Below, one piece after another: positions 1 through 64,000 of a stretch of 64,000 bases of DNA. The notes beneath the pieces were generated by a model. It saw only the letters and a list, made by a program, of their open reading frames with translations, was not told the origin of the DNA and searched no databases. This stretch comes from Collibacillus ludicampi (GTDB lineage Bacteria; Bacillota; Bacilli; Tumebacillales; BOQE01). The position numbers were made by a program, and so were the translations under genes. Each line of letters begins with the position of its first letter. Within the stretch, counting starts at the first letter, position 1. The stretch is from assembly GCF_023705585.1 (NCBI RefSeq), contig NZ_BOQE01000001.1, positions 3,194,710 through 3,258,709 of the forward strand, read 5' to 3'.

Positions 1-336
1 CTGGATGAAATCCGCGGACTTATGATCGGTACGCGGCCGTTTGGTGGAGAGGCGTGTGTGGACGTTGAGGGGTATGTTACTTCTTATGAGATCGCAATGA
101 GGAAATGGAGAGAGAAAGCAGAGCGACTCAAGTCCGAGAAAGAAGCTATTGAGCAGGCACTGGATGAACTGAAGTCGTATGCGCCTCATTTGGAACAATT
201 ATTGCGAATGAGATACATCGAGAAGAGAAGTGTGCTTGAAGTAGCGCAGAAACTTAGTATTTCGGAGAGGACACATGACTACTGGAAGAGGGAGGCCATC
301 TGCGAGTTTGCTATGTTGGTGGGAATTATAGATTGA
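1..336 (+). CDS. ArpU/sigma-70 region 4-like phage regulator (5' end outside window)
   Basis: The reading frame is open from the first base; an ATG at 22 is possible but has no Shine-Dalgarno, so the gene probably starts upstream. The visible protein is mostly helical, with a coiled-coil-like stretch rich in Lys and Glu. It ends in a helix-turn-helix of the sigma-70 region 4 type (LRMRYIEKRSVLEVAQKL, then SISERTHDYWKRE). Small proteins of this form (ArpU/RinA-like) control late genes in phages of Gram-positive bacteria. The position beside other phage remnants fits that role. The exact family is inferred. Confidence 0.6.
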   Translation: MDEIRGLMIGTRPFGGEACVDVEGYVTSYEIAMRKWREKAERLKSEKEAIEQALDELKSYAPHLEQLLRMRYIEKRSVLEVAQKLSISERTHDYWKREAICEFAMLVGIID

Positions 337-351
337 TGATGTATTTCCGTA

Positions 352-388
352 AAAAAGTGTACCGAAATTCAAACCGGTACACTTTTTC
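352..388. terminator. Bidirectional intrinsic terminator
   Basis: A 13-bp perfect inverted repeat (AAAAAGTGTACCG and CGGTACACTTTTT) with a 10-nt loop. It carries a T-run on either strand, so it can end the regulator on the left and the convergent His-rich gene on the right. Confidence 0.85.
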
Positions 389-391
389 TAT

Positions 392-646
392 TTATGCTTG
401 GAAGTTTATCGACTGACTAGAAGAGAAGTCAGTACTAATGGTTGTACCTGAACTATCGTAGGTGCTAGAAACAGTTTGTTGAGATTGATTTTGCTGATTA
501 GATACCTGCTGTACTTTCCCATGATGTCCATGTCCATGCCTGTGAGATCCGTGCACTTGTTGTTTATTTGTTTGCTCATGTACTCGATTCTGACGATGGA
601 TACCATAAGGTACAGAGTTTGGAGAAGAAATATTGGAAATATTCAT
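392..646 (-). CDS. Small His/Gln/Ser-rich protein, function unknown
   Basis: An 84-residue protein with a textbook Shine-Dalgarno (AAAGGAGG, 8 nt before the ATG) and a shared terminator at its 3' end, so it is very likely expressed. The middle is a His/Gly/Lys run (SHRHGHGHHGK) followed by a Gln/Asn/Ser-rich tail. No membrane segment or known domain is visible. The His cluster could bind a metal such as Ni or Zn, but this is only inference from composition. I do not recognise the family. Confidence 0.6.
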   Translation of the reverse strand: MNISNISSPNSVPYGIHRQNRVHEQTNKQQVHGSHRHGHGHHGKVQQVSNQQNQSQQTVSSTYDSSGTTISTDFSSSQSINFQA

Positions 647-840
647 TTATTTTACCTCCTTTCCCTTTTGAATCTTACATGAAAATTGTGGAATAAATAT
701 GAAAAACTAGTCAAAGAGTTCTTTGAAGATAAATCATGAACGTCCGTTGCGGTTTCAGTTAGCGATGTAGGTGGAGATTACGGAAGGGTGATAAAATATT
801 GAAATATATATCTGAAAAGCGAAGGGAGGAATAAAGTCTC

Positions 841-1197
841 ATGAAAATTCTACAAACCTACGTACGTGTTTATGTAAATGAAATAGATTCAGCTGTAGAT
901 TTTTATGAAAATTTACTAGGTGTTAAGTCAGATTTACGATTTCAATACCCCGAGGTGGGACTGGAACTTGCTTCAGTCGGTCATATACTTATTCTTGCGG
1001 GTACAGACGAATCCTTAGCACCGTTTAAGGCAACAAAAGCAACTTTTAAGGTCGATTCGATCGAGGAATTTCAAACATACTTAATAAATTCTGGAGCATT
1101 GATTCTTAGAGGTCCACAGAGAGTACCGACGGGAACAAACATGACCGTTAAACATCCGGATGGATCCATATTTGAATATGTGGAACATCATAAGTAA
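841..1197 (+). CDS. VOC-family (glyoxalase/bleomycin-resistance fold) protein
   Basis: A 118-residue single-domain protein with the vicinal-oxygen-chelate pattern: an N-terminal strand, a DFYENLLGVK helix, a central beta sheet and a C-terminal DPDG-like turn (KHPDGSIFEYVEH) ending with the usual metal-ligand Glu. Shine-Dalgarno GGGAGGA precedes the ATG. VOC proteins act as metal-dependent isomerases, dioxygenases or drug-binding proteins, and the substrate cannot be told from sequence. It stands alone, in AT-richer DNA than the later operons. Confidence 0.8.
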   Translation: MKILQTYVRVYVNEIDSAVDFYENLLGVKSDLRFQYPEVGLELASVGHILILAGTDESLAPFKATKATFKVDSIEEFQTYLINSGALILRGPQRVPTGTNMTVKHPDGSIFEYVEHHK

Positions 1198-1358
1198 GAT
1201 TGTAGTTCAGTAGCGCTTCTTTTGCGGTTTCATTGCGGAATCTTTGCGGTTTTTGAGGATCTTGACATGCTAATATGGTATTGTGGTGATGGTACGGGCG
1301 TCTGTTCAACATCATCGCAATTTCTTCATCACTTTTTCGCCGATTACCATTTTATTTA

Positions 1359-1390
1359 GGCCGTCTGGAAACAGGCGGTCTTAACTTTTT
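1359..1390 (+). terminator. Hairpin, orphan copy of the yjcZ terminator
   Basis: GGCCGTCTG-GAAA-CAGGCGGTC stem-loop followed by TTAACTTTTT. The stem and the bases before it (ACTTTTTCGC) match the terminator after the yjcZ gene at 1664, so this copy probably belonged to a neighbouring yjcZ gene that has been lost. Confidence 0.6.
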
Positions 1391-1466
1391 GCTCTGGTTG
1401 TTAGCCGTTCCACGAATCCACACCCCTCGATAACATTTAACATCTTGATTTTGAGGGGTGAAGATC

Positions 1467-1598
1467 ATGTACGGTACTTTTGGAGGATACACTCACTGGG
1501 CAATAGTCTTCCTTATCATCTTCGTTTTGTTCTTCTTGCTTGTTCCTGGTATCTCTGGTGGATATGGAGCGGCAGGTGCAGGTGCATACGGCTACTAA
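1467..1598 (+). CDS. YjcZ-family small sporulation membrane protein
   Basis: A 43-residue protein with the family layout: MYGTFGGYTHWAIVF start, one hydrophobic helix (FLIIFVLFFLLVPG), then a Gly/Ala/Tyr tail (GAAGAGAYGY). Shine-Dalgarno GAGGGGTGA lies just upstream. In Bacillus, YjcZ/YhxC-type miniproteins are made during sporulation and sit in the membrane or spore. The window holds one more intact paralogue (39139) and two broken ones (37171, 37464). Confidence 0.8.
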   Translation: MYGTFGGYTHWAIVFLIIFVLFFLLVPGISGGYGAAGAGAYGY

Positions 1599-1663
1599 TA
1601 TGCGGACGTACAGTCGCAAAAAGACAGCATAACTTTTCAATACTTTTTCGCTGATCGACTAGT

Positions 1664-1690
1664 GGCCGTCTGATTACCAGGCGGTCTTTT
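1664..1690 (+). terminator. Intrinsic terminator of yjcZ
   Basis: GGCCGTCTG-ATTAC-CAGGCGGTC stem followed by TTTT, 65 nt after the yjcZ stop codon. Confidence 0.75.
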
Positions 1691-1883
1691 AATCTACTTT
1701 CCACGTAATTCATATAGATCACTCCAGACCTCTCCTAGTATGAGTCAGCATTCAACCTGTATCAGGGGCAAATGGTACAGGAAGCTCATTGCCCTTTTCC
1801 CGCGATCCCAGCGGGTAAGGTCTGGATCGGGACGGTGATGCCTCTACCGCAATAATTGAGGCTCTTGGCATTGGCTTTACTCT

Positions 1884-2367
1884 AAAAAAAGAGCCACCTA
1901 ATCGGTGGCCAATAAAAGATGTAGGAGGCAACCAAAGCACAGGTAAAATGAAAAACGGCAATATATAGTATCGTTTGAACGCATGTAAGTTATTCGAAAA
2001 GATTCATAAAAAATGCCATCTAATCGGTGGCAAATGGATAGAAAGGGAGAGTTCTTTGCACGCATTAAAAAGTATCTCTAATCCACAGAAAAATATACAA
2101 GAGTAAAACCCCGTTCTTCTCGGCGTTGGGGACTGATTGGTTGAGGGTCAAGGGAAGCGACCTGTTCGATCCAGGTGCCCAAGAACATGGTTTCTGCACT
2201 GCCATGTCCTTACCGATCGAACCCAGAACGCTGAGATGAAATGGTGGCATAAAAAGAGCCACCTAATTGGTGGCTTGTGGAATGGAGGAGCCAAGTGCAT
2301 GGCACAATTAGTAAAAGTATCGCCGTATCGACGGGGAAATAAACCTAAACGAGAAAGGTTGATTTGA
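1884..2367. repeat. Three copies of a hairpin-RBS-miniORF unit
   Basis: GCC(A)(C/T)C-TAATY-GGTGGC hairpins at 1893-1909, 2015-2031 and 2258-2274, each with an A-run on the left. On the minus strand each would read as a terminator. Spacings are 122 and 243 nt. Each hairpin is followed by a purine-rich Shine-Dalgarno and related coding text beginning near GCAC; only the third unit keeps a clean ATG-started miniORF (2299-2367). The stretch 1691-2298 otherwise holds no gene I can support. Confidence 0.6.
2299..2367 (+). CDS. 22-residue basic phage-type miniprotein
   Basis: ATG preceded by AATGGAGGAG at normal spacing and by the third copy of the hairpin repeat. The product is short and strongly basic (about one third Arg or Lys). 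The stop codon lies 1 nt before the next gene's GTG, as in a translationally coupled phage operon. Function unknown. Confidence 0.4.
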   Translation: MAQLVKVSPYRRGNKPKRERLI

Positions 2368-2368
2368 G

Positions 2369-2584
2369 GTGAATAAGCAAAAGGTTGAGAGCAAGTCCGC
2401 ACAGCCGGATATGTGTCGCGCGTGCGTGTGGGGACGGTGGGACGGGTTGAAGCAGTATTGTAGCAGGATACCGTGTGTCATTGAACGAGGGGAAGAAAAT
2501 CGGTTAGATTTTAGGGAGCTGAGACGGATGATGAGTGAGTATCCGAGGGGAGAAAACAAACTCCTAGCAAGAACACTTCGCTAG
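2369..2584 (+). CDS. Small four-Cys protein of phage type
   Basis: A 71-residue protein with GTG start directly after the previous miniORF. It has a Cys arrangement CRACVWG...YCSRIPC at residues 16-37 that looks like a treble-clef or short zinc finger. Phages of Bacillales often encode small proteins of this kind, with no known function. The stop codon lies inside the 3' arm of a hairpin (2566-2590). Confidence 0.45.
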   Translation: MNKQKVESKSAQPDMCRACVWGRWDGLKQYCSRIPCVIERGEENRLDFRELRRMMSEYPRGENKLLARTLR

Positions 2585-2738
2585 GAGTTGTGGCACAATG
2601 TTGCCCGAGTGCGGAGAGCTGTCCTGCTTTATGAGCAGAGACGATATACTCTATGCAAAAGGATGTGTTCATATTCTTCTGAGTGAGTATCCAAAAAGAA
2701 AGAAAAGAAACTCCTAGGGAGGGCACAACACTAGGAGT
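2527..2738. repeat. Duplicated hairpin segment
   Basis: GAGTGAGTATCC followed some 20 nt later by ACTCCTAG...CTAGGAGT occurs twice (2533-2590 and 2679-2737). The first copy forms a longer stem (ACTCCTAGC/GCTAGGAGT). The second is diverged. This is probably a local duplication of a gene 3' end with its terminator. Confidence 0.55.
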
Positions 2739-2915
2739 TAGAGTAAAGAAATGCAAGTAGATGGAGAGCAGACTCTCAGTTTGAGGGGGACAATAAATTT
2801 TATGCAGAAGAATTCGTTCCTGTTTGAAACAAGTGACTATTGGTGTGTCGGAATTTGACGGAAAGTATTTGTAGGAAATATCTCTTGCCGAATATTGAGG
2901 CTGGAGGGGATTATA

Positions 2916-3119
2916 TTGAGAGAAGCAGAGGCAAAAATAATCGAGTTTGTGAAAGGTCTATCAGAAAAAGAAGCAAAAGAACGTTTAGCAAAAATCTTTA
3001 TTCTTGTATCGAGTATAGGATATGGCGGATATACCAAAGAGAAATGCTTCGATGATATCAGGAAAATGTACTTACAAGACGTAGCATTAAATGGAATATT
3101 CGAGAACGAAAAACTATAG
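2916..3119 (+). CDS. Small helical protein, function unknown
   Basis: 67 residues from a TTG that has GGAGGGG six bases upstream; the alternative TTG at 2895 lacks one. The sequence is charged and helical (LSEKEAKERLAKIF), with Gly/Tyr in the middle. It ends 1 nt inside a good terminator. No family recognised. Confidence 0.45.
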   Translation: MREAEAKIIEFVKGLSEKEAKERLAKIFILVSSIGYGGYTKEKCFDDIRKMYLQDVALNGIFENEKL

Positions 3120-3141
3120 CACCTCCGGGTGCTTTTTCTTT
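3118..3141 (+). terminator. Intrinsic terminator
   Basis: AGCACC-TCCG-GGTGCT stem followed by TTTTCTTTT, overlapping the stop codon of the preceding small gene. A second short stem (CCACC/GGTGG) lies at 3155-3172. Confidence 0.8.
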
Positions 3142-3393
3142 TGCACAAAAAGAACCACCGGCGAGGGTGGCGTATCACATGAAGAAATTTAAAACCGATT
3201 CTTTTATTGCCAAGAAGGGTGCTATACCTACAGCTAAAAACGCGAGAGTGATTCCGGTTAGAAAGTTGATAATAGGTTTCATGTGGGCCATCCCCTTTGG
3301 AAAATGTATTGTAATTAATATTACGTATACGAAATATATATGTCAAATAATTATTTGTTGGATAATAATTGTGAATTACTGTAAATCAACGGA

Positions 3394-3480
3394 ATGAGCG
3401 CTTTAGAGGTTCGAAAAGAAGTGGCGGGACTCCTTGGCCACGGCCGCGATGATGTAACCAGAATCTATTTAAGTAGGTGA
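3394..3480 (+). pseudogene. C-terminal scrap of a tyrosine recombinase
   Basis: 28 codons matching the end of phage integrases: VAGLLGHGRDDVTRIYL carries the conserved LGHxR...Y block with the GH and catalytic Tyr. Nothing homologous lies upstream (3142-3393 is AT-rich with no gene), so it is a remnant of a lost integrase. It marks an old integration boundary. Confidence 0.65.
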
Positions 3481-3822
3481 TCATCTTGGTTTTCTTTTTG
3501 TTTCAGGATTTCTTGTAGCAGTTCGCGGATGGTTTCTGCACGACATGGGGATTTGCTATCATAAATGATGATTAAAGTCAAATCAGAATTTTTTAGAAAC
3601 AAGAAGATAAAGATTGAATTTAAATGAATAATATATACAACCATTGATATCAGTATAAAATACATTTTTGAAAATACTAAAAATATACTAAAATATTAAT
3701 AAAAATGGTTATTTTTGAATTTCAGGGCGTATGAAAGAGTTGATCAACAAGGGGGAGAACCGTCAGCCGAAAATACTGAACGCCCAGGTCTTTGTGATCT
3801 CTGATAGGAAGCTGGGGAAGAA

Positions 3823-4059
3823 GTGGCAGCATGGATCATACCGGAGGACGAAATCACCGTCGTTTCCTCTTTCAAGATCCGTCTGACCGCACCGATCCCG
3901 CCAGGGGAGATCATCACCTTACGGCTGGAGGCGCGGCGCTTTTCCCCCGAGGTCGGCGTCTTCCGTGGACATTGCAGTATGAACGGCAAGACCGTCGCCC
4001 ACGCCAGCCTGACCATCGCCAAGGCCAAGCTGGACAAATACGTTGATGTCCCCTGGTAG
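3823..4059 (+). pseudogene. Truncated hot-dog (FabZ/thioesterase-like) domain
   Basis: About 78 codons from a GTG with GGGGAAG upstream. The pattern VVSSFKIRLTAPIPPGEIIT, then a strand with FRGHCSMNGKTVAHASLTIA, is the second half of a hot-dog fold of the 3-hydroxyacyl-ACP dehydratase type. Complete proteins have around 140 residues, so the N-terminal half is missing; the upstream frame holds stop codons. The DNA is clearly GC-richer than its surroundings and continues into the crotonase gene 23 nt downstream, so both came in as one fragment of a fatty-acid or aromatic-degradation operon. Confidence 0.55.
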
Positions 4060-4082
4060 GGGACGCCGGGAGGTACATCCTT

Positions 4083-4853
4083 ATGAGCAATGTTCTCTAT
4101 GAAAAACGCGATGGCGTGGCCTATGTCACCCTCAACCGCCCCGAGGCGATGAATGCCATTGACGAGGCCACCAACGCGGAACTGGAGGAAGTGTGGCGGG
4201 ATTTCGCCGCCGACGATGCCGTGGATGTGGCCATTTTAACCGGCAGCGGGCGGGCTTTTTGCGCCGGCGCCGATCTGAAGACCTTTATCCCCAAGTGGGA
4301 GGGGGCCAACATGCTGGATGTCCGCAAGAATATCCCCCATGGCCTCGGCGGTGGGCTGACTCGTGGGCAGCACCGTATCTACAAGCCCATCATTGCCGCG
4401 ATCAACGGCTATGCCGTCGGCGCCGGCCTGGAAATCGCCCTGGCCTGTGATATCCGCATCGCTTCCGAAAAGGCCAAATTCGGTGTCTTCGAGGTGCGCT
4501 ATGGCCTGCACCAAGGCGATGGCGGCCTGGTCCGCCTGGTGGCGGTGGCCGGGGTCGGCGTGGCCCTTGATCTCACCCTGACAGGGCGGGAGGTCTCGGC
4601 CCAGGAGGCGCTCGCGCTAAGACTGGTCACCCGCGTCGTGCCGCCGGAAGAACTGATGCAGGCCGCCGAGGAGACGGCGCGCATGATACGGTGCAACAGC
4701 CGCAATGCCGTTCGGTCCGCCAAGGAGACCATCCTTGAACTGATCGGACGCCCACTGGACGACGCACTGAGGCTGGAGACGCTATACGGCTATTCGAGTC
4801 TAGGGGACTTCGCCGATGCCCGTGCAAGGCTCGCCCAGTTTGTAAAGAAATAG
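4083..4853 (+). CDS. Enoyl-CoA hydratase/isomerase (crotonase) family protein
   Basis: A 256-residue full-length crotonase. Oxyanion-hole segments are visible: GRAFCAGADLK (residues about 57-67) and the AVGAGLEIALACD block (around 113-125) with the second backbone NH donor. The family hydrates or isomerises acyl-CoA double bonds. The usual catalytic Glu of hydratases is not clearly present in the VFEVRYGLHQGDGG segment, so the exact reaction is open. Weak Shine-Dalgarno (GGGAGG). High GC and lack of a partner operon suggest horizontal transfer; it may be expressed poorly or not at all. Confidence 0.8.
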   Translation: MSNVLYEKRDGVAYVTLNRPEAMNAIDEATNAELEEVWRDFAADDAVDVAILTGSGRAFCAGADLKTFIPKWEGANMLDVRKNIPHGLGGGLTRGQHRIYKPIIAAINGYAVGAGLEIALACDIRIASEKAKFGVFEVRYGLHQGDGGLVRLVAVAGVGVALDLTLTGREVSAQEALALRLVTRVVPPEELMQAAEETARMIRCNSRNAVRSAKETILELIGRPLDDALRLETLYGYSSLGDFADARARLAQFVKK

Positions 4854-4952
4854 GCCCTGTACCAGCGAAGCTGACACCAGGGGCAAAGGTAGTGTCAATA
4901 TTTTTGTCGTGGGGACGTTTATAAAAACTTATGATGATTTGTATTGATGTAC

Positions 4953-4995
4953 AAAAACCTGGTGACTCCTTAGAGTAGGAAACATCAGGTTTTTT
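4953..4995 (+). terminator. Intrinsic terminator
   Basis: AAAACCTGGTG and CATCAGGTTTT arms (one G-T pair) with a T-run. It lies 100 nt after the crotonase gene. The rest of 4996-5278 is AT-rich with no gene I can support. Confidence 0.6.
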
Positions 4996-5278
4996 CTCGT
5001 ATGTATTCGCTTAGCGTATATTTTCGTTAAAATGTTGGCGGTACCCCTATTACTACCCCAAAAGTTTCATGGATCGAAATAACGATGATTATATCGCAGG
5101 ACAAAAGGAAATTAAGATTCTGAAAAACAAGGTAAAACAAATAACAAAATGAATGTGAAAAGCAAAAGGATTATATAGTTTTTAAAGCTGTAAACATCCA
5201 ATTAGATCACCCCTAAATAATTCTATTTCAGCAAGGATTGTCTGAATTCGAGGGGATACCCAGATGGAGGTGGGGGAA

Positions 5279-5548
5279 ATGTGGCAACGAGCAAGAAGTC
5301 CTGATCCGTTGAACTTTGGCTAGCGAGCGGCGGGAGGATGAAACTTAAAGAGATTGCCGATGCGCTTGGTGTTTCAGAGGATACAGTTCGAGGGTGAAAA
5401 GCCAAGGATGAGTTCGGAGAAGTATCAAGTCCCTTTTCAGATCATCAAGGAGTATGCAGCAAAGAACAAGTGGACGGAGAAGAGGAACAAACATCGTACT
5501 ACCGACGAACAAAAAACAACTGAAAAAAAAGCGGAAATTTATAAGTGA
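5279..5548 (+). pseudogene. Phage terminase small subunit (PBSX XtmA-like), broken
   Basis: ATG with GGAGGTGGGGG upstream starts RARSPDPL, then a frameshift leads into ELWLASGGRMKLKEIADALG, then VSEDTVRG, a TGA stop where Trp is expected, and KAKDEFG. This is the N-terminal HTH of PBSX-type small terminases, normally ending GWKAKD. There are therefore at least one frameshift and one nonsense codon (5395). The 3' part is not recognisable. Confidence 0.6.
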
Positions 5549-5686
5549 CGACATCGCCAAAGCGACTGCTCGTCATTTTTTTTGTCCGCTAAACTATTTG
5601 GATGTGATCAAGCGGGTCCTTTCGGCCTCTGACGAGTTATACCACTTTTATTCTCCCGTCTCTCTTATTAGAGGGAGGTGAAATTC

Positions 5687-5848
5687 ATGTTGGAAGGGAT
5701 CGGGCAGCTTGGGGGTAGAGGCGGAATAGGAGTTGTCATTCTGGGACTTATTGTTTGCTACTTTCTCCTTCAGTCGTGGAATGCAGGAGATCGGATTGGC
5801 GAAGAGAGCAATGACGTACGTTTCCGGCGCAAACACAATGACGATTAA
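5687..5848 (+). CDS. Small single-pass membrane protein
   Basis: 53 residues with GAGGGAGGTGA upstream of the ATG. A Gly-rich start is followed by one hydrophobic helix (GIGVVILGLIVCYFLLQSW) and a charged tail. It opens the run of genes that includes the ParM-like protein. Function unknown. Confidence 0.55.
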   Translation: MLEGIGQLGGRGGIGVVILGLIVCYFLLQSWNAGDRIGEESNDVRFRRKHNDD

Positions 5849-5863
5849 GGGGAAGGGCACAGG

Positions 5864-6055
5864 ATGGCTACGGTAAGAGGGGAAAAACGGAGAAAGAAAC
5901 GCTTGCGTCAACGTAAGAGGAGACGGGGCAATGTCGAAATCCAGATTTTTCAACCCAGTTTCCGGGAACGAGACGATCCACGCCCCGGTTGGTTGGTGGC
6001 AGTCGGGGAATGGATTCCAAATAAAAGGAAAAGCAAGGAAAGGAGCGGAAAGTAA
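5864..6055 (+). CDS. Very basic small protein before parM
   Basis: 63 residues; the N-terminal third is almost all Arg and Lys, suggesting nucleic-acid binding. GGGGAAGGGCACAGG precedes the ATG. Its stop codon ends 1 nt before the GTG of the ParM-like gene, so the two would be translationally coupled. In plasmid segregation operons a small DNA-binding adaptor (ParR-type) usually accompanies the actin-like filament protein. This gene sits where such a partner might be, but it shows no ParR-like fold signature. Confidence 0.4.
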   Translation: MATVRGEKRRKKRLRQRKRRRGNVEIQIFQPSFRERDDPRPGWLVAVGEWIPNKRKSKERSGK

Positions 6056-6056
6056 A

Positions 6057-7109
6057 GTGATTTTGGGTTTGGACTTAGGGTATGGATACGTAAAAGTCAC
6101 CAGCGACGGGAGGACGGTCCATACGTTCCCTTCGATTGTGGGATCAGGGAAAGAACGCCAATTCTCGGGCCTCTTTGGCTCAGGTCGCGGACTTGACGAG
6201 ATGGCGGTAGAAATCGACGGGAAGACCTACTATGTGGGGGAGCTGGCAGTGGCCGAGTCATATGATGCCAGCCGCGCTATTGATCGGAACAAAACCCATC
6301 ACGAGGCCACCCGTGTTCTTGTGGCCGCTGCAATATTGTTGGCGCAGCCACCGGTCGGTGAACCGATCAAACTGTTCACTGGGTTGCCTCTGGAATATGT
6401 AAGAGAGCAGAAAGACGTTTTTGCTGCCACCCTTCAAGAAATGCGGTTCACAGCGAAAGGGACATCGGGACCTTTTCAGGGGGTGGAACGGGAGATCCGA
6501 TTCGACACCGTGAAGGTTTTACCCCAAGCGATCGGTGCTGCCTATGCGGCTCTGATGGACGAGCAGGGGCGGCCTCGGTATCCCGAACTGGCTGTGGTAG
6601 AGGATCCGATGGCCCTGATCGACATTGGCTACCGGACGACGGACTTTACGGTGTTTCAGGTGCGGCCTCGCTTGCGTGTGTTGGAAGAACTGTCGGGAAC
6701 CGTCGCGGTGGGAGCCCATACTGTCTATAACATGGTTCGCGCCGCGTTTCCGGAAATTCCGGAACGGGATGTGGAGTCGGCCGTGTCGAGAGAGAATATC
6801 TGGATCAACGGACGGACATTGGACTTACGAAGAGAAGTGGCAGAGGTTAGAAAGTCGGTTGCCAAGACAATCGCTGACGAGGTGAAACATCGGTGGAGTG
6901 ATCGAATGGGCCGGATTCGGGTGGTGTTCTTGGCCGGTGGAGGAGCGAAACTTCTGCAGTCAGAACTTCAGACGCTGCATCCGGATGTGCGGTTGGTACC
7001 CGTGCCACAAGGAGCCAATGCTCTCGGGTTTTGGTTGATGGGTCGCATGGCTGAAATTCCAAAAGAAACGGCGGGGCCTCCCAGGCTGATGGTGCCGCAA
7101 CAGGCATAA
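6057..7109 (+). CDS. ParM/Alp-like actin-type segregation ATPase
   Basis: 350 residues from GTG 6057 (AGGAG 11 nt upstream); earlier in-frame starts would overlap the preceding gene. Actin-fold motifs: phosphate-1 loop LGLDLGYGYVKV at residues 3-14, phosphate-2 ALIDIGYRTTDF around 185-196, and adenosine motif VVFLAGGGAKLL around 288-299. ParM-like proteins polymerise and push plasmid copies or other mobile DNA to the cell poles. Finding one here suggests the element has an extrachromosomal, plasmid-like stage. Confidence 0.8.
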   Translation: MILGLDLGYGYVKVTSDGRTVHTFPSIVGSGKERQFSGLFGSGRGLDEMAVEIDGKTYYVGELAVAESYDASRAIDRNKTHHEATRVLVAAAILLAQPPVGEPIKLFTGLPLEYVREQKDVFAATLQEMRFTAKGTSGPFQGVEREIRFDTVKVLPQAIGAAYAALMDEQGRPRYPELAVVEDPMALIDIGYRTTDFTVFQVRPRLRVLEELSGTVAVGAHTVYNMVRAAFPEIPERDVESAVSRENIWINGRTLDLRREVAEVRKSVAKTIADEVKHRWSDRMGRIRVVFLAGGGAKLLQSELQTLHPDVRLVPVPQGANALGFWLMGRMAEIPKETAGPPRLMVPQQA

Positions 7110-7139
7110 GAACTCATCCAACAAGGAGGGGAGAGTTCG

Positions 7140-7703
7140 ATGGAACATAGGCAGGATCAATGGGCGTATCGACTTCTATGCGAGTACATTGAAACGCGGA
7201 AGAGACTACGGGCATACCATCAGGAGTTGACGCAGCGGATCAACCAGGGGGAAGAGTTGCTAAGAGGCGAACGTGAGTGGGTCGGGAGCATGCTGCATGA
7301 GTCAACGGAGGTGATACCGAAAATTGCCACGTACTGTTCGGTAGATCAGCTGGAGCCACGTGAACGACGCATGGTGCTGCGACTCCAACGACTTGCGCAT
7401 GGAAAAAAATCGAAGGTACAGCTCTGGGATAACGAATGGATGCAACGGCTTCCCGACCAAAGAGATTGGGAGGAAGAGCTGATCGCTAGACTGGATGGCG
7501 AAGAGTCGGAAGGAAAGATCAGCGTTTCTCTTTCGAATCTAGCTGAGAGACAGCGGGAAGCGATCGAAATGCTCGCTTCTGGAATGTCCTATTCCGATGT
7601 GGCTGAGATGATGTGTATCGCGAAAGGAAGTGTATCCAAACACCTACAGCTGGCTCGAAAAAAACTTGCCAGTGGTGCGCAGTTAGAGTGGTGCATAGAT
7701 TAG
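7140..7703 (+). CDS. Sigma-70 region 4-like transcriptional regulator
   Basis: 187 residues; AAGGAGGGG before the ATG. The N-terminal two thirds is helical and charged. The C-terminal HTH (LAERQREAIEMLASGMSYSD, then VAEMMCIAKGSVSKHLQLA) is the sigma-70 region 4 type also seen in ArpU-like phage and element regulators. It lies 30 nt after the ParM-like gene in the same direction and probably controls transfer or late functions of the element. Confidence 0.7.
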   Translation: MEHRQDQWAYRLLCEYIETRKRLRAYHQELTQRINQGEELLRGEREWVGSMLHESTEVIPKIATYCSVDQLEPRERRMVLRLQRLAHGKKSKVQLWDNEWMQRLPDQRDWEEELIARLDGEESEGKISVSLSNLAERQREAIEMLASGMSYSDVAEMMCIAKGSVSKHLQLARKKLASGAQLEWCID

Positions 7704-7773
7704 CGTTTTCAATCTATTACGAAAATCGTCTGAGAAATCCTTGATGCTTTTTCAGAGAGGAGAATTGCAGCAG

Positions 7774-8094
7774 ATGAAAGTTGACGATATTGGGGTAATC
7801 CACATACACGCACAAAAAGAGAATCATGATGATGCATATATCGTGGCGAATCGCACGGCATTGAAAAAACTAAAGGACTTGATTGATGGGGCCTTGCAAA
7901 AAGGAAAATCATGTGGAGAATTTATGCCGCAAGACGGAGAATGCTTTGATCTCTATATCATTGTGGATGATTCGGATTGGCAATCAGAATCTTGGAAACG
8001 CAGAGCGTTGCCGTATACCGATGAGATTGCCTCACATCCTCATAGAAAAGATGTTGTCTATCCTTGGATGGACACAAAACCTTCAGCACGATAA
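7774..8094 (+). CDS. Small acidic protein, function unknown
   Basis: 106 residues from ATG 7774 (GGAG 11 nt upstream; TTG 7741 is an alternative). The core AYIVANRTALKKLKDLIDGAL is followed by a beta-rich part (DLYIIVDDSDW). No known motif. Its position between the regulator and the amidoligase operon suggests an element function. Confidence 0.5.
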   Translation: MKVDDIGVIHIHAQKENHDDAYIVANRTALKKLKDLIDGALQKGKSCGEFMPQDGECFDLYIIVDDSDWQSESWKRRALPYTDEIASHPHRKDVVYPWMDTKPSAR

Positions 8095-8120
8095 ACCGAA
8101 CACCTATTTTTTCTTTCTCC

Positions 8121-8165
8121 CTCTCCTCTTAATGGGTGAATACCCAGGAAAGGAGAGGATTTTTA
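8121..8165 (+). promoter_or_regulatory. Leader hairpin hiding the ribosome binding site of the amidoligase
   Basis: CTCTCCT (8121-8127) pairs with AGGAGAG (8151-8157), which is also the Shine-Dalgarno. A small inner stem GGGT/ACCC lies between them. A T-run (TTTTT) and then the TTG start follow directly. The same design recurs at 11624, 45550 and 48022. Confidence 0.55.
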
Positions 8166-9821
8166 TTGCCATCAGCTGCAACATGTCGGGTCTGTCATAG
8201 GCCCTTGCGGAGTATGCTCAGTGTTCTTCAAGGTGTAGGACCTGTCTGCTCGAAAAAGGTCCGGCAGGCCCTGGAACAGATTCTCGAGCGGGTCATCCGC
8301 GGCGAGGCCGAGCCTGAAGACCAGATTGCCTATGCCATGTCTCCGGAGGAGCGCCAGCGGGCGGTCGAGGCCCAGGTAAGGCGGGCTTACCTGGAACAAT
8401 TGCGTCAAAATCGGCGTCCTACCCGGGAGCCGGTGACGGTGGAGGTGGAGGTGGAAAGCAGGACCCGAGGGATCAGCCGGGAGCCCACTACGGTAGAGTG
8501 GATTGACCGCGATCATGCCTGGGTGCATTCCCAGCGCGGGGGACGATATCAGGTCACCGAACACGCATGTACCTGTCCTGACTTCACAATCCGTCGCTCT
8601 CGGGACCCGGAGCTGGCGCGGGAAGGTTGCCGGCATATGCAGGCCCTGCGTTTGGCTCGGGAAGAAGTACGTGAGCGCCGGAGACAAGCGATGCGAATAG
8701 CCCGGATGCGAACACAGCAAGCAACGGCATCGATTGTGGTGAATCAGACCCATGAAGAAAACCATCCTACCTTTGCACAGATTGACTGGACCGTCGAAGC
8801 GGAACGGGATCGTGTTCTGGACATTTGGTGCCGGAACCGGGAATGGGACGGCGTATTCATCAGCCGGGATGATGTGGCGTGGGAAGCGCTACAGGAGCAA
8901 GCTCGGCAGGAGTGGGAGTACAGGTACGAAAATGTTCTGGGAGGCACCGGGAACACCTTTGGCATCGAGATTGAGGTACAGTTTGACAATAGCTCCTCTA
9001 GGGAACGGGCGTTGAGGGAACTGTACAATGAGGGTCTGACGATTGGCCCGCAAATGCGCGGGTATCACTCTGGCGACGGGAACGGGTTCTGGAAACCGGA
9101 ACGCGACGGATCGTTGGGTACATATGGGGGCGAGTTCGTGTCTCCCGTGCTGAATGACGATCCGGAATCCTGGAAACAGATCGAGCGGGTGACGGAAATC
9201 CTGCGTCATCACGGGGCTTATGTCGATGACCATTGTGGTGGTCACATCCATCTGGGGATTGCGCCGTTAGACCACCGGACGTACTCCTGGCAACGCTTGG
9301 CCCGAATCGGGGTTGGATATGAGAAACAGCTTTACCGCATGGGAGGGGCCAATTCGGATCAATATCGGAGCACGGGTAGACCCGGTCAGCATCGCGGTTC
9401 CCACTATGCAAAGCCTCTGCCGAGAGGTTTGAGCTTCAACGGAAATATAACGGCTGCGGAAGCGCGGCGTCGCATCAGCAACGGAAGCCGTTACACGATT
9501 TTCAACACGACGAACATTGACCGCACGAGCGGCCGACCCGCGATTGAGTTCAGGTATCCGAACGGCACGCTGGACCATCGGCAAATTCAGGCGCAGATCC
9601 AGGTGGCCAATGCCATCCTGCACCAGGCAGCGGTGATCCGAAACGGTTCTCCGCAGTCGGATTTCACTCCTCGATTTAGTGAAGAAAACAAACATGCCAG
9701 ATTGACCGATTATCTTACACCAGAAGCGGAGGAAAAGAATTTTCGTCAGTTTCTGGATGTCCTGGCGAATCCGCAAGATCGTCTGGCTGCAACATGGCTA
9801 TGGTTGCGCGGACGATATTGA
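8166..9821 (+). CDS. Amidoligase with N-terminal Cys-motif and SWIM zinc finger
   Basis: 551 residues from TTG 8166 (AAGGAGAGG upstream; GTG 8136 is the longer alternative). Three parts are visible. Residues 1-40 carry CRVCHRPL...GVGPVC, a DUF6011-like Cys motif. Residues about 125-160 form a SWIM zinc finger (CTCPDF...CRH), likely to bind DNA or protein. From about 265 to the end is an Amidoligase_2 domain: FGIEIEV, RDGSLGTYGGEFVSPVL, GGHIHLG and IEFRYPNG are the metal- and substrate-binding blocks of the glutamine-synthetase-like COOH-NH2 ligases. It should form an amide or isopeptide bond using ATP. The gamma-glutamylcyclotransferase downstream fits a gamma-glutamyl substrate. Target unknown. 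Confidence 0.75.
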   Translation: MPSAATCRVCHRPLRSMLSVLQGVGPVCSKKVRQALEQILERVIRGEAEPEDQIAYAMSPEERQRAVEAQVRRAYLEQLRQNRRPTREPVTVEVEVESRTRGISREPTTVEWIDRDHAWVHSQRGGRYQVTEHACTCPDFTIRRSRDPELAREGCRHMQALRLAREEVRERRRQAMRIARMRTQQATASIVVNQTHEENHPTFAQIDWTVEAERDRVLDIWCRNREWDGVFISRDDVAWEALQEQARQEWEYRYENVLGGTGNTFGIEIEVQFDNSSSRERALRELYNEGLTIGPQMRGYHSGDGNGFWKPERDGSLGTYGGEFVSPVLNDDPESWKQIERVTEILRHHGAYVDDHCGGHIHLGIAPLDHRTYSWQRLARIGVGYEKQLYRMGGANSDQYRSTGRPGQHRGSHYAKPLPRGLSFNGNITAAEARRRISNGSRYTIFNTTNIDRTSGRPAIEFRYPNGTLDHRQIQAQIQVANAILHQAAVIRNGSPQSDFTPRFSEENKHARLTDYLTPEAEEKNFRQFLDVLANPQDRLAATWLWLRGRY

Positions 9822-9846
9822 CAATAGAAAAGTATATTTTTATACT
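9818..9846 (+). promoter_or_regulatory. Strong sigma-A-type promoter
   Basis: TTGACA (9818-9823), 17-bp spacer, TATACT (9841-9846). The -35 overlaps the amidoligase stop codon. It should drive the unknown protein, the cyclotransferase and HU. Confidence 0.7.
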
Positions 9847-9893
9847 ATAGAAAAACAAAGCGGTATTCGAAAGAATAAAAGGAGGGGTGTCTT

Positions 9894-10613
9894 ATGGTCA
9901 ACATCGAGGAACGGAGACACTGGTTGGAGGACGGGCAGGAGCCAACCCTGCCGTACTATATTGAATTTGCTGACGGTCGGAGGGGGGAAGCGGCCAACCC
10001 TTCCCGTCTGATGGACCTGATCATCCACGAGTATTTCAGCGACGTGGATGATCCGCACACTTTTTATCTCCTGGGCGTGAAATGCCTGCGGGACATCGCG
10101 TCGGGACCGTTGGCCATGATGGGAGTACGGGCTACTGTGTACGACGGCGTGGGGCCTTTCTATGACTCGGCGATCAGCCGGTATAAGGATGAGGTCGATG
10201 AGGAAAGTGAACTTGAGTTTCAGAACCCCGACGATCCTGTGATGCTGGACGGATGGGATCCGTGGACAGTCGTCGCGAGTCTGATCAAGGCCGGGTATAT
10301 CAAGGTGTGCGAGAAGTATCCGACCTGGAGCGGCGAAGGACCGGTGCGAAAGAGAAAATGCGACGGTTGTGTGTTTCGTGAAGAGGTCTTCGAAGACGAG
10401 AAAGGAAAATGGATCTATTGCTCGTCGTGGGAAATGGAGCTGGGGTTTGAGAACGCGGGCCACAATTGCCCGTACATCACGCATGGTACACCCTATGAAG
10501 ATTACCACGAGGTAAAGCCTGAAGAATTGCCGGACCCAGCCACCTGGAAACCAGATTGGGTTCCAATTTCTAATAGGAAGAAGGAGTATATCGGGTTTCG
10601 GAGGCAAAAATAA
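9894..10613 (+). CDS. Unknown protein with a possible C4 metal site, in amidoligase operon
   Basis: 239 residues, AAAGGAGGGG before the ATG. The first two thirds is a mixed, acidic globular domain. The last third has four Cys (CDGC at about 159-162, then YCSSW and NCPY) that could hold a zinc or iron-sulfur centre. I recognise no family. It is flanked by the amidoligase and the gamma-glutamylcyclotransferase, all in one direction with short gaps, so it may be the substrate, an adaptor, or a third enzyme of that pathway. Confidence 0.6.
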   Translation: MVNIEERRHWLEDGQEPTLPYYIEFADGRRGEAANPSRLMDLIIHEYFSDVDDPHTFYLLGVKCLRDIASGPLAMMGVRATVYDGVGPFYDSAISRYKDEVDEESELEFQNPDDPVMLDGWDPWTVVASLIKAGYIKVCEKYPTWSGEGPVRKRKCDGCVFREEVFEDEKGKWIYCSSWEMELGFENAGHNCPYITHGTPYEDYHEVKPEELPDPATWKPDWVPISNRKKEYIGFRRQK

Positions 10614-10639
10614 GCGGAAATGAAGGAAGGGAGAACGCC

Positions 10640-11149
10640 ATGCCACTATACTTTGCCTATGGCTCCTGTATGAACCAGGCCGATCTTGCTCGGAGTGAGC
10701 CGAGGGCTGTTTATCTCGGCCCTGCCGTGCTCCGTAACTATCGCTTGGCGTTCTCCCGGTACTCTACATATAGGGGAGGTGGTGTAGCAGACATCGTTCG
10801 CGAACCGGGTGAGTTTGTCGAAGGTGTACTGTACGAGGTAGATGATTTTCACGCACTCGACCGACGAGAAGGGGCACCATTTGTCTACCGGCGAAGAAAA
10901 GTCCGGGTGTACCCTGAAAGTCTTGGCGGCCGATGGCGGTGGGCGTGGACCTATGAGGTCGTCGAAAAATCCCCGGTGGAGATCGCGCCGTCTTGGGAGT
11001 ATGCGTTGCTCATATGGGAAGGTGCTAGGTCGCTCAGTTTGGAGTATCGAAGGAAGCTTAAAGAAAATCTTTTAAGAAAGGATAGGGTGAAATTCAATGA
11101 CGAAACAAGATTTGATTGCGAAAGTGGCACTAAAGTCTGGCTTGAGTAA
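10640..11149 (+). CDS. Gamma-glutamylcyclotransferase (AIG2/GGCT-like)
   Basis: 169 residues; GAAGGAAGGGAG before the ATG. The N-terminal YFAYGSCMN is the substrate-binding loop (YGSN in most members, YGSC here, as in many Bacillota). The catalytic acid is in [10 protein letters not shown], around residue 75. These enzymes release 5-oxoproline from gamma-glutamyl amides, the reverse sense of a gamma-glutamyl amidoligase. The pair amidoligase plus GGCT is known from phage and plasmid neighbourhoods. The last 17 codons overlap the HU gene in another frame, an unusually long overlap. Confidence 0.75.
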
Positions 11150-11375
11150 AAAAGATGCAGCGGCAGCCGTCGATGCGGCATTAGATTCCATTTCGGAAGC
11201 GCTGGCTGCGGGCGACAAGGTGACGCTCGTAGGATTTGGTGCCTTCGAGATTCGGGAACGGGCGGCGCGTACGGGCAGGAACCCGCAAACAGGAGAGACG
11301 ATTGAGATACCGGCCGGTAAGGTTCCTGCCTTTAAACCTGGGAAGGTACTCAAAGAGGTTTGCAAGACGGCTTAA
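11097..11375 (+). CDS. HU-family DNA-bending protein
   Basis: 92 residues, the full length of HU. It has the N-terminal helix pair ([19 protein letters not shown]), the [14 protein letters not shown] strand, and the Arg/Gly/Pro arm ([13 protein letters not shown]) that wraps DNA. The ATG lies inside the 3' end of the cyclotransferase gene. Mobile elements often carry their own HU, which may assist recombination, segregation or transfer. Confidence 0.95.
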
Positions 11376-11393
11376 CTTCATCGGTGAAAAGCA

Positions 11394-11609
11394 ATGAGCG
11401 ATATTCGTGTATATGCTCACGAGATCCCACAGTGTATGACAATTGAACTGAGTGAAGTAGAAAGGTGTATGTTCGCCAATCTACTCACCAGCTTTAGAAT
11501 CAGTGTAGATGTAGCAGGTGATACGTTTCAGCATTTGTATCGTCTTGGTCTTGAACGAATTTATAAGGAATACGTGAAAGACAAGCGCTGTGTGGGTCAA
11601 GAATACTAA
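11394..11609 (+). CDS. Small protein, function unknown
   Basis: 71 residues starting 18 nt after HU. It is helical with two Cys-containing segments (EVERCMFANLLTSF), ends just before the tcpC leader hairpin, and has a weak Shine-Dalgarno (GGTGA). No family recognised. Confidence 0.4.
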   Translation: MSDIRVYAHEIPQCMTIELSEVERCMFANLLTSFRISVDVAGDTFQHLYRLGLERIYKEYVKDKRCVGQEY

Positions 11610-11623
11610 AATTTTTCTCTCGC

Positions 11624-11652
11624 CCCCTTTTGTTAGTGAAAGGGGTTTTTCT
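11624..11652 (+). promoter_or_regulatory. Leader hairpin with ribosome binding site, tcpC
   Basis: CCCCTTT (11624-11630) pairs with AAAGGGG (11639-11645), which is the only Shine-Dalgarno. TTTTT and then the TTG start follow. Upstream is TTTTTCTCTCG, repeated exactly before the VirB6-like gene (48012). Confidence 0.6.
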
Positions 11653-12471
11653 TTGATCCGAAAACTGACCAGTACAATTCTTTGGATTCTGCTGGCATTA
11701 GGGGCCTTGGGGAGTCGGGACGATTGCTCGGATCTCCACACCGAATCCATCCGAAACAGCCGTTGTTCATGATGATCATGCGGAAACAGCTATCGCGATC
11801 CACGCTGCGAAAGTCTGGCTCACCTTGACTAAGGGGAGACGGCGGAACAACGGAAAAAAACCGTAGAGGAGTATTGGCCTGATCTTGATCTCCAAGGATG
11901 GGTGCCTCCATCGCAGAATCAGACACCTCGGGAGATGTATGCTCAGCAAGTGTCTCACCCCGCATCCAATTTCTCGGTCGTATCAGTGGAAGCATGGTGT
12001 GAGGTATCAGAAGGGCAGGCGCTGCAGATTCGTCATCTTGTGCTAAATGTTCCGGTGCTCCGAACGGACTCGGGAGCCTTGATGATCACGGCACCGCCAA
12101 CAATCGTTCCGCCTCCGGCCCTGGGGCAAAAACCGCCTTCGACGGCGAAGAATGCGCCGCAGGATGTCTATGACGTGGCCAAGCCGTTCATCAGTGACTT
12201 CATGCGGATCTATTTGACTTCGTCGAATGCAGCGGATCTAGCGAATATGGTCGTTCCGAATACAACGATCCAACCGATGGGCGGTTTCGTCCAGTTCCGG
12301 CAGGTAGCCAGCCTGAACATCCATGACCTAGGCAAGGGACACTATGAGGCGGTGGTGATAGTCAACGTCCAGGATCCAGCCACGCAGACGATGTTGCCGG
12401 AGCAGTTTCTGGTGGATTTTTTGAAAGACGACAAAGGACATTTGGAGGTCGAGAAAGTTTGGCAGCACTAA
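11653..12471 (+). pseudogene. TcpC/VirB8-like conjugation protein, two frameshifts
   Basis: TTG start with embedded Shine-Dalgarno, then a membrane anchor (LIRKLTSTILWILLALGALG). After about 11710 the homologous text continues in the next frame (VGTIARISTPNPSETAVVHD, then AETAIAIHAAKVWLTLTK). After about 11835 it returns to the first frame (ETAEQRKKTVEEYWPDLD). From there it is open to the end, with the NTF2-like C-terminal domain. TcpC is an inner-membrane part of the Gram-positive conjugation channel. The two shifts cancel, so they may be sequencing errors or true decay. The intact part could also be translated from 11902. Confidence 0.6.
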
Positions 12472-12476
12472 GATCG

Positions 12477-13009
12477 GTGATGCTTTTGGGACCCATGGGC
12501 GTTTGAAAGACCACCACGGCCCGCGTAATAGAACAGCGTTATGGATATCGTTGTTACTCGTTAGCCGAACCCGTGCGTCGGGTGGTGGAAGCCGCTTTTC
12601 CCTGGCTGAATGGGGAACCGAAATCCGTCCGCCGGACATATCTGCAACAGGCGGGAAAGTTCCTACGAAAATTTCATCCGAATCCCATTCTGTATCATGC
12701 GGAAACAACGATTCGAACCTGCTATCGCCCTTTGATCATCGACGATGGCCGAACGCTGGAAGAGGCGAAATGGGCATTGGAACGGGACATGGCTGTGATT
12801 GTCCTGACCTGTCGGGAGGAGCGCATGTCCCGGCTTTTGGAACGGGATGGTACGTTACCGGATTTGCGGACTTTTCGGGAAAGACGGAGCAGGAGTGGAT
12901 GAAAGTCGAAGCAACGCAGGTGGATACCACCTTTCTTTCTCCCGAAGAGGTCGCTGCATACGTGCTTGAACTGGTGAAAGAGAGGAAACAAGAATGCTTG
13001 CGAAACTAA
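12477..13009 (+). pseudogene. P-loop nucleotide kinase-like gene, nonsense in Walker A
   Basis: The frame starts MLLGPMGV, then TGA where Gly is required, then KTTTARVIEQRYGYRCYSL. Restoring one codon gives a Walker A loop GPMGVGKTTT. It continues with a kinase-like body (FLRKFHPNPILYHAE, IVLTCREERMSRLLERDG). Near 12890 a frameshift moves the tail (VDTTFLSPEEVAAYVLELVK) to another frame. The shape resembles dNMP or adenylate-type kinases. In frame the first 11 codons lack a usable start after the stop. Confidence 0.5.
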
Positions 13010-13100
13010 ACGCCCAGAAACGGTTGCACTGGATCAATCGACGAGGATTCCGCAAGGAATAGGTGGGGTGCCAGGGTAAGGGGGGAATGGAGGTGATGGA

Positions 13101-13688
13101 ATGATTTATAAAACTCATCACGTGGCCGCACTCATTGGTGCCGAGTTGTGGTTAATACACACGCACCAGCCGGTTCTCACATGGCAGACAGCGGTGGCTC
13201 TATTAGGCGCCTACTTCGCCGGACCGGCGGCCGACGTAGATCAACCCCAGTCCTATGTGGGACAGAGGATATGGCCACTTGCAATAGCGTTAAGTGGGCT
13301 GGGAATCCGACATCGGACCCTGACCCACTCACTTTTGTTTCTGGCTGGTTTGTGGGGAGTGTTGCAACTCCTGCCTTTGTCGGATATGATCCGTTGGGCT
13401 ATATGGATTGGCTATGCAAGTCACCCGCTGATAGATCTGTTCAACGAGGAAGGGGTCGAACTCCTGTGGCCATTACGCATTCGGGTGCGCTTGTTGCCGA
13501 GGTTTCTATCCATCCCTGTAGAGTCATTTGCCGAAACCTTGCTGAGAGGAGTGATGACCCTGTGTAGTTTCTGGTTACTGACACTGTATCTGCACCCCGT
13601 TGTCACGAAGTTGCCATTGCTAAGACCTATAACAGACGGAATCATCCAATTGATGCCGTCTGCTATTCAAACTTTTATTAATAAATGA
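13101..13688 (+). CDS. YdjM-like membrane-bound metal-dependent hydrolase
   Basis: 195 residues, GGAGGTGAT before the ATG. It has about four hydrophobic segments plus the family motifs: an early THHVAALIGAE, AADVDQPQS around 48-56, and HRTLTHSLL around 73-81, whose His and Asp residues are the predicted metal ligands. YdjM proteins (LexA-regulated in E. coli) are membrane hydrolases of unclear substrate, common in plasmids and elements. It lies in the same direction as the tcp genes. Confidence 0.7.
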   Translation: MIYKTHHVAALIGAELWLIHTHQPVLTWQTAVALLGAYFAGPAADVDQPQSYVGQRIWPLAIALSGLGIRHRTLTHSLLFLAGLWGVLQLLPLSDMIRWAIWIGYASHPLIDLFNEEGVELLWPLRIRVRLLPRFLSIPVESFAETLLRGVMTLCSFWLLTLYLHPVVTKLPLLRPITDGIIQLMPSAIQTFINK

Positions 13689-13712
13689 GAGATAAATGAG
13701 AGGTGAATATAC

Positions 13713-13985
13713 ATGCCAACAACCGGAATTGGCCCTATTGACAACTTAGGTAAGCTGATCCTGAGTATTTTCGTTATACTTCTGTTTGTTATGATGGGTG
13801 GCCGATTAATCAAAATGCTTCACCGTCACGAATACGCCCAATTGGTTTCCACTCTCATGCTATTTGGCATTGCTTTGTGGTTTATTATTGACCCCGCCAG
13901 CCTGATCAACATCTTCAAGTCGATCTTCAGCGGCGCAGCAGGTAAGCTGGGTGGCGGCGGTGGCGGAGCCGGAACAGGACAGTGA
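13713..13985 (+). CDS. TcpD-like conjugation membrane protein
   Basis: 90 residues with two hydrophobic helices (LILSIFVILLFVMMGG and LVSTLMLFGIALWFII) and a Gly-rich C-terminus. Size, topology and position directly before the TcpE gene match TcpD, a small integral membrane component of the tcp-type conjugation channel. The assignment rests on context as much as sequence. Confidence 0.6.
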   Translation: MPTTGIGPIDNLGKLILSIFVILLFVMMGGRLIKMLHRHEYAQLVSTLMLFGIALWFIIDPASLINIFKSIFSGAAGKLGGGGGGAGTGQ

Positions 13986-13991
13986 TAAAAT

Positions 13992-14585
13992 ATGGCCTAT
14001 CGTACGTATCGGAACCTGTATCGTATCCGTCCGTCCCTGTCCTCGATCGGGCAGGGGCGGTACCGAATCCGATTGCCTCGGGGTATGCAAATTACGGGAG
14101 ATACCGCGATCCTCACGGCTGTCTTATGGTTGCCGTGTTCGATCACTGTTGGACCTTTCCTCAGTTACTATATTCCTCTCGGTCCTTTCCTCCTGGGCCT
14201 TGGTGTAGCCGGAATTATTGGCTACCAGCTGAGTAAGCTGGATCCGGCGGGAAAAACCGTGGTGCTTTACTTGTATGACTTTGTGAGATACCTGTTTCGC
14301 TCAAAGGTTCATGACGGCTGGGAATCTCGCCCGAATCCGAAAGGACGACCGGAATCGGTCTCGTGGAGTGCGCGGGTGTCTCTCGTAGAAGATGGTCGGG
14401 TCGCCAGTCTGCCAGCGAAGGGCCGGGTGACACAGCTGGAGTTGAGGGTGCCAGCGCACGTGAAGGTGAAAAAAGGAGAGGTGATCATACAGCACAGGGG
14501 AAAACGCTTGTCTCCGGGGTGGTATGAGATCACGGAAGGGAAGGTCATGCCGAAACGTCTACCGCCAAAATTAAAGAGAAGCTAA
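13992..14585 (+). CDS. TcpE-family conjugation membrane protein
   Basis: 197 residues, 6 nt after the TcpD-like gene. The N-terminus has the family pattern YRIRPSLSSIGQGRYRIRLP, followed by two membrane helices around residues 37-75 and a soluble, basic C-terminal domain. TcpE binds the membrane near the VirB4-type ATPase in plasmid pCW3 and Tn916-like elements. Here the next tcp gene in the usual order (VirB4/TcpF) is 31 kb away. Confidence 0.75.
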   Translation: MAYRTYRNLYRIRPSLSSIGQGRYRIRLPRGMQITGDTAILTAVLWLPCSITVGPFLSYYIPLGPFLLGLGVAGIIGYQLSKLDPAGKTVVLYLYDFVRYLFRSKVHDGWESRPNPKGRPESVSWSARVSLVEDGRVASLPAKGRVTQLELRVPAHVKVKKGEVIIQHRGKRLSPGWYEITEGKVMPKRLPPKLKRS

Positions 14586-14600
14586 TATTCTCCCTCTTTG

Positions 14601-14828
14601 CTAATAAGTGGAGGGGGAGTAGGGGTCAAGGGTACGCCTCGCCTCCACCACTGAACCCCCTGCATTATACTCAATGTCGTAAGTCCCGTCGTTTTCGGGA
14701 TTTGGCAGAACGAAAATGCGTTCGATAAATTCAGCGAGTACCTGCTTCTTATCTTTATCGTCTGAGGATTGAAGCAGGGCTTTTTTATTTTCATGACCTG
14801 GAGAATACGGCTTTCTCCCGCGCTTCAT
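14601..14828 (-). pseudogene. Possible C-terminal fragment of a recombinase
   Basis: 75 codons with KKQVLAEFIERIFVLPN and a following short beta strand (YDIEYNAGG), the kind of ending seen in serine recombinases and resolvases. No start signal or catalytic domain. It sits right after tcpE, at the left edge of the inserted hydrogenase block, which makes a recombinase remnant plausible. Similarity is by eye and weak. Confidence 0.3.
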
Positions 14829-14864
14829 TTATACATTTTTTCTCTCCACCATTCATACCTCTTT

Positions 14865-15050
14865 TTACCCGTTCAGCCAGATTAAATATTCCTTATCGTT
14901 ATTAGAAATTCTCAACCGACTTGGTTGTTCTATAGCAATCCTATCTTTTCTGATGTACCGCTCCGCGTGTTCAGCGATTGTGAACCCGTTTTTACGTATA
15001 ATAGCGCACTCATCTGAATTAATTGACGAGTCAGATTTTTGTGTGATAGA
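14865..15050 (-). pseudogene. Coding-like fragment without a start codon
   Basis: On the minus strand about 60 codons are open and read like protein (IRKNGFTIAEHAERYIRKDR, then LRISNNDKEYLIWLNG) but have no start. Family unknown. Together with the recombinase-like fragment it fills the gap between tcpE and the hydrogenase operon. Confidence 0.3.
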
Positions 15051-15052
15051 AT
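15012..15052 (+). promoter_or_regulatory. Putative promoter and operator of the hydrogenase operon
   Basis: TTGACG (15023-15028), 18-bp spacer, TAGAAT (15047-15052), 140 nt before the first gene. An inverted repeat ATCTGA-13 nt-TCAGAT (15012-15017 and 15031-15036) covers the -35, as a repressor or activator site would. Confidence 0.4.
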
Positions 15053-15193
15053 TTTAACTACACGTAAATTTATCCATACTTATTAAGGTTTTATTAAGAA
15101 AATATGTGAATGAAGGGTGAGAGAGGAAAGCGGTAACGTACCTAAAAAGACACGCTTCTTATCTCTTCGTTTTTCACGAAAGGAGGGGGTCTC

Positions 15194-15721
15194 ATGGTGG
15201 AAATGGGGAAAGGGGCGGTCGTGGAGGCGCCGATCGATCAATTGTTGGTAGAAAAACTTGCGGATCCGCAAACGATTGAGAAACTGGTTCGCCTACTCGA
15301 CAAGCTCGAGCATGTAACGTTTCTCCTCGATATGTTAGAAAATTTCCTTCGTCGCGGGCCTGAAATCGCTGATTCAATCAACGATCTCGTCGTTACTTTA
15401 CGAGAAAGCTTGTCCAAGCCCGAATACGTTTCGCGCTTTGAGCTCGCCTTTACCGCCGTGCGTCGAATGCAGGAGTTTCTCGATTCACCTCAAGTTCAAG
15501 AGTTATTCAAATCCGATGTCCTTGACGTGCGTTCGGTACAAATGCTTGGAAAAGTGTCTCGTTCTATGATCCAAGCCTCTACAGAAACGGCACAGACAGG
15601 CATAAAACGGGTGGGGCTTCTCGGACTCATGCGGACATTGGGTGATCCGGAGGTGCAACCGGCGCTCAATTTTGTTCTCAATTTCGCGAGACATATATCG
15701 AAGGAGCTTGCCGATGCATGA
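15194..15721 (+). CDS. DUF1641 protein, first gene of the huc operon
   Basis: 175 residues, all helical, with strong Shine-Dalgarno AAAGGAGGGGG. The repeated pattern LVRLLDKLEHVTFLLDMLENF and GLLGLMRTLGDPEVQPALNF is typical of DUF1641, a domain seen beside formate dehydrogenases and hydrogenases. In mycobacteria the gene before hucS encodes HucM, a helical scaffold that holds the hydrogenase octamer and guides menaquinone. This protein occupies a similar upstream place, but I see no sequence likeness that I could defend. Its stop overlaps the hypA start by 8 nt. Confidence 0.75.
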   Translation: MVEMGKGAVVEAPIDQLLVEKLADPQTIEKLVRLLDKLEHVTFLLDMLENFLRRGPEIADSINDLVVTLRESLSKPEYVSRFELAFTAVRRMQEFLDSPQVQELFKSDVLDVRSVQMLGKVSRSMIQASTETAQTGIKRVGLLGLMRTLGDPEVQPALNFVLNFARHISKELADA

Positions 15722-16097
15722 ACTGTCCATCGCCCATAGCTTGGTTGAGATAGCCGTCGAAACAGCAGAAAATGCGCGGATGAAACGGGTAAAAGCCCTT
15801 TACTTGAAACTCGGTGCCTTGTCAGGTGTGGTCAAAGAAGCCTTGGAATTTTCCTTCGATGTGGTCATCCAGGGGACGCCTCTTGAAGGGGCGAGGCTTG
15901 TGATTGAGGATGTTCCTGTAAAAGTATTCTGTCCTGATTGCCAAGAAGCGCATAAGTTGCCTGAACCGTTTCCTATGCGATGCCCTGTGTGTGGAACGAG
16001 AACAGGTCAAGTGCTCGAGGGGCGCGAGTTGGAATTATATTCCTTGGAGGGAGGCGAAGGAGATGCAGCAGATGACGCTAAACCCCCGAATTGTTGA
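15714..16097 (+). CDS. hypA: Hydrogenase nickel incorporation protein HypA
   Basis: 127 residues from ATG 15714 (AAGGAG 7 nt upstream). It begins MHEL, where His2 is the Ni ligand, and has the zinc site FCPDC...RCPVCG (CxxC pairs near residues 71-74 and 91-94). HypA delivers Ni to the large subunit together with HypB. The tail after the zinc domain is longer and acidic (GGEGDAADDA). Overlaps hypB by 35 nt. Confidence 0.9.
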   Translation: MHELSIAHSLVEIAVETAENARMKRVKALYLKLGALSGVVKEALEFSFDVVIQGTPLEGARLVIEDVPVKVFCPDCQEAHKLPEPFPMRCPVCGTRTGQVLEGRELELYSLEGGEGDAADDAKPPNC

Positions 16098-16758
16098 AAT
16101 TCGCCAGAACGTCCTTAAGAAAAACGATCTCCTTGCTCGGGAGTTACGAAAGCGGTTTCGTGAGACCGGTGTCTACGTCGTCAATTTGGTCTCAAGCCCG
16201 GGAGCGGGAAAAACGACGCTGCTTACAGAAATGTTGACTCGCCTTGGTGAACGGTATGGTGTGGCAGCGTTGGTCGGTGATTTAGCCACAGAAAACGATG
16301 CGGAACGTTTGCGTCAAAGCGGAGCGAAAGTACGTCAAATCACCACGGGTACAGTTTGTCACCTTGAGGCGGACATGATTGAAAGATCCTTAGAAGGATG
16401 GAACTTAGAAGATATCGATTTTCTCTTTATCGAAAACGTTGGCAATCTCGTATGTCCTGCGAGTTACGATTTAGGGGAAAATCAGCGCGTTGTTCTCTTT
16501 TCTGTGACGGAAGGCGAAGACAAGCCGGTGAAATATCCTACCATCGTGAACAGCGCCGATGTGGCGGTTATTACCAAGATTGACTTGGCCGAAGCGGTGG
16601 GATTTCAACGGGATCGTTTCAATGAAGCGTTGAACGAGGTAAGACCAGGTATCCCCATTCTTGAAGTTTCTGTCCGCACGGGAGAAGGGATCGACGAGTG
16701 GATATCCCGTTTGGAGGCTGCCAAAGAAGCGTTCGAAAAAACGGTCGGTTCCTCGTAA
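16063..16758 (+). CDS. hypB: Hydrogenase maturation GTPase HypB
   Basis: 231 residues from ATG 16063 (ATG 16072 is also possible). SIMIBI GTPase motifs: Walker A SSPGAGKTTLL, switch GDLATENDAERL, the zinc/Ni-site residues CHLEADMI, ENVGNLVCP and TKIDL. HypB uses GTP to insert nickel via HypA. It lacks the His-rich N-terminus found in nickel-storing HypB proteins, which fits the separate Ni permease encoded in the operon. Confidence 0.95.
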   Translation: MQQMTLNPRIVEIRQNVLKKNDLLARELRKRFRETGVYVVNLVSSPGAGKTTLLTEMLTRLGERYGVAALVGDLATENDAERLRQSGAKVRQITTGTVCHLEADMIERSLEGWNLEDIDFLFIENVGNLVCPASYDLGENQRVVLFSVTEGEDKPVKYPTIVNSADVAVITKIDLAEAVGFQRDRFNEALNEVRPGIPILEVSVRTGEGIDEWISRLEAAKEAFEKTVGSS

Positions 16759-16831
16759 TCGATCATCCAATCGATACAACAATTCGCATCACATTTGACT
16801 CATAGAACTCGTGTTTTTGGAGGTGGAGGAA

Positions 16832-17803
16832 GTGGCGAATGTCCTTTGGATGCACGGCGGTGCGTGCAATGGAAACACCCAATCGTTTTTAAATGCTGAA
16901 GAGCCGACAGTGATTGATTTAGTCACTGATTTCGGTATCAATATCCTCTATCATCATTCTTTGTCTATGGAATTCGGCGACCAAGTGCGCCGTTTGTTCG
17001 ATCAAATCCTAAATGACGAAATCCCGTTAGATATCTTTGTTGTTGAAGGGACGATCATTCAAGGGCCGAATGGAACGGGGCACTACGACATGCTCATGGA
17101 TCGCCCGAAAAAAGATTGGATATGGGAATTCGCCCAAAAAGCCCAGTTTGTTGTTGCTATCGGCGATTGCGCATGCTGGGGCGGGATACCGGCGACGAAA
17201 CCGAATCCGTCAGAATCGATAGGCCTCCAATATTTGAAGGAGGAACGTGGCGGATTTCTCGGATCCCATTTCCGTTCGAAAGCGGGATTGCCGGTGATCA
17301 ATATTCCCGGTTGCCCGGCACACCCCGACTGGGTTTCGCAGATTCTCGTCGCTGTTGCCACTGGTCGCGTGGAAGACGTCCAGTTAGACGATTTGCAACG
17401 GCCGCAAACGTTCTTTAAGTCATTTACCCATACCGGGTGCACGCGTAATCAATACTTTGAATGGAAGGAGCCAGTGGAAGAGTTCGGGCAGGGTACGCGG
17501 AAAGGTTGCTTGTTCTATGAACAAGGTTGCCGGGGTCCGATGACCCATTCGCCGTGCAACCGGATTCTCTGGAACCGTCAATCTTCGAAGACCCGGGCTG
17601 GAATGCCCTGCATCGGCTGTACGGAACCTGAGTTCCCCTTCTTCGATTTGGCGCCGGGTACGGTTTTCAAGACACAAAAGGTTCTTGGATCCATTCCTAA
17701 GGAAGTGCCGACAGGATACGACCCGTTAAGCTACTCCGTCAATGCGGCAATGGCCCGGGCGGTGGCACCAAAATTGGCGAAGGAAGATATGTTCGTTCCA
17801 TAA
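16832..17803 (+). CDS. hucS: Group 2a (Huc-type) [NiFe]-hydrogenase small subunit
   Basis: 323 residues from GTG 16832, which has GGAGG 8 nt upstream; the GTG at 16811 is within the ribosome-binding region. It begins at once with the proximal cluster segment WMHGGACNGNTQSF and has no Tat signal, so the enzyme faces the cytoplasm. Further Cys ligands: GDCACWGG, PGCPAHP, TGCTRNQ, GCRGP, CNRILW and PCIGCTEPEFP. The C-terminal signature KTRAGMPCIGCTEPEFP closely matches mycobacterial HucS. Huc enzymes oxidise H2 at very low levels and pass electrons to the respiratory chain. Confidence 0.93.
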   Translation: MANVLWMHGGACNGNTQSFLNAEEPTVIDLVTDFGINILYHHSLSMEFGDQVRRLFDQILNDEIPLDIFVVEGTIIQGPNGTGHYDMLMDRPKKDWIWEFAQKAQFVVAIGDCACWGGIPATKPNPSESIGLQYLKEERGGFLGSHFRSKAGLPVINIPGCPAHPDWVSQILVAVATGRVEDVQLDDLQRPQTFFKSFTHTGCTRNQYFEWKEPVEEFGQGTRKGCLFYEQGCRGPMTHSPCNRILWNRQSSKTRAGMPCIGCTEPEFPFFDLAPGTVFKTQKVLGSIPKEVPTGYDPLSYSVNAAMARAVAPKLAKEDMFVP

Positions 17804-17883
17804 ACAGATAAGAATCCAGGATGATAAACCCCTACATGTCTCTTTTACAGGGAAAATCATTTTAAAAGGTGGGGTGCGTGAGT

Positions 17884-19515
17884 ATGAAGAAGCAAGAAGT
17901 TATATCGAAAAGCAAAAAAAAGGAAATTAAAGTCCACTCGCTAGGGCGGGTGGAAGGTGACTTGGACGTCAAAGTGACGATCGAAGATGGAGTCGTTGTT
18001 GATGCTTGGACGGAAGCCACCATGTTCCGCGGTTTTGAGATGATTTTAAAAGGGAAAGATCCACAAGCAGGTCTGATTGTTACCCCTCGGATTTGCGGCA
18101 TTTGCGGCGGTAGCCATCTTACCAAGGCGGTCTATGCCTTAGACACAGCCTGGAACACGGAAGTACCGCCTAACGCTACTCTTATTCGCAACATCGGCCA
18201 GGCAGTGGAAACGCTTCAGTCCATTCCTCGTTGGTTTTATGCCTTATTCGCCATCGGTCTGACTCATCAAAACTACGCTTCCTCTAGATTGTACGATGAA
18301 GTGGTTCGCCGTTGGGCGCCATTTGAAGGCGAACATTATGAGATCGGCGTCACTGTTTCGGCCAAGCCAGTGGAAATTTACGCGATCTTCGGGGGGCAGT
18401 GGCCTCATTCCAGCTTCATGGTTCCCGGGGGTGTGGTAAGTGCGCCGACGTTGTCCGACGTTACTCGGTCCATTTCGATTTTGGAATATTTCCGTGAAAA
18501 TTGGTTGGAGAAAATCCTCCTCGGTTCGTCTATTGAACGATGGCTGGAAAACAAGACTTGGGAAGACGTCCTCGCGTGGCTCGATGAAAAACCTGAGCAT
18601 CGTAATTCCGCCCTTGGTTTATTCATTCGTTACAGCATGGAAATCGGCTTAGCCAAATACGGGGCAGGTCCGGGACGTTATTTGGCGGTAGGGAACTTTT
18701 TCCATTCACAAAAATATCGCTATCCGACCATTGAAGGACGTAACGCTGCGTTATTTGCTCGTTCCGGGGTATTTGACGGGGAGGAATATCACGATTTTGA
18801 TCAATCCCGCATACGGGAAGACCACACGCATTCTTTCTACCGTGGCAGTGGCTCCCTCCACCCCTTTGAAGGGGTAACCGATCCTATTGATCCGGTAGAG
18901 GGCCAAAAAGAAGGTAAGTATACGTTTGCCAAGGCGCCTCGGTATGATCTTCCGGGTGTCGGAGAGATTTCGTTAGAGGTTGGGCCGTTGGCTCGACAAG
19001 TGATAGCCGGTCGGCCGGGTGCGGAAGAGTGGCAAGATTACGATCCCCTCTTTTTAAATATCATCAAGGAAGTCGGTCCGAATGCTTTGGTGCGTGTACT
19101 GGCACGTTTGCACGAAGCTGCGAAGTACTATTTGCGCGTACGGGAATGGCTTAAGCAAATCGATCTAAATGAGAAATTTTATATTAAGCCAACAGAACTT
19201 CCTGAAGGGCGCGGTTTTGGAGCTACCGAAGCAGCACGTGGTGCGTTGGCCGACTGGATTGAAATCAAAGACGGGAAGATCGAAAACTATCAAGTAGTAA
19301 CTCCGACGGCGTGGAACATCAGCCCGCGGGATCGTTTCGGCAAGCGAGGTCCTATTGAGACGGCGATGATTGGCGTACCCATCAGAGATCCCGAAAATCC
19401 GGTCGAATTGGCTCACATTGCGCAAAGTTACGATTCGTGCCTCGTCTGCACCGTTCATGCTTACGACGCCAAGTCGCATAAAGAATTAGCCAAATACGAG
19501 GTTGTGAAGTTTTAA
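17884..19515 (+). CDS. hucL: Group 2a (Huc-type) [NiFe]-hydrogenase large subunit
   Basis: 543 residues from ATG 17884 (AAAAGGTGGGG upstream). Ni-Fe ligands: Cys71 and Cys74 in RICGICGGSH, and Cys519, Cys522 in DSCLVCTVH. After His525 an 18-residue tail is left that the endopeptidase must remove. GRVEGDLDVKVTI, GQWPHSSFMVPGGV and GFGATEAARGALADW match the Huc family. The two subunits form the H2-oxidising core. No sign of damage, and all catalytic residues are present. Confidence 0.95.
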   Translation: MKKQEVISKSKKKEIKVHSLGRVEGDLDVKVTIEDGVVVDAWTEATMFRGFEMILKGKDPQAGLIVTPRICGICGGSHLTKAVYALDTAWNTEVPPNATLIRNIGQAVETLQSIPRWFYALFAIGLTHQNYASSRLYDEVVRRWAPFEGEHYEIGVTVSAKPVEIYAIFGGQWPHSSFMVPGGVVSAPTLSDVTRSISILEYFRENWLEKILLGSSIERWLENKTWEDVLAWLDEKPEHRNSALGLFIRYSMEIGLAKYGAGPGRYLAVGNFFHSQKYRYPTIEGRNAALFARSGVFDGEEYHDFDQSRIREDHTHSFYRGSGSLHPFEGVTDPIDPVEGQKEGKYTFAKAPRYDLPGVGEISLEVGPLARQVIAGRPGAEEWQDYDPLFLNIIKEVGPNALVRVLARLHEAAKYYLRVREWLKQIDLNEKFYIKPTELPEGRGFGATEAARGALADWIEIKDGKIENYQVVTPTAWNISPRDRFGKRGPIETAMIGVPIRDPENPVELAHIAQSYDSCLVCTVHAYDAKSHKELAKYEVVKF

Positions 19516-19588
19516 GGGGCAGTGACGTGACTGCTCGCAAACGCGGGTCGTTATCATACCGGTTACGTTTGTAGAAGGAGGAATCGAT

Positions 19589-20056
19589 GTGACCGTCATT
19601 ATTGGATGCGGCAATTTACTCCGCAGCGACGACGGCGCGGGCCCCATGCTGATCCGCAAATTATGGGAACTTGGAGTTCCCCCAGGAGTGCGCTTGGCCG
19701 ATGGTGGAACCGCTGGCATGGATGTGGCCTTTCAAATCGGGGATGCAGAGGAACTCATCCTCGTTGACGTCTGTGAGACAGGAGCCGAACCGGGCACCAT
19801 TTATGAACTCCCTGGAGAAGAAGTGGAGACACCTCCACTAAAAGACGTAAACCTCCACGATTTTCGATGGGATAACGCCATCGCCTTGGGACGTTGGCTA
19901 CTTAAAAGTCGTTTTCCGAAGAAAGTGACGGTCTTCCTCATCGAAGCAGAAAACTTGTCGCACGGTTTTGGCTTGTCTTCCACGGTGGAAGCGGCAATTG
20001 AACGTTTGGCGAATGAGCTGCTCCAGCGATTGGGAGGAATAGTGAGTGAAACTTGA
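19589..20056 (+). CDS. Hydrogenase maturation endopeptidase (HyaD/HupD family)
   Basis: 155 residues, GTG start with GAAGGAGGAATC. Motifs IIGCGNLLRSDDGAGP (first metal acid Asp), LADGGTAGMDV (second acid), and a C-terminal LSHGFGLS with the His. It cleaves the C-terminal tail of HucL after the metal centre is in place. Its stop overlaps the next gene's GTG. Confidence 0.9.
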   Translation: MTVIIGCGNLLRSDDGAGPMLIRKLWELGVPPGVRLADGGTAGMDVAFQIGDAEELILVDVCETGAEPGTIYELPGEEVETPPLKDVNLHDFRWDNAIALGRWLLKSRFPKKVTVFLIEAENLSHGFGLSSTVEAAIERLANELLQRLGGIVSET

Positions 20057-20342
20057 ACTTACTTCAACAGGTTATCTCCATATATCTGCCGAAGAAGCGG
20101 CACGGTTCCCTACGGGAACCGTCATCGTTTTAGTACGCGGTGAAGAATTGTGGCTCATGCCGATGAGTCATTCAGGGGCAGGGGGATTATTGTTAAAAAT
20201 TCGTAATTCCCACGGTGACCGAAGTGTGTTTGTACAAGATCTTTTGCCGGAAGGTGTGCCACCAGGGTTTCGCGACGCAGTATGGGATGATAGGTTCGGA
20301 GCGATTCGCATTCCCCTATTGCGTTCAAGAACCACAGCGTAG
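20046..20342 (+). CDS. Small huc-operon protein, function unknown
   Basis: 98 residues with GTG start 9 nt after GGGAGG and overlapping the protease gene. Beta-rich (TGTVIVLVRGEELWLMPM, LLKIRNSHGDRSVFVQ). A gene of similar size follows the protease in mycobacterial huc operons. Probably an assembly factor; nothing in the sequence says which step. Confidence 0.65.
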   Translation: MKLELTSTGYLHISAEEAARFPTGTVIVLVRGEELWLMPMSHSGAGGLLLKIRNSHGDRSVFVQDLLPEGVPPGFRDAVWDDRFGAIRIPLLRSRTTA

Positions 20343-20350
20343 TTTTAATT

Positions 20351-21592
20351 ATGGTTTTGTTTTCAGAGAAAAAGGGGAAACGTGCTGCGGCCGCAACCGA
20401 TCGGTGTTTTTCCTGGAACGGCAGGTTTTTTCTATTACCGTCAGTTCCGGAAGGAGACAATATATTGCCGCTCCTCCTCCGCGGCTATCTTCCCGACATT
20501 TGGCCGGAGCGCTGGCGTTTTTTTGCTGCGGCAGTTGAGGGTAGAAGCGAGGATGACATTGTAGCGTTGTTACCGCAAGACCCAGAAGGCATTTATAACC
20601 GTTTTATTCTGGATCCGCAAGTCCACACGTATGCTTTGGCCAAAGAAGCGCTTGCAGGGGATGTCTCCCTTCTCTTAGACGCGGTGGCGTGGCGTCTCGG
20701 TTTATGCGAGACGCCCCCGCCGTTTGATAACACCGACGGGGAAGTACGGGCGTTTCTGTTAGCCACTCAGGCGTATGACGCATTAAACCAAAACGATTGG
20801 TCAACTGGGCTTGAGATCCTTTTGGAGGCGGCGGAAACAGTCAGGGATGTCTCTCCCGTTTTTTCGTCCCGACTCTATGCCGAATGGGCGGCGACAAAAC
20901 AGATGCTTGGCGATCACGGACAGGAAACGGTAGAGGGATATCGCAGCGCCCTTGCGCTATTAGAGGCATCTTCCTTTCAGGAAGCCCGGGCAGAGCTGTG
21001 GTTTCAATTGGGCACCGCGTACCAAGCCGATGCAGAGGGACGGAAGGGTCCCCTCTTGGAAGCGGTCAAGTGTTACCAAGAGGTGCTGAAAGTGTATCGA
21101 AGAGACACTCATCCAGAAGGATATGCCATGGTTCATATGAATTTGGCTTTGGCCTATCTAGCCATGCCGTCTTTCGATCGTGGCGCCCGTTTGCGTACTG
21201 CAGTGTCCATTCAATCACTGCGAGAGGCCTTGCGCATTTTCCAAAAGGACACACATCCGGAGCTTTGGGCGAGCGCAACAGTCAATCTCGCCAACGCGTT
21301 ACAGCATGTGCAAACGTCCCACCCGGAGGATAACCTTTGGGAAGCCGTGGCACTTTATGAAGACGTGCTTGCTGTACGGCGTCCTGAGGACGATCCCATG
21401 GGGTATGCCCGTGTCTTAGCCAATCAAGGAAATGCCTTGGCTCATTTGGGTGCGTTTTCCCGAGCGGTACCTCGGTTAGAAGAGGCTAGTCACCTTTTTC
21501 GCGCACAAGGGGAATACGATGCAGCAGAGGCTGTAGAGGACATATTAGCCGAAATTGCCCGCAAACGGAAGGAAACAACATCGAACGAGTAA
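20351..21592 (+). CDS. TPR-like protein of the huc operon
   Basis: Up to 413 residues. The start is uncertain: ATG 20351 has no Shine-Dalgarno, while TTG 20465 has AAGGAGA and would give 375 residues beginning MPLLLRGYLPDIWPERWRFF. The C-terminal half holds at least four tetratricopeptide-like helix pairs (AEGRKGPLLEAVKCYQEVLK, GYAMVHMNLALAYLAMP, ASATVNLANALQHVQ, YARVLANQGNALAHLGAF). TPRs dock partner proteins, so this is probably an assembly scaffold for Huc. Mycobacterial huc operons have a TPR gene at the same place. Confidence 0.75.
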   Translation: MVLFSEKKGKRAAAATDRCFSWNGRFFLLPSVPEGDNILPLLLRGYLPDIWPERWRFFAAAVEGRSEDDIVALLPQDPEGIYNRFILDPQVHTYALAKEALAGDVSLLLDAVAWRLGLCETPPPFDNTDGEVRAFLLATQAYDALNQNDWSTGLEILLEAAETVRDVSPVFSSRLYAEWAATKQMLGDHGQETVEGYRSALALLEASSFQEARAELWFQLGTAYQADAEGRKGPLLEAVKCYQEVLKVYRRDTHPEGYAMVHMNLALAYLAMPSFDRGARLRTAVSIQSLREALRIFQKDTHPELWASATVNLANALQHVQTSHPEDNLWEAVALYEDVLAVRRPEDDPMGYARVLANQGNALAHLGAFSRAVPRLEEASHLFRAQGEYDAAEAVEDILAEIARKRKETTSNE

Positions 21593-21645
21593 ATTTGAGG
21601 CGGGCAAGTACAAAAGGTGCAATCAATGGAGGGGAGGGGTGTATC

Positions 21646-22023
21646 TTGGATCTACATGAACAGCAATACGTCAACCTTTTGTTGGTCATGGCCGTCGAAC
21701 GCTTTAGTGAACGCATTATCCATCGCAACGAAGGGGCACAAAACGCGTTACATCGGCTCCGCGCGAATCCTCAAGGAGATGGTGTGTGGCTGAGTGAATT
21801 CGTGGACGCGTTTTTCCGCGATGCACTCCTTGATAATCCTGCTGGGTCGTGCTTGATTCTACAAGCGTTGGCCAACCAGCGCGTAAACGATCCTTCTCAC
21901 ATTCTTGAACGCGCCACCGTCGGGGAGGTGCTGCAAGAGATGGCCAAACAAACCTTCGCCACCTTGTTGCAGCAAAAAACCGAAGAAACACTCGAGCAAA
22001 CCTTGGCTTTTGGAGGTGAATGA
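21646..22023 (+). CDS. Helical huc-operon protein, function unknown
   Basis: 125 residues from TTG 21646 (GGAGGGGAGGGG 6 nt upstream). All-helical (LHEQQYVNLLLVMAVERFSE, VGEVLQEMAKQTFATLLQ). No known domain. It stands between the TPR gene and the NifU-Rieske gene and touches the latter's start. Confidence 0.6.
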   Translation: MDLHEQQYVNLLLVMAVERFSERIIHRNEGAQNALHRLRANPQGDGVWLSEFVDAFFRDALLDNPAGSCLILQALANQRVNDPSHILERATVGEVLQEMAKQTFATLLQQKTEETLEQTLAFGGE

Positions 22024-22025
22024 CG

Positions 22026-22874
22026 ATGAAAGTCCAGCAGGAGGACTTCCAAGCTTTGGCAGAACGTGTGGATCGGGTGTTGGACTCGATTAAAGAGCTA
22101 CCGGAGGATGGACGCATGAAGGCGATGGAGTTAAAAGAGGCCATCGAAGCGTTTCATGAATATGCCCTCAGAAAACTCGTCCGTACGTTTCGTGAAACGG
22201 ACGCAGGCAATGAGTTGTTGTACAAAGCTGTGGAAGACCCTGCCATATACGCCATGCTTTTCATGCACGGTATCATAAAACAAGACCTGTTTACCCGTGT
22301 TGCTGCGGTGCTCGAAGAAGTGCGCCCCTATATGCGTTCTCACGGTGGCGATGTGGAGTTGGTTAAAGTTGAAGGGGAGACTGTCTATGTCCGCCTTCAA
22401 GGTGCCTGCTCCGGTTGTTCCATGTCAGCTTTGACGTTGAAAGACGGGGTCGAGGAAGCGATCAAAGCGCGTATTCCGGAAATTCAATCTGTCGTCATGG
22501 CGGAAGAGGAGGTGGCATCCGGCTACTTGCCGTTACATGTTATCGATGATGCAGGTAACCTGGAACAAAGTGGCTGGTTGAAAGGTCCGTCTATCTCGGA
22601 AATGGAAGAAGGAAGACCGTTCCGCTTTGCCCGCGAGAAGTGCGACATCTTTTTGGTGCGCATCGATGGCAAGGTGATGGCATTTCGCAATCAGTGTCCC
22701 CATTTGGGCATGTCTCTCGACGGGGGACTTGTCGACGGATCTTCCATTATCTGTCCAGGGCACGGCTTCCGTTTCGATTTATCAACCGGGGAATGCATGA
22801 CAGCACCCTATGTGCAGTTGGAACAGTTTCCGGTACGTGTGGAGGACCAGCGGGTATGGGTACGGTTAAGTTGA
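22026..22874 (+). CDS. hucE: NifU-like plus Rieske iron-sulfur protein (HucE-like)
   Basis: 282 residues from ATG 22026 (GGAGG 9 nt upstream). Residues 1-85 are helical. Residues about 90-160 form a Nfu/NifU C-terminal domain with GACSGCSMS (CxxC). Residues about 175-282 form a Rieske [2Fe-2S] domain with CPHLGMSLDGG and CPGHGFRFD (CxH...CxxH). This fusion is the HucE type, thought to carry electrons from Huc toward the respiratory chain or to supply clusters; both are proposals from mycobacteria. Confidence 0.85.
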   Translation: MKVQQEDFQALAERVDRVLDSIKELPEDGRMKAMELKEAIEAFHEYALRKLVRTFRETDAGNELLYKAVEDPAIYAMLFMHGIIKQDLFTRVAAVLEEVRPYMRSHGGDVELVKVEGETVYVRLQGACSGCSMSALTLKDGVEEAIKARIPEIQSVVMAEEEVASGYLPLHVIDDAGNLEQSGWLKGPSISEMEEGRPFRFAREKCDIFLVRIDGKVMAFRNQCPHLGMSLDGGLVDGSSIICPGHGFRFDLSTGECMTAPYVQLEQFPVRVEDQRVWVRLS

Positions 22875-23968
22875 CCGCTCACCCCGAGCGTTGGTTGGGT
22901 GGACCAGCTCCCGGCGGCCTCGTACTCCCCTCGGCTCGGCCAGACCGGATCCATCTTTACGCCCCGAGGGGAGTGTATGTGGACGATGACGTCGTCGTGG
23001 TGGCTGATAGCGGCAACCATCGAGTGCTCATTTGGTACGGTTGGCCCGAGAACGATCACGCCCCGGCGGACGTCGTTTTAGGACAGGCCGATTTTGAAGC
23101 AGAGGGGCCCAAATTGTTTCACCTCCCAACCGGTGTGGCGGTGATCGAAGGACGGTTGTTTGTCGCGGACGCATGGCACCATCGTATTCTGATCTGGGAA
23201 GCGCTTCCGAAAAAAAACAACCAACCGCCCGATCATGTCTTGGGTCAGTCTGATCTGGAGAGCACTGCCCCTAATCGAAATGGGGAAGTCAGCCCGACGG
23301 GATTTTATTGGCCATACGGTTTTGCCTACGTCAATGGCTGGTTTTACGTTGCCGATACGGGCAACCGCAGGGTTCTGGGATGGAAGGGCATCCCTGAAGA
23401 CGGTCGCGTTCCCGATCTTATTCTCGGTCAACCTCATGGTTACATTAACGGTGAAAACCGAGGAAAGGGTGTGGGGATGGACACGTTTCGCTGGCCTCAC
23501 GCTCTCGCCGGCGATGGAAGGACGTTATATGTCGCCGATGCAGGAAATCATCGCGTCCTCGGCTATACGCCTCCTCCAGACGTGGACCGGCCAGCCGATT
23601 TGGTTCTCGGGCAAAAAGACTTCACGAAGTCGTTTGAACTTCCCCACGTCCCCCAGGGCCCCAGGCGATTCCGTTTTCCTTACGGCATCGCGTTATGCGG
23701 CGATCTTCTTGCGGTGGCCGATACGGCTAACAGTCGCATTCTTCTTTATACTGAGTTGCCGCGAAAAGGGGCGTATCACCCCGCCTCATACGTCATCGGC
23801 CAAACCGATTTCGATGGATCGGGAGAAAATCGTTGGGAGGCGGTTGCATGGGACACTTTATGTTGGCCTTATGGAATTTGGTGTCATAAGGATCGTTTGG
23901 CTATCGCCGATTCGGGGAACAACCGCGTCATCGTGTGGCACCTCGGATTGGAGAAGGTCTCGAATTGA
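22856..23968 (+). CDS. NHL-repeat beta-propeller protein of the huc operon
   Basis: 370 residues from ATG 22856 (GGAGG 10 nt upstream), overlapping hucE by 19 nt. About six NHL blades are visible, each with VADSGNHRVLIW-like text: DSGNHRVL, DAWHHRIL, DTGNRRVL, DAGNHRVL, DTANSRIL, DSGNNRVI. A linking strand ending VLGQ follows each. No signal peptide, so cytoplasmic. Probably a protein-binding platform in Huc assembly or attachment. Longer upstream starts lie within hucE in another frame and are rejected. Confidence 0.85.
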   Translation: MGTVKLTAHPERWLGGPAPGGLVLPSARPDRIHLYAPRGVYVDDDVVVVADSGNHRVLIWYGWPENDHAPADVVLGQADFEAEGPKLFHLPTGVAVIEGRLFVADAWHHRILIWEALPKKNNQPPDHVLGQSDLESTAPNRNGEVSPTGFYWPYGFAYVNGWFYVADTGNRRVLGWKGIPEDGRVPDLILGQPHGYINGENRGKGVGMDTFRWPHALAGDGRTLYVADAGNHRVLGYTPPPDVDRPADLVLGQKDFTKSFELPHVPQGPRRFRFPYGIALCGDLLAVADTANSRILLYTELPRKGAYHPASYVIGQTDFDGSGENRWEAVAWDTLCWPYGIWCHKDRLAIADSGNNRVIVWHLGLEKVSN

Positions 23969-24004
23969 ACAAATATTGAATACAAAATGAGGAGGAACAC
24001 GCCC

Positions 24005-24334
24005 ATGTGCTTAGCTATTCCAGGGCAAATTGTGGAACTTCTCGACGGTGATCATCATTACGCCATGGTCGATGTTTCCGGTGTGCGGCGGAAAATTAAC
24101 ATTGGCCTCCTGAAAAATGAAGGAACCAATCTTGGCGATTGGGTGCTCATCCACGTCGGATTTGCCATGAGCAAGATCAGCGAAGAACAAGCGGTCGAGC
24201 AACTGAGATTGCTCCGCATGTTAGGTGAATCGGACGAAGCCATGCAGGAGGTAATGGGTTATCAATTTGATGAAGAAAATCACGTGAAACTTTCAACGTG
24301 CAAGTCCTCAACTGAAAAAGGGAAAGAAGGATGA
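24005..24334 (+). CDS. hypC: Hydrogenase assembly chaperone HypC
   Basis: 109 residues from ATG 24005, GAGGAGGAAC upstream. It begins MCLAIPGQIVEL; Cys2 carries the Fe(CN)2CO unit with HypD and brings it to the large subunit. The family core runs to about residue 80, and a hydrophilic tail follows that is longer than usual. Confidence 0.92.
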   Translation: MCLAIPGQIVELLDGDHHYAMVDVSGVRRKINIGLLKNEGTNLGDWVLIHVGFAMSKISEEQAVEQLRLLRMLGESDEAMQEVMGYQFDEENHVKLSTCKSSTEKGKEG

Positions 24335-24338
24335 AGGG

Positions 24339-24587
24339 ATGACCAACGACGGCGGACTGGAACAGTTCGGGAGAAGGACATTGGCTGATGATGGTTGTTC
24401 GACATGTGGCGATGTGGCGGTTCCGGTAAAAGTCATCGCAGTCCACGGTGGAGAAGCAGTAGTGGAAGACCGTCTGGGCAAACGTGCGACCGTCGCCATC
24501 GACTTTGTTCCCGGCATCAAAGTAGGAGATATACTGCTTGTTCATATGGGCGTGGCTTTGGGGCGAGCATTGGAGGTGCGCTTATGA
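24339..24587 (+). CDS. Second HypC-like protein
   Basis: 82 residues, 4 nt after hypC. The core VPVKVIAVHGGEAVVED, RATVAIDFVPGIKVGD and LLVHMGVAL matches HypC. The N-terminal Met-Cys is replaced by a 20-residue extension ending in CSTCGD. It may be a client-specific chaperone or a HypC that binds metal differently. Its stop overlaps the hypD ATG. Confidence 0.75.
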   Translation: MTNDGGLEQFGRRTLADDGCSTCGDVAVPVKVIAVHGGEAVVEDRLGKRATVAIDFVPGIKVGDILLVHMGVALGRALEVRL

Positions 24588-25702
24588 CGATGAAATACGT
24601 TGACGAGTTTCGTGATCCGGAATTGATCCGTAAGACATCGGAAGAGATCCGTCGTCTCGTCGATCCCAATTACAATTACCGTTTCATGGAAGTTTGTGGC
24701 GGGCATACGTTTTCTATCTTTCGATTCGGGTTACAGAACTTGCTACCAGAAAACATCGAGCTCGTCCATGGACCGGGATGTCCGGTTTGCGTCCTTCCCA
24801 TGGGGCGCATGGACGACGGCTTATCCATTGCCCAACAGCCGGATGTGATTTTTACCGCTTTCGGTGACGTGATGCGGGTCCCCGGAGGGCAAGGAACCCC
24901 TTTGGAACTCCGGGCCAAGGGGGTCGATATCCGATTGATCTACTCTCCCTTGGACGCTTTAAAGATTGCGATTGATCATCCCGATCGGCGAGTGGTGCTA
25001 TTTGCCATCGGCTTTGAAACGACGGCTCCGTCGACCGCGCTGACGATCTTACGCGCCCGCGAACTGAACGTTCAAAATTTTTTCGTTTTTTCTAATCATG
25101 TCCTTATTTTGCCGGCGATTCGCGCAATCTTGGATTCCCCAGATATGCGCATCGACGGGTTTCTTGGACCTGGACATGTCTCTGCGGTGATCGGCGCCCG
25201 TCCTTATGAAAGTATCGTAAAAAATTACGGAAAACCATTGGTGATCTCCGGTTTTGAGCCGCTTGATTTATTGCAATCCATCCTCATGCTGGTCAAACAA
25301 ATGCGGGAAGGGCGTTCTGAAGTAGAAAATCAATACAGCCGCGTTGTCCCTTGGGAAGGGAACATCCCCGCGCTCAAAGCGATGAACGAAGTCTTTGAAG
25401 TACGGCCCTTCTTCGAATGGCGCGGCCTCGGGCTCATTTCCCAATCCGCGTTGAAACTACGACCCGAATTCGCCCAGTGGGATGCGGAAGTTCGCTTCCA
25501 AGTAGAAGGCGTTCGCATCACCGATCCTAAAGCATCTCAATGCGGTGAAGTGCTAAAAGGAGTGCTTAAACCGCATCAATGCAAATTGTTTGGTAAAGAA
25601 TGCACGCCTGAACATCCTGTAGGAGCCCTCATGGTGTCGTCAGAGGGGGCGTGCGCAGCATATTACCATCACGTTCACTTGCGTCAGGCGGTCGGTGAAT
25701 GA
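24584..25702 (+). CDS. hypD: Hydrogenase maturation protein HypD
   Basis: 372 residues from ATG 24584 (GGAGG 7 nt upstream). Motifs: VCGGHTFSIFRFG, HGPGCPVCV, FAIGFETTAPSTAL, GFLGPGHVSAVIG and the [4Fe-4S]-binding C-terminus (CKLFGKECTPEHP). HypD with HypC assembles the Fe(CN)2CO group on an Fe-S protein. Confidence 0.95.
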   Translation: MTMKYVDEFRDPELIRKTSEEIRRLVDPNYNYRFMEVCGGHTFSIFRFGLQNLLPENIELVHGPGCPVCVLPMGRMDDGLSIAQQPDVIFTAFGDVMRVPGGQGTPLELRAKGVDIRLIYSPLDALKIAIDHPDRRVVLFAIGFETTAPSTALTILRARELNVQNFFVFSNHVLILPAIRAILDSPDMRIDGFLGPGHVSAVIGARPYESIVKNYGKPLVISGFEPLDLLQSILMLVKQMREGRSEVENQYSRVVPWEGNIPALKAMNEVFEVRPFFEWRGLGLISQSALKLRPEFAQWDAEVRFQVEGVRITDPKASQCGEVLKGVLKPHQCKLFGKECTPEHPVGALMVSSEGACAAYYHHVHLRQAVGE

Positions 25703-25735
25703 TGTGGAGGTAATACGTTGAAGGAGGCACAACGT

Positions 25736-26743
25736 ATGCAAAACAACACTGATATCCGTTATCCATGGTGGCCTTATATCCTGGGCGTTGGAACGCTTCA
25801 CCTGTTGGCGATTCTGCTGCTTTTGAAAGGCGCCAGCAACTATCCGGCAGTACTGGGTATGGGTCTACTTGCCTACACCTTTGGGCTTCGTCACGCTTTT
25901 GATGCCGATCACATCACCGCTATCGACAACACTGTGCGGAAATTGATGCAGCAAAGGGAAAATCCCTCCGGCGTCGGATTTTATTTTTCGCTAGGCCACT
26001 CCACGGTGGTTTTTGCGGCGGCGTTGGCTACTGCATTCGCGGCTCACTGGTTGCAAGAGAAGATACCCACCTTTAAAGAGGTAGGCGGACTTATCGGTAC
26101 CCTGGTGTCGGGAATTTTCCTAGTGGTCATTGCTCTGCTGAACCTTGTGATCTGGGTGGATCTTTGGCGACTTTTCAGGGCCCTGCGCCGGGGAGAGTAT
26201 CAGCCGGAATCCTTGGAGGCTTTGCTGGCGAATCGTGGACTCATGGCACGGCTCGTCAAACCTCTCTGGCGGTTTATCAGAAAGTCTTGGCACATCTACC
26301 TTTTAGGTCTGCTCTTTGGGCTGGGCTTCGATACGGCGAGCCAGATCAGCTTGCTATCCCTTTCCGCCGGAAGCGCTGCAGCGCTTTCTTGGGCAGATCT
26401 TCTGGCGCTTCCTCTGTTGTTTGCAGCCGGCATGAGCCTTATGGATACAGTAGATGGGGTGTTCATGACCCGAGCGTATGGATGGGCCTTTTCTACCCCG
26501 CTGCGCAAGCTCTACTACAACTTGACGGTGACAGGGCTCTCGGTGGTGGCCGCGTTGGTCATCGGCCTTATCGAATTGCTTCAGGTTTTAGCAGAGAAAC
26601 TTGAATTGCAAGGGGGCTTCTGGAACTGGTTAGGCAACTTGGAGTTGGGCTGGCTTGGCTACCTTTTGGTAGGTCTATTTGTCCTGACTTGGGCGGTCTC
26701 CTATGGTCTGTGGAAGGTAGGGCGATTAGAAGAACGATGGTGA
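25736..26743 (+). CDS. NiCoT-family nickel/cobalt permease
   Basis: 335 residues from ATG 25736 (AAGGAGG 8 nt upstream; TTG 25718 also has a Shine-Dalgarno). Eight hydrophobic segments are apparent. The signature RHAFDADHITAIDN lies in helix II, followed by FYFSLGHSTVV and a GFDTASQI motif. HoxN/NixA-type carriers bring in Ni2+ for [NiFe] hydrogenase. Its place between hypD and hypE makes nickel the likely substrate. Confidence 0.92.
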   Translation: MQNNTDIRYPWWPYILGVGTLHLLAILLLLKGASNYPAVLGMGLLAYTFGLRHAFDADHITAIDNTVRKLMQQRENPSGVGFYFSLGHSTVVFAAALATAFAAHWLQEKIPTFKEVGGLIGTLVSGIFLVVIALLNLVIWVDLWRLFRALRRGEYQPESLEALLANRGLMARLVKPLWRFIRKSWHIYLLGLLFGLGFDTASQISLLSLSAGSAAALSWADLLALPLLFAAGMSLMDTVDGVFMTRAYGWAFSTPLRKLYYNLTVTGLSVVAALVIGLIELLQVLAEKLELQGGFWNWLGNLELGWLGYLLVGLFVLTWAVSYGLWKVGRLEERW

Positions 26744-26822
26744 AATAACAGGTAACACCATCCGTTGGCACTTTGAGGCAACAGGGTGAACGAGTGGCAC
26801 AACGGGAGAAGGAGGAGATTCG

Positions 26823-27866
26823 ATGATGGTCACAAGGGCAGCGAAGGTGCTTTTCGGTGATGCCCACATTGAGTCGGCGCATGGTGCCGGCGGGAAGGCC
26901 AGCCGTCGACTGATCGAGGGGTTATTGGTTCCTTGTCTAATAAATGACACGATGTCGGAGTTGAACGATGCGGCGTACGTTGAAGCTGAAGGACGTCGTT
27001 TGGCCTTCACGGCGGATAGCTTTGTTGTCAAGCCGCTCGCCTTCCCAGGAGGTTCCATCGGAGAGCTCGCCATTAACGGGACGGTAAACGATTTGGCCAT
27101 GGGCGGCGCCAAACCGTTAGCGTTGGTAACCACGTTGATTTTAGAAGCGGGCTTGGCCGCATCCGAGTTGGAACGAGAAGTGGCGGCCATGGCTAAGGCG
27201 GCGCAACGTGCGGGGGTGCCCGTGGTTGGGGGCGACACGAAGGTGGTGGAACACGGGAAGGCAGACGGGCTGTACATCACCACTGCCGGGATTGGTCTTA
27301 CCGATCCACGCCTCCATCTTTCGGCTAAAAACGTTCGACCCGGTGATCAGGTGCTTCTTTCTGGACCCATTGGAGATCATGGAATCACAGTCCTCTTGGC
27401 GAGGGGGGAATTGGATTTGGAAGCCGATCTCACCTCGGATACGCGCCCACTATGGCCTTTCGTCTCAACCCTCATCGACGTAGCGGCACCGGGACTCCGG
27501 TGGATGCGCGACCCAACGCGGGGCGGTGTAGCTACGGCATTAAACGAATTAGCAAGAGACGCCAAGGTCGCTGTGGTGCTCGAAGAGGAGGCGATTCCGG
27601 TACGTCCAGCTGTGCGCGGTGCCTGTGAAATTTTTGGATTGGATCCCCTTCATATTGCCAACGAAGGACAGTTTCTTGCCATTGTCTCACCAGAATACGC
27701 CGACACGGCGTTAGAAGCCCTTAGGAACGTACCAGGTGGGGAAGACGCACGGCGCATCGGAGAAATCCAGGAAGATCCGAAAAGAGTCGTCTTGGCACGT
27801 TCCCGATACGGAGGCACGCGGGTCATCGATATGCTTATAGGCGATCCGTTGCCGCGTATCTGTTAA
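26823..27866 (+). CDS. hypE: Hydrogenase maturation protein HypE
   Basis: 347 residues, AAGGAGGAG before the ATG. PurM-like ATP-binding motifs: AHGAGGKASRR near the N-terminus, NDLAMGGAKPL, VGGDTKVVE and RDPTRGGVATALNE. It ends in PRIC; the C-terminal Cys becomes the thiocyanate carrier. HypE dehydrates the carbamoyl group received from HypF to make the cyanide ligands. Confidence 0.95.
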   Translation: MMVTRAAKVLFGDAHIESAHGAGGKASRRLIEGLLVPCLINDTMSELNDAAYVEAEGRRLAFTADSFVVKPLAFPGGSIGELAINGTVNDLAMGGAKPLALVTTLILEAGLAASELEREVAAMAKAAQRAGVPVVGGDTKVVEHGKADGLYITTAGIGLTDPRLHLSAKNVRPGDQVLLSGPIGDHGITVLLARGELDLEADLTSDTRPLWPFVSTLIDVAAPGLRWMRDPTRGGVATALNELARDAKVAVVLEEEAIPVRPAVRGACEIFGLDPLHIANEGQFLAIVSPEYADTALEALRNVPGGEDARRIGEIQEDPKRVVLARSRYGGTRVIDMLIGDPLPRIC

Positions 27867-27909
27867 CGAATAACCGACGCACAGTGGAGGAGAGCTCGTC
27901 CGAAACGAC

Positions 27910-28026
27910 TTGGCCGATATTCCTATCGTCATTCGCTCCGACTACATTCCGCGCATCCAGGAATCACAGGCAAGCGTCTATTACATCATCCGTGAAGGTC
28001 TGGAGGAGATGAAAAAGGATGCTTAA
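27910..28026 (+). CDS. Mini-ORF between hypE and the glutaredoxin-like gene
   Basis: 38 residues from a TTG (GGAGGAG lies 16 nt upstream, rather far). It overlaps the next gene by 8 nt. Helical (SVYYIIREGLEEMKK). Likely genuine because the frame reads coherently to an overlapping stop. Unknown function. Confidence 0.4.
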   Translation: MADIPIVIRSDYIPRIQESQASVYYIIREGLEEMKKDA

Positions 28027-28270
28027 ACTTTATGGCACGAAAGGTTGCCCCTACACGAAGGATCTACGGGAAACGCTGTTATGGGACGGGGAGGAGTTTG
28101 TAGAATATGACGTGGAAGAAGACCGGGAGGCGTTAGAACGGCTGATCGCTTTGACAGGTGGAACCACAGTTCCTGTACTGGTGGAAGAAGAACGTGTCAT
28201 TCAAATCGGGTATTTGGGACGCGGATGCATTGTGACACGCCCTTCTTCCACGGGAGACGCGTCTTTGTAA
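28019..28270 (+). CDS. Uxx-star-like glutaredoxin-fold protein
   Basis: 83 residues. KLYGTKGCPYTKDLRETL is the glutaredoxin active-site loop, here C-P-Y-T with a single reactive Cys, followed by GGTTVPVLVE (cis-Pro) and IGYLGRGCIV. The family is related to the Uxx-star group, in which the first Cys may be selenocysteine in other bacteria; here it is Cys. Possibly it reduces or delivers Fe-S or sulfur during hydrogenase assembly. Context inference. Confidence 0.65.
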   Translation: MLKLYGTKGCPYTKDLRETLLWDGEEFVEYDVEEDREALERLIALTGGTTVPVLVEEERVIQIGYLGRGCIVTRPSSTGDASL

Positions 28271-28285
28271 AAAGGTGGGTGGCTG

Positions 28286-30550
28286 ATGATGAAGACAGCA
28301 CGTCGGATTCGCGTTCATGGCGTTGTCCAAGGGATCGGTTTCCGCCCCTTTATCTTTCGCCTGGCAAAACGGTGGGAGATTAGCGGATGGGTGCTCAACG
28401 GGGAAAGTGGCGTGGAGATACATGTGGAAGGGGACGCAGACGCCATCCAAGCGTTTTTACAAGATATGACGACACGTCCCCCTGCGTTAGCACAAGTGAC
28501 CGATGTGAAAATCGAAGATGTGGCTGTAGAAGGGCTGCATGGTTTTCATATCCGTGAAAGCATACGCAATGATCGACCGACGGTACACATCCCTGCCGAT
28601 TTGGCTGTGTGTCAAGCGTGTTTAACCGAGCTGTTCCACTCTAAAAACCGCCGCTATCTCTATCCTTACATCAATTGCACGGAGTGCGGCCCCCGCTATA
28701 CCGTTATTCAACGCCTGCCATATGACCGTCCCTATACGACGATGAAAGCGTGGCCCATGTGCCAAGCATGTTCTGCAGAATACCATGAGCCGAACGACCG
28801 TCGATTTCACGCACAACCGACCGCTTGTCCCGAGTGCGGGCCTCATTATTACATGCGGTGGCAAGGCGAAGAGATTCGTAGAGATGACCATGTCATCGAA
28901 AAGACGGCGCAACTCCTCCGAGAAGGGCGCATTATGGCGATCAAAGGGCTTGGCGGGTATCATTTGGCGTGCGATGCCGAAAACGCTCAGGCGGTGTGGA
29001 CGCTCAGAGAGCGGAAACGCCGCGGAGCGAAACCGTTTGCCTTGATGGTAAAAGACATGGAGACGGCGCGGGCGCTTATTGACCTGTCGCCCGAAGAAGA
29101 GGCGATCCTTACGTCATCGGCCCGCCCCATCGTGTTGGCCCGGGCACGCCGGTTGCTCCCAAGTGTGGCCCCCGACAACAACGACTTGGGCGTGATGCTC
29201 CCGTATACGCCGCTTCATCACTTGTTGTTTCACTTCGGCGCGCCGCCTGTGCTCGTGATGACGAGCGCCAATCGTTCCAGTGAGCCCATCGTCTATCAAG
29301 ACGAAGACGCTTTGGAAACCCTTCAAGGAATCGCAGATGCTTGGCTCATCGGTGAGCGGCCCATCGCTCGACGTGTCGACGATTCCGTCATCCGTGTGAG
29401 CGCCTTTGGGCCAACCGTACTCCGCCGGGCGAGGGGATACGCCCCGCTTCCCGTCGCTCAATTGCCCAGTGATCGCCCCATTCTCGCCGTTGGGGCTGAC
29501 TTGAAAAACACCGTCACGTTAGTGGTCAAGGGAAAAGCGATCATGAGCCAGCATTTGGGCGATCTGGATCGGTATGAGGCGTATACGGCGTTCGAGCAGA
29601 CCGTAAACGATCTATTGTCGATGTATGACGTTCCGTTAGCTGAAACGATCGTGACATATGATCTCCATCCCGATCATCGCTCCGCCCAGTTTGCCCGTGG
29701 GTTGGAGACCTACGATCACGTCGGTATCCAGCATCACCGCGCCCACGTAGCATCAGTACTGGCGGAGCGAAATGCCTTAGACAAACGGGTGATCGGGGTG
29801 ACATTCGATGGGACAGGCTTTGGAGACGATGGAGCGATCTGGGGCGGCGAGCTTTTTGTCGGAAGTGCTGCGGAGGGGTTGGAACGCCACGGACATCTTC
29901 GCTACGCCGTCCTTCCCGGCGGTGATGCGGCGGCACGCATGCCGCTTCATGCGCTGGCAGGTTTCTTCGTAGACTTGCCGGAATTAGCGACGGACGTCGG
30001 CAAACGACTTGAGCTGCCCGAACGATTTTTCATGGCGTTAAAACTCGTGGAAAAAAGACTCCGCACCTTCCCCACAACGTCCGTTGGACGATTGTTCGAT
30101 GCTGCGGCCGCCCTTCTAGGGTTCACCGAGGCCATTTCGTTTGAAGGCCAGGCTGCTATTTGGCTCGAACATCTCGCTCGCTCTGTCTCTTTGGAGAAGG
30201 TGTATCCTTTTCCGTGGAATGAAAAGGAACTCGATTATCGTCCCCTCTTACAGGCAATGGTGGAAGATCGTTTGAGCGGGCGGGACGTGGCGACTATTGC
30301 CCGCTCGTTTCACAGGAGTATCGCCGAAGGCATATATAGAAGCGCCCTCGCTTTAGGAGAAGCCCACGGGATCGACACCGTTGTATTGTCCGGCGGCGTC
30401 TTTCAAAATTCCCTTTTGTTAACCGATCTGAAGGCGTTGTTCGCTGAAAGTGCCATGGATATATGGGTAGGCGAGGGTATTCCCCCTAACGATGGCGGCA
30501 TCAGCCTCGGGCAGGCGGCGCTGGTGGCGGCGACGCGTCGATATCGGTAA
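28286..30550 (+). CDS. hypF: Carbamoyltransferase HypF
   Basis: 754 residues. N-terminal acylphosphatase domain (VHGVVQGIGFRPFIFRLA), two zinc fingers (CxxC pairs at CQACL, CTECG, CQACS, CPECG), a YrdC domain (GRIMAIKGLGGYHLACDA), and a Kae1-like C-terminal domain (HHRAHVASVLAE, VTFDGTGFGDDGAIWGGE, VVLSGGVFQN). It makes the carbamoyl group passed to HypE. Last gene of the hydrogenase locus. No clear terminator follows; 30551-30899 holds no gene. Confidence 0.96.
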   Translation: MMKTARRIRVHGVVQGIGFRPFIFRLAKRWEISGWVLNGESGVEIHVEGDADAIQAFLQDMTTRPPALAQVTDVKIEDVAVEGLHGFHIRESIRNDRPTVHIPADLAVCQACLTELFHSKNRRYLYPYINCTECGPRYTVIQRLPYDRPYTTMKAWPMCQACSAEYHEPNDRRFHAQPTACPECGPHYYMRWQGEEIRRDDHVIEKTAQLLREGRIMAIKGLGGYHLACDAENAQAVWTLRERKRRGAKPFALMVKDMETARALIDLSPEEEAILTSSARPIVLARARRLLPSVAPDNNDLGVMLPYTPLHHLLFHFGAPPVLVMTSANRSSEPIVYQDEDALETLQGIADAWLIGERPIARRVDDSVIRVSAFGPTVLRRARGYAPLPVAQLPSDRPILAVGADLKNTVTLVVKGKAIMSQHLGDLDRYEAYTAFEQTVNDLLSMYDVPLAETIVTYDLHPDHRSAQFARGLETYDHVGIQHHRAHVASVLAERNALDKRVIGVTFDGTGFGDDGAIWGGELFVGSAAEGLERHGHLRYAVLPGGDAAARMPLHALAGFFVDLPELATDVGKRLELPERFFMALKLVEKRLRTFPTTSVGRLFDAAAALLGFTEAISFEGQAAIWLEHLARSVSLEKVYPFPWNEKELDYRPLLQAMVEDRLSGRDVATIARSFHRSIAEGIYRSALALGEAHGIDTVVLSGGVFQNSLLLTDLKALFAESAMDIWVGEGIPPNDGGISLGQAALVAATRRYR

Positions 30551-30899
30551 GTCGAGGCGTCAATCAATAATAGGTACCAACGGATTCCATCATGGCCGCC
30601 ACCCGAGAATCCTGGGAATTCCCCAAAAATACTGATGCAAAAGCTTGGAACCTACGGGAATCGATCGTGAGCCAGCATCGAAATCCTCTCCTGGAATGTT
30701 TGTTTTGTCTGAACTCCAATCTAACCGAAGGTCTTAGTTGTGGCTCGCTTTAGTATAAAATTTATATAATTCAGGTATTAGAGGGAGGATGGAACAATCG
30801 CTATGCCAAAAGGTATGATCTTAGCTCTTTTTATCTCTAATTTTTACGTATTTCCAGACATCGTTATTTAATTTTATATAAAATGGATTTTAAGAGGAA

Positions 30900-31082
30900 G
30901 GCAGCCCTTCTAATTTCGCTTCTAAGCGTTTTTTTAAAGGGGGAGGGGTAACACCACATAGGGGAGAGTGCTACGCGATGATTCCCCTTAGCCTTTATAA
31001 ATCGACTCCACCGCCTGAATCTTATCCTCCTTCGGACGGCTGTACCGCAAAATCATATCCGCCGAACTATGCCCGCTTAATA
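30900..31082. repeat. Direct repeat copy 1: leader element plus integrase 3' end
   Basis: This segment repeats at 32957-33130. It contains TTTCGCTTCTAAGCGTTTTTTT and a GGGGGAGGGG run, then about 95 nt matching, in the minus direction, the C-terminus of the tyrosine recombinase at 33035. It is a truncated second copy of that integrase gene. Confidence 0.75.
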
Positions 31083-31210
31083 AATGACACATATCACGCC
31101 GTAGTAACACTCGGTGAATTTCCACTACTTGACGGGACACTACCTACAGGTATAATGGTGGATAAAACTTGCAATCAATTGCAGGAAAAACGCATCGGGA
31201 GGCGAACCAA

Positions 31211-32197
<987 letters not shown>

Positions 32198-32324
32198 GGC
32201 CACAAAGAGATCTGGCCATCACGTCGCCTTGTTCTTGAACGTACGCATAACAGCAAGCACTTCACAAATTTGAAAAAACATGGACAAGGCTGTTCAACAG
32301 AACTAGGCTGTAACAAAACAATTG

Positions 32325-32367
32325 AGCCCTTGCGCCGCAGAAAGTCCGCGTGGCACAAGGGCTTTTG
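32325..32367 (+). terminator. Hairpin after the aldo/keto reductase
   Basis: AGCCCTTG and CAAGGGCT arms with a structured loop, followed by a short T-run; about 130 nt after the reductase stop codon. Confidence 0.5.
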
Positions 32368-32370
32368 TGA

Positions 32371-32414
32371 TGGTCGGTAATGGGCTCGAACCTGCCCCCC
32401 TGCTTGTAAAGCCG
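32371..32414 (-). other. Remnant of a tRNA 3' half
   Basis: Read on the minus strand, it shows an anticodon arm with loop TTTACAA (would be Val), a T-arm core GGTTCGAGCC, and an end resembling ACCGACCA. The D-arm and the 5' acceptor strand are missing and the acceptor does not pair. Partial tRNA genes like this are typical of integration sites. Confidence 0.35.
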
Positions 32415-32734
32415 ATTTGCAATGTTCATTTGAATTCTGTAGACAAGTAGCCTTGATGTAAGCCGATCCTGAATCCGTGACAAGGTAGCTGTAGAGCGCT
32501 GATATAGCGTCATTTTGAAGCTAACGGTCTGCGGTTTCATTGGTGTTCGGGGCGACTCCCTCTGAATTCAAGCATCGGGTAACGCCAGTACGCCGCAGAA
32601 GCGAACGACCTCCCAGGCCCGTTGATTTCCGGGCTTTGTTCCCGCGTCGATTTATGTCCAAAGTCGCTGGTGCTGAAGACGGTACGTGTTATGCAAAGGC
32701 TAAGTATAATCGTCGAAACACCGGGAGTCATCGG

Positions 32735-32870
32735 TTTCCGTGCTCCATTTTCAGCTTGGTCTGTCGGGCATGTCGAACCATCTTGGCAGCCAAGGTCATC
32801 AGGTTTTGAATGACCGTTCGGATGCGGCGGCGTTCTGCCTTCTTACGCAGAGGTGCATCGCTGCGCTTTT
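32735..32870 (-). pseudogene. Transposase C-terminal fragment (IS1380-like?)
   Basis: On the minus strand KKAERRRIRTVIQNLMTLAA, then KMVRHARQTKLK, is the kind of helix that ends IS1380/IS4-type transposases (often RIRTLIQ...LVRHAR). No catalytic residues remain. The rest of 32415-32734 has no gene. Confidence 0.4.
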
Positions 32871-32896
32871 AGCCTGCTTAGTCACGATTAGTATGT

Positions 32897-32932
32897 CCCA
32901 TAAGAAGTGTGTAACTTCTTATGGGGTTTTTT
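32897..32932 (+). terminator. Strong intrinsic terminator
   Basis: Perfect 12-bp stem CCCATAAGAAGT / ACTTCTTATGGG, 5-nt loop GTGTA, then GTTTTTT. No intact gene remains just upstream, so it probably belonged to a lost gene. Confidence 0.8.
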
Positions 32933-32956
32933 GCTAACTCAGTTTGAAAAAAGCCC

Positions 32957-33130
32957 TTTTATTTTCGCTTCTGAGCGTTTTTTTCCAAGGGGGAGGGGAA
33001 CACATAGGGGAGAATATATGCGTTATGATGCTGTTCAGTCTTTATAAATCGACTCCACCGCCTGAATCTTATCCTCCTCATTCGGTCGGCTGTACCGCAA
33101 AATCATATCCGCAGAACTGTGTCCGCTTAA
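32957..33130. repeat. Direct repeat copy 2: leader element plus integrase 3' end
   Basis: Matches 30900-31082 (copy 1 lacks 3 nt within the integrase coding part). Here the repeat continues into the intact integrase gene on the minus strand. Confidence 0.75.
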
Positions 33131-33853
33131 CGACTGAATCACCGCGATGTCCTGATTATCCCTTACCAACCCCGTGATAAAGGTATGCCGTAACTGATGG
33201 GCATGAAAACCGTATTGCTCGATGATCCTCTGCACAGATCGTACGCTAATTCGCTCCATGCGATTGCTGAGAAACAGGGCAGGGTGATCGTCGGAACGTT
33301 CTTCTAAATACTTGGTGAGCGCCCGGCGCACTTCAGCGTTCAAGGGAATGATCCGCTCCTTATTGCCTTTCCCGACAACCCTCATTTCACCCTTCCGTTC
33401 GCTGATCTCCACATCCTCTCGGTTGAGCGCTACCAATTCGGACACGCGAAGCCCGGTCATGAGCAGGGTGGTGACAATCGCAATGTCTCGCTTGTTGCCG
33501 GTACGATCCACCTCGCGCAGCAGGCGGTTACGTTCCAGGCGGTCGAGGGCCTTGGGTGCCAACTGCTTGTAATCGATCGGCTTTACCACGGAGATGTCCT
33601 CAATCGCTTCCTTTTTCCCGGACCACTTGCAATACTTCTTGATCGCGTTCCAGATCTTGTTGATCGTCGCCGCGCTTTTTCGTTTGCTTGTGAGATAATC
33701 CAAATATTGCTGGACATCACTCCTAGCGAATGATGTAAGATCGGCCCCCGTTCCTTGCAGCCACTCTTCGAATTGCTTCAGAGCGTGAGTGTAGGTGCGA
33801 ATCGTCGTCTCCGATTTTCCGCGTAAGGCTTCCTCGATAAACTGCTGAATCAA
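33035..33853 (-). CDS. Tyrosine recombinase (XerC/D-like integrase)
   Basis: 272 residues. N-terminal SAM-like core-binding domain (residues 1-85) and a catalytic domain with TGLRVSEL (Arg), GKGNKERIIPL (Lys), HQLRHTF (His-x-x-Arg), LSGHSS (His) and ILRYSRP (Tyr nucleophile). All catalytic residues are kept. It is related to the integrase at 40164 (similar ERNRLLREV and RDIAIV segments). Such short XerC/D-like integrases move small elements. Confidence 0.93.
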   Translation of the reverse strand: MIQQFIEEALRGKSETTIRTYTHALKQFEEWLQGTGADLTSFARSDVQQYLDYLTSKRKSAATINKIWNAIKKYCKWSGKKEAIEDISVVKPIDYKQLAPKALDRLERNRLLREVDRTGNKRDIAIVTTLLMTGLRVSELVALNREDVEISERKGEMRVVGKGNKERIIPLNAEVRRALTKYLEERSDDHPALFLSNRMERISVRSVQRIIEQYGFHAHQLRHTFITGLVRDNQDIAVIQSLSGHSSADMILRYSRPNEEDKIQAVESIYKD

Positions 33854-33917
33854 AGTTCCCCATGTCTCCTTTCATATGTACATACCCGGGTCATTCTCTC
33901 CGATAAAAACCCCTTAA

Positions 33918-34050
33918 ATAATTCTACGCCATAATTTTTGGCCGTTATTTTGCTGTTTACCAAATCCTGTGAACGTAGTGGCAGGGGATTTCGGTTTTGC
34001 TCTTTTTTTATCATATCATAGAATTTGTATTCTATGATATAATTCTACGC
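33918..34050. promoter_or_regulatory. Palindrome and direct repeats upstream of the integrase
   Basis: ATAATTCTACGC occurs at 33918-33929 and 34039-34050. Between them is a 12-bp-arm palindrome (ATATCATAGAAT-TTGT-ATTCTATGATAT, 34013-34040). The arms share ATTCTAYG with the direct repeats, giving four related sites. They may be recombinase or repressor binding sites. Confidence 0.5.
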
Positions 34051-34245
34051 AAATGAACCATCAAAAATTATTTTGAATTACTATAATTTTTCGTGTAATA
34101 CCTTTATTGTTTTGTATATGAATGGTATTATTTATATAGGAACTTTTTGGTTAAAATTGCTTAGTATAAGGCGATACGGAAAGAAAAAGTCGAGTTTCAT
34201 CCTTATTAATATATGAGAAAATTGAACGCCTGGAGGATTGATGAA

Positions 34246-34350
34246 ATGTCTGGACAAATGATTAGTGTTTTGTTATCTCTTGGAGTTGTCATCGTGCTAG
34301 GAAAAAGTATCGATTGGATGATGAGAAGAATCTTGTCTTCCATTTCATAA
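34246..34350 (+). CDS. 34-residue membrane miniprotein
   Basis: ATG with GGAGG 9 nt upstream. One hydrophobic helix (MISVLLSLGVVIVLG) then a basic end. Overlaps the next ORF. Function unknown. Confidence 0.4.
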   Translation: MSGQMISVLLSLGVVIVLGKSIDWMMRRILSSIS

Positions 34351-34526
34351 ATGCACTGTTGAGGGTGAAAACATGTGAGAAGCGAATCGAACGTATTGAA
34401 GATCAGATGAGCCAGTTAATCCGGATGATGGCGAGTATCCATCGGGAACTGGTTGAGATCAAATTGAACATGAATCAGAAACTCGATCAAATACTAGAAA
34501 AGTTGGATAATAACAAAGAATTATGA
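34314..34526 (+). CDS. Small coiled-coil protein
   Basis: Up to 70 residues from TTG 34314; GTG 34365 would give a shorter product. Heptad-like helix (ERIEDQMSQLIRMMASIHRE, LVEIKLNMNQKLDQILEKL). Neither start has a strong Shine-Dalgarno. Bases 34332-34380 recur, diverged, at 39614-39662. Confidence 0.4.
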   Translation: MDDEKNLVFHFINALLRVKTCEKRIERIEDQMSQLIRMMASIHRELVEIKLNMNQKLDQILEKLDNNKEL

Positions 34527-34607
34527 TGCCACTTTTTCATAATATCAATGATGTCCTCTAACTTGATCCCTCGTCGTTGGAGTAGATATGAGCAGATACA
34601 GTTTTAC

Positions 34608-35696
34608 TTACTTCCTCCATTTATTTCTAATAAGGGAAATAAACAGTAACAATGAAGGAATGACTGTGAAAAATAACGGCAAATTGAAAGGGATGATTGT
34701 TTCGAGCAAATGAGCCACGACTTGCAAATTGGGGAGTGACCAGAATGAAAACAGGGTTATTAAAATACCATATGGAAGAACAAGAGGCCGGTAATCGGAA
34801 AGATTCAACCATTGGGCGGTTCCCAAGACTAAGGCATAATAGAACGCATTGATCTTGACGAACGCTCCCGCTACCCACACAGCCATCACAACCGCCTCCA
34901 GGTGTTCGAGAAAATCGGCGATATTTACATAACTGGCGGCATTCATAACTGGATAAACGAGCATGGGAGTCATCTTCCCAAATACGAAAAGAGCCGTTAC
35001 ATTTGTGATGACCAACGTCAGCAAAATCACAAACACGGTGACATATCCATATTTTCTCACTTTCACACGGTCCGTTACAAAAGGAAGGAAAAAAGTCATC
35101 AAAAATACTTCACTGAACCAGGCTTGTGGTGTAGCTGCCCCCATGATGGAGGGCATAATCCCGTGTTCCAAAACCGGAAACATGTTATTGATCTTCCAAT
35201 CAGGAAGAAGCATCAGGATCATCAAGAGAAGTGGAAAAATGAACAGACCGCTGAACGTTTGCGCAGATCTGCCGATGACTTCCACACCGCCACGGACAGC
35301 AACGGCACATACAAATATAAGGCTTCCAATCACGACAACCATCGGGGTATTTGTGAGAAAGTTACCAACAATAAATTCCGCATATTCCCTAAGTATAATT
35401 CCACAAAAATAAACGAAGGAAATAAGATACAAAAAACCAATGACTTTTCCCGGAAATGAACCGAGCAGATGTTGGCAATATTGAATGATCGTTTCTCCTG
35501 GGTAAAGCTTATGCAATTGTATCGCGACATACACCGTGAAGAAGCCGATGAGGGAAGCCCATATCGGTGATAACCAGAGGTCTCTTCCCGCAATCCTGCT
35601 CGTCAGCGAAGGAACAATAAGAATGGCGGTCGCCAGTACGGTCGCATAAAGGATGATCGCCATCTGAAATGCGGACATTTTCCCTTTTTCAATCAT
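34608..35696 (-). CDS. GerAB-family spore germination permease
   Basis: 362 residues from an ATG preceded by AGGAGGGGGATAAGG. Ten hydrophobic segments with an APC-like first helix (QMAIILYATVLATAILIVPS). GerAB/GrkB-type proteins are the germinant-sensing transporter subunit in the spore inner membrane. The GerAA neighbour is truncated and no GerAC gene follows, so the receptor operon is broken and this copy may be an orphan. Confidence 0.85.
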   Translation of the reverse strand: MIEKGKMSAFQMAIILYATVLATAILIVPSLTSRIAGRDLWLSPIWASLIGFFTVYVAIQLHKLYPGETIIQYCQHLLGSFPGKVIGFLYLISFVYFCGIILREYAEFIVGNFLTNTPMVVVIGSLIFVCAVAVRGGVEVIGRSAQTFSGLFIFPLLLMILMLLPDWKINNMFPVLEHGIMPSIMGAATPQAWFSEVFLMTFFLPFVTDRVKVRKYGYVTVFVILLTLVITNVTALFVFGKMTPMLVYPVMNAASYVNIADFLEHLEAVVMAVWVAGAFVKINAFYYALVLGTAQWLNLSDYRPLVLPYGILITLFSFWSLPNLQVVAHLLETIIPFNLPLFFTVIPSLLLFISLIRNKWRK

Positions 35697-35756
35697 CCTT
35701 ATCCCCCTCCTGCGTTTCATCACCTCAGTCCCCACATGCTGTTCCGTTTATTCCCT

Positions 35757-36293
35757 TCAATCTCCTCCTTTTTCAGGACCCGGTTTTAGCCCGGGAGACT
35801 GCTTGTATTTGTTAGACTCACCTGTCAAGTGTGTTCGTACGTACCTCGCCCATACAGGTGACCGGACGATCGTATCCAGTAAGCTTCTTACTTTCAGTGG
35901 TGCAAGCGGTTTTAAGTAGGGTACGCCGAAAGACCGGAGTGTACTTAAATGAACTACAATGCCAATGACACCAAGCATGATACCCAACAGTCCCAGGGTC
36001 CCTGCAAGGATGATAATCGGGAAGCGCAACCACCGCAAGGCGATTCCTGCAGTAAAACGAGGGATCATAAAAGAGGAGATCCCGGTGAGAGCCGCTACCA
36101 TGACCATCGGCGACGAAGCCAGCCCCGCGGAAATCGCCGCTTGTCCGATCACCAAAGCACCGACAATACTGGCGGTGACCCCGACCTGTTTGGGGAGAAC
36201 CACCCCTGCTTCCCGCAGCGCTTCGAACGTAACCTCCATAAGAAGTGCCTCGACGAGTGCCGGAAAGGGAACTTCCTCATGATAGGATGTGCA
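35757..36293 (-). pseudogene. GerA-family germination receptor A subunit, N-terminus lost
   Basis: About 178 codons matching only the C-terminal membrane domain of GerAA proteins (YHEEVPFPALVEALLMEVTF, VGALVIGQAAISAGL). Full proteins have about 480 residues; everything before position 36293 is unrelated. No start with a Shine-Dalgarno. Followed at 60 nt by the GerAB-type gene on the same strand. Confidence 0.8.
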
Positions 36294-36471
36294 AAAATAA
36301 CCCTTTCCATTCCTACCCAGGAATCGAGAGGGTTTATGATGGGGAGCATTTAACGATCAAATAAAGGGAGAAAACTAAAACAAAGTCATGTAGGATGCTG
36401 AAGTGAAAGTGAGGTTACAAATCTGATTCATGAGGTGGAAATATTGAATCGAACGTATCGACGATCACTAC

Positions 36472-36954
36472 TTACTTTATCTTATATTTTCTTTTTAATG
36501 CACCATAGTTAGTAAGATCTACAGGAGCAGGGTTTACTTTGTCAGTCCATTTTCTATCTACATGTTTTGCAATTTCATTTATATATGTAGCACATATAAA
36601 CTTATCGTTTTTTTTGTACCAATCTATGTCTATTCCAGTTTCAAAATGTAAAAATTCGAGAAAAATTAATATATAGTCATATCCGTTCCCATATAATTTT
36701 TTAGCATATGCACACATTTTTTTGCGTTCATCATCTGTTAATGTTGGATCTGTCCAAACTTCCAATTTACTCGCTTGACGTATGTAATAATCAAGTGATT
36801 GTTCTCCAATAGTACGAAAAGCCATTGCATCACAAACTGTATTTTCATTTATAAACATAGCACAATGACCAGCACCATGAGTCACATGCTCAATTGCTCT
36901 TTCTATAAAAGAATCGCCCCATACAAATAAAATATCTCCAGGGTGAACATTCAT
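36472..36954 (-). CDS. YiiX/NlpC-P60-like permuted papain-fold protein
   Basis: 160 residues from ATG 36954 (weak Shine-Dalgarno). HPGDILFVWGDSFIERAIEH with HGAGHCAMFIN and a later DKFICATYINEIAK: a His/Cys pair in the order seen in permuted NlpC/P60 proteins of the YiiX/YaeF (PF05708) type. They may cleave peptide or lipid-amide bonds. AT-rich (below 40% GC), unlike the hydrogenase locus, so a separate arrival. A palindrome (ATTAGGGG...CCCCTAAT, 37035-37069) lies upstream. Confidence 0.6.
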   Translation of the reverse strand: MNVHPGDILFVWGDSFIERAIEHVTHGAGHCAMFINENTVCDAMAFRTIGEQSLDYYIRQASKLEVWTDPTLTDDERKKMCAYAKKLYGNGYDYILIFLEFLHFETGIDIDWYKKNDKFICATYINEIAKHVDRKWTDKVNPAPVDLTNYGALKRKYKIK

Positions 36955-37130
36955 TTTAAACACCACGTTTGTATGGTATATATTTATTCCTACTACCTTC
37001 ATTAACGAAGTGTACCCAAACTTCATCCCCAACATTAGGGGTTAACCCGTTAACATGATTACCCCTAATATGTCCAAATACATCATCCATTATTATCCTG
37101 GATAGAACTGGTTGAGATCAAAAATTACAT

Positions 37131-37167
37131 ACAAAAAAACGGCAGCCATAGCCACCGTTCTTTTGTA
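37131..37167 (-). terminator. Terminator of a decayed yjcZ gene
   Basis: On the minus strand AACGGTGGC-TATG-GCTGCCGTT and TTTTT follow the stop codon of the yjcZ remnant. Confidence 0.6.
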
Positions 37168-37170
37168 TTT

Positions 37171-37275
37171 CTAATACGCGTAAGGAGCTGCTGCTGTAGG
37201 AGCCGCACCAGAGTAACTTGGATCGAGCAAGAAGAATAAACAACGATGAGAAACATATCAGACCAACCGTGAAAG
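37171..37275 (-). pseudogene. Frameshifted yjcZ-family remnant
   Basis: The minus strand reads HGWSDMFLIVV in one frame and, after one shift, LFFLLDPSYSGAAPTAAAPYAY-like text in the next. This is a YjcZ helix and Gly/Ala/Tyr tail broken by an indel. The start is lost. Confidence 0.6.
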
Positions 37276-37463
37276 CTCAAACAACCATTCGTGTAGTCCA
37301 ACTTCTTTCAAATTTATGAATGTAACAAAATGGTGATATTTAAATATTCATAGTAAGCTACCACTAAAATCCAAGTCGACTGCCAGAAGTGCCATGCGCC
37401 CCGCAGATCTGACTGCTTGCAGTAACGTCAGGTTCATCCTGACGTTGAGGAGGGGGAACGGCG

Positions 37464-37577
37464 ATGTACGGAACTTTCGGAACATATACACGTTGGGCAG
37501 TAATATTTCTGATTATTCTCGTATCTGGTTAGTATGGAGCCCCTGCCGCCACAATAGCGGCTCCATACTGCAACTAA
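37464..37577 (+). pseudogene. yjcZ-family gene with internal stop and deletion
   Basis: Starts like yjcZ (MYGTFGTYTRWAVIFLII) behind GAGGAGGGGG. It loses part of the LFFLLVPG helix and hits TAG at 37530 before the Ala/Pro/Tyr tail. A hairpin (AACGTCAGG/CCTGACGTT) lies just before the Shine-Dalgarno, and a T-run hairpin follows at about 37585-37630. Confidence 0.7.
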
Positions 37578-38025
37578 TGGCTATCCAACGGTCAAGGGAT
37601 ACAGTCAAACTGTACGGTTGATCTTTTTTGAAAATAAAAAGATCACAGAAATCAAAGAGGTAAGCAAGACACTCCTCCCTTTTCGTTTTCACTCGTGATG
37701 TGTCACGGTTATATCATACGACTAATTGGAATGAATCGTGATATTATCCTAACTTTGGGCTTAACTTGTAAACCCGTGAATTTTTTGGGGTTAACCTGCA
37801 CCTTACTTTTAGAGAAAGTGAGTCTAGGCTTTGCGTACCATCTCTTGTAATTATTCCTTCGAAGTAATGAAAATACCTACCCTTAGGTACGATCGAAAAA
37901 AGAATGCGCGACAATTATTTTCACCATAATAACACTTGAGCGTGCCTATAAGACAATGAGCGGTTATCTTACCTGAAACTCACGACTTGTTAGATGTTTC
38001 ATTTAGATTGGAGGTTATTTCTATA

Positions 38026-38844
38026 ATGGAATGGATTTTTATTCTTTTTCTTCTCTATACACTTATACCCGTATGGCGACAACAAAGAATTCATATTGCT
38101 CGTTATAAAACAATCCGGAAATTGGAGTCCAATAGAGGATCGCGGGTGATTACCTTAATCCATCGACAGGAGTCATTGAGTTTTTTAGGCATTCCTTTCC
38201 GAAGTTTTATCAATATTGAAGATTCAGAACAAATTCTTCGTGCAATTCGTCTGACACCGGATAACATGCCGATTGACCTAATTCTTCACACGCCGGGTGG
38301 TTTGGTATTGGCATCGGAACAAATTGCGGTAGCATTACAAAAACATCCGGCCAAAGTAACTGTTTTTGTTCCTCATTATGCTATGTCAGGAGGAACGATG
38401 ATCTGTTTGGCTGCCGATGAAATTATCCTTGATGAGAATGCTGTTTTGGGTCCGGTTGATCCTCAGTTGGGACGATTTCCCGCTGCTTCGATCCTTGAAG
38501 TGATAAAAATCAAAGAACTTGAACATATTAGTGACGATACACTAATCATGGCGGATATAGCACGAAAAGCCATCCAACAGGTAAAAACGTTTATCAAACA
38601 GTTGCTGTTACCCAAAATGGATGAACAACGGGCCGAGCAGTTATCCGAAATTTTAGCTGATGGAAGGTGGACTCACGATTACCCTATTACCGGTGAATGG
38701 TTGAAAGAGTTTGGATTGTCGGTCCGTTTTGGACTTCCTAAAGAAGTCTACCTTTTGATGGAACTTTACCCACAGTCTCCTTCACGTAGACCAACCGTCC
38801 AATATATTCCCATACCTTATCGAGTAGAAAATAATGATAAGTAA
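38026..38844 (+). CDS. Membrane ClpP-like serine protease (SDH_sah family)
   Basis: 272 residues from ATG 38026 (TTGGAGG 11 nt upstream). An N-terminal membrane helix (MEWIFILFLLYTLIPVW), then a ClpP/crotonase-fold core: LILHTPGGLVLASEQIA, FVPHYAMSGGTMICLAADEI with the probable nucleophile Ser in MSGGT, and LGPVDPQLG. Family members (SDH-type, SppA-related) cleave membrane-associated proteins. It lies alone, with about 450 nt of gene-free AT-rich DNA before and 290 after. Confidence 0.85.
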   Translation: MEWIFILFLLYTLIPVWRQQRIHIARYKTIRKLESNRGSRVITLIHRQESLSFLGIPFRSFINIEDSEQILRAIRLTPDNMPIDLILHTPGGLVLASEQIAVALQKHPAKVTVFVPHYAMSGGTMICLAADEIILDENAVLGPVDPQLGRFPAASILEVIKIKELEHISDDTLIMADIARKAIQQVKTFIKQLLLPKMDEQRAEQLSEILADGRWTHDYPITGEWLKEFGLSVRFGLPKEVYLLMELYPQSPSRRPTVQYIPIPYRVENNDK

Positions 38845-39138
38845 ATCCACTTTAAAGGATCTCCCACTTCAACAGTTCTCTTCCTCAGTAACAATAAAGA
38901 ACGGCTTTTCGATACTAAATAAGATATCTCTCTAAAGCATAGTTTGAAAGTCCATTTCTGATAATTAAAGTTTAGGAAAAATATATAAAATAACAACAGC
39001 TCCGCGGTGGACTCCCTTTATTGTGTTTCAACCTTTTCTCCTTAAGAATTTACAAAATACCCCAAGATAGATGTCCGTTTCCTATCCTTGTTCATTTTCA
39101 TTAACTAATAACGAGATCAACAGAAGGAGGGTAATCAA

Positions 39139-39270
39139 ATGTACGGAGTATTCGGTGGCTACACTCGTTGGGCTGTTGTATTCCTGATCATTTTTGTTCT
39201 CTTCTTCTTGCTCGTACCTGGTTATTATGGAGGTCCTGCAGCCGCTGCCCCCGCCTATGGAGACCCCTGA
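39139..39270 (+). CDS. YjcZ-family small sporulation membrane protein, intact copy
   Basis: 43 residues, GAAGGAGGG before the ATG. MYGVFGGYTRWAVVF, helix FLIIFVLFFLLVPG, and an Ala/Pro/Tyr tail. Closest in layout to the copy at 1467. Its last codons overlap the end of an IS66 TnpA fragment on the other strand. Confidence 0.8.
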   Translation: MYGVFGGYTRWAVVFLIIFVLFFLLVPGYYGGPAAAAPAYGDP

Positions 39271-39530
39271 TGTTTGCTCATGGAAAAGTGAGTATGATCG
39301 ACGGATATACGCGTTAGACGATCATGTTCCTGATTATTTTTGTCCTTTACCGATATCCACTTGGATGATGGGGTCACAGCGGCTTCTTTGTGTTCAATCT
39401 TCCGGAGCCAATACCGGAACTGATGAAGCTTCAACTGATGAGCTCTACACCAAGCTGATGCGCTCTGTCCGCTAGCCCGAAAAGCAGCGATCCGTACCTC
39501 CCACTCTTTTCTTAATTCTGCATGGGACAT
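39255..39530 (-). pseudogene. IS66 TnpA (accessory protein), 3' part lost
   Basis: ATG with GGAGAGGAGAAC. Residues 1-60 (ELRKEWEVRIAAFRASGQSA, WCRAHQLKLHQFRYWLRK) match the HTH-like TnpA of IS66 elements; the rest does not. TnpB and TnpC are missing. An IS remnant next to the yjcZ gene. Confidence 0.65.
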
Positions 39531-39613
39531 TGAAAGTTCTCCTCTCCGAATATCTTGAGGAGATTATCTCAAATACAATACGAGGTTAGTAGGTGGGAAG
39601 TATTTGACGCTTA

Positions 39614-39662
39614 CGGTTGTCTCCAATTTCATAAATGAACTATTGAAAGTAGAAACATGGAT
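39614..39662. repeat. Dispersed 49-bp repeat
   Basis: About 80% identical by eye to 34332-34380 (shared TTTCATAAATG and GTAGAAACATG/GTGAAAACATG). A fragment of the coiled-coil gene region copied here. Confidence 0.45.
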
Positions 39663-39756
39663 GAGAAACCGTAGATCAAGTCCGAAATGTTGTGTAAAAA
39701 CTCCACTTTGGTAGAACAGGTTACCTAGCGAATGGGTTGTATCTTCGGAGACTGTT

Positions 39757-39972
39757 TCAAGAGCCTTTTTTAGTTCTTCTCGCCAAATAGCGGTGCCCTG
39801 TCTGCCATTTCTCATCGATTTCCATGAGTAACGCCCCAAGGAGACGTAAGGCGGATTCCCGGTTGGGAAAAATGCGGATCACCCGTTCTCGCCGCCGGAT
39901 TTCCTCGTTCAGGCGCTCCTGGCCATTGGTTGTGCGTAATCGCTTCCTGTAACGCTCCGGGAGCATCATCAC
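39757..39972 (-). pseudogene. IS256-family transposase, C-terminal remnant
   Basis: LPERYRKRLRTTNGQERLNE then IRRRERVIRIFPNRESALRL is the conserved end of IS256 transposases; the DDE residues are absent. The frame shifts after about 39840. Confidence 0.75.
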
Positions 39973-39993
39973 TAAAAGGATTTTGTCACTTTA

Positions 39994-40128
39994 TGTCGTA
40001 TAAATATGTCATAAAATAGGTATTTTACGACACTTTGATTATCCTCCCAGATTGGCAATCCTTTGAAACATCGTTGTCGATGAACTAAAAAATGGAAGCG
40101 TATCGAGTGAAAAAAGTGTCGTTAAAAT
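39994..40128. promoter_or_regulatory. Repeated TGTCGTWAAA sites before the integrase
   Basis: TGTCGTATAAA (39994), TGTCATAAAAT (40007), the inverse ATTTTACGACA (40022) and TGTCGTTAAAAT (40117). The first and third form a palindrome. They may be binding sites for the integrase or its repressor. Confidence 0.5.
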
Positions 40129-40163
40129 CTACAGGGAGTTTTTTGCGGAGAAAGGGGTGGGGG

Positions 40164-41003
40164 ATGGACATTGCCAGAGTTATCGAGGAGCACATGGCAG
40201 GAAAAAGTGACCAGACGAAACGGATGTATGGATACTGGCTCGGACGGTTTCAGAATTGGCTCCTTGATTCCGATGGTAATCTTGAATCCCTCACGCGGGC
40301 GGATGTGCAACAGTATATCGATTGGATGCTGGCGCACAAAAAATCCCCGAGCACGGTCTCAATAGCATTATCCGCGATCCGTTCATGGGCACGGTGGACA
40401 GGTCAGGATCATGCTGTCATGAACCTGCGTACGGTTCGGCCACCTAAGGTGACGGAGCTGGCCCCTCAGTCGCTGGAGAGGAACGAAAGGAATCGTTTGC
40501 TTCGGGAAGTGGAGAGGGACGGAAATCTGCGGGACATTGCCATCGTGTATGTATTGCTGTATACGGGTCTGCGGGTATCAGAACTGTGCGGGCTTGACAG
40601 GGAGGATGTCACGATAGGGGAGCGAAGTGGCCAAGTGATCGTCCGAAAAGGTAAGCGAGCCAAGGCCCGCGTGGTACCACTCCCAGCGGAGGCCCGGCAT
40701 CACGTGTCCCGTTATATGGCCGTTCGGAAGGACCAGGAACCTGCTCTTTTCTTGTCGAACTATGGACAGAGGATTTCTGTCCGGCAGGTCCAGCGTATTT
40801 TAGCGAAATACGGGACCCATCCCCATGCTTTGAGACATACCTATTGCCGGACTCTGGTATCCAAGGGGATGGATCTGGCAGCAGTAGCGGAGCTGGCTGG
40901 GCATTCCGATGTGAACATGATGAGGAGGTATGCAAAACCGACGCAGGAGGAGTTGGAGAGGGCGGTAGAAGAAGCGTTTGTTAAGCCGACGGGTTTAGAT
41001 TAG
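40164..41003 (+). CDS. Tyrosine recombinase (XerC/D-like integrase)
   Basis: 279 residues from ATG 40164 (AAAGGGGTGGGGG upstream); the earlier ATG 40092 lacks a Shine-Dalgarno. Core-binding domain then catalytic residues TGLRVSEL (Arg), GKRAKARVVPL (Lys), HALRHTY (His-x-x-Arg), LAGHSD (His) and RRYAKP (Tyr). Paralogue of the integrase at 33035, in the opposite direction. The next gene starts 17 nt later, so it may be cotranscribed with the restriction-modification pair, which suggests they travel together. Confidence 0.93.
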   Translation: MDIARVIEEHMAGKSDQTKRMYGYWLGRFQNWLLDSDGNLESLTRADVQQYIDWMLAHKKSPSTVSIALSAIRSWARWTGQDHAVMNLRTVRPPKVTELAPQSLERNERNRLLREVERDGNLRDIAIVYVLLYTGLRVSELCGLDREDVTIGERSGQVIVRKGKRAKARVVPLPAEARHHVSRYMAVRKDQEPALFLSNYGQRISVRQVQRILAKYGTHPHALRHTYCRTLVSKGMDLAAVAELAGHSDVNMMRRYAKPTQEELERAVEEAFVKPTGLD

Positions 41004-41020
41004 AAAGGGAAGGTGTCCTG

Positions 41021-42829
41021 ATGGCAACTCAGTACGATCATCTTTCGAGAGAGGAATTGATTGCGCTGCTATTGAAGCGTGATGCCACGCGCAAGCTGGG
41101 GTTGGTATGGGAGCGTGATGAACTCGAAGCGGATCGAACGGTCAACGACGATTTCGTTACGTTTGAGCTGGTCCCGGATTTGAGTATTGGATCTGCACCA
41201 TATGAGAATTTCATTATTGAAGGTGATAACTTTGATGCGCTCAGGCATTTAAATGCGGCTTTTCGTGGGAAGGTCAAGTGCATTTACATAGATCCTCCGT
41301 ACAACACAGGAAACAAGGATTTTATCTACAATGATCAATTCGTAGACAAAAAGGACGCGTATCGGCACTCAAAATGGTTGGAATTTGTGTATCGACGCCT
41401 TCTGTTGGCGCGTGAGCTGCTGGCGGAGGACGGTGTAATTTTGGTATCGATTGACGATGACAACCGGGCACGTCTTGATCTTTTGATGGAAGAGGTCTTC
41501 CCCGGCATGCGAGTAGGCTCACTTGTATGGCGTAAGCGTAACCAGACCAATGCGCGGGTGGATTATAACTTCTCCTGCGACCACGAACACGTACTTGTAT
41601 ATGCGCAGCCGCTCTTTCGGTTTAATGGGTCTGATAAACGATGGAACGGTTATACGAATTGGGATGAACAGCATCAGGACTACTGGACATCCGGAGATCT
41701 CACTCTTGGTTACAACCGCGAACAGCGCCCGAATCTCTATTATCCTTTGTACAATCCGGTCACGGACGTTTGGTACCCATGCGATCCAAACAACGTCTGG
41801 CGATTCGCCTCGAAAAATCGACTGGCGGAAGGCAAGAAGGTGCGTACGCAGCCGATGGAGGATCTCATCGAACAGGGGTATGTGTACTTCCCGGACGAAC
41901 CGGCCCCCGTGGTGTACCGCTCTGTAGAAGAGATCAAAAAGGCCATCGCGGACGGTTCAGCGCCGAAATTCCTTGAAGACGATCCGGACCTGGAGTTTTG
42001 GGTGGGAAAACGCATCGGCTACAACAAACCGCGGTTCAAGCGTTTTGCCAAAAATTTGCGCAGTTCCCTGCAGCCCCTATCCAGTTGGATCGAAAAGCTA
42101 GGAAGTCTCAAGCAGGACGATACCGATTCCACGGATGGCAGTTTTGCTATCGAGTCAGGTTATACGAGTGAAGGCACCAAAGCACTGCGCGAATTTGGAT
42201 TGGATACGGCGTTCAATTATCCCAAACCGGTGTCACTCATACGCAATCTCATCGACCAGTGCACCGGTGAAAACGATATCGTGGTAGACTTTTTCGCAGG
42301 CTCCGGTACCACCGCACAGGCGGTGCTTGAACTCAACTACGAACAAGGTACGCGCCGGCGCTTCATTCTTGTCTCCAGCACCGAGGCGACAAAACGTGAT
42401 CCGGATCGTAATGTCTGCAGGGATGTGTGCCAGAAACGGATTCAAGGCGTAGTGGAGCGACTGGGTCTTGATACGAGCGTGGCGTATTTTCGAATGTGCC
42501 GGATTCCGGTTGGGAATCTACATTTAGACCTTCGTCATGATCAGGTCTGGTTGATGTTGCAGGAGATGCACAAGGCGAGTGTCGTGCCGTTCGTGAATGA
42601 ACTCTTAATTCAGGTATGTGAGGGGACAGATATGCGGCTGATGTACATTCCCTCACTAACATCCGAAGCGTTGGATGAAGCACAGTTCCTTCTTACATCC
42701 GATCACACACCAACCGTAATTTACAGTTGGCAGCCCGGATTATTATCTCAGCGCATTAAGTTTGAGCACGTGCGCATTGAGAAAATTCCCGAGTATCTCT
42801 TGGAACGCTTCGGAGGTGCAAGAGCATGA
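41021..42829 (+). CDS. Type III restriction-modification DNA methylase (Mod)
   Basis: 602 residues, GAAAGGGAAGG before the ATG. Motif IV DPPYNTG around residue 91, then the target-recognition region, then motif I FFAGSGTT around 424. This is the beta-class order of N6-adenine or N4-cytosine methylases, typical of type III Mod subunits. Residues 150-400 would set the specificity. Its end overlaps the Res gene by 4 nt. It protects the host DNA and is needed by Res. Confidence 0.9.
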   Translation: MATQYDHLSREELIALLLKRDATRKLGLVWERDELEADRTVNDDFVTFELVPDLSIGSAPYENFIIEGDNFDALRHLNAAFRGKVKCIYIDPPYNTGNKDFIYNDQFVDKKDAYRHSKWLEFVYRRLLLARELLAEDGVILVSIDDDNRARLDLLMEEVFPGMRVGSLVWRKRNQTNARVDYNFSCDHEHVLVYAQPLFRFNGSDKRWNGYTNWDEQHQDYWTSGDLTLGYNREQRPNLYYPLYNPVTDVWYPCDPNNVWRFASKNRLAEGKKVRTQPMEDLIEQGYVYFPDEPAPVVYRSVEEIKKAIADGSAPKFLEDDPDLEFWVGKRIGYNKPRFKRFAKNLRSSLQPLSSWIEKLGSLKQDDTDSTDGSFAIESGYTSEGTKALREFGLDTAFNYPKPVSLIRNLIDQCTGENDIVVDFFAGSGTTAQAVLELNYEQGTRRRFILVSSTEATKRDPDRNVCRDVCQKRIQGVVERLGLDTSVAYFRMCRIPVGNLHLDLRHDQVWLMLQEMHKASVVPFVNELLIQVCEGTDMRLMYIPSLTSEALDEAQFLLTSDHTPTVIYSWQPGLLSQRIKFEHVRIEKIPEYLLERFGGARA

Positions 42830-45366
42830 ATACGGTTCTCAAATCCTTTCAGCAAGAAGCGGTCAACAATGCGGTGGCGGTGCTGACGGAGTGCCTTTCA
42901 GATCTTGCGCGTCTTCGCCTCCACCCGCAGTACGAACAGGAGCGGCATGAGATCATTATTTATAAAGGTACGCTGCTGTTCGAGGCACCTACTGGCATCG
43001 GAAAAACACTGATGGCTGGGGCCGTGGTGGAACAACTAAGTGTGCGTCATCGTATCCTTTGGTTCTGGTTCGCCCCTTTCTCTGGGTTGGTAGAGCAGGC
43101 CGCACGCACGCTTCGCGGCGAGTTTTCAAGTCTACGTGTGAAAGATTTATCAACTGATCGCAATGTGCAGGATTTGCTGTCAGGTGATGTGTTCGTGACC
43201 ACGTGGGCCAGCGTGGCGGTATCCGACAGGAACACCCGTAATGCTAGACGGAAAACCGAACGCGCTCCGTCTGTCGATGCCCTAGTCGCTTATGCGAAAG
43301 CGCAGGGCTTTCATATCGGCGTGATAATTGATGAAGCCCATCACGGATTTTTGAAACAGTCTCAAGCGTTCTCTTTTTATAAAGACGTGCTCGCACCAGA
43401 TGTTACGATTCTCGTCACGGCAACACCTAAAGACAGTGACGTTGAGGCGTTCCGTCGGCGAAATCAGTTGGAGCATATCTATCACATTTCGATCTCCCGC
43501 CAACAGGGTGTTGCCGCACGTCTATTGAAAGATGGTGTCAAAGTGGCGGTATTCAAAGCCGAAGATGAGATGCGAGGACTCATCGACTTTCAAAAAACCG
43601 CCCTGTACAGCGGTGTAGAGACTCATCGTGAACTGAAGCGGCAGCTAGCAGCCGCGGGTGTTCCCATGGTACCGCTTTTGCTCGTGCAGGCTGACTCTGA
43701 AGAGGGTAGCATCGAGACGATCACCCAGTGGCTCAAAGATTGCGGATTTCGGGACGAGCAAATACGCTCCCATACAGCGCAGGAACCGGATCCTCATCTT
43801 CTTTCGATTGCCCACGACGAGACTGTGGAAGTGCTCATATTCAAACTCGCGGTGGCTACCGGGTTTGACGCCCCGCGCGCTTTCACACTTGTTTCGATGC
43901 GTACGGCGCGCGACGCGGACTTTGGGCTTCAGATTGTCGGGCGCATTCTGCGCGTGGACCGGCGGCTGCAAAGACTGCCTTCGATTCCCGAGCCGTTGCG
44001 ATATGGTTATGTGTTCCTTGCTGATCAGAGGGGGCAAACTGGCCTGCTCAGCGCTGCAGAGCGGATCAACAGCATCCGTGACGAGCTTTCGCCGGCGGCT
44101 CCTGTCATCAGCGTCGTAGCGGTCGATCCGTTATCCAACCCTGGATTGCCGCAACCGTACATATATACGGAGCGCGAACAAATGATTTTGCCGTTGCCCG
44201 AGTTTGTTCCTGGCCGGCGTTCTGAATCCGCGAAGACTACCTCTGAGGAAGGAGCAAGTGGCTCATCATCCGGTCTTTCCTCCGAAAATGAAACATCATT
44301 GGAAAATCTGCTGCTTGGCGCGTTGGGCCTTTTTGATACGGATGAGTCAACGAATACATCTTCTTTGTACAGTGGACAATCTACTCTGTCACCCTCGCAA
44401 TCCCTGCCTCGGCATCATCTGTACACGTACAGATTGCGTGGTGATCTGAACTTTCCGAAGCAATTCAAGAAGGCGGTGGTCTCTCTTAACCACGGCTCGA
44501 TCATGCGAGACATTGTGGCGCGTTTCCCTTTTGATGAAAAAGTGCTGGCTATCACACAACGAAGCGCGACCAACATATTGATGGAAGAACTTGAAATCTT
44601 CGAACGCCGCAAAGAAGCTCCTAAAGTAATACAAGCCATACTGGCGCAGGCTGAGCTCGACAAACTAGCGCAGGTCACGCTGTTTGAGGCAGACCCTAAT
44701 GGCATGGTGGATGTGCGTGACCTACACAAAGCTTTGGAGGAGCGGCTTCGAGAGGAGTTTTCGCGCGCGGGTTGGCTGCATATGCTAGATCCACAATCTG
44801 TTCGTGATAGCTTACACAAAATCTTGGCTCTTCGGCCAAATGCACTGCGCAAGGCAATTGATGAAGCGCTGTACAATCACATCGAAGTCATCGACGCACA
44901 GCCGATTCCGGACGAGATTCATAGCGCAATGCCGCTTGACCCTTCCCGTCTGAACGTTTACGGAGTGTATCCTGATGATTTAAATACCTGGGAGCGCGAG
45001 TTTGCGGAAAAACTCGACAGCGACGTCACGAATACCGTGAAATGGTGGCACCGTAACCCACCACGTAAGCAATGGTCGGTATCTTTGCCTTTACCCGGTC
45101 AGCCGAATTTTTATCCCGATTTTGTAGTAGGCGTTCGCAATCGAATCAAAGGTGATGGGATTTTGCTCATCGAGACAAAGCGGGAGTATAATGACGATCG
45201 TGGAAACGCACAGACCAAAGCGCAGGCGGAACACCCCGTGTACAAGCGGGTGATGATGGTTTATTGGCAAAAGGAAGAGAAGTGGTACGTGGTAGAGTAC
45301 GACCCGATCACAGACAAGAACTTTCTTAGCCGGGAGTTTCGATACGAACTGATGACAGTGTACTAA
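42826..45366 (+). CDS. Type III restriction enzyme helicase-nuclease (Res)
   Basis: 846 residues. SF2 helicase motifs: Walker A APTGIGKT around 55, DEAHHG around 168, TATP, and motif VI QIVGRILRV around 372. The C-terminus holds a PD-(D/E)xK nuclease: FYPDFVVG and ILLIETKRE around 765-790. Together with Mod it cuts DNA lacking methylation near inversely oriented sites. The layout, Mod then Res with a 4-nt overlap, is the usual one. Confidence 0.85.
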   Translation: MNTVLKSFQQEAVNNAVAVLTECLSDLARLRLHPQYEQERHEIIIYKGTLLFEAPTGIGKTLMAGAVVEQLSVRHRILWFWFAPFSGLVEQAARTLRGEFSSLRVKDLSTDRNVQDLLSGDVFVTTWASVAVSDRNTRNARRKTERAPSVDALVAYAKAQGFHIGVIIDEAHHGFLKQSQAFSFYKDVLAPDVTILVTATPKDSDVEAFRRRNQLEHIYHISISRQQGVAARLLKDGVKVAVFKAEDEMRGLIDFQKTALYSGVETHRELKRQLAAAGVPMVPLLLVQADSEEGSIETITQWLKDCGFRDEQIRSHTAQEPDPHLLSIAHDETVEVLIFKLAVATGFDAPRAFTLVSMRTARDADFGLQIVGRILRVDRRLQRLPSIPEPLRYGYVFLADQRGQTGLLSAAERINSIRDELSPAAPVISVVAVDPLSNPGLPQPYIYTEREQMILPLPEFVPGRRSESAKTTSEEGASGSSSGLSSENETSLENLLLGALGLFDTDESTNTSSLYSGQSTLSPSQSLPRHHLYTYRLRGDLNFPKQFKKAVVSLNHGSIMRDIVARFPFDEKVLAITQRSATNILMEELEIFERRKEAPKVIQAILAQAELDKLAQVTLFEADPNGMVDVRDLHKALEERLREEFSRAGWLHMLDPQSVRDSLHKILALRPNALRKAIDEALYNHIEVIDAQPIPDEIHSAMPLDPSRLNVYGVYPDDLNTWEREFAEKLDSDVTNTVKWWHRNPPRKQWSVSLPLPGQPNFYPDFVVGVRNRIKGDGILLIETKREYNDDRGNAQTKAQAEHPVYKRVMMVYWQKEEKWYVVEYDPITDKNFLSREFRYELMTVY

Positions 45367-45549
45367 TAGCTCGTGCTAGCGTAGTAGGTGATGCCAGAAC
45401 CTGTTTGCTGTTCGCTCTTATTTCGCACTCTCACGAAGCGACGCAGCGGCAGTGGCGAACTTGGCCTGCAATTGCACCTGACGTTGGACACATCAGTGAC
45501 TCAGTTTGGTAATTGGTAGAGATGACAACAAGAGTCATCAATACACTCT

Positions 45550-45584
45550 CCCCCTCCCCTGATACAAGGAGAGGGGGTTTTTGT
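45550..45584 (+). promoter_or_regulatory. Leader hairpin with ribosome binding site, VirB4 gene
   Basis: CCCCCTC (45550-45556) pairs with GAGGGGG (45571-45577). GGAG just before that arm and the arm itself form the Shine-Dalgarno. TTTTT then the GTG start follow. Confidence 0.6.
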
Positions 45585-48008
45585 GTGCTTCCAATTCTGT
45601 ACATTGAAGACAACCGAATATTTGACACCTCCGGCCAAGCCTATGCCGTGTTCAAAGTACAATCAGAACCGTATGCCTTCCAGCCGTTACACATCAAACA
45701 TCAGGTCATCGATCGGGTGACGCGGGGGCTGATGAGCCTTTCCGGGGAGTTTTGGATTTTTCTCTTGTCCAAGCAATGGTCCGCGGACGAGATCCTGCGA
45801 GAGATGGGCCGACGATCCAGAAACCCAGTCTGGCAAGAGCACCAGAAGGAAGTTCACGACTATCTTCGGTACTATTTACCCTTCCACAGGGTCAACCTGA
45901 TCGTTGTTCCACTCAACCGCCAGCGGATCACCATCGACCTCACTATGGACAACTGGAAAGACTGGTTCAAGCAGGCTGCGGCCGGGCTGATGGATGTGAA
46001 GAACCGTTTTTTAATGGGCCAAGAGATCATTCCGAAAGAACGTCTCGAAGCCGCTAGAAAGGCGACAGAGGAATGGTTTGCGAAACTGGCCCCCATGGTA
46101 CGAATGGAGAAGGCGACGCTCAAAGACATCGAATGGTGGCTGCGGAAGCCCTATTTCCGTGGGCTATCGGAACCAAAGGGTGTTTTGCCCGATCCGCTTC
46201 CGGTTCAAGTCGTGGCTCGCGGGGGTAAGACCTGGTTGAGACCGACACGGACTGTGCATCTGGCCTTGTCCGATGTACGGATGATAGAGCGCCCGACGCA
46301 CCTGGTTATTGAGCATCCGGAGGGTGAGAAATCATACCAAACCTTTTTCGCCACAGTATCCGTGCCTCAGCCGATCCCGGAAACCCATCCGACCGGCTTC
46401 GAATGGCTCTACGGGGTGCTGGAAAATACCCCATTTCCTGTAGACACAGCTATTCATGTGCGGGTGGAGGCGGCCCACGAGGCCCTGGAACACCTGCGAA
46501 AAAAGAAAAAGACGGCCGAGGCGCAGTACAGGGAGTGGGTGGACAACGACGAAGATGTGCCATTGGAACTGGAGGAAGACATGGCGACGGTGGCTTCTCT
46601 TGAAAAGAAGCTCCGATCGAGACAGCCGCTTGTACACGCGGTGACGGTATTCTCGGTCGGCGCGTCCAATCCCAAGGAACTACGAGCCAGAACCGAGCAG
46701 TTTCAAAGGATGGCGGGATCCTATCATACATTGGTACGAGCCCCTGGAGACATGAAGAGGATGTTCCAAGCCTTCTATCCGTTTGGAGAGGAGCTGCCCA
46801 CGAGTTGGGAGATCCCGATGGATCCGGGGGTGTTAGGGGCGGCTGTACCACTAGGAACTCGGTCGCTCGGAGACCCAAGCGGATTCTGGTTGGGCAGGCT
46901 CTTGAACGGTCGACCCGTGTGGATGGATCCCCGGCGGCCCGCGCAGGACTTGAACACGACCAGTGCCATCATGTTGGCGGGGACGCTTGGGAGCGGGAAG
47001 TCGTACACCTTGAAGTACTTAGCCACGATGCTCCTCTCTTGGGAAGCGAAGGTTTTCCTTGTCGATCCGAAAGGAGAGACGGAACCGCTGGCACAACTGC
47101 CATTTGATGTCCATATCCTGCGTTTTACCTACAATTCCGACACGCGGTTTTCGCCCTTTCGTGTGGGCAACGTGCAGGATGCGCGAGCGATTATGGAACT
47201 GCTCTTTAATCCGTTGGGAGACGACCGGCGGCAAATTGTAATCAATCAGGCGGTCGAACAGGTATTGCAGGGACAACAGTGGGACATGTGGGCCTTCTAC
47301 GAAGCGGTTCGAGGGATCTATGAGACCTCGCCGGAGGCACGGGAAAGGGAGGAAGCACGGCTTGTGGCCGAACGGGTGAGGCTGATGGAAGCCCATGAGA
47401 TTGGACGGCTATTCTTTGGCCCCGATACGGGGGAGACGATTTTTGACCACGACCTTGTGACTGCAATCGTTCGCGGGTTGTCTCTCCCAGACAAAACGGT
47501 ACCCAAGGAAAAGTGGACAGAGACAGAAAGGTATTCGGCGGCCATCCTGTACGCGGTAGCCACACTTGGGCTTCGTCGGTTGATGGCCTTGCCCAAATCG
47601 GTGGTCAAGGTTCTTTGCATCGACGAGGCATGGGTCTTGCGACGCTTTGAACAAGGACAGCGCCTGATTAACGAGGCCATGCGGTTTAGCCGTTCTGAAA
47701 ACCTGATTCCGATTCTGGCTACCCAAAACGCAACCGATTTCCTGCCGAGAGCGGACGAGGAAGATATGACCGGTCTGTTTGCCTGGAAAATCATGTTGCA
47801 CCTGGAGAGCCAAGATCAGGTGGAAGCGGCCCTGCGGATACTCGGGATGACCGATGAAGATCTTCGCCACTGGACGAAACGGTTTGCTGAGTACCGGAAT
47901 GGACGAGGGCTGGTTCGCGACCCCGAAGGCCGGATCGGGGAGCTGCAGATCGAAGTGTTGCCACGGGTACTGGACCAATTCTTTTCGAGTACGCCGAAAA
48001 GCGAATAG
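45585..48008 (+). CDS. VirB4/TcpF-type conjugation ATPase
   Basis: 807 residues from GTG 45585. The N-terminal half has the VirB4/CagE-like domain. The ATPase half has Walker A LAGTLGSGKSYT around 465, VDPKGE around 490, and Walker B VKVLCIDEAW around 673. A conserved arginine-rich motif (ATQNATDFLPRADEED) follows. VirB4 proteins power DNA transfer through the conjugation channel (TcpF in pCW3, ConE in ICEBs1). In tcp operons it normally follows TcpE directly. Codon use and the leader match the 5.7-14.6 kb genes. Confidence 0.92.
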   Translation: MLPILYIEDNRIFDTSGQAYAVFKVQSEPYAFQPLHIKHQVIDRVTRGLMSLSGEFWIFLLSKQWSADEILREMGRRSRNPVWQEHQKEVHDYLRYYLPFHRVNLIVVPLNRQRITIDLTMDNWKDWFKQAAAGLMDVKNRFLMGQEIIPKERLEAARKATEEWFAKLAPMVRMEKATLKDIEWWLRKPYFRGLSEPKGVLPDPLPVQVVARGGKTWLRPTRTVHLALSDVRMIERPTHLVIEHPEGEKSYQTFFATVSVPQPIPETHPTGFEWLYGVLENTPFPVDTAIHVRVEAAHEALEHLRKKKKTAEAQYREWVDNDEDVPLELEEDMATVASLEKKLRSRQPLVHAVTVFSVGASNPKELRARTEQFQRMAGSYHTLVRAPGDMKRMFQAFYPFGEELPTSWEIPMDPGVLGAAVPLGTRSLGDPSGFWLGRLLNGRPVWMDPRRPAQDLNTTSAIMLAGTLGSGKSYTLKYLATMLLSWEAKVFLVDPKGETEPLAQLPFDVHILRFTYNSDTRFSPFRVGNVQDARAIMELLFNPLGDDRRQIVINQAVEQVLQGQQWDMWAFYEAVRGIYETSPEAREREEARLVAERVRLMEAHEIGRLFFGPDTGETIFDHDLVTAIVRGLSLPDKTVPKEKWTETERYSAAILYAVATLGLRRLMALPKSVVKVLCIDEAWVLRRFEQGQRLINEAMRFSRSENLIPILATQNATDFLPRADEEDMTGLFAWKIMLHLESQDQVEAALRILGMTDEDLRHWTKRFAEYRNGRGLVRDPEGRIGELQIEVLPRVLDQFFSSTPKSE

Positions 48009-48021
48009 TTTTTCTCTCGAA

Positions 48022-48053
48022 CCCCTTTCTAGGTTGAAAGGGGGTTTTTTATT
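48022..48053 (+). promoter_or_regulatory. Leader hairpin with ribosome binding site, VirB6-like gene
   Basis: CCCCTTTC (48022-48029) pairs with GAAAGGGG (48036-48043), the Shine-Dalgarno; TTTTTT and the GTG start follow. TTTTTCTCTCG lies upstream, as before tcpC. Confidence 0.65.
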
Positions 48054-50885
48054 GTGCGGCGTCGGATCACGTGGATCATGTTTTTGATTTTCGGGCTTGG
48101 AGTCGGAGGGGACTCGACGGTCTATGCGGCGGACCCGCTGCTGACCTCTCCCGATTTTCAGGAACCGTCCTATCCGATATCCAACTATACATGGGACGCG
48201 GATGGCCTCTTCGGAAGGTTTGATCCCATATACGGGATGGCCAATTTGATTTTTCTAATCGGGGTCTTTTTGACCCGGCTCTCGATGTGGGCTTTGAATC
48301 TGGGGTATGCCCCGTCGGAATGGCTGGCCCCGTTTCAAGCGATCTCAGATGCAATCCAGAAGAGTCACTTTTTGGACCACTTATGGCCCTTATTCGCCGT
48401 CGTGGCCGGGGGTGTTTTGCTGAAGGATCTGGCTCAGCACAACATCCAGAGAATGATGCGGCGGGGTGTGATGTTTCTGATCGTTATGGTGTCCCTTCTC
48501 TTGTTCAAAAGTTTAGGGACCGTTCAGTACATCAAGATGGTCACGAGCGCCATCGACGCCTTGAGTTATGCGACGAGCGGCTGGGTGCTGACCTTTGATC
48601 AGCCGGTGGACCCGAACAAGCCCCAGTTGACACAGGCATCGAACAACATCGACAAGGAAATCTGGAACCGTCTCGTGGATTATCCGTGGCAATTAGGGGA
48701 AATCGGAACACCTGGAAAAGTGCTAGGGAAAAAGGACGCAGAATCGGTTCAGGGGATTGTCGGAGGGGACATGAGTGTCAGCGTAAGCACCCCGTGGCGG
48801 GATGTTCTCCTGCACTATGGAGTGGGCTCCGACAAGCGAAAAGATTTGGCAGCGATTTTGAACAGTGATGACCATTCAGATTCAAAAGTGGCCTTTGCTT
48901 CGCCCTATCGATTGACCCTGGCCTTGTTTGCGTTGATCGCTCAACTGTGTGCGGTTGTTTACATGTTTACGTTGGGTGTCATGATGAACATGGCCTATCT
49001 CTTGTACCTGGCCGCGATGTTGGCGGGTATTGTCATTTTGCCTTTATCGATTTTTCCGTGGGACTACAGCCATAGCCTGTTACGCTGGTGGGTAAAGGGA
49101 CTGACCGGTTCCATCGTGGTTCGTCTGGGGTTAAGTCTTTTCGTCGGATTGACATTTTTAGTGGTCAAAATTTTCACGCCGAATATGAATGCCAAAGATG
49201 GCAGTGCGATCGGCAGTATGATCTTGTACGCAGTCCTTTTCGTTTTCGCTTTATGGGTTTTGTCCCGCCTGTGGAAACGAATGCAACCGATACAGAGGCT
49301 GACAAGGGGTGCATCGGCTCCGTTCCCAGCTTTTGCGGGAAGCGGTGGCGGTACCGGTGACCATTCCAACAGCCACACGCCTCCCTCGTCTCCTTCTGAT
49401 GACGGAGATTCTTCTTCGCGCAGAATTGACCCGGATCGGCAGGGAGATGATCATCCGTCGCTTCGAGAGATTTGGGGGAAAAGGAAGCCAGGTATGGGTC
49501 AGGCCCTACGCAAAGCCGGATGGAAAGCCTTGCGCGGGGATATCCCAGGTGCGGCCGCTTCCTTGACAACTGATGTGGCAAAAGAGATTGCGAAAGGAAG
49601 TGGAGAAACGCTCAAAGTGGCCGGAAAGGGATACTACGACATTTGGAAGAACACTCGGGGAGTCAGTGGGGAGTCCCTGAAAATCGCCAAAGATATGCTT
49701 TTGAAAGGCCGTCATTGGAAGAACAAAGAGGCGGGCACTTTCCATCAGGCGGATGCAGCAACCGGCCAAGAAGGCCAAGAAAAAGAGGAACGGAGGAATC
49801 TCCGCCGTCCGATCGATCCGGATCGTTTGAACTGGGAAGGGCGAACGCCAGAAAGTCAGGATCCGGCCTACTGGGAATCACTGATTAGGGAGGATCCCCG
49901 GCGTTCATTGTCGCAGGATGTCCCGCGCCCGCATAATGCAGACGATGGGTTGAATTTGAACCATACAGAGCCTCTGATGGCTTCACAAGACCCGAATCAA
50001 GGGACTGATCAAGGCCAAAATGTGAGAGAGGCAGAGCAAACGGATCAGGAACCCACTCTGTCAGCAGAAATGGATCAAGCGGAATCCGGCCGAGAAACTC
50101 CATCTGTTGGACAAGAAAGGCATCTATTCCGTTTGGGAGACACGCAGAAGGGAACCGAGGATCAAGCCCGTGCGGTGAACCCCGATGCCGACCAATCAGG
50201 GGCTGTGGAACTGAGCCGACCGATGGGGGCAGAGGAAAATATTCTCAAGCAATACGAGCCATCTCAACAATTAGGGCAGAATGAACCTTCTGAAACGGAT
50301 GACCGTCAACTTGGTGCTGCCGAACCGGTCCGTCAAAAGCGGTGGGAGGTCCCTAAGCCCGAAGCGGAACCGGTGGAATCTAATGCCCAACGGATCAATG
50401 CAGATCGTCAAATGGTGCAGGCCGAAGCCCATAAAGGGAACCGTTCAATCGCTGCTGAACAATTGAAAAGAGCAGACGAGTCACAAGATGACATTCTGCG
50501 TAAGGAATCAGCGGGAGCAGAAACAACGGACTTGACGGAAAAACCTACTGAGGAAAGACAACAAGCAAGTTCAGGAGAATACAAAGAACGAGTTTTGATT
50601 GATCATGAAGTTCCTTTACTGGGGGACTCTACACCACCGGGTACAACTCCGGAACAGAGAATGGCCGCTGAAGATTCGGGTGCGAGGATGACACGTCTTC
50701 AAAGGGAAGAACCGAGAACGGTCCCAACATTATGGCGCGATAAAACAGATTCTTCGGAGTCGGATCGGTCTGTATCCTTCCCATCCAGAAAGGCACCGGC
50801 GTTGCGAAGCACGGGGAAACAACGAAACGAAACTGCGGAAGTACCGAATCATTTACGGTTAAATCCAGATGATACGGGCATTTAG
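48054..50885 (+). CDS. VirB6/TcpH-like polytopic membrane protein
   Basis: 943 residues from GTG 48054. A signal-like N-terminus (WIMFLIFGLGVGGDSTVYA), then about seven or eight membrane segments to residue 415. A long hydrophilic tail rich in Glu, Gln, Arg and Pro fills 420-943. The channel core TcpH/ConG has this design: membrane part plus soluble extension. The tail is low-complexity and probably disordered. It follows VirB4 at 45 nt with its own leader hairpin. Confidence 0.8.
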   Translation: MRRRITWIMFLIFGLGVGGDSTVYAADPLLTSPDFQEPSYPISNYTWDADGLFGRFDPIYGMANLIFLIGVFLTRLSMWALNLGYAPSEWLAPFQAISDAIQKSHFLDHLWPLFAVVAGGVLLKDLAQHNIQRMMRRGVMFLIVMVSLLLFKSLGTVQYIKMVTSAIDALSYATSGWVLTFDQPVDPNKPQLTQASNNIDKEIWNRLVDYPWQLGEIGTPGKVLGKKDAESVQGIVGGDMSVSVSTPWRDVLLHYGVGSDKRKDLAAILNSDDHSDSKVAFASPYRLTLALFALIAQLCAVVYMFTLGVMMNMAYLLYLAAMLAGIVILPLSIFPWDYSHSLLRWWVKGLTGSIVVRLGLSLFVGLTFLVVKIFTPNMNAKDGSAIGSMILYAVLFVFALWVLSRLWKRMQPIQRLTRGASAPFPAFAGSGGGTGDHSNSHTPPSSPSDDGDSSSRRIDPDRQGDDHPSLREIWGKRKPGMGQALRKAGWKALRGDIPGAAASLTTDVAKEIAKGSGETLKVAGKGYYDIWKNTRGVSGESLKIAKDMLLKGRHWKNKEAGTFHQADAATGQEGQEKEERRNLRRPIDPDRLNWEGRTPESQDPAYWESLIREDPRRSLSQDVPRPHNADDGLNLNHTEPLMASQDPNQGTDQGQNVREAEQTDQEPTLSAEMDQAESGRETPSVGQERHLFRLGDTQKGTEDQARAVNPDADQSGAVELSRPMGAEENILKQYEPSQQLGQNEPSETDDRQLGAAEPVRQKRWEVPKPEAEPVESNAQRINADRQMVQAEAHKGNRSIAAEQLKRADESQDDILRKESAGAETTDLTEKPTEERQQASSGEYKERVLIDHEVPLLGDSTPPGTTPEQRMAAEDSGARMTRLQREEPRTVPTLWRDKTDSSESDRSVSFPSRKAPALRSTGKQRNETAEVPNHLRLNPDDTGI

Positions 50886-50916
50886 GCAACCTCTTCTCCA
50901 GAGGGTTGCCTTTTTT
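50885..50916 (+). terminator. Intrinsic terminator after the VirB6-like gene
   Basis: GGCAACC...GGGTTGCC stem of about 9 bp followed by TTTTTT, directly after the stop codon. Confidence 0.85.
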
Positions 50917-50958
50917 ATTTGCACTGATATATACTACAGGCAAATGAGGTGATTGCCG

Positions 50959-51372
50959 ATGGATAAATTGAAAAATGAGAAAGCAGAATTACAGGTGAGT
51001 GGGGAGTACCTGCGGAATCTGCGACTGAAAAAGGGATTAACTCTGGAACAGGTTGCCGAGGTCGCAGGGTGTTCCGTTGGATATTTGAGTCATATCGAAC
51101 GAGGATCCAGGCGCAACCCAAGTTATAGGGTCATCTTGGGCTTGGCCAAGATGTATGGAGTTTCCGTCGAGGAATTGATAGGAAAAGCGGAACCACCTAT
51201 AAATACTGTGGATCTGATTGAGCAGCTGTACAAGGCGGATTTCGTTCTGTACGAAGGCCGCGAGATCGACGTCCGTGACGAGTTTGTGGCAGAACGAATT
51301 GAGACGGGTATCCGGATGGGGATCTTGTGGGCGCTGGATTTGATTGAGCAACGGAAAAAGGAAGAGGGGTAA
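50959..51372 (+). CDS. XRE-family repressor-like regulator
   Basis: 137 residues from ATG 50959 (GAGGTG 7 nt upstream). N-terminal XRE HTH: LRLKKGLTLEQVAEVAGCSV then GYLSHIERG, then an acidic effector region (TVDLIEQLYKADFVLYEGRE). It may control the transfer genes. A promoter-like TTGCCT-18-TATACT lies upstream, just behind the terminator. Confidence 0.8.
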   Translation: MDKLKNEKAELQVSGEYLRNLRLKKGLTLEQVAEVAGCSVGYLSHIERGSRRNPSYRVILGLAKMYGVSVEELIGKAEPPINTVDLIEQLYKADFVLYEGREIDVRDEFVAERIETGIRMGILWALDLIEQRKKEEG

Positions 51373-51472
51373 AGGAGAAGGTGAGCGGCACTGGAGGAGG
51401 GGACACTTAATCCCATACTCTTTTTCTCCTCCACCCCACACATAGCAGAAAGGAGGCGGTGATAACAATATA

Positions 51473-51501
51473 TTGACGAAGGAATATTCATAAATTATAC
51501 T
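51473..51501 (+). promoter_or_regulatory. Strong sigma-A-type promoter
   Basis: TTGACG (51473-51478), 17-bp spacer, TATACT (51496-51501), followed by ATAG as in the 9818 promoter. Downstream to 51772 only a 38-codon TTG-started frame (51517-51633) with HTH-like text and no Shine-Dalgarno is seen, plus a third copy of the TTTCGCTTCTnAGCG-like element near 51680. Confidence 0.6.
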
Positions 51502-51772
51502 ATAGTAAATTAAATCTTGAATCAGTATGTCTATCTTGGCTATGTCGAAATCAGGCGTTGGTTGGGTACATCACGGGCACTTTGGGAATCGGATACACCG
51601 GAAATACGCTTTCCAAGTCCGAAAAAAAGCTGAAATCTGCATATTTGGAAAAATTGAATAGAGAAGGATAAAATAGTTTCCTTCTATTTTGGCTTCTGAT
51701 CGATTTTTTTAGAGGGGGAAGGGTATTATACCTGCCCCTGATCGGTAGTTTTCGGATAGGGGGTATTTTTGA

Positions 51773-51985
51773 ATGTACATTTGGTGCCTTCATTGTGAGT
51801 GTGTATATCCATCTAAGGATTGGCGAAAAAAAGGGCAGCAATATGGCTTTTGTCCGAACTGTGGCGCGTCTGAATTTACGGATGGATGGAATTGGTCTAA
51901 GCTGGTGAAGTACAACGGGTATCCGAAGATTCCTGAAGTAGGGAAACATTATCCGTTATACCCGGAGAGCGGGGAAAAATTTTGA
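51773..51985 (+). CDS. Small zinc-ribbon protein
   Basis: 70 residues with GGATAGGGGG upstream. Two CxxC-type pairs: WCLHCECVY at 5-11 and FCPNCG at 26-31, the pattern of a zinc ribbon. Unknown target; typical of element-encoded accessory genes. Confidence 0.6.
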   Translation: MYIWCLHCECVYPSKDWRKKGQQYGFCPNCGASEFTDGWNWSKLVKYNGYPKIPEVGKHYPLYPESGEKF

Positions 51986-52126
51986 TTTCACATCGAGGTA
52001 CAACTTTGGGAGATGTCTTTCTACAAGCGTATCTCTTTAAGAGGAGCGGGAGAATTCGCTTTTTTCTCTCGCTTCTGTGAAATAGGGGAGAAGCCTCCCA
52101 ATAAAAGTCATGTGAGGTGAAATTCT

Positions 52127-53218
52127 ATGTTGAAGAGAAAACTTATTGCCGTTATGTCTTCGGCGGCCCTCTTGTCTACTCTGGTCGGAAATGCTATGGC
52201 TGCCACGTCTTTTACCGATGTGTCGGCGGACAGCCCGTATGCTTCTTACATCCAAGATCTGAGTAGCAAGGGAATCGTCAGCGGTGTGGGCAATGGTCAA
52301 TTTGCGCCAACGAAGACTTTGACCCGTGCCGAGATGGCCACGTTTCTTGTTCGGGCCTTCGGGATTCCGCAGAATACTAGCTCTAGTGTGGCCTTTACCG
52401 ACATCCGCGGTCACTGGGCGGAGTCTTACATCAAGTCTGCCTACGCCGCTGGAATGATTGCTGGCAAGTCCGCGACCACCTTTGCGCCGGACGCGCCGGT
52501 CACGCGGGAAGAGGCCGCGCAGATGGTTTGGAACTATCTGTCCAAGAATGGGGTACAGCCGAGCAGCGGAGTATACAATCTGCCCAACATTGGGAAATTG
52601 GACTCTTGGGCACAATCGGCGGTCGGGAATTTGATGACGCATCAGCTGGTCGGCCCTAGCAATTTTAGTGACTGGACTGCATCCATGAACCGTCAGGAAG
52701 CGGCAGCAGTGATAGATTTGGCGATGCAGGCTTTGGAGCAAGCGAATACGCAACAGCCACAACCACAGCCGCAACCTTTGCCTCCTGTGCAAACGGGTGG
52801 TTCGATCCAGTATCCCTTTGATGCGACTCAAATTGTCATCAACCCGACAACGAACAGCAATAACTTAATTGACAACGGTGATGGGACATTTTCGCTTGGG
52901 AACATTAAGATGACTAACTCGTTTATCAACGGGTATTCCAAAGAGGAATTTACAAGCCATTTGCAGCTGTTCTCTCAGGTGAAATTCAAATTTGATGGAA
53001 ACAAGGTAACAGTCACTGTCCCGGACAGCGGTTCATCTAGTGTGTACTGGGTAATTGGGGGACCGGACGGCGGTTGGAATGGAGAAGGGCCAAAGACCAT
53101 GACCGAATCCGATCGAGTGGGAGTAAGACTTTTTAATCATGATAATGCGCATACCTATGCCGGGGCTGCCTTACTCTATCAAAACGGCCAATGGGTTGTT
53201 AAATATCCGAACCTGTAA
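52127..53218 (+). CDS. S-layer-homology (SLH) surface protein
   Basis: 363 residues, GTGAGGTGAAA before the ATG. Signal peptide (LIAVMSSAALLSTLVGNAMA). Three SLH repeats: FTDVSADSPYASYIQDL..., FTDIRGHWAESYIKSAYAAG and a weaker third. A Gln/Pro linker (about 205-225) and a unique C-terminal domain of about 135 residues follow. SLH domains bind secondary cell-wall polymers, so the unique domain is displayed on the surface, perhaps for mating contact. Confidence 0.9.
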   Translation: MLKRKLIAVMSSAALLSTLVGNAMAATSFTDVSADSPYASYIQDLSSKGIVSGVGNGQFAPTKTLTRAEMATFLVRAFGIPQNTSSSVAFTDIRGHWAESYIKSAYAAGMIAGKSATTFAPDAPVTREEAAQMVWNYLSKNGVQPSSGVYNLPNIGKLDSWAQSAVGNLMTHQLVGPSNFSDWTASMNRQEAAAVIDLAMQALEQANTQQPQPQPQPLPPVQTGGSIQYPFDATQIVINPTTNSNNLIDNGDGTFSLGNIKMTNSFINGYSKEEFTSHLQLFSQVKFKFDGNKVTVTVPDSGSSSVYWVIGGPDGGWNGEGPKTMTESDRVGVRLFNHDNAHTYAGAALLYQNGQWVVKYPNL

Positions 53219-53237
53219 TTTTGGAGGTGACAATGTA

Positions 53238-54896
53238 GTGAAACGAGAAACATTAGCTACACTTTTATCGAGTGTCTTAATAGTACCTGCCACTTTGTTT
53301 TCGGCAGGTTCTTCTTTTTCCGCCACATATGGGCAAGGGGTGACGAATCCTCAACCTCTCGGTCAAACGGATTCCCAACCTGGCTATGTAGCCTACAGAT
53401 TACAAAACGGTCAACCGATCCCAGTGGGAAAACCGGTAGATATAAGTCTATCAGATGGGATAAAGGGAAATGATATTCCACTTTACTGGTCGCATAATGG
53501 AATTGACGATCAAGTCCATTGGATCGTAACGAATGCCCTCATCAACGGAAATCCCGTAGGCAAAATTCTGCAATATGACTTGTCTACAACGAATGTCAAC
53601 AACGGATACCTGTTGATCTCGAAACAGGATTATCCCGATTGGGTTCAAGCGGTAGGCGGCGTACAAAAATACGTCGATACAGAACTGGCGAAAAAACCAA
53701 ATGGCGATCAAAGCATACTCGCTGATGATTTCAATCAATGGACAGTCGTACCGTTGTCCGACGTTTTAAACCTTTCCGGCGCAACGATCGATCAAGGATA
53801 TCTCACGTCTACAGGCGGGGTCAACATGACGGATCAGGAGGGCGTGGCAGAGGGGAATTTTAACATCCATCCCTCTTCGCCGCCCACGTCATCGGTCACA
53901 ACCGACCAAACCGCTTACGCTCCGGGTGACACGGTGAACATCAACCTGACGAACACGACTTTTGCGCCGTGGACATCGCACCATCTCGAAGCGCTTGAAG
54001 TCACGGGTCCGAACGGGTTCGACAAGTTCTTGCCGATCAACGACAACGGCAATACCGTACAGGCCGCAACAGGAACGAACTTTCCATTCACGCCTAGTGA
54101 TACAGCGGTCACTTCGCTTGCTTCAAATGCTCAGGTACAACCCGGATCGTCCGTCACAACTAATGAATCCGCAACATTGGACACGACAGGGCTTCCAGCG
54201 GGGACATATACGGTCAAATATACGATGTACGACGAAATTGCACGTCCATCGTCAAGCGGAATCAACGGAACGGTGATTTCGACGTTTACCATCGATCCCA
54301 CCGTTAAACCCAAAACTCCGGGAGGCACCTCAACTGGCGGAGGCGGAGGTGGAAGCACCGGTGGCGGTGGCACTGGTGGTTCAGGAGGTTCCGGAGGCGG
54401 AACAGGTGGCTCTGGTGGAGGTACTGGTTCTGGTGGTGGAGGAACAATCATTCAAAATCCGGGGACTAGTGACGGAGACATATCTGTAAAGTTTGCTAAC
54501 TACCTTTGGAATCACTGGCCGAAAAACGGTGAGACAGGACATGTAGATATGGTCCTAACAAACACAAATGATTACGACGGTGCAGGTATCGAATATGATC
54601 TCAAGGCATGGAGCGACGACAATTCGTTGTTTCAGCCGATTGACATTGAGAAAGCGGTAGTCAATGTACCAGCTGGCCAATCCGTTACGATTCCGCTGAC
54701 ATACAAAGTTCAACGTGAATTCAAGGATTATAAATGGCAAGGCTACCATATCCATTACACGGTGACCATACGGCCACATGTGATACCGGGTTCTCCGGAT
54801 GATCCGCCTCCGCCTCCGTTAAATGATAGTGATCTGACGAATGATACAGCTAAACTGGATCAGTACATTATTGGCCCGCCTCGATTGGTGAAATAA
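53238..54896 (+). CDS. Secreted Gly-rich surface protein
   Basis: 552 residues from GTG 53238 (GGAGG 10 nt upstream). Signal peptide (TLATLLSSVLIVPATLFSAG). Residues about 210-350 form an Ig-like domain. A long Gly/Ser linker lies around 355-400, then a further beta-rich domain ends the protein. No sortase motif or membrane anchor at the end. Starts 19 nt after the SLH gene. Probably displayed with it; function unknown. Confidence 0.65.
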   Translation: MKRETLATLLSSVLIVPATLFSAGSSFSATYGQGVTNPQPLGQTDSQPGYVAYRLQNGQPIPVGKPVDISLSDGIKGNDIPLYWSHNGIDDQVHWIVTNALINGNPVGKILQYDLSTTNVNNGYLLISKQDYPDWVQAVGGVQKYVDTELAKKPNGDQSILADDFNQWTVVPLSDVLNLSGATIDQGYLTSTGGVNMTDQEGVAEGNFNIHPSSPPTSSVTTDQTAYAPGDTVNINLTNTTFAPWTSHHLEALEVTGPNGFDKFLPINDNGNTVQAATGTNFPFTPSDTAVTSLASNAQVQPGSSVTTNESATLDTTGLPAGTYTVKYTMYDEIARPSSSGINGTVISTFTIDPTVKPKTPGGTSTGGGGGGSTGGGGTGGSGGSGGGTGGSGGGTGSGGGGTIIQNPGTSDGDISVKFANYLWNHWPKNGETGHVDMVLTNTNDYDGAGIEYDLKAWSDDNSLFQPIDIEKAVVNVPAGQSVTIPLTYKVQREFKDYKWQGYHIHYTVTIRPHVIPGSPDDPPPPPLNDSDLTNDTAKLDQYIIGPPRLVK

Positions 54897-54958
54897 ACCA
54901 ACGGTCCCGCCTTATGCGGGACCATTCCTGAATCTTTTGAAATCGAGGGGATAAAACC

Positions 54959-55420
54959 ATGGGGATACTCTTTTTCTATATAGAATTATTGGTTTGGGCC
55001 ATGCTCATAGCTTTCCAGGTGGATGTGACCCATGCGATCAAGGTCAAGAGTATGATTCAGGGGGCGGCTGACGCAGCCACTCTGGCCGGTTCTCTACAGA
55101 ATCATCAGGAAGTGAACCAGTATGATGAGGCAGGAGCACCTATTGGGTTCGGATTCAAGCTCAATGACGATTTTTCGCCAGAAAATGCAGCAGAGGCAGC
55201 ATGGCAAAAAAATATTTCCAACTTTAAAGAAGGGGCTGGGTTCAACACGGTTCCGCAATTTCAACGGACTTTGGATGACAAGGGGATTACGTGTACAGTC
55301 AACCAGACCGTGCAGATGACGGTTTCTCAAACGGTCATGAACCGATTTTTCGGTGAAGGGGCAGCTCCACAGGTTCAGGTACGGGTACCGGTAACGGCTG
55401 TGTCAAAAGTATATCCGTGA
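54959..55420 (+). CDS. TadE/TadG-like pilus-assembly protein
   Basis: 153 residues; a hydrophobic helix at the N-terminus (FFYIELLVWAMLIAFQVDV) directly followed by IQGAADAATLAGSL, the pattern of TadE/TadG minor pilins, then a soluble domain. It probably belongs to the Tad pilus of the downstream genes. Confidence 0.6.
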   Translation: MGILFFYIELLVWAMLIAFQVDVTHAIKVKSMIQGAADAATLAGSLQNHQEVNQYDEAGAPIGFGFKLNDDFSPENAAEAAWQKNISNFKEGAGFNTVPQFQRTLDDKGITCTVNQTVQMTVSQTVMNRFFGEGAAPQVQVRVPVTAVSKVYP

Positions 55421-55432
55421 TTATCTAGCATT

Positions 55433-55458
55433 GGCTCCGGGATACTCCCGGCCTTTTT
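55433..55458 (+). terminator. Intrinsic terminator
   Basis: GGCTCCGGGA-TAC-TCCCGGCC hairpin followed by TTTTTCTTTTT. Confidence 0.8.
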
Positions 55459-55470
55459 CTTTTTGAGGGG

Positions 55471-55923
55471 GTGTCGTCAACGGGTTTTCTTCTGTCAGCC
55501 GCTCTAGTTGTCTTGATTCACGAACTCGGCCATGCGGCGGCCCAACGAATGTGCGGAGTTCCCGTTCATCGGATCGTGTGGGGCCGGGGGCCGCAGTTGT
55601 TTCGCCTTTGTGCACTGGAAGTCCGGCTGCTCCCGCTTTCCGGGTACGTGTTGCCGGTCGGGGTGCTCCATGCCCGACGTCGATGGCAGGGCGTTCTGAT
55701 CGCCTTGTCCGGAGTTCTCGCCCCCTGGCTCGTGGTGGGAGTCATGATTCTTATTCATGCGACCAGTTACGGATGGCTGAGGGAATTTTTCTGGGGATGG
55801 ATGATTTGGTCGGTCGTGGGATTAGGTCAGTTGCTTCCCATGAGACAGAGAGATGGATGGTGGGCGCTGGTCGCTCTGGGCGTTCTTCCGGCCCCACATA
55901 TGGATAGAGAGGGGGATTCATAG
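55471..55923 (+). CDS. M50-type (site-2-protease-like) membrane metalloprotease
   Basis: 150 residues with HELGH (zinc ligands His17, His21) in the first hydrophobic helix and three further membrane segments. GTG 55471 lies immediately after GAGGGG, so the real start is uncertain. It is shorter than normal site-2 proteases and the second conserved motif (NxxPxxxxDG) is not obvious; QLLPMRQRDGW may be it. Possible role in processing a pilus or surface protein. Confidence 0.6.
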   Translation: MSSTGFLLSAALVVLIHELGHAAAQRMCGVPVHRIVWGRGPQLFRLCALEVRLLPLSGYVLPVGVLHARRRWQGVLIALSGVLAPWLVVGVMILIHATSYGWLREFFWGWMIWSVVGLGQLLPMRQRDGWWALVALGVLPAPHMDREGDS

Positions 55924-55925
55924 TT

Positions 55926-56105
55926 TTGGCTCAAGTCATTCCATTTCATCGCAAAACGATGAGTTTAACGGTTAGCTTCACTGACGTGGATCATTTTGCG
56001 GAGATTTGTTGCATCATCGCACGATGGATTGCAGAGAAGGGGTATGTGGATCGGGTAGAGCGGTTGAATCATGACACGGTTCGAGTGCATTTAAAGTTGG
56101 CTTGA
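55926..56105 (+). CDS. Small protein, function unknown
   Basis: 59 residues from TTG 55926 (GAGAGGGGG 10 nt upstream), 2 nt after the previous stop codon. Mixed helix and strand. Not recognised. The following 56106-56379 contains two TTTTTCTC-type elements and no gene. Confidence 0.45.
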   Translation: MAQVIPFHRKTMSLTVSFTDVDHFAEICCIIARWIAEKGYVDRVERLNHDTVRVHLKLA

Positions 56106-56379
56106 GGGTTCTCTTGAGGATTCTCCCTGGCCTCGAGTTAAGTAAGGGAGAGATTTTTCTCTCAGCCCCTATATGAGTTGGGAGCGGTACACAGGGATGC
56201 ACAAGTTGGTCACCCCTTTATAGGGTAGTTGGTCGCTGCAGAAGTGATCGGTAAGTGGCCGACTCGATTCTGCCACTTTTTTCTCCCGGCCCTTGAAAGG
56301 GGTGAGAGCAAGGGAATCCGCTGCGACCCGCGCCCCTAGGTGAATGGGTTCTTGAATTAAAAAAAGGAGGCAAATCGTC

Positions 56380-56550
56380 ATGGAAACCATCAAGATTCTT
56401 GAAAAGCAGATTCAGATGTTGGAAGAGAGCATCAAAGCATCCGCGGATTTGAACGCTTCGGCTCAATTGCACGAGCAACTATTCCGTTGCATTCAACTGC
56501 ACGCCCGGTTGAGTGAGGAAAGGCGGCCCGTTGCCAAAGAGGTGAGGTAA
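56380..56550 (+). CDS. 56-residue coiled-coil protein
   Basis: ATG with AAAGGAGG 9 nt upstream. A single helix with a heptad pattern (METIKILEKQIQMLEESI) and a basic tail. Unknown function. Confidence 0.5.
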   Translation: METIKILEKQIQMLEESIKASADLNASAQLHEQLFRCIQLHARLSEERRPVAKEVR

Positions 56551-56664
56551 ACCTGAAAGATCCCTCTTAGCCGGGCCTGGGATTTCGGTGCAAATTTTAC
56601 TCGCCATTAAAGAAGTCGAATTGTCCTGTTTTTAGATCTTCGGCTAAGGCAATCGGTAAAAGCC

Positions 56665-57138
56665 TTACGCGTTGGTTGGATTGCGCTTTTTTTCAAGAAT
56701 CGTAGGTCCGGCTAACCACGTGGACTCGCGGGACAGAAGCAGTTTCATCAACACGACGAGATCCCAACATCTAAGGATTATAGTGTCATCAACGAAAGGA
56801 CTTTTTTCGCAGTGTTCCGGAGCGCTGACGGAAAAATAATGCCGGCAACATAAAGGGCGGACAGGATAGATTTCGCACGTGTTATCAGATCCTAGAAATG
56901 GGCAAGGGATATGCGCATGGAAATATCCTTCTTTAAATTCGTCTGTTTGGATATCGACGAGAAACAGTTCAGTCCTGTTGAAAGAGGCATTCCATTTTTC
57001 CAATCGGATTGGAAGGAGCGGGTCGAACCGTATGTTGTTCAATCGCAACCAATTCAGGATTATCCGCGTTTCGGTTTCGGAAACGTAAATGGCTTGGTAG
57101 CAACAATGCGCACATCCTTTTGTGCATGTGCGGAGCAT
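56665..57138 (-). CDS. YkgJ-family Cys-cluster protein
   Basis: 157 residues from ATG 57138 (GGAGAAG 9 nt upstream). CTKGCAHCCYQAIYVSETE and CPFLGSDNTCEIYPVRPLCC match the Cys pattern of YkgJ proteins (PF03692), which bind zinc or iron. Oriented against the neighbours, probably cotranscribed with the minigene just upstream. Confidence 0.8.
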   Translation of the reverse strand: MLRTCTKGCAHCCYQAIYVSETETRIILNWLRLNNIRFDPLLPIRLEKWNASFNRTELFLVDIQTDEFKEGYFHAHIPCPFLGSDNTCEIYPVRPLCCRHYFSVSAPEHCEKSPFVDDTIILRCWDLVVLMKLLLSRESTWLAGPTILEKKRNPTNA

Positions 57139-57170
57139 ATTGTAGGTCTTCTCCAGTCCCAAAATACGGT

Positions 57171-57320
57171 TTACGGCATAATTGGTGAGCTTTGAACTTC
57201 TTCCTTGTCAGCTTCACCTTGGTCAGACAGGTCGTGAATGGATATGTTCGGAGGTCGGTTTAGCCATTGCCTGGCAGATTCGCACGTACGAGCAATAAAT
57301 TGCTGCGGAGTTTTGCTCAT
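57171..57320 (-). CDS. 49-residue protein before the YkgJ gene
   Basis: ATG 57320 with GGAAAG upstream. MSKTPQQFIARTCESARQWL reads like a real protein. Ends 32 nt before the YkgJ start. Unknown. Confidence 0.4.
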   Translation of the reverse strand: MSKTPQQFIARTCESARQWLNRPPNISIHDLSDQGEADKEEVQSSPIMP

Positions 57321-57348
57321 GGAAGCACTTCTTTCCGAGGGGGTATTG

Positions 57349-57561
57349 ATGATGACCATAGAAGCTGCGAGAAGGTACTTGGACGAAAACGAAGACAAGT
57401 TGCCGCTCATGGACGCCATTTATTACAGAATAGCGCTATTGGTGTCGGTCAACTATTATGAACTGGCCGCAAAACAGTATTGGAAATATCTAAGAGAAAC
57501 CCAGGGAACTGAGTTCTTTGACATTCTGTACTCCCTAGAGGACAACGCGGATAGGCCTTAG
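57349..57561 (+). CDS. Small helical protein, function unknown
   Basis: 70 residues from ATG 57349 (CGAGGGGG upstream); longer upstream starts overlap the minus-strand minigene. Helical, aromatic-rich (YYRIALLVSVNYYELAAKQY). No family. Confidence 0.5.
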   Translation: MMTIEAARRYLDENEDKLPLMDAIYYRIALLVSVNYYELAAKQYWKYLRETQGTEFFDILYSLEDNADRP

Positions 57562-57642
57562 ATAAGTGATAACAACATCACAATTTGATCTTACCAAATT
57601 TTGTGCAGCGGAATCAATAGATAGTTTAGAAGGTGAAAAAAG

Positions 57643-57915
57643 TTGCTAGGGCTGACAATTCGTCAATGTAGGCAAGCGAAAAACCTTTCCCAACGCGACT
57701 TGGCGCAGAGGTGCGGGGTGAAGAGGGAAACGATTAACCGCATTGAGACTTCCCGGCACATTCCCAATGTAAAGCTGTTGAACACCATTGCCGCCGCGCT
57801 GGGAATGAGGGGATCGGAGTTGCTGCGGATGGCCGAAGACATGGAACCGGAATCATCAGGTTGCCTCTCGGAGGCGGGGAGGCGGAAGAGTTCTCCCGGA
57901 CCCCGTACAGAGTAG
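57643..57915 (+). CDS. XRE-family regulator
   Basis: 90 residues, TTG start with AAGGTG. XRE HTH at 1-60 (IRQCRQAKNLSQRDLAQRCG, VKRETINRIETSRHIPNV). It lies just before the Tad pilus operon and may control it. Confidence 0.8.
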   Translation: MLGLTIRQCRQAKNLSQRDLAQRCGVKRETINRIETSRHIPNVKLLNTIAAALGMRGSELLRMAEDMEPESSGCLSEAGRRKSSPGPRTE

Positions 57916-57996
57916 GATTCGCGTAGGGATGCTCTTCCTTGGAACATCACTGTTTTTTCTCCCGCTCCCACAAAAGATCAAAGGAGGAATGGAAGT

Positions 57997-59079
57997 TTGA
58001 AAGTTGCATTGTGTCCGGGCGGCAGGACAGATGTTGCCCAATGGCTTGCTGACGAGGCAAAGGACGCTGGCTATGAAATCGTGATCTGGCCTCAAGACCA
58101 CGGGGACCTGACCACAGTACAGGCACTCTTTTGTTTTGCAGAACAAAACGAAGGGCGAGCGGCTTCCCTTCGTACTCTGGCTCAGGAGGCTCTAGTGAGG
58201 GGCCTTCCTGTCATCTGGGCAGTGGAAGGAGAACCCTTGCCGGGAGCTTTCCGCTCTTATTCGGATTTCTCGAAACTTCCGGACGCCACACCATTCTTGG
58301 ATGCGGTCCTTGATCTCCCGAAGCCGGTGACGGAGGAGGAGCAAACTCCGAAACGGAGACTGTCCATCCCGAGCCCTGCAAAGCTGATTCAGAGGGTGGT
58401 TCCACAGGAGAATGTATCGGAGACTCCTCCTAGGGAAGAAGAAACCTTGCCTTCTGTATTCAATCATGTAATCGCGGTCGGAGGCCCACGGGGAGCCGGA
58501 TCCAGTTTTTTGGCCTGGAATCTTGCGGTCGCCTTGGATGCCGTACTCATGGAAGGTCGAGTAACGGACAGCCTGGCGAAGTGGCTTGAGGTGGAGAAAG
58601 AGGGTACGAGGGAGGCGTATCTGAGGGGGGAATTACAGACCAAGGCCGCGGTCACCGCGAGCCAACCCTTGAGCCTCCATGAACTCCAACTCCTGGCTCG
58701 CGTTCAAGAACGGGTGGTCGTCGATGTCGGGGATGCTCTGGATTCTGAAGTCTGGCTCCGGGCCGGTAAGCAGGTCTTCGTGATGACTCCCGATCCCAAG
58801 TGCAAAGGGGGTGACATCCCGGAACGGGCGATTCGGGTGATGAACCGGTACCCGGAAGCGTTTCCTATTCGACCGGAAAAACTCGTGCAGGCGAGAATTG
58901 ACCTGATCGTGTCGGATTTGGGACGGGAAGCCTTTCTTTCTCTCTGCAGCCAGATGCCATGGGTTGAGAAACCTCCCGATGTCAAGGAACAGTGGGTGAG
59001 ACTGTTTGTACAGGAAAAACCGCAAGAGAAACCGGAACAAAGAGAGGAGGCGGTGTCCGTATGGTCATCGTGGTCATAG
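57997..59079 (+). CDS. CpaE/MinD-like protein with a degenerate P-loop
   Basis: 360 residues, TTG with AAAGGAGG. Residues 1-110 resemble a receiver-like domain; about 160-330 resembles a MinD-type fold, where the Walker loop reads GGPRGAGSSFLAWNLA without the usual Lys-Thr. It overlaps the CpaE-like gene that follows. The pair may act as a hetero-oligomer in pilus positioning, with this member not hydrolysing ATP. Confidence 0.65.
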   Translation: MKVALCPGGRTDVAQWLADEAKDAGYEIVIWPQDHGDLTTVQALFCFAEQNEGRAASLRTLAQEALVRGLPVIWAVEGEPLPGAFRSYSDFSKLPDATPFLDAVLDLPKPVTEEEQTPKRRLSIPSPAKLIQRVVPQENVSETPPREEETLPSVFNHVIAVGGPRGAGSSFLAWNLAVALDAVLMEGRVTDSLAKWLEVEKEGTREAYLRGELQTKAAVTASQPLSLHELQLLARVQERVVVDVGDALDSEVWLRAGKQVFVMTPDPKCKGGDIPERAIRVMNRYPEAFPIRPEKLVQARIDLIVSDLGREAFLSLCSQMPWVEKPPDVKEQWVRLFVQEKPQEKPEQREEAVSVWSSWS

Positions 59080-60359
59080 ATGAGCTCATCCAACGATCTT
59101 CTCAAACAGCATTTTCTCTCCAAAGCCTCGGGAAAATCTACGAAGCTCGCACGCCCCAGGAAGTCCAGGCGATTCTCAGCCGTGAAAAGGCGATCGACGC
59201 TTTCGTGGTCGCAGGGGAACTGGGACCAGGAGTGGTGAGAAAACTTCGCCTGGAGTTCTCGGCTCCAGTGTATGTGTATGGGGATCTTTCGCCGGGAGCC
59301 GTGGCGGAAATGTACAATGCAGGGGCCGAGGATCTGTTTCCGTATCCCCTGGAACCGAGGTGGATCAGGGACCAACTGAGTAGATTTGAGACTTCTTTAA
59401 AAGGCTTCCGTAGGGAAACAAAGGGAGATCTCCAAAACATTCGGCCATTCGGCATCTCGGAGTCGGAATCCGATCGTGATTATGCGGATGTGACCTTGAA
59501 AGATGAAGGTCCTAAACGCACGTTCAATCGATTTATCATCACCAGCTCAGTCAAGGGAGGAGAAGGGAAAACCACGTTTCTTGTACAGCTCGGTATGATC
59601 TTAGCCCGGAAAGGGCAGAGACTGGCGATTCTTGATGCCGACATCAACGGCAATGTGGCCCAATGGATCGGGGCTGACACGGTGGATGATATCAGCGAGT
59701 TTGGTACGCGAAAGTCGTTTTCTGAACGGGATCTGGAGGCCATGCTGGTTACTCATCGGCCTACTGGGTTGAAGGTGCTGCCAAGTCCCTTGGGGACGTT
59801 GGAGCCTTTGCGCTGGGAGGTTGTGCGGGCGGCGGTGGAAGCGTATCGTCCCCTGTTTCCGTGCTTAATGGTAGATCTGGCGGAAGGCTTTTCTCCGACA
59901 CTTGAACATTTAGCCAAAGAATATGCCACCGATGTGGTGCTCATGGTCAGCCCGGATGCCTCCCGGCTGCAACGGAGCCAGCGGATGTTGGAAACCATGA
60001 TTCGCCGAGGATTCCCTGAAAACAAGATCCAGATCATTGTGAACCGGGTAAAGAAAGAGGCCGATTTCAGGGTTGTGGAAGCGGCTCTTTCGGAGGTATC
60101 GGAAGACGTTTCGATTTTTCCTCTCCCTTACCACCCGGATTTGGACGCGCCAAACAGCACGGGCAGGCCCCCCATCATCCTATCGGATCCAAAGAGTGCC
60201 TATGCCAAAGCGTTCCGCAGGATTTTGGAAGAAGGATTTCATGTGAAGGCAGGGCTCCATTCGGAGAGCGGTGCTAAGAAACGGGAGGTGAGGAATCTCT
60301 CTTCTCCGTCGGGACTTTCGTGGAAAAAGTTACTTCGAGTTGTGGGAATAGGAGGATGA
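59061..60359 (+). CDS. CpaE/TadZ-like pilus-localisation ATPase
   Basis: 432 residues from ATG 59061 (AGAGGAGG upstream). N-terminal receiver-like domain, then a deviant Walker A SSVKGGEGKTTFLVQL around 165, DADINGNVAQWIG and MVSPDAS motifs of the MinD/CpaE family. These proteins place the Tad pilus machine. Followed at once by the CpaB gene. Confidence 0.85.
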   Translation: MVIVVIDELIQRSSQTAFSLQSLGKIYEARTPQEVQAILSREKAIDAFVVAGELGPGVVRKLRLEFSAPVYVYGDLSPGAVAEMYNAGAEDLFPYPLEPRWIRDQLSRFETSLKGFRRETKGDLQNIRPFGISESESDRDYADVTLKDEGPKRTFNRFIITSSVKGGEGKTTFLVQLGMILARKGQRLAILDADINGNVAQWIGADTVDDISEFGTRKSFSERDLEAMLVTHRPTGLKVLPSPLGTLEPLRWEVVRAAVEAYRPLFPCLMVDLAEGFSPTLEHLAKEYATDVVLMVSPDASRLQRSQRMLETMIRRGFPENKIQIIVNRVKKEADFRVVEAALSEVSEDVSIFPLPYHPDLDAPNSTGRPPIILSDPKSAYAKAFRRILEEGFHVKAGLHSESGAKKREVRNLSSPSGLSWKKLLRVVGIGG

Positions 60360-60362
60360 GTG

Positions 60363-61097
60363 ATGAGAACCGATCGTTCATTAGCTAAAGGTGCGATGTG
60401 GTTGGGGCTTTTGGTCGGGATTGGCCTTGTTATCGGATGGATCGCGCAAACGACCATCCAGAAAGCCACACATATGGTTCCGGTATGGGTAGCCGCCAAC
60501 AAAATACGTGTAGACCAGAAAATCCAGCCGAGCGATCTACGTAAGGAACTGCGTCCCGAAGGAGGGGTTCCAGGAGATGCCATCAAGGATCCGCAGGAGG
60601 TTGTCGGCAAATACACGGCTACAACCATCCTGCCGGGGCAGGTCATTGAAAAACAGGCTGTGGCCGATGCCACGACCATGCGTGAAATGGTTCGTCAATA
60701 CGGACTCAATTATGTGGGAATGGCCTTGCAACTGGATTCGCAGGACATGCCTATCGACCAGATCCATCCGGGCGACATGGTGGCATTTTTGGGGACCTTT
60801 AATGAAGGAGCGAAGGTTGTAACGACCAATCTCGTGGCCTCTCACGTGCCGGTCATCTCTGTTTCCGAGGCAGAAAAGAAAATCATCGTGGCTGTGCCGT
60901 TAGAGAAATCGAAGGAACTAGCCAGGGACAAGGCGGCCGGAAAGATCAGCGTAGTACTGGATCCCCAGGCGTTCCAACAGGAGTCATATGAGGGGCAATC
61001 CTCAGGACAGATGCCTACTCCGAAAACCACTGACCAGGTTTCGAGTCAAGCTCCAGGGCAAACGTCTAGTCAGGCTCCTACGGGACAAACCAACTAA
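60363..61097 (+). CDS. CpaB/RcpC-like Flp pilus protein
   Basis: 244 residues from ATG 60363 (GGAGG 7 nt upstream). N-terminal membrane helix, then a SAF domain (VPVWVAANKIRVDQKIQPSD, TATTILPGQVIEKQAV) and a second SAF-like part; Gln/Ser/Thr-rich tail. In Tad systems CpaB lines the periplasmic or wall-side channel. Confidence 0.8.
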   Translation: MRTDRSLAKGAMWLGLLVGIGLVIGWIAQTTIQKATHMVPVWVAANKIRVDQKIQPSDLRKELRPEGGVPGDAIKDPQEVVGKYTATTILPGQVIEKQAVADATTMREMVRQYGLNYVGMALQLDSQDMPIDQIHPGDMVAFLGTFNEGAKVVTTNLVASHVPVISVSEAEKKIIVAVPLEKSKELARDKAAGKISVVLDPQAFQQESYEGQSSGQMPTPKTTDQVSSQAPGQTSSQAPTGQTN

Positions 61098-61147
61098 TGA
61101 TCTAAAATCCAAAAAATCTACGAATACACAATGACAGCTTCCTTCAT

Positions 61148-61177
61148 GGTCCGGGAAGAGTTTCGTTCTTCCGGACC
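61148..61177 (+). other. Hairpin between cpaB and cpaF genes
   Basis: GGTCCGG-(G)-AAGA / TCTTCCGGACC stem (one bulged G) with loop GTTTCGT, not followed by a T-run; more likely an mRNA-stabilising or processing hairpin. Confidence 0.5.
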
Positions 61178-61204
61178 TGCTTATTTATGAGGAGGGATTT
61201 GTAT

Positions 61205-62722
61205 ATGTTCAAAAACAGCGATCCATTATCGCTGGAACAAAAGTGGGAAGAGCATTATAAGGATTGGGAAATGCTCAAGCAAAAGGACGACAAAGGGCAA
61301 TGGGCCGAGTGGGAAGGGCTGTTGCTCGAAAAATTCCTGGCGTGGCAGGAAAAACAAAAGGCTCGCCTGGGTGTGGAAGCGGAGAATGTGCCCGAGGAAA
61401 CCCAGCGTATTCATTTGAGGCGGTTGGTACAGGAGATCAAGCAAATCCCGGCATGGGCACATACGGAACTCGTGGAGCGGTTTTTGGACGACCAGTACCG
61501 GATGGGGCCGCTTCAGCCGCTGTGGGAAGATCCGAGAGTCTCAGACATTCAGGTCTTCGTACCGATGGACCCGCAATACAAGCAGAAGATTTACTACAAA
61601 CGCGGCGGAAAACGGCGGATTTACAATGGGCCTGGTTTTCGGGACTACAATCACGCCAGAATTTGGGTCAATAAGCATGTGTCACGGTTTGGGTTACGCT
61701 TTGACCCTGGAAAAGTTCAATTGGATGCCTCGGCGTCAGACGGTGAGAGGCTTCACATTATTGCCGGACCGTCGGGCTATTCGACTTTTTATGACGCCAA
61801 ATACCAACTGATCCCATGCCTGATCATTTCGGTCAGGAAGTTTGTATCTGCGTTCACCATCGAGGATCTGACAGACCGGGGGACTGTCACATGGGAAGCA
61901 CCGGATGCAAGACATGACGTGGCCCGAAAAGCCAAGAGATACAAACGCCGTCCGGTTTACACGCAAAGGACCGGCGGCATGGTCGATCAGGCCACGATGG
62001 ATTATTTTCGGCTGATGGTTCTGCTGAGGAAAAACTACGCGATCGCCGCTCCCACGGGGTGGGGCAAAACCACGTTTGCCAACGCCCTTATGGCGCTCAT
62101 TCCACGAACACATATGAATCTGATCTTGGAAGAATCGCCGGAGATGCAGCCGCAAGTCGAGCATGCCATTCGACTGTACGAGCGCAAAGACACCATGGGC
62201 AATGTGACGTTCAGCCTGGCCGACGGCCTGAAGGCGGCTCTGCGAATGAACCCTGACCGGATTTTCCTATCAGAGATCCGCGATTTAATTGCATGGGTGT
62301 TCTTGCATGTGATCCAGTCCGGACACGACGGCTCAGGAACGACACTCCATGCCAGCTCGTGCAAGGCGGCCATCGAAAGGATCATCAGTCTGGCGGCGTC
62401 AGGCCCAAGTGCCCCAGACCAAAAAGTGATCCGGGAAATCCTGTTTGACCGTCTGCACACGGTCATCCACGGCTCTCTGGCCGGCAAAGACAATGAGCAC
62501 CGCTTTATTGATGAGGTCGTTCAGTTGAAGCCCGGTGGAGATATCCATCCCGTGACAGAGTTCATCCAACAGGGCGTGGGGCCATCTGGGGAACCGATCG
62601 GGTACTGGGTATTTCACGGACCTACCGACGAGTTCGTGGAAGAGATGTTGCGCAATGGCTACGAAATCCCGGCGTCCTGGGGATGGGAAGTGGTGGATGA
62701 TGAGGAGGAGGACCGGGAATGA
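61205..62722 (+). CDS. CpaF/TadA-type secretion ATPase
   Basis: 505 residues from ATG 61205 (GGAGGG 8 nt upstream). N-terminal domain with FLDDQYRMGPLQPLWEDPRV, Walker A AAPTGWGKTTFANAL around 280, the Asp-box EESPEMQP, and Walker B-like region FLSEIRD. T2SS/T4P-type hexameric ATPase that drives Tad pilus assembly. It overlaps the TadB gene by 4 nt. Confidence 0.93.
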   Translation: MFKNSDPLSLEQKWEEHYKDWEMLKQKDDKGQWAEWEGLLLEKFLAWQEKQKARLGVEAENVPEETQRIHLRRLVQEIKQIPAWAHTELVERFLDDQYRMGPLQPLWEDPRVSDIQVFVPMDPQYKQKIYYKRGGKRRIYNGPGFRDYNHARIWVNKHVSRFGLRFDPGKVQLDASASDGERLHIIAGPSGYSTFYDAKYQLIPCLIISVRKFVSAFTIEDLTDRGTVTWEAPDARHDVARKAKRYKRRPVYTQRTGGMVDQATMDYFRLMVLLRKNYAIAAPTGWGKTTFANALMALIPRTHMNLILEESPEMQPQVEHAIRLYERKDTMGNVTFSLADGLKAALRMNPDRIFLSEIRDLIAWVFLHVIQSGHDGSGTTLHASSCKAAIERIISLAASGPSAPDQKVIREILFDRLHTVIHGSLAGKDNEHRFIDEVVQLKPGGDIHPVTEFIQQGVGPSGEPIGYWVFHGPTDEFVEEMLRNGYEIPASWGWEVVDDEEEDRE

Positions 62723-63576
62723 TGATACTGCTCTTTGCAGCGTTCTTCGTGGCTCTCTATTTCGCCCTGCATTGGTGGAACGGGCGGTACGAACGGGCTG
62801 CCCAATCCATTCTGCGCGGTCACCAGGATCGGGAAGAGCGACGGACCCTTCAGTCACTGACCGCGCAGCTCTCCCTTCCGACTCAATTGACCCTTTCAAG
62901 CCTGCATATCTGGGCGTCTTTGGCGTGCGCGATTGCTAGCGGTATCGCGAGTAAGATGTGGTGGCACAAGACACCCGTGTTTGGGATCGTCATCGGTGCA
63001 GCGATTCCGTTCCAGACCGTTGCCCTAAGGCGTCAATACTACTCACGAAGTTACCGGAAGGACGTGAAAACCGCGCTCCTGTTCGCGGGCGCGGTGTTCC
63101 GGGAAGGAGGAACTGTCGAAAACTGGGTGCGAGAGGTGAAGGACCGGCTGGAAGGCCCTCTGCGCAAGGAGTTTGCGGCCGGGGCTGCCCAGATCAACCA
63201 ACTGGGTGTGAGCTACTTTCTCCGACAGATGGCCGAAACCAGTCCGGATCCGATATTCCGGGTTGCGATGGCAGGTATCTACGACAACTATCAAAGCACC
63301 GGCGATCTGCGAGAGTTTATCAATAGTGTGTTGCAGAATCTGAGACAGCAGGAGCATGTGGAGCGATCTATCAAACAGAAGCAAAAAGAGTTTTTGAAAA
63401 TGTTCGCGTTCCCGGCCATTTTCCCACTGATGATGTATCTGATGTTCCAGCCGTCCGTCGATGCCCTTCTTGCTCATAGTTTTCAGGCCAATGTCGTGCT
63501 GTTTGTCGGTGTCGTTGGGTATGCCGCGTTGTTGAGCGTTGCGTACCGTTTAACAAGGCCCAAAATACTTGGATAA
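62719..63576 (+). CDS. TadB-like inner-membrane platform protein
   Basis: 285 residues with GAGGAGG upstream. T2SS F-type domain: four hydrophobic segments and the conserved FREGGTVENWVREVKDRL. Forms the platform for the CpaF motor together with the next gene. Confidence 0.8.
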   Translation: MMILLFAAFFVALYFALHWWNGRYERAAQSILRGHQDREERRTLQSLTAQLSLPTQLTLSSLHIWASLACAIASGIASKMWWHKTPVFGIVIGAAIPFQTVALRRQYYSRSYRKDVKTALLFAGAVFREGGTVENWVREVKDRLEGPLRKEFAAGAAQINQLGVSYFLRQMAETSPDPIFRVAMAGIYDNYQSTGDLREFINSVLQNLRQQEHVERSIKQKQKEFLKMFAFPAIFPLMMYLMFQPSVDALLAHSFQANVVLFVGVVGYAALLSVAYRLTRPKILG

Positions 63577-63593
63577 CCAAGGGGAGGGAGAAC

Positions 63594-64000
63594 ATGATTG
63601 TTTCTTTGTGTGTTTTCTGGACCGTGGTGCTCGGATGGCCTCTCCTGAAACGCCATGTATGGCCCATCATTGCCTGGGGATATCGGATCAGACAAGAGTA
63701 TCAGCGAATGCGTGGCAAACGTCGACTCTGGCGTTTGCTGGTGCGGAAACTTGAACCTTATATGGGTCACGGTTTGGTGCATCGGGTGGAAAGGCAGATA
63801 CGTCTGGCCGGGCGACCGTGGGCGATCACGGCGACTGAGTTGATCACGATTCAGCTTTTAGGGGCAATCGGCTTGTCAGTCCTTGGGCTAACTGTCGTCC
63901 CGTCAGATGTTATGGGAATTTACGTTGTGACGGCTGTTTTGCTGCTCCCGTATCCAAACGTGCGACTCAGTGCTCTTGCAAAAAAACGACAAATGGAGGC
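63594..64000 (+). CDS. TadC-like platform protein (runs off the window)
   Basis: ATG 63594 behind AGGGGAGGGAG; 135 codons visible with no stop. One hydrophobic helix at the start, a basic stretch, then paired helices around LITIQLLGAIGLSVLGL. Second T2SS F-type protein of Tad operons. Confidence 0.7.
   Translation, partial: MIVSLCVFWTVVLGWPLLKRHVWPIIAWGYRIRQEYQRMRGKRRLWRLLVRKLEPYMGHGLVHRVERQIRLAGRPWAITATELITIQLLGAIGLSVLGLTVVPSDVMGIYVVTAVLLLPYPNVRLSALAKKRQME

Follow-up and report, generated by a model that had tools for sequence, protein, structure and literature searches.

What does a small helical protein of the DUF1641 family do at the head of the operon for the hydrogenase Huc in a member of the Bacilli? 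The question is raised by a locus of Collibacillus ludicampi, which was analyzed here within a window of 64,000 nucleotides (contig NZ_BOQE01000001.1, positions 3,194,710 to 3,258,709 of the forward strand). The Huc complex of Mycolicibacterium smegmatis offers a precedent. According to the available text of PMC10017518, hucM lies directly upstream of hucS in mycobacteria, as a preliminary description of the locus had said, and HucM copurifies with Huc and belongs to the cryo-EM complex, in which its residues 20-79 only were resolved. Four HucM chains form a cage (residues 20-79) and a tube (residues 80-189). The hydrophobic interior of the tube guides menaquinone to HucS, which lies 94 angstroms away from the membrane, and a helix containing Arg, Lys and Trp at the tube end contacts lipid head groups. 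HucS holds the menaquinone head group through Lys212, Tyr229 and Tyr301. Deletion of hucM results in loss of the oligomer with activity kept. The preliminary description had raised the possibility that the C. ludicampi protein is a HucM counterpart. Here, we present evidence that it is very probably the HucM of bacilli, with a scaffold unit that would bind HucSL and a stalk that would provide the menaquinone path as in M. smegmatis Huc.

The gene, designated here hucM (15194-15721, + strand), begins with ATG, encodes a protein of 175 amino acids and is the first gene of its operon. A strong Shine-Dalgarno sequence, AAAGGAGG, lies ahead of the start at 15179-15186 and is kept in all seven aligned bacilli sequences, and the TGA stop codon (15719-15721) overlaps the ATG of hypA (15714-16097) by 8 nt. 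AlphaFold2, run on a single chain, predicts an elongated monomer composed entirely of helices (nine helices, mean pLDDT 85.7, pTM 0.42); the earlier portrayal of a helical DUF1641 protein that opens the operon is thus borne out. The order continues with hypB (16063-16758, start codon uncertain), hucS (16811-17803), hucL (17869-19515) and the genes for a HycI-type maturation protease (19589-20056), a TPR protein conserved in huc operons (20351-21592) and a NifU-Rieske protein (22020-22874), all on the + strand, followed by an NHL gene and on to a HypC-family gene. The hyp and protease genes were assigned by Pfam, and those for the TPR and NifU-Rieske proteins by Pfam and locus comparison; we equate the NifU-Rieske gene, probably correctly, with the Rieske-type hucE of the accessible part of PMC7784904. 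Further downstream ORFs we read, from their translations alone, as a second hypC, hypD, a nickel transporter gene, hypE and hypF. Two small proteins of the operon, of 98 (20046-20342) and 142 (21595-22023) amino acids, have no Pfam match at E<=0.01.

DNA similarity to Brevibacillus sp. SYP-B805 (L045, 88%) and Aneurinibacillus danicus (L035, 82%) runs from 15109/15110 through the operon. It starts 84-85 bases 5' of the hucM ATG and is absent further upstream, and hucM is therefore part of a conserved block, whose leader, with the ribosome-binding site, occupies 15109-15193 (+ strand). A promoter scan returned two promoter-like sites where chance alone would give 1.2, which is not meaningful, and Rfam detected no RNA families in the window. 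Mobile-element-like genes flank the operon at 5931-14585 and 33038-63573, among them genes for an actin-like ALP protein, TcpE, two tyrosine recombinases, a DNA methylase adjoining a ResIII helicase, an AAA_10 (VirB4-like) ATPase and T2SSE/T2SSF. Since the flanks upstream of 15109 are not common to the compared huc loci, the operon may be part of an integrated element.

By sequence, the hydrogenase itself is a true Huc of group 2a. The small subunit scores 530.7 bits against M. smegmatis HucS and 135.8 bits against the next PDB hydrogenase, and the corresponding values for the large subunit are 802.4 and 229.6 bits. K219, Y236 and Y308 of the window HucS correspond to the menaquinone-binding K212, Y229 and Y301 of M. 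smegmatis, a numbering offset inferred from the match of all three residue types. These residues are present in all 81 huc small subunits (80 loci and L033) and in none of 28 non-huc small subunits, and the C-terminal extension of HucS (residues 285-329) is present in 81 of 81 versus one of 28. The compared stretches are local matches, so the missing Y308 and extension in the non-huc proteins partly reflect the end of similarity; positions 219 and 236 lie inside these matches. A HucS-like small subunit scoring above 600 bits was found in only two of 299 genomes drawn evenly from the same phylum, that of C. ludicampi and G008, and the next best in this set reached 160.5 bits.

Homology to HucM covers almost all of the DUF1641 protein. 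In a search with the single sequence, the top PDB match is M. smegmatis HucM (7uus_Q, E 3e-5), with homology spanning residues 12-166 of the window protein, and the second is a HucM fragment (7utd_Q, E 0.00031) that covers the N-terminal scaffold part; next come YjlC and the NDH-2 membrane coupling protein, whose best stretch is confined to the C-terminal half. A 40-row HucM alignment matches the PDB HucM at E 9.2e-38, although identity to the mycobacterial HucM of L089 is only 27%. Pfam places DUF1641 (PF07849) at residues 138-170 (40.5 bits versus a gathering cut-off of 21, E 2.5e-10), and NCBIfam assigns it to no family at E<=0.01. M. smegmatis HucM (164-aa part) scores 18.4 bits against the same DUF1641 cut-off; the view that HucM is not a DUF1641 protein, which applies single-gene Pfam logic to this value, was rejected. 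Foldseek against the PDB gave no match at E<=0.001, the one row being a designed protein at E 9.8, and VIA-align gave no structural match with Z>=2. For a long helical monomer such as this model, we treat these results as uninformative rather than as counter-evidence. The AlphaFold2 helix layouts of the window protein and Mycolicibacterium palauense HucM are similar, a weak check because the two underlying alignments have many rows in common.

DUF1641 proteins also serve other enzymes, and the window protein could be an adapter, resembling ForE or the proteins linked to SQR-like enzymes, for a dehydrogenase encoded elsewhere. In relatives, DUF1641 proteins adjoin formate dehydrogenases and Pyr_redox_2 enzymes, and ForE of Bacillus subtilis, also a DUF1641 protein, is described in the available text of PMC8808070 as needed for menaquinone use. 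Against this, a profile of 14 actinobacterial hucM products alone gives the window protein 101.9 bits, versus 43.3 bits for a profile of 21 formate dehydrogenase-linked proteins and 38.9 bits for one of five SQR-like-linked proteins. (The labels of these 21 and five neighbors come from phmmer comparison with a single reference each, with Pfam applied to five of the 21 and to all five; "SQR" is a reading of Pyr_redox_2, and the enzyme may instead be NDH-2 or another flavoenzyme.) In a quick maximum-likelihood tree of 68 selected rows, a single branch (SH-aLRT 96, no bootstrap) sets all 42 hucM rows apart, and the window protein groups with mycobacterial HucM, apart from the other DUF1641 proteins. 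Additionally, the gene sits in the huc operon, its neighbors being hypA-hypB-hucSL and no molybdenum formate dehydrogenase, and the N-terminal unit described below was undetected in all 26 such proteins. An adapter for another dehydrogenase is therefore scarcely credible, and we retain the identification as HucM. The preliminary description had seen no HucM-like gene elsewhere in the locus, and the same holds for the whole genome (4.09 Mb, 99.87% complete). At E<=10 the only match of HucM profile A2 is hucM itself (E 2.7e-69), and DUF1641 has one match above its cut-off, hucM, and one sub-threshold place (11.3 bits, E 1.94).

The association of hucM with hucS extends well beyond C. ludicampi. 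Loci were taken as the best-scoring 80 of at least 558 hucS loci, which is not a survey, and together with L033 and the window they supplied 8045 ORFs. The window protein as query found 74 of these at E<1e-3: 72 that lie near hucS, one in each of 72 of the 80 loci, plus the one of L033 and the query itself. Among reversed ORFs none passed this threshold, one reaching 0.032. With M. smegmatis HucM as query, 69 were found, among them the window protein at E 3.9e-7. Among 61 relatives, eight genomes have nine hucS places at E<=1e-100, and a HucM-profile match lies upstream of each (the window, L129, L135, L136 and L176-L180). The hucS of L180 is divergent (54% identical) and the HucM directly upstream of it scores weakly (41.4 bits); this locus is perhaps another group 2 subtype. 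The bacilli genome G335 has two hucS places (L148, L151), each with its own hucM upstream.

The eight loci among the 80 that gave no HucM match in the local search have 4.0 kb or less of sequence upstream of hucS in six cases (L069, L076, L077, L080, L106, L109) and 6 kb in two (L086, L105). For L069, L076 and L080, a genome-wide search did find a HucM match. In the remaining five genomes, whose completeness is not given, profile A2 gave no match with an E value under 0.058. Four of the five are MAGs, one actinobacterial (L086), one titled Candidatus Kuenenia (L105), one planctomycete (L077) and one alphaproteobacterial (L106); the fifth is Acidithiobacillus ferruginosus (L109). With no convincing HucM for five of the 80 hucS loci, Huc without HucM may therefore exist; in Proteobacteria, Huc may do without HucM or rely on another component.

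The preliminary description had left the choice between a structural subunit and an assembly factor. A role in assembly or maturation, with translation coupled to that of hypA-hypB and no place in the mature enzyme, would account for the overlap of hucM with hypA and its place before hypB, as well as for the order hucM-hypA-hypB-hucS in all ten Bacillota loci among the best 80. Elsewhere the arrangement differs: by eye, hucM is immediately followed by hucS, without intervening hyp genes, in 23 of the 72 loci and is divergent in 11 of 72. The presence of M. smegmatis HucM in the purified complex likewise tells against this explanation, and the deletion strain, active but without the oligomer, speaks against a maturation role; we would add that scaffolds of several units, described below, are hard to reconcile with a chaperone. 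The first of the two options is favored because the N-terminal half matches the resolved scaffold segment and the C-terminal half the membrane stalk, and an assembly factor appears highly improbable. We thus infer from sequence comparison that the protein is a structural scaffold and quinone-conduit subunit.

HucM proteins consist of two parts, an N-terminal unit and a C-terminal module, for which profiles were cut from 25 one-unit proteins, the window protein among them. The core of the N-terminal unit (aa 14-75; 15233-15418, + strand) is present in one copy, scores 98.1 bits and aligns with the cage segment of HucM (20-79), a part that HucM fragment 7utd_Q matches independently of our model. 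The C-terminal module (aa 110-172; 15521-15709, + strand), which would form the stalk end and membrane foot, contains the DUF1641 motif GIKRVGLLGLMRTLGDPEVQ, in which basic residues surround a short amphipathic helix (142-149) and which aligns with the stalk end. Given these correspondences and the similar helix layouts, the same cage, tube and foot can be proposed by analogy with M. smegmatis. The scaffold unit would bind HucSL and intertwine with other HucM copies, presumably to a tetramer, to form a central cage. HucL would take electrons from H2, menaquinone entering through the HucM stalk would be reduced in HucS, and the reduced menaquinone would go back to the membrane, which the foot is expected to contact. 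A variant holds that the protein is HucM by descent but has lost the tall quinone tube and does no more than anchor a small Huc at the membrane. The tube fold is a proposal and the predicted model is a loose monomer of low pTM; the whole C-terminal module is nevertheless kept (96.1 bits, with the window protein among the 25 model sequences), as are the quinone residues of HucS, which makes the tether very unlikely and leaves a quinone-conducting HucM as our preferred reading.

The number of N-terminal units varies among the 74 hucM ORFs (72 loci, L033 and the window): 36 have one, 35 have two and three have three (L052, L064 and L065), whereas the C-terminal module occurs exactly once in every one. 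Unit spacing has a median of 96 aa (range 70-109). One-unit forms occur in Bacillota, Actinomycetota, Aquificota and one Chloroflexota locus, L082, with an ORF that begins at a contig edge; multi-unit forms occur in Chloroflexota, Acidobacteriota, Gemmatimonadota, Planctomycetota and others, with two units in many members of the four named phyla. Two-unit HucM is present (L055, L061, L062, L090) in the genera of Chloroflexus aggregans and Gemmatimonas aurantiaca, which PMC7784904 describes as cultured species that use Huc. Three-unit forms occur in an Anaerolineales and a Bryobacter lineage, and L064 and L065 are identical, so that these lineages are two and independent. Within the two three-unit proteins the units are 33-68% identical to one another and therefore look like old duplications, not assembly errors. 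The C-terminal module is present in all 26 non-huc DUF1641 proteins, none of which has a detectable N-terminal unit. A weak match to the N-terminus of YjlC (16.8 bits) makes a shared remote origin with that unit possible. In Chloroflexota, L181, L182 and L183 have a second DUF1641-type protein consisting of the C-terminal module only, beside a Pyr_redox_2 (SQR-like) enzyme and an MBL-rhodanese protein (Pfam applied to L181 only).

These counts suggest a modular quinone adapter, in which the number of scaffold units of about 95 aa would set the tiers of the hydrogenase and the DUF1641 module would be a foot common to Huc, formate dehydrogenase, NDH-2 and SQR-like enzymes. Multi-unit HucM may build a multi-tier Huc; on a single tetrameric tube, two units would give a complex of about 1.6 MDa and three one of about 2.4 MDa. 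We offer this generalization tentatively, and rate it somewhat below an even chance. It predicts that unit copy number should set Huc size, and points to DUF1641 as the mark of a membrane foot in several unrelated enzymes that reduce quinones.

HucM (PMC10017518), HysM (PMC11018855) and ForE are already in print, as is the DUF1641 gene of the Parageobacillus Huc operon together with its co-expression (PMC12976888). In open-access full text, the papers that mention DUF1641 and those that mention HucM in the context of Huc hydrogenase and membranes do not overlap, and the portions of the literature covered hold no mention of repeat units in HucM; the unit counts and the shared foot are what a specialist might not expect. 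Our analysis proposes a function for a gene of bacilli Huc operons whose annotation stops at DUF1641. Menaquinone reduction by way of a stalk, demonstrated in one mycobacterium and modeled in one archaeon, would extend to Bacillota and, judged from homology, to 72 of the 80 best of at least 558 hucS loci.

The known systems resemble the window protein to different degrees. YjlC (9snk) and the NDH-2 membrane coupling protein (9pxk) have the C-terminal module in common with it, and the PDB name states membrane coupling; the N-terminal match is weak (about 17 bits), the partner is NDH-2 by PDB title, and an open-access literature search found no structure paper for 9snk or 9pxk. ForE1 (YjgD; 8rqz) of the B. 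subtilis formate dehydrogenase ForCE likewise shares the C-terminal DUF1641 module (profile match E 1.4e-6), but the match excludes the HucM scaffold unit and the partner is a molybdenum enzyme; the menaquinone role of ForE agrees with the C-terminal module being the quinone and membrane part. HysM of the Acidianus brierleyi group 2e hydrogenase is modeled by its authors as a HucM homolog forming a tube (available text of PMC11018855), and differs in being archaeal, of group 2e and likened by description. The Huc operon of Parageobacillus thermoglucosidasius 23.6 has a DUF1641 gene in the same gene order, a likeness again drawn from description, not sequence; the term HucM has 0 occurrences in PMC12976888, and the gene is not named as such. 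In the accessible data of that paper the DUF1641 gene rises from 1.9 to 714 FPKM alongside the small- and large-subunit genes, whereas hypB of the same operon is flat (0.03 to 0.02 FPKM), a flatness that counts against the explanation we favor. The closest counterpart is M. smegmatis HucM (MSMEG_2261; 7utd, 7uus). The C. ludicampi operon differs from it by hypA and hypB between hucM and hucS, and the C-terminal module lies above the DUF1641 cut-off in the window protein and below it in M. smegmatis HucM; both proteins consist of one scaffold unit and one C-terminal module, and both have hucSL of the same type as partner.
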